IMG/VR virus record: IMGVR_UViG_3300021376_000451
Span: 1 to 20,393 of that record
Direction: 5' to 3' (one strand)
Source of the DNA: a virus
DNA length: 20,393 nucleotides
Under the pieces are notes generated by a model. That model had not been told where the DNA came from. It ran no database searches and worked only from the letters and a program-made list of their open reading frames with translations. Positions 1 through 20,393 of this stretch are shown in pieces; within the stretch, counting starts at the first letter, position 1; each line of letters begins with the position of its first letter. A program made the position numbers and the translations under genes.

Positions 1-647
1 CATATAGATTCTGTTTGAACAACCGTATCTTCTGTAAACTGTGTTGAAATAGTACCGTTAAAGTTATTGAAAATAAATTCTATATCTATATCTGGACTAC
101 TAATTATATCATTTGGAACATTAACATATACAGCTTCACTTGTAAATTTTTTTACAGAAGGATCTACTGATTCGTCTAGTAGATAATTGAAAGTATCAAC
201 GACTATATCTGGAAGATTTCTATCAAGTGCATTATCTAAAAGTTCTAAAGTGCCTGTCATATTAAACTGTGTATCACCATAAACAGGTGTTTTGGAATTA
301 TCGTTATTAAGTATGTATACCGCAAATTTTAAAAATTGAGGTTTTAAGACAGCAAATGTACTGGCAGGTATTGACACAGTAGCAAGTCCCTTTGTAGAAG
401 AATGTACAACTGATGACGAATAAATGCTTTGATTATTCTCGTCTAAAATAAGAAAAACAATATTTTTATTACTTACATCAATTCTTTTTTGCTCTGCGTT
501 TTTTATATCTAATAAAAGTTCATTTTTTAAACCTTTATAAATTTTAAATCTACGTTGATACACTGTTCTATACTCCACTGAATGAGTAGCCAAATCAACG
601 GTTAAGTTTATTCGATTTGGATATAAATAACTTGAAATTTTTTGCAT
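1..647 (-). CDS. Probable virion structural protein, C-terminus cut by window edge
   Basis: The minus strand is open from an ATG at 647 to the left edge (I read all codons; no stop), giving at least 215 residues with the C-terminus missing. The N-terminus has YPNRI near residue 9, then a stretch rich in short beta-like segments (VYQRRFKIYKG, KNAEQKRIDV). This recalls a conserved virion structural family in marine T4-like phages, whose members begin with a YPN motif and a KxYKG motif; that match is from memory, not a search. There are no signal peptide or membrane segments. The start codon lies 23 bases from the start of the divergent plus-strand gene, and a late-promoter-like element (666-673) lies just upstream. 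A role in the particle is an inference; the coding call itself is firm. Confidence 0.75.
   Translation of the reverse strand, partial: MQKISSYLYPNRINLTVDLATHSVEYRTVYQRRFKIYKGLKNELLLDIKNAEQKRIDVSNKNIVFLILDENNQSIYSSSVVHSSTKGLATVSIPASTFAVLKPQFLKFAVYILNNDNSKTPVYGDTQFNMTGTLELLDNALDRNLPDIVVDTFNYLLDESVDPSVKKFTSEAVYVNVPNDIISSPDIDIEFIFNNFNGTISTQFTEDTVVQTESI
622..629 (+). promoter_or_regulatory. T4-type late promoter (TATAAATA)
   Basis: The plus strand reads TATAAATA, an exact match to the T4 late promoter -10 element recognised by the gp55 sigma factor with gp33/gp45. It would start transcription near 635 and serve the plus-strand gene at 671 with a leader of about 35 bases. The element lies inside the first codons of the divergent minus-strand gene. 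No TTGACA-like -35 box is needed for late promoters. Confidence 0.6.
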
Positions 648-665
648 GGCTATTTGGCTTTACAG

Positions 666-673
666 TATTTATG
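666..673 (-). promoter_or_regulatory. Late-promoter-like element (CATAAATA)
   Basis: Read on the minus strand this is CATAAATA, one mismatch from the T4 late consensus. It would start transcription near 660 toward the structural gene whose ATG is at 647. It overlaps the start codon of the opposing plus-strand gene, so the two candidate transcripts would share a complementary 5' segment of about 25 bases. A single octamer match in A+T-rich DNA is weak evidence; the position supports it. Confidence 0.4.
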
Positions 674-1051
674 GTGAACTTAAGACAAAATATACAATCT
701 CAGCTTCCCTACATAACAGTTATCAACTATGGCGAAAATGAATATGTTGGTATTATAATTAATCAAGATCAATTTGTAACAAGTTTTTTTGACTTAAATG
801 TGTTGAGATCACCAGAAGAAAAAACAAGGCTATTAGAGGTTGGCGAAATTTGGTGGTGGGAAAGTAATAGACAGATTCCTATCAATATATTTTGTAGAAA
901 AGAAGTAGAACCATTTAGATATGCAATAAAGACTTTTAACAGTAAGGACGTTCGCGTTGTATTGGGACCAACTGTAAATTTAATGAACCTAAGTTATAAA
1001 CGCATAAAAAGAAAACAAGTACAACTTATTAGACCGATGAAGAAAAATTAA
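671..1051 (+). CDS. Unknown late-type protein, 126 residues
   Basis: This is one of only two plus-strand genes in the window. The frame stays open upstream to a TTG at 617, but the late promoter at 622-629 would start transcription after that, so I take the ATG at 671 (MVNLRQNIQ). No Shine-Dalgarno is seen. The protein mixes beta-like segments (INYGENEYVGIIINQDQF) with a WWW cluster near residue 60 and a basic C-terminus (KRIKRKQ). I do not recognise a family. It runs convergently into the gene ending at 1061 with only nine bases between and no terminator hairpin. The divergent partner looks like a virion gene and the promoter looks late, so a structural or assembly role is a reasonable guess only. 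Confidence 0.65.
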   Translation: MVNLRQNIQSQLPYITVINYGENEYVGIIINQDQFVTSFFDLNVLRSPEEKTRLLEVGEIWWWESNRQIPINIFCRKEVEPFRYAIKTFNSKDVRVVLGPTVNLMNLSYKRIKRKQVQLIRPMKKN

Positions 1052-1060
1052 TTTTATAAA

Positions 1061-1639
1061 CTATAAAAAATCATAACTTACGGTTTCACAAATCAAGTTC
1101 ATTTGCACAACTATAGCAACAGCATAAGCTGTAGCGTGACTTTTCTTAAAGTAATAATCATTGTTATCCGGCTTAATCCAAACTTCATTCATAATCGTCG
1201 TCCAGTCCTTCCCAATCAGATAGCGTTTCGCAGGGCGGATCATGGCGAGGACCGCAGCTAATTGTTCCACGGAAGTCGGCTGGGTCTTGCGGATTATATC
1301 TCCATGCCCGTTCAAATGAAATAACAGATTCAGAAAATCGTCTTGCAATAAAAGGTCCCATAGTGGCTCCTGGTCTAGTAAAGAATTAAGATGTTGTTCA
1401 CTCTTTATTCCCTTGTACATACTTACATTTAAGAGATCAATCTTAAAATAACCTCTTTGTTCTGCTTCTTTGTAATCAACTGTAGATATTTGTGTCAATG
1501 GATTGTGTGGGATAGGTTGAATATAAATTCCTGTATTATGACTTGTTAAAGTGCCTTTATCTAATCTGCTAGCTGTTATGTACTTTATTTTATCTAAAAT
1601 ATCATCTCTATTTACAAAATCAATGTCTATATCTGGCAT
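1061..1639 (-). CDS. Miniature DnaE-like (C-family DNA polymerase palm) protein
   Basis: This 192-residue protein carries, in the correct order, the active-site landmarks of bacterial DNA polymerase III alpha. MPDIDIDF is at residues 1-8 (the first two catalytic Asp). HNTGIYI near 34 matches the DnaE HAAGVVI region. YFKIDLLNVS near 64-73 matches the KFDFLGL motif with the third catalytic Asp. SVEQLAAVLAMIRPAKR near 123-139 matches the FEDLIALxALYRPGP motif. FKKSHATAYAVA near 164-175 matches the FNKSHAAAYAL motif. DnaE is usually over 1,000 residues; here the PHP, most finger/thumb, beta-binding and OB parts are absent. The protein starts exactly at the Met of the conserved SMPDIDID block. It overlaps the upstream gene by one base (TGATG), closing a translationally coupled set. 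Whether it polymerises DNA, binds nucleotide or regulates is unknown. The family call rests on motif order; the gene is intact, not a decayed fragment. Confidence 0.75.
   Translation of the reverse strand: MPDIDIDFVNRDDILDKIKYITASRLDKGTLTSHNTGIYIQPIPHNPLTQISTVDYKEAEQRGYFKIDLLNVSMYKGIKSEQHLNSLLDQEPLWDLLLQDDFLNLLFHLNGHGDIIRKTQPTSVEQLAAVLAMIRPAKRYLIGKDWTTIMNEVWIKPDNNDYYFKKSHATAYAVAIVVQMNLICETVSYDFL
1201..1310. other. G+C-rich patch inside the mini-DnaE gene
   Basis: I counted 62 G or C in these 110 bases (56%), rising to 37 of 60 (62%) at 1231-1290, in a window that is otherwise about 30% G+C. It encodes the segment matching the DnaE ALYRPGP region and uses codons such as CGC, GCG, CTC and CCG that are rare in the neighbours. 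The reading frame continues through both borders. A recombination patch from a higher-G+C relative is the simplest reading; an assembly join is the alternative. Confidence 0.7.
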
Positions 1640-1821
1640 CAGTGTAAAACCTCAGATTGGAAAAGCAATAATGGAAGATTATTGTTTAGATAATTTGCAT
1701 ATTGATCTGCATCTTCAACTGTTGGAAATCCTGTTAATTTTACATATAAACTTTTATCTTCTTCAGATAGAATTATTTCCATATTTAAATTTATTTCATT
1801 CTGTTCATGTTGAATATTCAT
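1639..1821 (-). CDS. Small unknown protein, 60 residues
   Basis: The frame is open upstream to 1893, but the ATG at 1821 overlaps the stop of the preceding gene as ATGA, the arrangement used throughout this window, so I choose MNIQHEQNEI as the start. The product is acidic and looks like a small alpha/beta protein: an amphipathic beta-like segment (SLYVKLTGF) followed by a helix (TVEDADQYANYLNN) and a hydrophobic LPLLLF segment. The next gene, the mini-DnaE, begins within its stop codon. I recognise no family. Tight coupling on both sides suggests that it works with the mini-DnaE or the zinc-finger protein, but that is only context. Confidence 0.55.
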   Translation of the reverse strand: MNIQHEQNEINLNMEIILSEEDKSLYVKLTGFPTVEDADQYANYLNNNLPLLLFQSEVLH

Positions 1822-2510
1822 AAATTTGCCTCCTGCACTATTTTTTTTACTAGATCCAAATCCCTTGTTTGTTTTTTGAATTTTCTTATCCAAACTGCAG
1901 GATCTATAATATTACTTATAGCAGAAAGCTGATCGTCTCTCATAGACGAAAGCAATTTTTTACCACTTGTACAGTTAAGTATGAGCCAAGGACTTACTTT
2001 TCCGTCTTTTATATTGTAAGATGCTCTATTAACACTTACGTATAAAAAGTAGTGGTTCCAAATGCTATTATTTTCATTTGCCCATGATTCCATATGATTT
2101 ATTGTACGTTCAAGTGCAGTTTCTACACTTTCAGTATGAATAAGTTCTATAACATATTTTTCGTATAGTGATTCTTTACACCAATGGTCAAGTTTTATTC
2201 CGCTTTTAATTACATATTCTATAAATTTATCTGGATATAAGGGAGAAACGTTATTTACAAAACTGCCAAATTTTACAAATGCATTATAGTATTGACTTTT
2301 TGCAAACTCATCGAATGTTTTATTTTCTTTAATATTTTGTGTCAGTTTATAAAATCTATTATAGGTTTCAAGTCCTAATACAGATGATTTATCATTTTTT
2401 GCAAAATGTCTTCTTTTTTGTTCGCACATATGAACAGCAAGAGTTTTTTCTTGAGTAAAGACACTATTACAATAAGGACAGTTGTATTTGGTCACTTGTA
2501 ATTCTAGCAT
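1818..2510 (-). CDS. Zinc-finger protein of unknown function, 230 residues
   Basis: The N-terminus holds a C2H2-like finger: C11-x2-C14, then H27 with C29 or H35 as the last ligand (YNCPYCNSVFTQ, then LAVHMCEQKRRH). The remaining 190 residues are mainly helical with conserved-looking Trp and Tyr (DHWCKESLYEKYVIELIH; SIWNHYFLYVSVNRASY) and match no family I can name. Similar finger-plus-helical proteins occur as conserved hypotheticals in marine T4-like phages, from memory. It follows the 158-residue gene after one base and couples by ATGA to the 60-residue gene. A nucleic-acid-binding or protein-contact role is suggested by the finger and by the downstream polymerase-like gene, but is not shown. 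Confidence 0.75.
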   Translation of the reverse strand: MLELQVTKYNCPYCNSVFTQEKTLAVHMCEQKRRHFAKNDKSSVLGLETYNRFYKLTQNIKENKTFDEFAKSQYYNAFVKFGSFVNNVSPLYPDKFIEYVIKSGIKLDHWCKESLYEKYVIELIHTESVETALERTINHMESWANENNSIWNHYFLYVSVNRASYNIKDGKVSPWLILNCTSGKKLLSSMRDDQLSAISNIIDPAVWIRKFKKQTRDLDLVKKIVQEANL

Positions 2511-2511
2511 T

Positions 2512-2988
2512 TTAAAATAATTTAGCTATTTCATTATCACTGTATCCATGGCTAGCAGCAATTAATTTTAATTCGGATTTTGTGTATAGTTTTGACAGTA
2601 ACTCTATTTCATCATCTTTTTTCTCTGGGTATATGCTAGATAAAAATTTGATTACTTTATTTAGGCCTGATTCTTTTTTCTTAAATCCAATCCACTCATG
2701 ATAAAATAATTGTTTACTTTGATGTGAACACATTGTTAATAATAACCACATTAATTTAGGATGACCTTGTAAGTCATTCCAATGTTTGTTAAAATATTCA
2801 TTTACTGATAACAAGTAGTGTTCTTGTATTTCTCTATCATTGGATTTTACGTTGCTGATATATCTGTTTAAAATAAAAAATTCATTCCGCAGCAATTTTT
2901 TATTTGCATCGTCTAGGCTGTCCCATAGGTCTTTTACGCCTAAATCAACCGCTGCTATCTTTTCTTTAATTTTAATTTCTTCACTCAT
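2512..2988 (-). CDS. Conserved-looking hypothetical helical protein, 158 residues
   Basis: The start ATG overlaps the stop of the preceding gene as ATGA at 2988-2985. The protein appears almost wholly alpha-helical, with FFILNRYISN near residue 37, a hydrophobic segment KLMWLLLTMCSHQ near 78-90 that is too short and polar-flanked for a clear membrane span, and a C-terminal pair of helices ending SDNEIAKLF. The FxxNRxxS pattern and the size faintly recall the small clamp-loader subunit gp62 of T4-like phages, but I cannot align it convincingly and give no symbol. It sits in the five-gene coupled set with the zinc-finger and mini-DnaE proteins. Confidence 0.7.
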   Translation of the reverse strand: MSEEIKIKEKIAAVDLGVKDLWDSLDDANKKLLRNEFFILNRYISNVKSNDREIQEHYLLSVNEYFNKHWNDLQGHPKLMWLLLTMCSHQSKQLFYHEWIGFKKKESGLNKVIKFLSSIYPEKKDDEIELLSKLYTKSELKLIAASHGYSDNEIAKLF

Positions 2989-3296
2989 TCAGGATCATCC
3001 TTGGACAGTCTATAAATTAGTATAGCACGATCAACAGCCTTTTGTAAAGCAGGATTAGTTTTAGCGGCAGTTCTAATTTCGTTCCAAAGTATGTGATTGT
3101 CTAGATCTTTTTGTCCGTCTGATCGTGGCGTTCCAATGTAGAAATTTCCTGACGAGTCCAGCCTAAACCTATCTCCAATTTCGTGTGTATATCCAACAAT
3201 CTTACGATCCATTGAACCTACCTCCCTAGCATAAATGGTTTTACCGCCGTCTGGACTTTCATACACGTAAGTTGCACCTGGCTTAAGTGTTCCCAT
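2985..3296 (-). CDS. Small hypothetical protein, 103 residues
   Basis: First gene of the coupled set that runs to 1061. It begins MGTLKPGATYVYESPDGG, with a beta-rich first half (TIYAREVG, RFRLDSSGNFYIGTP) and a helical second half (LWNEIRTAAKTNPALQ, VDRAILIYRLSK). It has no cysteines, signal peptide or membrane segment. I recall similar short proteins annotated as hypothetical in marine T4-like phages but no function. It lies one base after the GT25-like gene, so it may be read from the same transcript as the carbohydrate block. Confidence 0.65.
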   Translation of the reverse strand: MGTLKPGATYVYESPDGGKTIYAREVGSMDRKIVGYTHEIGDRFRLDSSGNFYIGTPRSDGQKDLDNHILWNEIRTAAKTNPALQKAVDRAILIYRLSKDDPE

Positions 3297-3297
3297 G

Positions 3298-3984
3298 TTA
3301 CCAAATCCTATGTGTAGTGCTCATTTCGAGCATCTTTTCTTTGTTGTTGTAGAAAATTTTATTTATTGATGCACAAGCTGGTTGTGTTGTTTGTAAGTTT
3401 ATAATGTCTTTATTGCACTGCATATCTGCAGGAACAAAGCCGTTAACCGAGATATATTTTATTAGTTTTTTAGCCGCTTTTGGTTTAATGATATATGCCT
3501 GTAAGCCCATTGCATACTCACTTTTAACATTATATTTTTTCCTTGAATCTGGACTGTTATAATCAATTATTGTAAAATTATTATCTAATTTTTTTAAATG
3601 CTGATTCTCATACGCTTGACTAAATTTGTTGTAAGGGTCTAGTAATAAAAACTCGTCAAAGAGACTTTCTATATTACAAGGTATAGGACGCAGTAAAATT
3701 CCATCATGTTCAAAAATACATATAATTTCATTATTTTCAACTGAGTGCTTCCAAAGTGTGTAATGACTAGCTAGGCATCCTAAGACTCCTAAACGTTTCT
3801 TTTTCATCTTAGCAGGACCTTGTTTTATTTTCAATGTGTCAGACAAGTATGAACTTATTATGTTTCCATATATTCCATCAAATTTTTCAATTATAAGTCC
3901 ATGTTTTAATCCAGATTTTACGCAATCATCTGCCAATGCTTCGCTAGTTTCTATATTTTTTAATCTTATTACGAAGGCTTTCAT
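3298..3984 (-). CDS. Glycosyltransferase, family 25-like
   Basis: I choose the ATG at 3984 because it overlaps the upstream stop as ATGA; a GTG at 3993 is also in frame. The 228-residue protein opens with MKAFVIRLKN, as in LPS beta-1,4-galactosyltransferase-like (GT25) proteins. It then has RLGVLGCLASHYTLWKH (64-80), the GT25 'GxxGCxxSHxxxW' block, and ICIFEHDGILL (88-98) where the family normally has a metal-binding acidic cluster such as LEDD. The C-terminal part keeps GLQAYIIKPKAAKKLI, also typical. The EHDG variant leaves one acidic residue on each side of a His, so metal use may be changed. It is the last gene of the carbohydrate set beginning at 5583. The acceptor is unknown. Confidence 0.8.
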   Translation of the reverse strand: MKAFVIRLKNIETSEALADDCVKSGLKHGLIIEKFDGIYGNIISSYLSDTLKIKQGPAKMKKKRLGVLGCLASHYTLWKHSVENNEIICIFEHDGILLRPIPCNIESLFDEFLLLDPYNKFSQAYENQHLKKLDNNFTIIDYNSPDSRKKYNVKSEYAMGLQAYIIKPKAAKKLIKYISVNGFVPADMQCNKDIINLQTTQPACASINKIFYNNKEKMLEMSTTHRIW

Positions 3985-4676
3985 ATTTGCCACGGTAATG
4001 GAACGTGACGTTTTCCGCCAAGATGTCTTACATAACCTTTTTCATTACTTGTTATTGCTCCGCAAAATCCTAAGTCTTTATAATAAATTGAAAGATCTAT
4101 TTCTCCCATTATTTCCAACCCGTTTTTGATTATTTTAACTTTTAATTCGTTATATGGATGTAACTGCATGCAGTCTTTAGTTCTTCGTAGCCCAGGATTA
4201 AGTGTAAATCCACACCAAACTTTTTTATGTTCTTGATTCATTTTATAAAAATAATCATTGCTTATTGGGTATCTTACATTTTTTAATATAGCATGATTTT
4301 TAGTATCGTTGTGTGCCCTCAGCCATACTGTAAATATTTTATCATCAGTGTTTAATATTTCAAAACTTTTTTCTATAAATCCACTACTGTAAAATTCCCA
4401 GTCTTCTTCACAATGAAAGATATAATCTGTGTTTACCTTGGCATAGGCTAAGTCAATTGATTTTATTTGGCCTAAATTAGTTGAATTCTCAATAATTTCT
4501 AATTGACAAGAAATTAAAGATTTAACCTTTGAAAAATTCTGAGGCTTGCCGCTGTCTTCAGTGATAATAACTTTTTTAATAGGATAGGTATTCGTTTTAA
4601 AAAAAGATTCAACAGTTCTTTCTAATAAGTCTGTTCTACCACATGAAGTTATTACTACTGTGACTTCATTTATCAT
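3981..4676 (-). CDS. Glycosyltransferase, family 2-like (GT-A)
   Basis: This 231-residue protein has the GT2 nucleotide-sugar fold signature: a leading strand and helix (EVTVVITSCGRTDLLERTVE, residues 4-23), VIITEDSG (36-43), STNLGQIKSIDLAY (65-78) and the metal-site region YIFHCEEDWEFY (85-96), in which EEDW replaces the usual DxD. The second half, normally the acceptor part, holds WCGFTLNPGLRR and GEIDLSIYYKDLGF. The protein is short and has no membrane segments, so it is a soluble enzyme probably acting on a lipid-linked or free glycan. It follows the methyltransferase after six bases and couples to the GT25 gene by ATGA. Confidence 0.85.
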   Translation of the reverse strand: MINEVTVVITSCGRTDLLERTVESFFKTNTYPIKKVIITEDSGKPQNFSKVKSLISCQLEIIENSTNLGQIKSIDLAYAKVNTDYIFHCEEDWEFYSSGFIEKSFEILNTDDKIFTVWLRAHNDTKNHAILKNVRYPISNDYFYKMNQEHKKVWCGFTLNPGLRRTKDCMQLHPYNELKVKIIKNGLEIMGEIDLSIYYKDLGFCGAITSNEKGYVRHLGGKRHVPLPWQI

Positions 4677-4682
4677 TTATTT

Positions 4683-5240
4683 TTAAACCTTTTCATTTGA
4701 TAACCAGTAAACGCCTATCCTAGGTACTCCGTTGGATTTTTTTCCAATGAAATAATTTTTAATATAAGCACCCCAAGTGTTAATTATTTCTTCATTGGTC
4801 CAATCAGGTTTAACATGTTTTTCGTAAGGATTACCTTCAAATTCCTCTTGAGGCATGTATGTTATTGGAATACTTATAATAGTATTTGTACCATATTCTA
4901 ATGTTTTAATGATAAGGTTTTCAGCTTCTAATTTAGTCATATGTTCAAGAACGTCTCCTGCAATTATTAAATCAAATTTTCCTAGATTGTTCCAATCAGT
5001 AGTTCTTATATCATAATTGTATATTTTATCGTAAAGAGATTGTAATTGATATTTCTCTATGTATGGCTTCCATATCTCTATACCTATTAATTCAAAATCA
5101 TTGCGCAGGCCAGCATTTTTTAAAAGAATTGAATAGGTTCCTATACCTGTTCCTATATCTAATATTCTATGAATATCTTGTTTTTTATTTTTAATCCATT
5201 CTACTATTTCGTTTTTTCCTAAATTGCTGCTAACGGGCAT
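4683..5240 (-). CDS. Class I SAM-dependent methyltransferase
   Basis: The 185-residue protein has the class I methyltransferase core: motif I ILDIGTGIGTYS (26-37), an acidic end of strand 2 in ELIGIEIWKPY (50-60), YNYDIRTTDW as the adenine-side motif, and FDLIIAGDVLEHM as motif IV with the DVLEH common in small-molecule and sugar methyltransferases. It overlaps the cupin gene by 11 bases and is followed by two glycosyltransferases. That context makes methylation of a sugar or glycan, or of a precursor, more likely than DNA methylation. No DPPY/NPPY DNA amino-methylase motif is present. Confidence 0.85.
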   Translation of the reverse strand: MPVSSNLGKNEIVEWIKNKKQDIHRILDIGTGIGTYSILLKNAGLRNDFELIGIEIWKPYIEKYQLQSLYDKIYNYDIRTTDWNNLGKFDLIIAGDVLEHMTKLEAENLIIKTLEYGTNTIISIPITYMPQEEFEGNPYEKHVKPDWTNEEIINTWGAYIKNYFIGKKSNGVPRIGVYWLSNEKV

Positions 5241-5583
5241 TTTGAAAATATCCTACAGTTTCTCTTTCAATGTCTTCATGATCAAACTGAGCCCAATATA
5301 GTTCAAAAGCAATGGTATCTTCTAATGCTTCAAATTGATGATATTCTCCAGGTGCTACCTTTGTGTAATTTCCTTCATTCAAAACAGTTTCATCTATTAA
5401 ATCATAGTTGTTCTTCCAAACTCTTACTAATAAACTTCCAGACTCTACAAAAAATCCGTTCCATTTGTGTTTATGTTTATGTTTGCTACAAACACCACCT
5501 TTTTTTATTTCAATACGATGAAATTCTAAAACTGCATTTGCTTCAATTAATTCTGTATTTCCCCAAACTTTTCCTGAAATCAT
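5230..5583 (-). CDS. Cupin-fold protein, sugar-isomerase/epimerase-like
   Basis: This single-domain cupin of 117 residues has the first cupin motif GGVCSKHKHKHKWNGFFVESG (about residues 29-49), giving His 35, 37 and 39 and Glu 47 as candidate metal ligands, and a second motif VAPGEYHQFEAL (76-87) with His 82. The size and motifs resemble mannose-6-phosphate isomerase-type and other small sugar cupins that accompany glycan genes. An HKHKHK run at the metal site is unusual in giving three alternating His. It is the first gene of the 5583-3298 carbohydrate set and lies downstream of the promoter at 6137-6164 through the 168-residue gene. The substrate is unknown. Confidence 0.75.
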   Translation of the reverse strand: MISGKVWGNTELIEANAVLEFHRIEIKKGGVCSKHKHKHKWNGFFVESGSLLVRVWKNNYDLIDETVLNEGNYTKVAPGEYHQFEALEDTIAFELYWAQFDHEDIERETVGYFQNAR

Positions 5584-5592
5584 TTTTATTCT

Positions 5593-6099
5593 CTATAGTA
5601 TCTTACTTAAATCTATCATTTCACTTTGCCTACTTACTTCTTTAATAAAATAAGCACATGACGGTTTATGATTTTGTGTTAATGGTACTGCAAGTAGTTG
5701 ATTGTTTTTCATTTTTGGAAAATACCATTTTACATCGTTATAAAAATTTATAATTTCAATTTTTTTGAACTCTATTTTAAAACTACTTAAAGGATTAAAA
5801 CAAAAAGCTTCAAATCCTCTATCATTTAAACTAGTAAGTGGTAAAATTTCTATATCACAGGCACTACCACTATCTCCTACAGCAATACTCCAATCAATTG
5901 GCATTGTAACTTCATAGTCATCAATTTTTAATACCATCGCTGGACTGTTAAAACTTTCTAAAAAAATTAAAGGTATAAAATAAAAATCGGGATTTTGGCT
6001 ATCACTATTATCAAGCACTGCAAATCTTAAATCTTCATTTATTTCGTCAGGTAAATTATTTAAATCAAATGATATGTTGTCTAGAGTAAGTATTTGCAT
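5593..6099 (-). CDS. Hypothetical protein, 168 residues
   Basis: First gene after the strong promoter at 6137-6164, with a leader of about 30 bases and no clear Shine-Dalgarno. The protein is acidic at the N-terminus (MQILTLDNISFDLNNLPDEI) and mainly beta-rich. Its centre reads PIDWSIAVGDSGSACDIEIL, followed by LNDRGFEAFCFNPLSSF, and the C-terminal part contains VKWYFPKMKNNQLLAVPL. It looks like a conserved protein of marine T4-like phages found beside uvsW, from memory, with no known function. Position under a host-type promoter suggests early or middle expression. It is followed after nine bases by the cupin gene and is probably co-transcribed with it. Confidence 0.7.
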   Translation of the reverse strand: MQILTLDNISFDLNNLPDEINEDLRFAVLDNSDSQNPDFYFIPLIFLESFNSPAMVLKIDDYEVTMPIDWSIAVGDSGSACDIEILPLTSLNDRGFEAFCFNPLSSFKIEFKKIEIINFYNDVKWYFPKMKNNQLLAVPLTQNHKPSCAYFIKEVSRQSEMIDLSKIL

Positions 6100-6136
6100 A
6101 ATTTTATTAAAAATATAATTGTCTTTTTTATTTCCT

Positions 6137-6164
6137 ATTATAGCATTATTATAAAAATTGTCAA
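6137..6164 (-). promoter_or_regulatory. Consensus sigma-70 promoter (TTGACA-N16-TATAAT)
   Basis: On the minus strand the -35 box at 6164-6159 is TTGACA and the -10 box at 6142-6137 is TATAAT, both perfect, with a 16-base spacer. The start would be near 6130, 30 bases ahead of the ATG at 6099. It lies in the only gap (66 bases) between uvsW and the next gene. It is the strongest host-type promoter visible in the window and should drive the 168-residue gene, cupin, methyltransferase and glycosyltransferases. Confidence 0.8.
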
Positions 6165-6165
6165 C

Positions 6166-7626
6166 CTAATTCCAAACTACTTTTTCATGTGTAAATGGAT
6201 ACTTTGCTTCTTTGTAGAATTTTTTGCGCTGTGTAAGATGTTTTCTAGCAAATTTGCATGTGCTGGTTAAATCCCAGATTTGTACAAAGTCTTTATCTTC
6301 TGCACGTCTAATTCCTCGTCCAATAGATTGTATAACCCTAACAAAGCTTTTTCCGGGTTCCAAAAGAACCAAATTAAAAATCCTAGGGATATTAATACCC
6401 ACAGCGGCCACACCGTAAGTCGCCACAATAATCTTGTTATCAGTAATTGCAACTTCATCATATTCATCTTTCCTATCTTTAGTTTTTACATCACCAGATA
6501 TGAACACACTGTTTTCAATCTTATCTGTTATTAATTTTCCAGTATCAATTCTATTAATTAGCACTAAAGTGTTTCCAGACTCACTTATGTTTTTAATTAA
6601 GTTACTGATGTATAACATCCTACTTGTGTTAGTTACAAGGTATTTAAGTTCTTCAGCATAAACTTTAAATTCTGGTATATCAACTAGTTGAATTACATTT
6701 ACGTGACAATTTGACAATACTCCAGATTCCTGTAAGGAATGTGCAGAAACTTGATGCATGAGTGGACCAATGGTAGCAAAAATAGCTTGATTTTCATAAT
6801 CTTCTTTTGGTATAGTGCCAGTAAGTCCCCATCTGATAGCAGCATTACAAAAATTTTGAGTAAGTAAATTTTTTAGAACAGTAGCTTTAGCCATATGTAC
6901 TTCATCTACAATAACTGCTATTACATCCTGTAGAAATTCTGTTAATGTTACTATCTCAGTTTCAAATTCTTTACTTTTTTTATCTAATATGTTTAAACTT
7001 TGCCATGTACAGATAGTATGTGTCTTGTTTAATTCCTTGCGATCTCCATAATACACTCCTACATCTAAACCACAATTTATAAAATCTTCCTCAGTCTGCT
7101 CTACTAGACTTTTGTTAGGCACGATAGTAATTGTTCTACCATATTTTTCACATAATTTACTTAAGGTAGCTGTAATAATTGTTTTTCCAAAACCTGTAGC
7201 AATTTCTTGTAAACATTGAGGATTTTCTAAAAATTTATTTACTACCTGTACTTGATCATCTCTTAAAACTATAGGTTGTCCTTCAAATCTATGACCTTTA
7301 GGCCATTTTTTATAACTCCAATAATCAGCAGAAATCTCTGTAAAATGTAAATTTAATGATTTTCTTCTATCTTCAATCTCTGAAATGGATATATTATTTT
7401 GTTCTAAAACTTCTAATATCTTAGGCAATTGATGAATATAACCATTACCGCCAAGTCCAAAAAGTGTTACTGAACCGTCCCATCTACCTAACCGGTATGC
7501 AGGACGATATCTTGCAGTTGGATCTACATATTTAAAAGTATTGCTTAATTTTCTTCTGACTTCAACAGCAAGCCCTTCTAATTTTAAATTAACTTCGTCT
7601 TTTATAATCAATTTACATGATGCCAT
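6166..7626 (-). CDS. uvsW: UvsW-type recombination helicase
   Basis: Superfamily 2 DNA/RNA helicase equivalent to T4 UvsW, which unwinds R-loops and branched DNA, regresses stalled forks and moves the phage from origin-dependent to recombination-dependent replication. From the ATG at 7626 the product has 486 residues (T4 UvsW is about 500). The N-terminal domain (1-115) has YRLGRWDGSVTLFG. Then come the Q/Ia region, Walker A ATGFGKT (143-149), DEVH (241-244), motif III LTGT (268-271) and motif VI QSIGRGIRR (433-441). A GTG at 7635 is an alternative start; ATG is preferred. It overlaps the upstream gene by 14 bases and is probably transcribed from the promoter at 8773-8801. All helicase motifs are intact. 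Confidence 0.95.
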   Translation of the reverse strand: MASCKLIIKDEVNLKLEGLAVEVRRKLSNTFKYVDPTARYRPAYRLGRWDGSVTLFGLGGNGYIHQLPKILEVLEQNNISISEIEDRRKSLNLHFTEISADYWSYKKWPKGHRFEGQPIVLRDDQVQVVNKFLENPQCLQEIATGFGKTIITATLSKLCEKYGRTITIVPNKSLVEQTEEDFINCGLDVGVYYGDRKELNKTHTICTWQSLNILDKKSKEFETEIVTLTEFLQDVIAVIVDEVHMAKATVLKNLLTQNFCNAAIRWGLTGTIPKEDYENQAIFATIGPLMHQVSAHSLQESGVLSNCHVNVIQLVDIPEFKVYAEELKYLVTNTSRMLYISNLIKNISESGNTLVLINRIDTGKLITDKIENSVFISGDVKTKDRKDEYDEVAITDNKIIVATYGVAAVGINIPRIFNLVLLEPGKSFVRVIQSIGRGIRRAEDKDFVQIWDLTSTCKFARKHLTQRKKFYKEAKYPFTHEKVVWN

Positions 7627-8767
7627 CTGTATCACTTATTATGGGTTGCGCTTGATTGTAATATATAATTAAATCTACAAAATCTGCGTATACGCTTAAC
7701 TTATTAGATCTTAAGTTATTGGTATAGCTTACAATGCTTTTAGGACTCCAGTCAGTCTTTAAGACAAATTTTGGTAAATGGTTGTAATCTAAAATCACCG
7801 AATCAGTGTTAACGTCAAGGAAACTGTTAAGTTTATGTTCAGAAACAAACATATTAAAATTTTTGCCAGTATTATTATTCAATCTAAAGTACACGTTTAA
7901 CTTTTTTTTAAATTTTTCCATAGATTGATGAATTTCTAATAGATTTAGAAAAGTTTTTTCATGATTATGTTTATCTAAAACAAATAATATCGGAAATCTA
8001 TTTAAGTCTAACAACGACTGACAAATATCTGTTAGTTTATATTTTTCCGAACTTATCCAAATTCTTGGTTTTTTACGTGAGGCGATTAAAGATGTAAGAG
8101 AATTGTCTAAATTATAAAAATAGTCAAATTGAAATTTAATTCTTCTATCCATTATAAGTGTTTGATTCTCAAGCGAATTAGGTCCAATGTCTTTTTGTAA
8201 ATTTTCAAGTAACCACGTGTTTTGCTTATAATCGATAATATACTGATCTGAATTCTTAATGATATTATTGATTTGGTTGAAATAAGATAATAGAGTTTTT
8301 TCTATATTAAAATTGTATTTTTTTAAGCATTTAATTATATGATATAGATTAAGTTCGGTAAATGGCATTAATATGGTTTTTCCTTCATATACAACATCAT
8401 CAATTTTTTGATTTTTTATACACTCTACAATAGTTGATCTTATTCCCTTGTGAAATGCAAATTCTATTTTAAAAAAAGTAGCATTTTTTGGATCTAAATA
8501 AATTTTTCTAATTTTTTCAATAATTCTAAAAGGTTTTGACCATAATACTTGTGTAAGTATTTGTTCAATACTATTATCTTCAGTTAAAAGATTATTTTTA
8601 TTTTCTTTGAGTATTTTTACTAGAAGTTGACCTTGGTTTTCCGTTAAAAAATTACCATTTTCAAGTTGATTTACTAGGCTTGCAAGAATCTTTTTATCAC
8701 GTAGATTTACAGAGTTCAAACCATTTGCATAAAATATATCTAATAAAAATTTGTCTACAGTTTTCAT
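7613..8767 (-). CDS. Unknown 384-residue protein coupled to uvsW
   Basis: The gene starts at the ATG at 8767, only five bases after a TATAAT box, and overlaps uvsW by 14 bases. The protein is Lys/Asn/Ile-rich. It has a helical N-terminal third (FLLDIFYANGLNSVNLRDKK, QGQLLVKILKENKNNLL) and a C-terminal part with alternating strands and helices (RFPILFVLDKHNHEKTFLNL, VILDYNHLPKF, SVYADFVDLIIYY) that suggests a Rossmann-like fold. No Walker A, nuclease or polymerase motif is visible. I recall unknown proteins next to uvsW in marine T4-like phages. Coupled expression suggests a role in repair or replication, but this is inference from position. Confidence 0.75.
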   Translation of the reverse strand: MKTVDKFLLDIFYANGLNSVNLRDKKILASLVNQLENGNFLTENQGQLLVKILKENKNNLLTEDNSIEQILTQVLWSKPFRIIEKIRKIYLDPKNATFFKIEFAFHKGIRSTIVECIKNQKIDDVVYEGKTILMPFTELNLYHIIKCLKKYNFNIEKTLLSYFNQINNIIKNSDQYIIDYKQNTWLLENLQKDIGPNSLENQTLIMDRRIKFQFDYFYNLDNSLTSLIASRKKPRIWISSEKYKLTDICQSLLDLNRFPILFVLDKHNHEKTFLNLLEIHQSMEKFKKKLNVYFRLNNNTGKNFNMFVSEHKLNSFLDVNTDSVILDYNHLPKFVLKTDWSPKSIVSYTNNLRSNKLSVYADFVDLIIYYNQAQPIISDTDGIM

Positions 8768-8772
8768 ATTTT

Positions 8773-8801
8773 ATTATACCAATAAAGAAACAAAAAGTCA
8801 A
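8773..8801 (-). promoter_or_regulatory. Sigma-70 promoter (TTGACT-N17-TATAAT) of the uvsW operon
   Basis: The -35 box at 8801-8796 is TTGACT (one mismatch) and the -10 box at 8778-8773 is TATAAT, with an ideal 17-base spacer. The -35 box contains the TGA stop of the upstream glycosyltransferase-like gene. Only five bases separate the -10 box from the ATG at 8767, so a transcript starting at that A would be leaderless. Confidence 0.7.
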
Positions 8802-9652
8802 GAAAGTTGAAAAATCCTACCAAAAGGAACTCCTGTTTCTAGTTCACCTACAGTCCATTCTGTATGGGTCAATTTTATTAACCAGTCTGATCTATCAGGT
8901 AATATAGGATTTTCTAAATTTTTAATATTTTTGATGCTTACTGGGTAAGCAAGGCTGTCACTGTCAGTTAAAACTGGAATTCCAGCTATTGCTGCTGTAA
9001 TGCCTGGATTACTGCAAGGGCTTACTACACAAAAGGATGATTTAAGGTCTACGCCAAGATTAAAATCATCATAAGTTTCAGGTATTTTTACCGGATTACT
9101 TATTTCGACCCCTAATTTTGTTAAAAAGGCGGTTGAGTTATAGTCTCTAGGGTGAGGTCGAAAAACTATTCTCCGATCAGTCACAGTTCGTATTTCATTA
9201 ACTAAGTTTGTAAGCCATATTTGAAATGGCTGTCTATGTTCCCATTGAAGACTTTTTGTATTTTGACCACAAATTAAAATATTTTCTCCTTTTTCCTGTC
9301 TTTTTCCAAGTATAATGCCTAATTTTTTAGGTCTGTCCCGATCAAATGATTCAACAGAATAAAAATTTCCTAAATTGTTAATATGATTTAACCCTAATCT
9401 CCATGTTATCCCTCTTTTTAAACCACCAACTTCAATTATTAACAATGGTTTGTTGATAATTTTAGCAGATTGCCAAATTTTTTTATTATTTTCCATTCTA
9501 CCATGCCATAAGACCGACCAGATTACATATACATCGGCAGATAAGTCATTGTTGACTACTGAAAATCCAATTTTTTTAAGACCAGCTTCTACTGCATCAA
9601 ATATTTTGCCGCTGTTTTGAGCTCCATTTTGTCTAAAAAGCGAAAATTGCAT
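8798..9652 (-). CDS. Capsule-synthesis/GT-B-like glycosyltransferase, paralog 1
   Basis: The 284-residue protein resembles capsule polysaccharide biosynthesis (KpsC/KpsS-type) transferases. Its C-terminal half has IVFRPHPRD (162-170), the RPHP motif of that group, then CSNPGITAAIAGIPVL (213-228), the small-residue loop and helix used for nucleotide-sugar binding in GT-B folds, and it ends SDWLIKLTHTEWTVGEL. The N-terminal half has WRLGLNHINNLGNF (84-97). The same layout recurs in the three genes at 10509, 11431 and 12521. It lacks membrane segments. It starts 35 bases from the divergent plus-strand transferase and ends inside the uvsW-operon promoter. Transfer of a sugar onto a surface glycan is the likely role; donor and acceptor are unknown. 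Confidence 0.7.
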   Translation of the reverse strand: MQFSLFRQNGAQNSGKIFDAVEAGLKKIGFSVVNNDLSADVYVIWSVLWHGRMENNKKIWQSAKIINKPLLIIEVGGLKRGITWRLGLNHINNLGNFYSVESFDRDRPKKLGIILGKRQEKGENILICGQNTKSLQWEHRQPFQIWLTNLVNEIRTVTDRRIVFRPHPRDYNSTAFLTKLGVEISNPVKIPETYDDFNLGVDLKSSFCVVSPCSNPGITAAIAGIPVLTDSDSLAYPVSIKNIKNLENPILPDRSDWLIKLTHTEWTVGELETGVPFGRIFQLS

Positions 9653-9658
9653 AAGATA

Positions 9659-9664
9659 TATAAT
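9659..9664 (+). promoter_or_regulatory. Possible -10 box of the plus-strand transferase
   Basis: TATAAT lies 23 bases before the ATG at 9688 in the 35-base divergent gap. No -35 box is found at the right distance and it is not a TATAAATA late element. In such A+T-rich DNA the match may be chance; it is listed because this isolated plus-strand gene needs its own promoter. Confidence 0.3.
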
Positions 9665-9687
9665 AAAACAATATTTACTGAGATAAG

Positions 9688-10524
9688 ATGCCTAATTATA
9701 GCGTTGTGACCACATTCAATTCTGATGGATACAATCAGTATGGAAAAAAATTCCTTCAAACCTTTTTAACTAATTGGCCTAGTGAGATAAATCTCAATTT
9801 ATATTTAGAAAACTGTAATATAAATGAAAATTCATCAAATTTAAAGGTATATGACCTTCATTCTGAATCTAAAGAGTTAGTAAAATTTAAAAATTTATGG
9901 AAAACTGTACCTAAAGCTAATGGCGACATCAGTAAGGACCCAATTCGAAGCAGAAGAAAAGACGCTAATAAAAAATTCAAATGGGACGCGGTGAGATTCA
10001 GTCATAAAGTTTATAGTATTTTTGCTTGTGCTAAGAAAAATACGTCAGATGTGCTGATATGGATGGATGCAGACATGATTTGTCATAGTCCTATCTGCAG
10101 AGAACAAATAGAACAGCTAATTCCTTTTGATAAAGATATTTGCTACCTTGGTAGAGATGGAAAATATCCAGAATGCGGTCTATATTCATTAAATCTCAAC
10201 TCTAAAGTAGTCTTAGATTTTCTTACTGAGTTTCAAAGAGTTTATGATGATGCTGAAAACGGAATTTTCAAACTTGATGAGTGGCACGATAGCTATGTGT
10301 TTGAATATGTGAGGAAAAAATTTAAATTAGACCTACTTAGTTGGGCAGAAAATTTACCAGACCTTAGACCTACCCAATATAATAGTAAAGGTGAAGGGCA
10401 TCCCCTTATTAACAGCAGATGGGGAGCATTTTTAGACCATTTAAAAGGTGATAGAAAAGAAATAGGCAAAAGTCGACCTTTAGATCTTAAAATAAAAAGA
10501 ACTGAAAGTTATTGGTCAACATAA
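9688..10524 (+). CDS. GT-A-type glycosyltransferase on the plus strand
   Basis: The 278-residue protein begins MPNYSVVTTFNSDGYNQYG and has the metal-binding DxD as WMDADM (125-130), preceded by SIFACAKKNTSDVLI as in GT8/GT34-like GT-A enzymes. It also has ECGLYSLNLNS near 160 and a conserved-looking WHDSYVFEYV near 200, typical of the acceptor side. A short Lys-rich N-terminal half loop (RSRRKDANKKFKW) precedes the catalytic strand. It is the only gene in the right-hand 19 kb on the plus strand and overlaps the convergent gene at 10509 by 16 bases without a terminator. The opposite orientation suggests separate insertion into the glycan cluster. The sugar and acceptor are unknown. Confidence 0.8.
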   Translation: MPNYSVVTTFNSDGYNQYGKKFLQTFLTNWPSEINLNLYLENCNINENSSNLKVYDLHSESKELVKFKNLWKTVPKANGDISKDPIRSRRKDANKKFKWDAVRFSHKVYSIFACAKKNTSDVLIWMDADMICHSPICREQIEQLIPFDKDICYLGRDGKYPECGLYSLNLNSKVVLDFLTEFQRVYDDAENGIFKLDEWHDSYVFEYVRKKFKLDLLSWAENLPDLRPTQYNSKGEGHPLINSRWGAFLDHLKGDRKEIGKSRPLDLKIKRTESYWST

Positions 10525-11438
10525 TCTTTCATAAATCTCCAAGCTTCACCAGATTTTAATTCATCAAAATTCCAGTGACACATGGAAATTTTCTCTAACC
10601 ATTTTGTTCTATCATGCAATATAGGATTTTCAATTTTCGACAAATTTAAGTTGCCTAAATCATAACTTTGACTATTTTTTGGATTAGGATCTGTAATAAA
10701 CACGGGTATTCCTTCTATTAGACTTGCGATACTAGGGCTACTATTATAAACTACTGTAGCCCATGAATCTTTTAAGTCATCTGCAATATTTTTATTGGTG
10801 CTTATACTAACATTTTGAAGATTTATCCGTAAAGTTTGTTTTGTTTGCTTATCTCCTGGATGAGGTCTAACAATAATAGGTCTATCTGTAAATTTTTTAA
10901 TTAAATTTATGGTTTCTCTTAACCAAGTTACAGAATCTAGCCCTTGCATACTCCATCCACCGTTACGCTGCATACAGACTAAGATGTGTTTACCGTTTTC
11001 TCTGTAATCTTTCACTTTAATTTTTAGATTTTGTGAAATTTTCTTCCAACGACTTGGATCTATATGTTTATCAAAATAAAATCCGGTGGTTGGAAAAATT
11101 CCATCAAAACTATATCTAAGATAGTGTTGGGGATTCTTTGTATCTAAGTATAAAAAAAGATTACTATCAACAATTAAAGTTTTTTTTCCGTTTTCTTTTT
11201 GAAAATCTAGTATTTTACGTCTAATTTGTAAATGAGGACTTAATTTACTATTTTCATGAACAAAACCTTGTATGACGGCTAGATCAGCTGGTATAAGATC
11301 TGATTTAAAATGTTTTATAGGTCTATCACCGTTAATCATTACACCCGTACAAAAATTTTCTAAAATTAACGGTTTTTCTTCATTAGAATTATTGGCAGGT
11401 ATACCTGCAAAATAAGCAGCGACTGTAAATTTACGCAT
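10509..11438 (-). CDS. Capsule-synthesis/GT-B-like glycosyltransferase, paralog 2
   Basis: The 309-residue protein is related to the gene at 8798. It shares PIIVRPHPGD (187-196), the GT-B-like YNSSPSIASLIEGIPVF (231-247), then a LENPILxDRxxWL-type block (here SKIENPILHDRTKWLEKI) and a closing WNFDELKSGEAW, which is HTEWTVGELETG in paralog 1. The N-terminal half contains DLAVIQGFV and GKKTLIVDSNLF, strand-loop elements of a first Rossmann-like domain. There are no membrane spans. It overlaps the upstream paralog by eight bases and converges on the plus-strand transferase. The intact RPHP motif makes this copy and paralog 1 the best candidates for active enzymes. Confidence 0.7.
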   Translation of the reverse strand: MRKFTVAAYFAGIPANNSNEEKPLILENFCTGVMINGDRPIKHFKSDLIPADLAVIQGFVHENSKLSPHLQIRRKILDFQKENGKKTLIVDSNLFLYLDTKNPQHYLRYSFDGIFPTTGFYFDKHIDPSRWKKISQNLKIKVKDYRENGKHILVCMQRNGGWSMQGLDSVTWLRETINLIKKFTDRPIIVRPHPGDKQTKQTLRINLQNVSISTNKNIADDLKDSWATVVYNSSPSIASLIEGIPVFITDPNPKNSQSYDLGNLNLSKIENPILHDRTKWLEKISMCHWNFDELKSGEAWRFMKDYVDQ

Positions 11439-12537
11439 TTATGTTTTTAATAAGTTTCACAGCAGTGCCATTCATTAATTCGTCAAATGTAAATTGACTA
11501 TAACTTAAAGTTGCTAACCATTGTGCTAAATTTGGTCTATACAAGTCATTTATTTGATGTATATAAGATCTACTCACTGTATTTGTAATATGTTTATCTA
11601 GTGTGATTACTGGAATTCCGTTCCATATTGATTCTGTAGCTGCATTAGAATTTATATTTACAACACAATAGTAATCTTCGTTTTTTAGCTCATAAAATAA
11701 TGATGTTCTAGTTTTTTTTGGTTTCTTTTCTCTAAACATTATGCGTTTATCAGTATACTTTCTAAGTTCAGATTCAATATCATATTTCCATGTCTTTAAG
11801 TTTATTTTAAAAATATCTGCACTAAATTGTCCCGGTTCTATAATTAGAATAATATGCCCAGATGTTCGCCATTGTGTAGGAAATATTTTAAACATTCCTA
11901 ATCTATCTACTGGAGGTAAAAAATTCCCAGAATTGTGGATATGATTTCTAACAACACGATGCCATTTTTTATTTGATTCTAAAAAATTTGTATAGCCGCT
12001 ATCTATGAACCAAAACAGCTTATTATTGCTGATTTTGTCAAGTATAATTTTTTCATTGCTTATTGTGTTCCTCATTAAACAGTCTGAATTATAATCTCTT
12101 ATTTTTGAACGTCTTACAAATTTTGCCGTAGGATCAATTTGATAACCTATTGTTTTTATAAAATTTTGTGTTTTGTGCTTTTTATATGCTTCAAATATAT
12201 TATTTTCTCCTAAATGTCTAAACATATAGTCTATATGTTTATGAAATAAGTTAAAAAAATATTCCCTACGTTCAAAAATTATTTGATCTACATTTTGACA
12301 ATACAGCTTCATGTCTGCATTTATAAATTTTAAAATTTTTGATTTTATTTTTTTTATTTCACCTTTTTTATCAAAATTTTCTTTTTTTTTGTTCTTGTTG
12401 TAAAAAAAACCTAATCTTTCTGCGTTGTGTGTAGTCAACGGCCAATCGAGATTGGGAAATGTGTAATATTTTAAATTACAACAATATAAGTCTGTCAGAA
12501 ATTTTACTATTTCTTTATCGTTAATCAGTAAATTCAT
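11431..12537 (-). CDS. Capsule-synthesis/GT-B-like protein, paralog 3 (divergent)
   Basis: At 368 residues this is the longest of the four copies, with an extra Lys-rich N-terminal part (about residues 40-170). Its C-terminal half follows the same plan: FIDSGYTNF (177-185), KWHRVVRNHIHNSGNF (191-206), YTDKRIMFREKKP (261-273) where RPHP is expected, INSNAATESIWNGIPV (295-310) and FTFDELMNGTAVKLI at the end. RPHP is replaced by REKKP, so catalysis may be altered or lost. It is closest to the gene at 12521, sharing the DSGY/DTGY, HRxVxN and QFTxxExxNGTA blocks, which suggests a local duplication. It overlaps the neighbours by 17 and 8 bases. Confidence 0.65.
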   Translation of the reverse strand: MNLLINDKEIVKFLTDLYCCNLKYYTFPNLDWPLTTHNAERLGFFYNKNKKKENFDKKGEIKKIKSKILKFINADMKLYCQNVDQIIFERREYFFNLFHKHIDYMFRHLGENNIFEAYKKHKTQNFIKTIGYQIDPTAKFVRRSKIRDYNSDCLMRNTISNEKIILDKISNNKLFWFIDSGYTNFLESNKKWHRVVRNHIHNSGNFLPPVDRLGMFKIFPTQWRTSGHIILIIEPGQFSADIFKINLKTWKYDIESELRKYTDKRIMFREKKPKKTRTSLFYELKNEDYYCVVNINSNAATESIWNGIPVITLDKHITNTVSRSYIHQINDLYRPNLAQWLATLSYSQFTFDELMNGTAVKLIKNINA

Positions 12538-13312
12538 TTAGAATTTTCCAAGCAGTGCCATTAGTAATTTCTTCAACTGTAAATTGACCATATGCTAAAT
12601 TTTGACACTGTTTAACAATTAAATTTTTTTCGGGTTTATAAGGATTCATTAAATTAGCAAGGTCAGTATTGGCTATAGGACTTGCTGCACAAGGCACAGA
12701 CACAAAGGCAGGAATTCCGTATAGAATGCTTTCTAAGGCAGCAATACTATTAAAGCAGACTGTGGCATATACTCCTGTATTAAATGCGTCATAAATCGAA
12801 TATTGATGATTTCTATATGCTCTACTACCTTTTATCCTTATTTCTATAGGCATATCTGTGTATTGTTTAATTTTATTTGTAGTTTCTTCAATCCATGTGT
12901 GCGAGTCAATGTTATAAAAATTACAAGCTTTAGGATTTGGTAATACTAATAATATTTTTTTACCATTTTTTTTCCAAGATGTCCATTCTAATCTAGGATC
13001 TTCTCCAACTAGTTTCGTCCATCTATCAGATGGTCTTTCTTTTATAACAGAATGCTGTAAATTGTTTTTGACGATTCTATGGTATATTTTTTTACCAGTA
13101 GGATTACCTAAAGAAGGAAAATTTCCTAAATATCCAGTGTCCACATAATAGTAATCGCGTTTAATTTTTTCACAATTTTTTATTGTTTTTTTCTTAGCAA
13201 TGCCTCTTACTGCGAGAGCTAAATTTTCATCATCTCTATTTTTACTAACAAGATTATTTGTAGATCTTGTGAATAGGGTTAAGATATGATTGTCATATTC
13301 ATTTTCATTCAT
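12521..13312 (-). CDS. Capsule-synthesis/GT-B-like protein, paralog 4 (divergent)
   Basis: I take the ATG at 13312 because it overlaps the upstream stop as ATGA; the longer frame begins only at a TTG at 13342. The 263-residue product has YVDTGYLGNF (56-65), KIYHRIVKNNLQHS (75-88), YTDMPIEIRIKGSR (151-164) in place of the RPHP motif, CFNSIAALESILYGIPAF (186-203) and a closing YGQFTVEEITNGTAWKIL. It is clearly related to the gene at 11431 and more distantly to those at 10509 and 8798. Loss of RPHP suggests changed chemistry or a partner role. It is coupled to the GT8-like gene, so the glycan genes from 14726 down to 10509 are probably one transcript. Confidence 0.65.
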   Translation of the reverse strand: MNENEYDNHILTLFTRSTNNLVSKNRDDENLALAVRGIAKKKTIKNCEKIKRDYYYVDTGYLGNFPSLGNPTGKKIYHRIVKNNLQHSVIKERPSDRWTKLVGEDPRLEWTSWKKNGKKILLVLPNPKACNFYNIDSHTWIEETTNKIKQYTDMPIEIRIKGSRAYRNHQYSIYDAFNTGVYATVCFNSIAALESILYGIPAFVSVPCAASPIANTDLANLMNPYKPEKNLIVKQCQNLAYGQFTVEEITNGTAWKILNEFTD

Positions 13313-13980
13313 TTCAACATTTCTCTTAAATATTTTTTCCAAATTTTATGATAATGACAGCGTCTATACTCTTTGAACCAAGGACCGCCTTCTGTGAAAT
13401 GTATTGCTGATGGTTGTCCATTTTCTTTTTCATTGTACCACCCTGCCAACCAATTCCATTCTGGTTGTAACTCCCCTATTTCTTCATCATTAAGCCATTG
13501 AAATCTATGTAAAAACTGTCCTGTTTGTGTATTAATTACGTCTGGCGTTAGATTTCTATTACTAGGATGGCTACAATTCCATAAAATGCACGAACTCCAA
13601 TTTTTCCTAGGATAAGAAAGTTGTCTGCATCCATCCATTTTATAACTTTCTTTAGGTGTGTATTCATGTTTTACAACCATCACTGCAAATTGGTTATTTG
13701 CTAAGTCAAACAATTTTTTAATATCTTGCAAAAAAATAAAATCACAATCAACAAATACAGCCCAACCTTTGTAATCTGTTAAGTAAGGCACTAAAAATCT
13801 TATAAATGTAAATTCAGTAGAACTTAATGGATCAATTGGTCTGCTGTAAATTCCTGCTTCTCTCAACTCTTTCTGTTTTAGGGCATAAACTTCGGTGTTT
13901 TTGTTATGTTTTACTATACTATATTCACATACCTGAAAAGCTATATCTTCTCTAGAATCATACCCTATAAAAACTTTCAT
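13309..13980 (-). CDS. Glycosyltransferase, family 8-like
   Basis: The 223-residue GT-A protein begins MKVFIGYDSREDIAFQVCEY and has the GT8-like block PIDPLSSTEFTFIRFLVPYL (48-67), then the metal-binding DCD in WAVFVDCDFIFLQDI (73-87). The C-terminal part has WNWLAGWY and the family's terminal HFTEGGPWF (193-201), whose His and Gly-Gly act in donor phosphate/metal binding in related enzymes. All key residues are present and the length is normal for the short phage and marine bacterial versions. It joins the genes on both sides by ATGA overlaps. It is probably soluble and adds a hexose to a glycan; the acceptor is unknown. Confidence 0.85.
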   Translation of the reverse strand: MKVFIGYDSREDIAFQVCEYSIVKHNKNTEVYALKQKELREAGIYSRPIDPLSSTEFTFIRFLVPYLTDYKGWAVFVDCDFIFLQDIKKLFDLANNQFAVMVVKHEYTPKESYKMDGCRQLSYPRKNWSSCILWNCSHPSNRNLTPDVINTQTGQFLHRFQWLNDEEIGELQPEWNWLAGWYNEKENGQPSAIHFTEGGPWFKEYRRCHYHKIWKKYLREMLK

Positions 13981-14726
13981 TTTCTCTCGATATCCTCTTC
14001 AATGCATTTATCACCAAACTGTACTTCAATTATATGACATGGAACATCTGAATTATTTTCTACCTGGTGCCAGATACCTTTTCCTATCACGTAAGTTTCA
14101 TTTTCAAGTTTATTGACTTTATTAATAATACCTTCAAGTTCAGTAACAATATTACATTGTCCTTTCGCTATGTACCAATGCTCCAATCTATGAAAATGTC
14201 GTTGCATAGATAATTTTTTACCTGGTTGTATTATAAGTTCTTTAACTTTAAACCCTTTTTGCTCATCAAGTACACGCCAATATCCCCAGGGTCTTTCTGT
14301 CCGATTGGTTCGCCAATTATCTAATATCCAACTACTGGAATTAGACTTATAGTCTCCGCCCACTCCAAATACAAATTCAACATCATTTAAAACCATTTCG
14401 GGTATGTTATCTTTTGTACGATCCCCACCATTGGCAAAAATAAGGGTATGTTTATATGGATACATTGCTTTGACTTTAGCAATAGCATCTATAGCAGATC
14501 CGTCATTGTCATTAAATGTAATAACCTGATCTACCATTTTTAGATTATTAATTATGTTTACTCGTTCCCAATTAGGTAAAAATGGCCGACCTTTTTTACG
14601 AGTCAGCCATGCGTCGCTGTTTACTCCAACGATTAATTTATTACCTAATTTACGAGCAGCTTCAAAGTAAGCTATATGTCCAGAATGTAACGGATCAAAT
14701 CCTCCGGTAGTTAGAACTAATTTCAT
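13977..14726 (-). CDS. Nucleotidylyltransferase-cupin fusion for sugar activation
   Basis: Two domains occupy 249 residues. Residues 1-138 form a cytidylyltransferase-like domain close to the adenylyltransferase part of HldE/RfaE: TTGGFDPLHSGHIAYFEAAR (6-25) with the HxGH motif at 14-17, GVNSDAWLTRKKGRPF and a terminal SNSSSW near the ISSTxxR position. Residues 145-245 match the C-terminal cupin of ManC-type GDP-mannose pyrophosphorylase/mannose-6-phosphate isomerase: RPWGYWRVLDEQKGFKVKEL (145-164), then LSMQRHFHRLEHW (172-184) with His 177, His 179 and Glu 182 as metal ligands, and GKGIWHQVEN. The fusion could couple isomerisation and nucleotide activation of a phosphosugar, feeding the glycosyltransferases downstream. 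The substrate is not readable. The fusion looks genuine because the frame is continuous and both domains are complete. Confidence 0.85.
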   Translation of the reverse strand: MKLVLTTGGFDPLHSGHIAYFEAARKLGNKLIVGVNSDAWLTRKKGRPFLPNWERVNIINNLKMVDQVITFNDNDGSAIDAIAKVKAMYPYKHTLIFANGGDRTKDNIPEMVLNDVEFVFGVGGDYKSNSSSWILDNWRTNRTERPWGYWRVLDEQKGFKVKELIIQPGKKLSMQRHFHRLEHWYIAKGQCNIVTELEGIINKVNKLENETYVIGKGIWHQVENNSDVPCHIIEVQFGDKCIEEDIERK

Positions 14727-14734
14727 GTCTGTAT

Positions 14735-15190
14735 TTACAAAGTCGCATCTTCCATCCCTGCAACTCTGAGTTTCACTATGTTAGTAATCATCCATTGTTT
14801 TTGATCAAGTGCTTTTGTTACTCCTAACCATTTATTTCTAATTAACGCGAATTCATTAATAATTTTTTCAAAATCAATAACATCATCTTCACCGTCAGTA
14901 AACTTTTCACAGTCTCTACTACTGAGTGCTCTCTGATAATTTTCTAAATATTTACGAAAGTGTCTACTTTTTAGTCTACGTAGTTCTATGTTTAAATATT
15001 CAAGTATTGCTTCAATTTCCTGTAATTGTCCAAACCTGTGTTCAACAACTCCTGGCATATTAGCAGCAGCCTTTTCTATATTACCTGATATTCTACTGTC
15101 TTTTTTTGCCGCCTGTAATTCGATTTCGTAGAATTCCACAGCGTCTGGAATATTACCAATATCTTTAGTAATTTTTGAATACCAATTCAT
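14735..15190 (-). CDS. uvsY: UvsY-type recombination mediator
   Basis: The 151-residue helical protein matches the UvsY type of marine T4-like phages. It begins MNWYSKITKDIGNIPDAVEF, has VEHRFGQLQEIEAILEYL in the middle, then YLENYQRALSSRDCEKFTDG, and ends with VKLRVAGMEDATL. T4 UvsY is 137 residues and loads UvsX onto gp32-covered single-stranded DNA as a hexamer. The assignment rests on recalled sequence pattern, on size and on position two genes after uvsX. The start couples to the acidic gene by ATGA at 15190-15187. Eight bases separate it from the nucleotidylyltransferase fusion, so recombination and glycan genes may share a transcript. Confidence 0.75.
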   Translation of the reverse strand: MNWYSKITKDIGNIPDAVEFYEIELQAAKKDSRISGNIEKAAANMPGVVEHRFGQLQEIEAILEYLNIELRRLKSRHFRKYLENYQRALSSRDCEKFTDGEDDVIDFEKIINEFALIRNKWLGVTKALDQKQWMITNIVKLRVAGMEDATL

Positions 15191-15435
15191 TCTTCATCAT
15201 CATAATCATAGTTATCGTCGTCGTAGTCTTCTTCGTCATCATCCTCCTGATCCAGGTAATATTCAATAGCATTGTCAAGGTCATCATCTACACCTGTAGC
15301 TGATTCCATTACTTTATCTGGTATACCATGATCTGCAAGCAAATCTATATAGCGTTCTGCTACAGATTCAAGGTTCTTTTTGTCTACATATTCTTTAAAC
15401 AACATCCAAATATCAGCAATTTGATTTTCATTCAT
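15187..15435 (-). CDS. Small acidic protein between UvsX and UvsY
   Basis: The 82-residue protein has a helical N-terminus (MNENQIADIWMLFKEYVDKK; VAERYIDLLADHGI) and a C-terminal 22-residue tail made almost only of Asp, Glu and Tyr. The repetitive GAT/GAA codons of the tail make the plus-strand CAT/TC pattern at 15190-15245. It overlaps uvsX by eight bases and uvsY by four, so it is co-produced with both. Acidic tails of this kind in T4 gp32 and related proteins contact partner proteins or mimic DNA; a role tuning UvsX/UvsY assembly is inference. I know of no named family beyond conserved marine-phage hypotheticals. Confidence 0.75.
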   Translation of the reverse strand: MNENQIADIWMLFKEYVDKKNLESVAERYIDLLADHGIPDKVMESATGVDDDLDNAIEYYLDQEDDDEEDYDDDNYDYDDEE

Positions 15436-16486
15436 TTATTATAGGCTCCTCGATAAATTCTGTAATATTTTTTTTATGATTATGGAAGTCTTCCATAATC
15501 ATAAGTAATTTATCATCTTTCCACTCTTTTCTGTAGTTTAGATGTTCATTACCAGAACTATCAACGAATTTTAACCTATTTCCTTGTTGTACTAATAATC
15601 CTTGTTTTTCAAATAAATCAACTAGACCGCTGTTTATATTCATACCGGTTTTGTACGGTATTTCAACTTCCATACTTTCAAAAGGTTTTGCATAACGTGT
15701 TTTCATTACCTTGCAAGCCGCACGGATTCCATGCACTTGACTGGTCTTATTGCCATCTTCATCTACTTTTAGTTTTAACTTACGCATAGCAACCACAATC
15801 GCACTGGCATATATAAATCCTTGCCCTCCACTAATTTTATCGTCTGGATCAAACATATCTTGACTAGCATAGGTATGGTTAGTAGCAACTAATCCTACGT
15901 TATGACTTCCAAACATATTAACACAATTTCGAACTAATGCAGTCAAAGCTTTAGGCTTACGACCCATATCACCTTTAAGATCGCCTGCTTCAAATTGATT
16001 GACATCAGTTGGTGTCAATAACATTCCTAAACTATCTATAACAAATAATACCTTAGGTTTATCAGTTTCATTTAATGCTCTGTACTCTTTCATAAACTCG
16101 TTAATGGTTTTGGCTACATCATCGATCATAGCCATATTAAGTTTTAGAAGTTTGTTTTCATCTGTGTTGACACCAAGAGCGTTTAACCAAGCTTTATCTA
16201 ATGCGTTTTCACTGTCAATTAATACTACATAGATACCTTGTTCTTGTGCATGTTTGATGATATTCCCCGAACAAATATAACTTTTGCCAGCACCACTTTC
16301 TCCAGCAAAAACTGTAACTTTGCCTAAAGGAATACCTTTATTAAAATCACCACTTATCAAGTAATTTAATGCATAATTGCCTGTGCTTATCCAATCAGTA
16401 GGATCATTAAACCCGACTCCAAGTCCATCAATGCTCTTTGTTAATGTTTTTCTAAATTTACTTAAATCGAATGGTTTTGTTGTCAT
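15428..16486 (-). CDS. uvsX: UvsX RecA-like recombinase
   Basis: Strand-exchange ATPase of T4-like phages. It forms filaments on single-stranded DNA, drives homologous pairing and primes recombination-dependent replication. The 352-residue protein (T4 UvsX 391) has the RecA core: GESGAGKS (62-69) as Walker A, VVLIDSENALDKAW (87-100), VLFVIDSLGML (146-156) as Walker B, ISGGQGFIYASAIVVAMRKL as the L2/base region, and a C-terminal DNA-binding segment. All catalytic residues are present. A good Shine-Dalgarno (16493-16497) precedes the ATG, and a strong hairpin (16504-16527) separates it from gene 32. The next two genes, acidic protein and uvsY, overlap it. Confidence 0.97.
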   Translation of the reverse strand: MTTKPFDLSKFRKTLTKSIDGLGVGFNDPTDWISTGNYALNYLISGDFNKGIPLGKVTVFAGESGAGKSYICSGNIIKHAQEQGIYVVLIDSENALDKAWLNALGVNTDENKLLKLNMAMIDDVAKTINEFMKEYRALNETDKPKVLFVIDSLGMLLTPTDVNQFEAGDLKGDMGRKPKALTALVRNCVNMFGSHNVGLVATNHTYASQDMFDPDDKISGGQGFIYASAIVVAMRKLKLKVDEDGNKTSQVHGIRAACKVMKTRYAKPFESMEVEIPYKTGMNINSGLVDLFEKQGLLVQQGNRLKFVDSSGNEHLNYRKEWKDDKLLMIMEDFHNHKKNITEFIEEPIINE

Positions 16487-16492
16487 AAATTA

Positions 16493-16497
16493 TCTCC
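16493..16497 (-). promoter_or_regulatory. Ribosome binding site of uvsX
   Basis: GGAGA on the minus strand, six bases ahead of the ATG at 16486. It is one of the few clear Shine-Dalgarno sites in the window and fixes the uvsX start. It lies six bases after the hairpin stem at 16504-16527, so the hairpin could affect ribosome access. Confidence 0.75.
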
Positions 16498-16503
16498 GTG
16501 AAG

Positions 16504-16527
16504 AAGGCTCGGACTGATCCGAGCCTT
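16504..16527 (-). terminator. Strong hairpin between gene 32 and uvsX, no U-tract
   Basis: A perfect 10-base-pair stem (AAGGCTCGGA / TCCGAGCCTT) closes a 4-base loop. It is G+C-rich and starts four bases after the gene 32 stop codon. On the minus strand the 3' side continues CTTCACGG rather than with a run of T, so it is not a textbook intrinsic terminator. It could be a partial terminator, an RNA-stability element for the gene 32 message or a processing site; T4 gene 32 mRNA is known for unusual stability and processing. Confidence 0.7.
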
Positions 16528-16531
16528 GATA

Positions 16532-17509
16532 TTATTGCTGTTTGCGATTGCGGATCATAGCAAGAATATCTTCAGCCTTGCTACCACTTGAGCTTACTGT
16601 TTTTACAGTTTCTACTTTAGTCTCAGGAACTACTTTTTGTTGAACTGTTTCATCATCATACTCTTCTGAAGTAAAGGCTACCTTAGATGTACGAGCAGTA
16701 GGATCACCTGTTGCTGCACTCATACCTGCTGGCTTAAAATATTGACTCCAACGTTCCATGTCAAAAGGTTCCGAATCTACACTAGCTTCGAACATTTCCT
16801 TTATTACTTTAAGTTCTACTTCTCCAGGTTTTTTAGGTAGATAATCTTTTAGATTAAAAAGACCGTGAGTAGAAATAGCTTCAGTTTCTATTACAGATAA
16901 CGGACGACTACGACGGCTCCATTTACTTGTACTATAGTCTGCATATCCACCTTTACTGGTTTTAATCATTTTAAAGTCGACGCCAGAAACAGTGTCTGTT
17001 GGCAGATCATCCATTTCAGGATCCATTAATGCTCCACGTATTAATTGAAAAATTTGAGGACCTATAATTAGTCTACGAATAGGGTTTTCTGGCTTTGATT
17101 CTTCTTTTAAACCATCCTCTACTACAAAACCTTGGAAGATATAACTACGTTTTTTCCAATATTTACGACCCATATCCTCTAGACTAGGATCTTTAAACCA
17201 ACCACGAACTTCACTTAAGATCGGGCAAGTTTCACCATACATTTCCATACAGGGAATGTTAACTACAACTGGTTTAGTATCAGTTGATCCTGTTACTCCA
17301 GAGAACGGCAATTTAATCATTGCACGTTCTACCCAAAAGAATGTATTATTTGTATCTCCGTCAGGCAGAAAACGGACTGTTGATTCGCTGCCTTCTTTTA
17401 AATTCCAAAAGGGATAAATTGAATTATCACCACTTGCTCTATTACCGTCGCTGTTTAAGCGGGATTCTTGTTCTTTTAATTTTGCACGAATTTCTGCTAA
17501 AGATGCCAT
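16532..17509 (-). CDS. 32: gp32 single-stranded DNA-binding protein
   Basis: The phage single-stranded DNA-binding protein that coats replication and recombination intermediates and organises the T4-type replisome. The 325-residue product (T4 gp32 301) has a helical N-terminus (MASLAEIRAKLKEQESRL) for cooperative binding, then the OB-fold region from YPFWNLKEGSESTVRFLPD (32-50). Where T4 gp32 has its zinc ligands (one His and three Cys), only C87 and C95 are found here (NIPCMEMYGETCPI), so the metal site is probably lost or different. The C-terminus has a short acidic stretch (SEEYDDE) but ends KAEDILAMIRNRKQQ, basic, unlike T4's acidic tail. A strong ribosome site and a terminator upstream mark it as its own transcription unit. 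Confidence 0.93.
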   Translation of the reverse strand: MASLAEIRAKLKEQESRLNSDGNRASGDNSIYPFWNLKEGSESTVRFLPDGDTNNTFFWVERAMIKLPFSGVTGSTDTKPVVVNIPCMEMYGETCPILSEVRGWFKDPSLEDMGRKYWKKRSYIFQGFVVEDGLKEESKPENPIRRLIIGPQIFQLIRGALMDPEMDDLPTDTVSGVDFKMIKTSKGGYADYSTSKWSRRSRPLSVIETEAISTHGLFNLKDYLPKKPGEVELKVIKEMFEASVDSEPFDMERWSQYFKPAGMSAATGDPTARTSKVAFTSEEYDDETVQQKVVPETKVETVKTVSSSGSKAEDILAMIRNRKQQ

Positions 17510-17515
17510 AATTTT

Positions 17516-17521
17516 TCTCCT
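17516..17521 (-). promoter_or_regulatory. Ribosome binding site of gene 32
   Basis: AGGAGA on the minus strand, six bases before the ATG at 17509. It is the strongest Shine-Dalgarno in the window, as expected for a protein needed in high amounts. In T4, gp32 represses its own translation by binding an unstructured leader; the A/T-rich leader here would allow that, but no pseudoknot was identified. Confidence 0.75.
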
Positions 17522-17571
17522 ATTGTTAGCCTCTATATTTGCCTATGATGCCTAAGAAATAATCTTAAACA

Positions 17572-17603
17572 AAAAACGCATACAGGTTATTGTATGCGTT
17601 TTT
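17572..17603. terminator. Intrinsic terminator, usable in both directions
   Basis: The arms AAAAACGCATAC and GTATGCGTTTTT pair perfectly over 12 bases around an 8-base loop. On the minus strand the stem ends in a run of six T, the form of a rho-independent terminator, placed 42 bases after the stop of the 521-residue gene. The plus strand also ends in five T. It separates the terminase-side transcript from gene 32. Confidence 0.85.
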
Positions 17604-17610
17604 ATTTATC
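17603..17610 (-). promoter_or_regulatory. Late-like element GATAAATA ahead of gene 32
   Basis: On the minus strand this is GATAAATA, one mismatch from the T4 late consensus, abutting the terminator stem. It would start transcription inside the hairpin, about 85 bases before gene 32. The same octamer occurs at 19217-19224. No clear sigma-70 or MotA-type promoter was found in this gap, so how gene 32 is transcribed remains open. Confidence 0.25.
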
Positions 17611-17644
17611 ATTGCAACCCTAGTTGACTAATTTATTAGAATAA

Positions 17645-19210
17645 TTATGCCAATCCGGCTAGTTTCCTTAATCTACTAGATTCAAAAACCTGTTCAAGTT
17701 CTGCAATTACTTTTTCCGCTAATGATCCAGCTTGCTCGCCAAATTCTTTCTCAACAGCTATCATTACTCCTTCTTGACCTTTAGGAAATTGTCCTGTATT
17801 TTCATCATACATAGATTTTACAAATTCTATAATTTCTTTTGTATCTCTTGATTCTAAGAAAAATTCATCCGGATCTAAATCCAACATTGCAGCCGCTTCG
17901 CCTAGTGTTAAATCATTACCTGCAATATTAATAATAGTTTCTTTTTTTGCTCCTGCTTTTTTAGCTTTTTCCATCGCCGCTTTAGCAAGATGTTTTGCCC
18001 TACTGTGTCCGTCATGATCAGAGTTATCACCTGCTGGTTTTTTATTTTTAGGTGGATCTGGATCGAATGGTGGGTCATCATCTTGTTTGTCTGACTCAGT
18101 CATAGCAAGATTATTCATAAATGTTTCAAAATCTGACAATTCTTGTACTTCTGATTCAAATTCCAACATTGGATCTTGGGTAGAATTTCCATTTAAAATG
18201 TCATCAGGAGTCAATTCTTTAACATATTCTGTATTTTCGTCTATTAATTTATAGATAAATGGAAACACATTTTTTAGTTCTTCATTAAATGTTTTTATTG
18301 TTAATCTGTCTATCCAATCATTTACAATATCTTCGGGTATTTCGACTTTGGCAACCGCCGTAAAACTTTCCGCAAATTCCTGATAGTAATTTTTATTTTG
18401 AAGACTATGAATTTCTTTTTTAACAGTTTCAATTCTTTCTAAAACTTTGTTCTGTATATCTAGCATAGATTCGCTTACCATATCATTACGATCAACGTAT
18501 CCTTTAAACATTCTAAGTTTTGACAGTTCTTCACTCAATTGAATAATATGTTGTCCAATAGGATCATAACTAGTTCCGCCATGAGCTACGTGAACAGCTA
18601 ATGCTCTTGCACCATTGAGGTGTTTATAAGGATATCTAAATCTTTCTCCTTCGGAACTTTCAACAAAAATACTTTCAATATGCATTGCTCTGCCAGATGG
18701 TAAGTCATAATTTACAGGCTTACTATGCTTTACTATTAATTTGGCTTCCCCCATTTCTTGAAAACTTGTTCTTGAAGTGCCCCATAATTTTTTACTTTCG
18801 CTCATTGCGCCATCTCCACGGTTTTTAACCAAATATAATTTTTGTCTTCTGTCAAGATTAGATTTGGTTATGTCTCTAATACTATACTGCAAAAAATGTT
18901 GATTTGCAAAATCACTTAAACTTTCTAAGAAACGAAACCATTGTTTTTTTACAAAGTTAGGTTGATTTTGAATTATGTCTTGGCTATACATAACAATTAA
19001 CCCATCGCTAGCACCTTTTGGATTATCATCTATACTAATATTAATATTACCTAAACTTAAATTATTTTTAACATAGTCAAATTCAAAAAATCTTGCATCC
19101 TTTTCACGATCTGTTGGGTTTTCGTTTTTATCTCGCAATTTTATACTTGGAAATTGTGTTCTTAATTTTCCAAATAGTTCTACAGCCACATTTTCGAGAT
19201 TTTTTTCCAT
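17645..19210 (-). CDS. Unknown 521-residue protein between terminase and gene 32
   Basis: No family is recognised with confidence. The N-terminal 250 residues are mixed alpha/beta (FFEFDYVKNNLSLGNINISI; MHIESIFVESSEGERFRYPY). A coiled-coil-like stretch follows near 260-285 (VLERIETVKKEIHSLQNK). Next is a long acidic helical region, then a Pro/Asp/Lys linker near 385-410 (DDDPPFDPDPPKNKKP), an Ala/Lys-rich helix (HLAKAAMEKAKKAGAKK) and a compact C-terminal domain ending SRLRKLAGLA. The linker implies two folded parts joined flexibly. Similar proteins are frequent hypotheticals in marine phage genomes, from memory. It lies just after gp17 and ends before the terminator, so co-transcription with packaging genes is likely; a core, scaffold or DNA-handling role is open. 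Confidence 0.8.
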   Translation of the reverse strand: MEKNLENVAVELFGKLRTQFPSIKLRDKNENPTDREKDARFFEFDYVKNNLSLGNINISIDDNPKGASDGLIVMYSQDIIQNQPNFVKKQWFRFLESLSDFANQHFLQYSIRDITKSNLDRRQKLYLVKNRGDGAMSESKKLWGTSRTSFQEMGEAKLIVKHSKPVNYDLPSGRAMHIESIFVESSEGERFRYPYKHLNGARALAVHVAHGGTSYDPIGQHIIQLSEELSKLRMFKGYVDRNDMVSESMLDIQNKVLERIETVKKEIHSLQNKNYYQEFAESFTAVAKVEIPEDIVNDWIDRLTIKTFNEELKNVFPFIYKLIDENTEYVKELTPDDILNGNSTQDPMLEFESEVQELSDFETFMNNLAMTESDKQDDDPPFDPDPPKNKKPAGDNSDHDGHSRAKHLAKAAMEKAKKAGAKKETIINIAGNDLTLGEAAAMLDLDPDEFFLESRDTKEIIEFVKSMYDENTGQFPKGQEGVMIAVEKEFGEQAGSLAEKVIAELEQVFESSRLRKLAGLA

Positions 19211-19216
19211 ATGCTA

Positions 19217-19224
19217 TATTTATC
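19217..19224 (-). promoter_or_regulatory. Late-like element GATAAATA at the 521-residue gene
   Basis: GATAAATA on the minus strand overlaps the TGA stop of gp17 and lies six bases before the ATG at 19210. If used like a T4 late promoter, transcription would begin at or next to the start codon, giving a leaderless message. One mismatch from consensus; weak alone. Confidence 0.3.
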
Positions 19225-20393
19225 AAAGGGTCGATGAAATGAATATTGGCATGGGTGGTTGAAAATCCTCTTGATCATATGCTTCATTAGTGCTGTAAGC
19301 ATCAAAAATTCTGCTATCCCAGTCTGCCAATACTTGACTCATTCTTACTATAAGTAAGCATGCAGATACTAGATCATCTTCGTCTTCCATTTTTCCTTTA
19401 AAAGTAATACCGCTTGCTATAAAAGATTTAAGTTCTGAAATCAGAGGTTTACTAGAAATAGTCATTTTATTAGATTCAATTAAGAATTTTAACCTAGCGC
19501 AGGCACCTATCTTGTTTTTATGCGTAGTGTTAAATCCTTTTCTAAATTTCCTAACGTGCCCTTTTCTTATGGGTTCACTTATAAACAGACCCGGAAAGCT
19601 TTCTTCACCTAGATCTTTAATGCAAATTAATCCCGCCTCTCCAATATTGTTATTTTCTATACTCCAAAATATATTATTTGCATTATCTTCTCCTATACAC
19701 TCTAAAATATATCTTAAAATATCTCTAAGTATTTTAATTTGTTGGCTGATAGGCGTAAGATTATGTTGCCATTCTCCTACTTGTGTAAAACTAGGTAATT
19801 CAAAAATTTCAATTGCAGCATTATTTCCTCCTGTACCAAGACTAGGATCTAATGCTATTGAATATAGACAATCTTTGTTAGGCTCTTTGTACCACCTAAT
19901 TTGCCCTACGTTATATAAAGGATTTTTACCCTCCATGTTTGCTAAATGAATACTGTGTATAAGAGTCTCGTCATAAATTAAAAATTCACATTTGTATTCT
20001 CTACGAAAACGTTCTTCTCCTATACGAGTTCTTTCCTGAGTTGCCCAATTTTCATCTCTCTCAGGGTGTTCATCCCATTGGCATGTAAACGGAAAAAATC
20101 CATTCATCCCAACTTCACGTTCATTACCATATTCATCGAATTTCTTATTTGCTTCTTTCCATATGTTAGCAAATGTATCTTCATCACTATTTGGTGTGCT
20201 GGTTATTATACATTTTCCTCCCGTAGCTAATGTAGGGCTTATAGAAGTCCAAAATTCAGCAGCAATGTTTGGAGGTACAAAAGCAAACTCGTCACAATAT
20301 AGTAAAGAAATACTCATGCCACGTCCAGTATTTTCAGTTGTTGTAGTACTTACAATACGACTTCCGTTATCAAATTCTATACTACCTTTGTTA
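19223..20393 (-). CDS. 17: gp17 large terminase, N-terminal part outside window
   Basis: Packaging motor ATPase and headful nuclease of T4-like phages. The frame is open to the right edge: before the internal Met at 20317 it reads NKGSIEFDNGSRI, matching the T4 gp17 segment ahead of Walker B. The gene therefore starts beyond the window and the Met is not the true start. At least 389 of about 600 residues are present. LLYCDEFAFV is Walker B with the catalytic acid, and CIITSTPNSDEDTF is the coupling motif. The RNase H-like nuclease begins with YSIALDPSLGTGGNNAAIEIF (first catalytic Asp), continues with WSIENNNIGEAGL and ends with a DEDDLVSACLL acidic site. All visible motifs are intact. Confidence 0.95.
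   Translation of the reverse strand, partial: NKGSIEFDNGSRIVSTTTTENTGRGMSISLLYCDEFAFVPPNIAAEFWTSISPTLATGGKCIITSTPNSDEDTFANIWKEANKKFDEYGNEREVGMNGFFPFTCQWDEHPERDENWATQERTRIGEERFRREYKCEFLIYDETLIHSIHLANMEGKNPLYNVGQIRWYKEPNKDCLYSIALDPSLGTGGNNAAIEIFELPSFTQVGEWQHNLTPISQQIKILRDILRYILECIGEDNANNIFWSIENNNIGEAGLICIKDLGEESFPGLFISEPIRKGHVRKFRKGFNTTHKNKIGACARLKFLIESNKMTISSKPLISELKSFIASGITFKGKMEDEDDLVSACLLIVRMSQVLADWDSRIFDAYSTNEAYDQEDFQPPMPIFISSTL

Follow-up and report, generated by a model that had tools for sequence, protein, structure and literature searches.

A phage protein with DnaE catalytic motifs as the probable C-terminal half of a split minimal DNA polymerase III alpha

Why would a phage whose relatives carry a family B polymerase also encode a protein of 192 residues with the active-site motifs of bacterial DnaE? 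The ORF that raises this question lies on the minus strand at positions 1061-1639 of the window, by which we mean the whole stretch of viral DNA analysed here (20,393 bases), and its start coincides with the block MPDIDIDF. The original prediction saw in it the DnaE motifs in their proper order, and our analysis bears this out: PDIDIDF (residues 2-8), KIDLL (66-70), AMIRPAK (132-138) and FKKSHATAYA (164-173) follow one another as in DnaE, and a search of the PHROGs families assigns the protein to PHROG 11778, annotated 'DNA polymerase', with E=8e-66. In alignment, the E. coli DnaE equivalents are MPDFDVDF at 399, KFDFLGL at 553, ALFRPGP at 636 and NKSH at 757. From these motif positions, D3, D5 and D68 of the phage protein correspond to D401, D403 and D555 of E. 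coli DnaE, the established catalytic aspartates of that enzyme. We conclude that the protein is almost certainly one half of a split minimal DNA polymerase III alpha, and we refer to it as the C half. Its elements are as follows.

1061..1639, minus strand: protein of 192 aa, PHROG 11778, almost certainly the C-terminal half of a split minimal DNA polymerase III alpha
1616..1639, minus strand: MPDIDIDF, with catalytic Asp D3 and D5 (E. coli DnaE D401 and D403), invariant in 73 homologs
1430..1444, minus strand: KIDLL, with K66 and the third catalytic Asp, D68 (E. coli K553 and D555), invariant in 73 homologs
1226..1237, minus strand: RPAK, residues 135-138, a fingers motif resembling DnaE ALFRPGP, with R135 and P136 equivalent to E. 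coli R639 and P640
1121..1150, minus strand: FKKSHATAYA, a fingers helix resembling DnaE FNKSHSAAYA (E. coli FNKSH helix at about 756-760)

The retention of all three catalytic aspartates, originally noticed in this single protein, extends throughout the family. Among 73 non-redundant homologs D3, D5, D7, H34, G37, K66, D68, R135, P136, K138, K165, K166 and H168 are invariant, and they hold down to about 45% identity; the metal-binding and neighbouring residues are also present in the distant RAS14 and Slicko01 C halves. At least 552 relatives could be confirmed in IMG/VR, and 63 records of the phage collection match the C half, 61 of them over at least 80% of its length. Cellular genomes yielded only seven matches, and the two that we inspected lie in ORFs of full-length DnaE size.

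The DnaE-like motifs of the window protein are not a product of chance. Besides PHROG 11778, the protein weakly matches the full-length phage DnaE family PHROG 405 (E=2e-4), and by tblastn it matches an actinobacterial DnaE (a PRK05673 protein of 1178 aa) with E=6e-9 over residues 51-137. Moreover, when an HMM of the C half is used for searching, two real DnaE proteins (1.4e-5 and 0.003) outscore all 500 shuffled versions. The Pfam fingers model reaches a value of only 0.13 on the window protein, so that the C half would be missed by Pfam alone. The expected fold is also recovered: the AlphaFold2 model has a mean pLDDT of 92.3, bacterial Pol III alpha takes all of the first 15 places among its Foldseek matches in the PDB (with E 5.5e-4 for the best), and the first unrelated match appears only at E 2.3. 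Neither of the two outcomes named at the outset as fatal to the original prediction, a different fold or variable Asp residues, was observed.

What the protein lacks is equally clear. It has the features of a C-terminal Pol III alpha protein, with the Mg2+-binding Asp triad of DnaE and fingers that are reduced, and at 192 aa it falls short of the complete DnaE/PolC domain set, in which PHP, thumb, HhH, beta-binding and OB domains share one chain of more than 900 residues. E. coli DnaE residues 407-508 (the thumb region) and about 643-756 have no counterparts or only short ones in the C half. The alignment to E. coli DnaE also shows that the fingers stretch containing R709-R710 is absent, and dNTP binding must therefore be rebuilt or weak.

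Where, then, is the rest of the palm? When seven related phage genomes were searched with the Pfam palm model PF07733, the gene that the model picked out in six of the seven was not that of the C half; it lies far from it and encodes about 170 aa. This gene product, PHROG 11127 (PF07733 match with E 4.7e-12), carries GVGRGSS, the GRGS triphosphate loop, whose G-R-G-S is invariant in 36 homologs. It is thus the triphosphate-binding part of the palm that the C half is without, encoded by a separate gene, and we call it the N half. The original prediction had allowed for a palm-only protein acting on its own; this idea has to be given up, since half of the palm is encoded elsewhere. Aligned with E. 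coli DnaE by hhalign, the N half reaches residue 393, and the C half begins at 399, so the two abut on DnaE without overlap. The C-termini of the N halves lie at an EFL/EFF motif or at most 2 residues from it, except in Slicko01. The N-half model has a pLDDT of 85, and its top 14 PDB matches by Foldseek are all Pol III alpha or PolC, but with a best E of only 0.014.

The 20,393-base window lacks the N half, which is present in the relatives G001, G003, G004, G005, G006, G008 and G010. By tblastn it is found in 60 of the 63 isolate records that have the C half, and in Slicko01, a complete phage of 141 kb, it is found by profile search (5.3e-15). The remaining two records are Klebsiella phage W12-3 (109 kb, unannotated) and Slickus01, which was outside the profile search. 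The N-half search also matched other records, some of them probably phages with an ordinary DnaE. Large IMG/VR contigs carry either one half or the two together, as fragments would. As to a fused form, none of 251 loci contained the two halves within the flanks that were fetched. Nor did a third DnaE fragment turn up: among ten related genomes the Pfam model DNA_pol3_finger found the C half only, as its sole match in nine (in RAS14 the value lay above the cut-off), and HhH (HhH_6) was found in none.

The phage context agrees with what was first proposed. The window encodes gp32, UvsX, UvsY, UvsW and terminase, which confirms a T4-like phage. A family B polymerase is present in all seven related genomes examined for it; its gene lies away from the split Pol III halves and is not within the window. 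A DnaQ-like exonuclease was considered as a proofreading partner and occurs in only four of eight genomes; it is therefore not a fixed part of the system. Several PolB proteins end in F..LF-type motifs. The tails of the C halves are variable, a gp43-like clamp peptide is not visible at most C-half ends, and a shared clamp-binding tail was accordingly rejected. The PA5oct-type C half of Pseudomonas phage Paride (positions 4983-5582 of its locus, L085) has an acidic tail ending in DPFKLFS, like the F..LF ends of PolB. This ending was seen in the Paride protein only, and it is possible that it serves as a clamp-binding peptide in the PA5oct-type lineage alone.

Elsewhere in the window, a large sugar-related block (3298-14726) surrounds uvsW and includes a TIGR04440-like glycosyltransferase, a WbuC-like cupin, a methyltransferase and an HldE-like nucleotidyltransferase. 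The last of these is a 249-aa protein (13977-14726) in which a cupin-like domain, weakly matching cysteine dioxygenase, comes after an HldE-type nucleotidyltransferase domain. Relatives mostly lack the glycosyltransferase and methyltransferase genes that lie close to the C half. On the minus strand, four neighbouring ORFs (8798-9652, 10509-11438, 11431-12537 and 12521-13342) have similar ends of the form ~NP.L.DR..WL.K....W...EL..G, which suggests that the four ORFs in 8798-13342 are tandem divergent copies of one polysaccharide-type protein.

Which genes accompany the two halves? Around the C half of the window we find the following.

617..1051, plus strand: convergent conserved ORF, PHROG 11637, delimiting the unit on its 3' side, present in 159 of 166 loci
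1639..1893, minus strand: small ORF ending in a TGA that overlaps the C-half ATG (TGATG), with homologs in 46 of 166 loci
1818..2510, minus strand: C2H2 zinc-finger protein, PHROG 11058, a candidate partner, in 61 isolate records
2512..2988, minus strand: o158, PHROG 11758, proposed gp62-like clamp-loader small subunit

The PHROG 11637 ORF comes next after the C half. On the upstream side of the C half, the zinc-finger gene is found on the same strand in 157 of the 166 loci, and o158 in 150. The zinc-finger family has almost the same phyletic pattern as the C half, with parallel counts per genus, and in XacN1 and RAS14 its gene is kept though it no longer adjoins the C half. The coupling to a zinc-finger gene that was first inferred from this locus thus holds across the group, but in the window itself it is not direct, as the small ORF at 1639-1893 intervenes. 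The N half has a neighbour of its own. The clamp-loader gene gp44 lies 0.7-2.5 kb downstream of it on the same strand in 69 of 80 IMG/VR loci, and the 66 loci whose sequence extends for 2 kb or more on that side all have gp44. In nine of ten large genomes the N half is within about 4 kb of gp44; the distance in Slicko01 is about 8.5 kb. Between the N half and gp44, both relatives that were inspected carry a GroES-like (Cpn10) gene (893-1237 in L099 and 899-1243 in L098).

The identity of o158 was approached through intermediates. Compared directly, it has no significant match to T4 gp62, and an assignment to gp62 or RegA by direct match was rejected; support for gp62 comes from the bridging proteins of RAS14, XacN1 and Slicko01. 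The o158 profile matches these with 1.5e-22 (XacN1), 6e-22 (RAS14) and 4e-10 (Slicko01). The RAS14 homolog in turn matches the gp62 family PHROG 225 with 5.6e-8 and lies one gene after gp44, and the Slicko01 homolog matches it with 3e-4 and lies directly after gp44. On the strength of these bridging sequences and of gene order, we propose o158 as the small subunit of the clamp loader. In XacN1, RAS14 and Slicko01 the replication genes cluster within about 20 kb. The order in XacN1 and RAS14, over about 16 kb, is N half, three genes, gp44, one gene, the gp62-like gene, the zinc-finger gene, several genes and the C half; in Slicko01 it is gp44, the gp62-like gene, two genes and the C half. A simple reading would be one ancestral replisome locus, similar to the T4 genes 44-62-regA-43, that was later broken up. 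Since each half is encoded beside one clamp-loader subunit, the arrangement suggests that the split polymerase works at the replication fork.

How could such a reduced enzyme work? The C half, as the catalytic and fingers half, carries the three metal-binding Asp together with the Lys next to them and two fingers elements in reduced form; the N half, which ends just before the MPDIDIDF strand, has the rest of the palm with GRGS. We envisage that the two chains associate non-covalently into one rebuilt nucleotidyltransferase active site, in which the N half would bind the triphosphate and two metal ions would be held by the C half, and that the pair copies DNA. Since counterparts of E. coli 407-508 and about 643-756 are missing, weak and distributive synthesis is predicted, which makes partners at the clamp loader plausible. 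Without thumb, PHP, HhH, clamp-binding and OB parts, the enzyme would be distributive on its own and would have to be held at the fork by partners, for which the clamp loader and the zinc-finger protein are candidates; the clamp loader is named because each half gene adjoins one of its subunit genes. The likeliest task would be to make short stretches of DNA where the family B replicase performs poorly, for example in lagging-strand primer extension or gap filling. It is likely that the two chains form an active polymerase or nucleotidyltransferase. That they form a minimal C-family polymerase, engaged in template-directed synthesis at the replisome beside the family B replicase, is the reading we favour, as probable rather than assured. 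We are more tentative about a single replisome assembly of both halves, the zinc-finger protein and gp44/gp62, which would act as a clamp-loaded primer-extension or lagging-strand enzyme handing over to the family B replicase. If so, and this is equally conjectural, the roles would be the reverse of those in bacteria, where the C-family enzyme is the main replicase.

Could the two halves instead form a DnaE-like fold that acts as some other nucleotidyltransferase of the replication module, for end-tailing, nucleotidylation or priming? The Pol-beta-like nucleotidyltransferase superfamily allows such roles, and an enzyme that has lost its thumb and most of its fingers, the R709-R710 stretch included, and has kept the Asp triad, the Lys and GRGS would suit them. 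We nevertheless consider this unlikely in view of the strong clamp-loader linkage and of the conserved RP and KKSH fingers elements, which in DnaE are part of the polymerase active site. The reduced fingers, the missing domains and a neighbourhood of structural replication factors would also fit an inactive subunit, structural or nucleotide-sensing, that keeps only the fold of DnaE. However, invariant metal-binding and neighbouring residues would be unexpected if catalysis were dispensable, which makes such a subunit improbable.

The homology to host DnaE raises the further thought that the protein inserts into host Pol III by palm mimicry, as a decoy or inhibitor of the host replicase. Such a decoy could do without an intact triad and without an N half that occurs alongside it, and the C-half gene has replication genes as its neighbours, so we give this idea very little weight. 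Finally, the short length of the protein, and the description of the other half in phage CBB as truncated (172 aa vs 1120 aa; PMC5259590), might point to a full-length DnaE that was once taken from a host and of which only a decaying remnant is left. Against this, 72 non-redundant homologs from phages of alpha- to gammaproteobacterial hosts have similar lengths and boundaries, their residues are under strong constraint, and HhH is missing from all ten genomes; a remnant is hardly credible.

Should the favoured two-chain polymerase prove active, its chains of together about 360 residues would form a C-family core of exceptionally small size and would offer a natural test of what catalysis requires of DnaE. 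It would also place a C-family and a family B polymerase in one replisome. Moreover, the gene linkage names concrete candidate partners, namely gp44, the gp62-like protein and the zinc-finger protein.

How does this system compare with known ones? In bacterial DnaE the palm motifs, the catalytic triad, the RP and FNKSH fingers motifs and the predicted fold are the same. The C half differs in having about one sixth of the length and no PHP, thumb, HhH, beta-binding or OB domain, and the phage chain is broken between DnaE residues 393 and 399. In cyanobacteria, Pol III alpha is likewise made from two gene products, with the break in the fingers by the FNKSH helix, and inteins rejoin the parts. 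The two systems share the use of two gene products for one Pol III alpha, whereas the phage break precedes MPDIDIDF, the proteins have clean ends, and they are too short to accommodate intein parts. The T4 replisome locus 45-44-62-regA-43 similarly has clamp-loader genes beside a polymerase gene; in our phages, however, the neighbours are the split Pol III halves, and the family B gene is elsewhere.

The closest comparison is with group 2.2 jumbo phages, in which Iyer et al. 2021 (PMC7824862) reported, from sequence, a split minimal DNA polymerase III alpha; the passages available to us give the same split-enzyme reading as ours. Earlier reports each describe one Pol III alpha-like protein, that of CBB and gp316 of Atu_ph07 (PMC6102473), and beyond Iyer et al. 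2021 we found no paper describing the C-half gene. The hope that the locus represents an undescribed system is therefore not supported, and PHROGs also lists the family as 'DNA polymerase'. As those passages describe it, the enzyme of group 2.2 consists, as here, of two proteins from distant genes with a family B polymerase alongside, the N part binding NTP and the C part binding Mg2+ and template. We see nothing that would exclude the window protein from this group; the window is a fragment without the N-half gene. Iyer et al. further put forward the minimal form as a model for the ancestral Pol III, which would become testable if the enzyme is active. What is new here, relative to the same passages, which mention neither, is the linkage of both halves to the clamp-loader genes and their co-occurrence with the zinc-finger gene.
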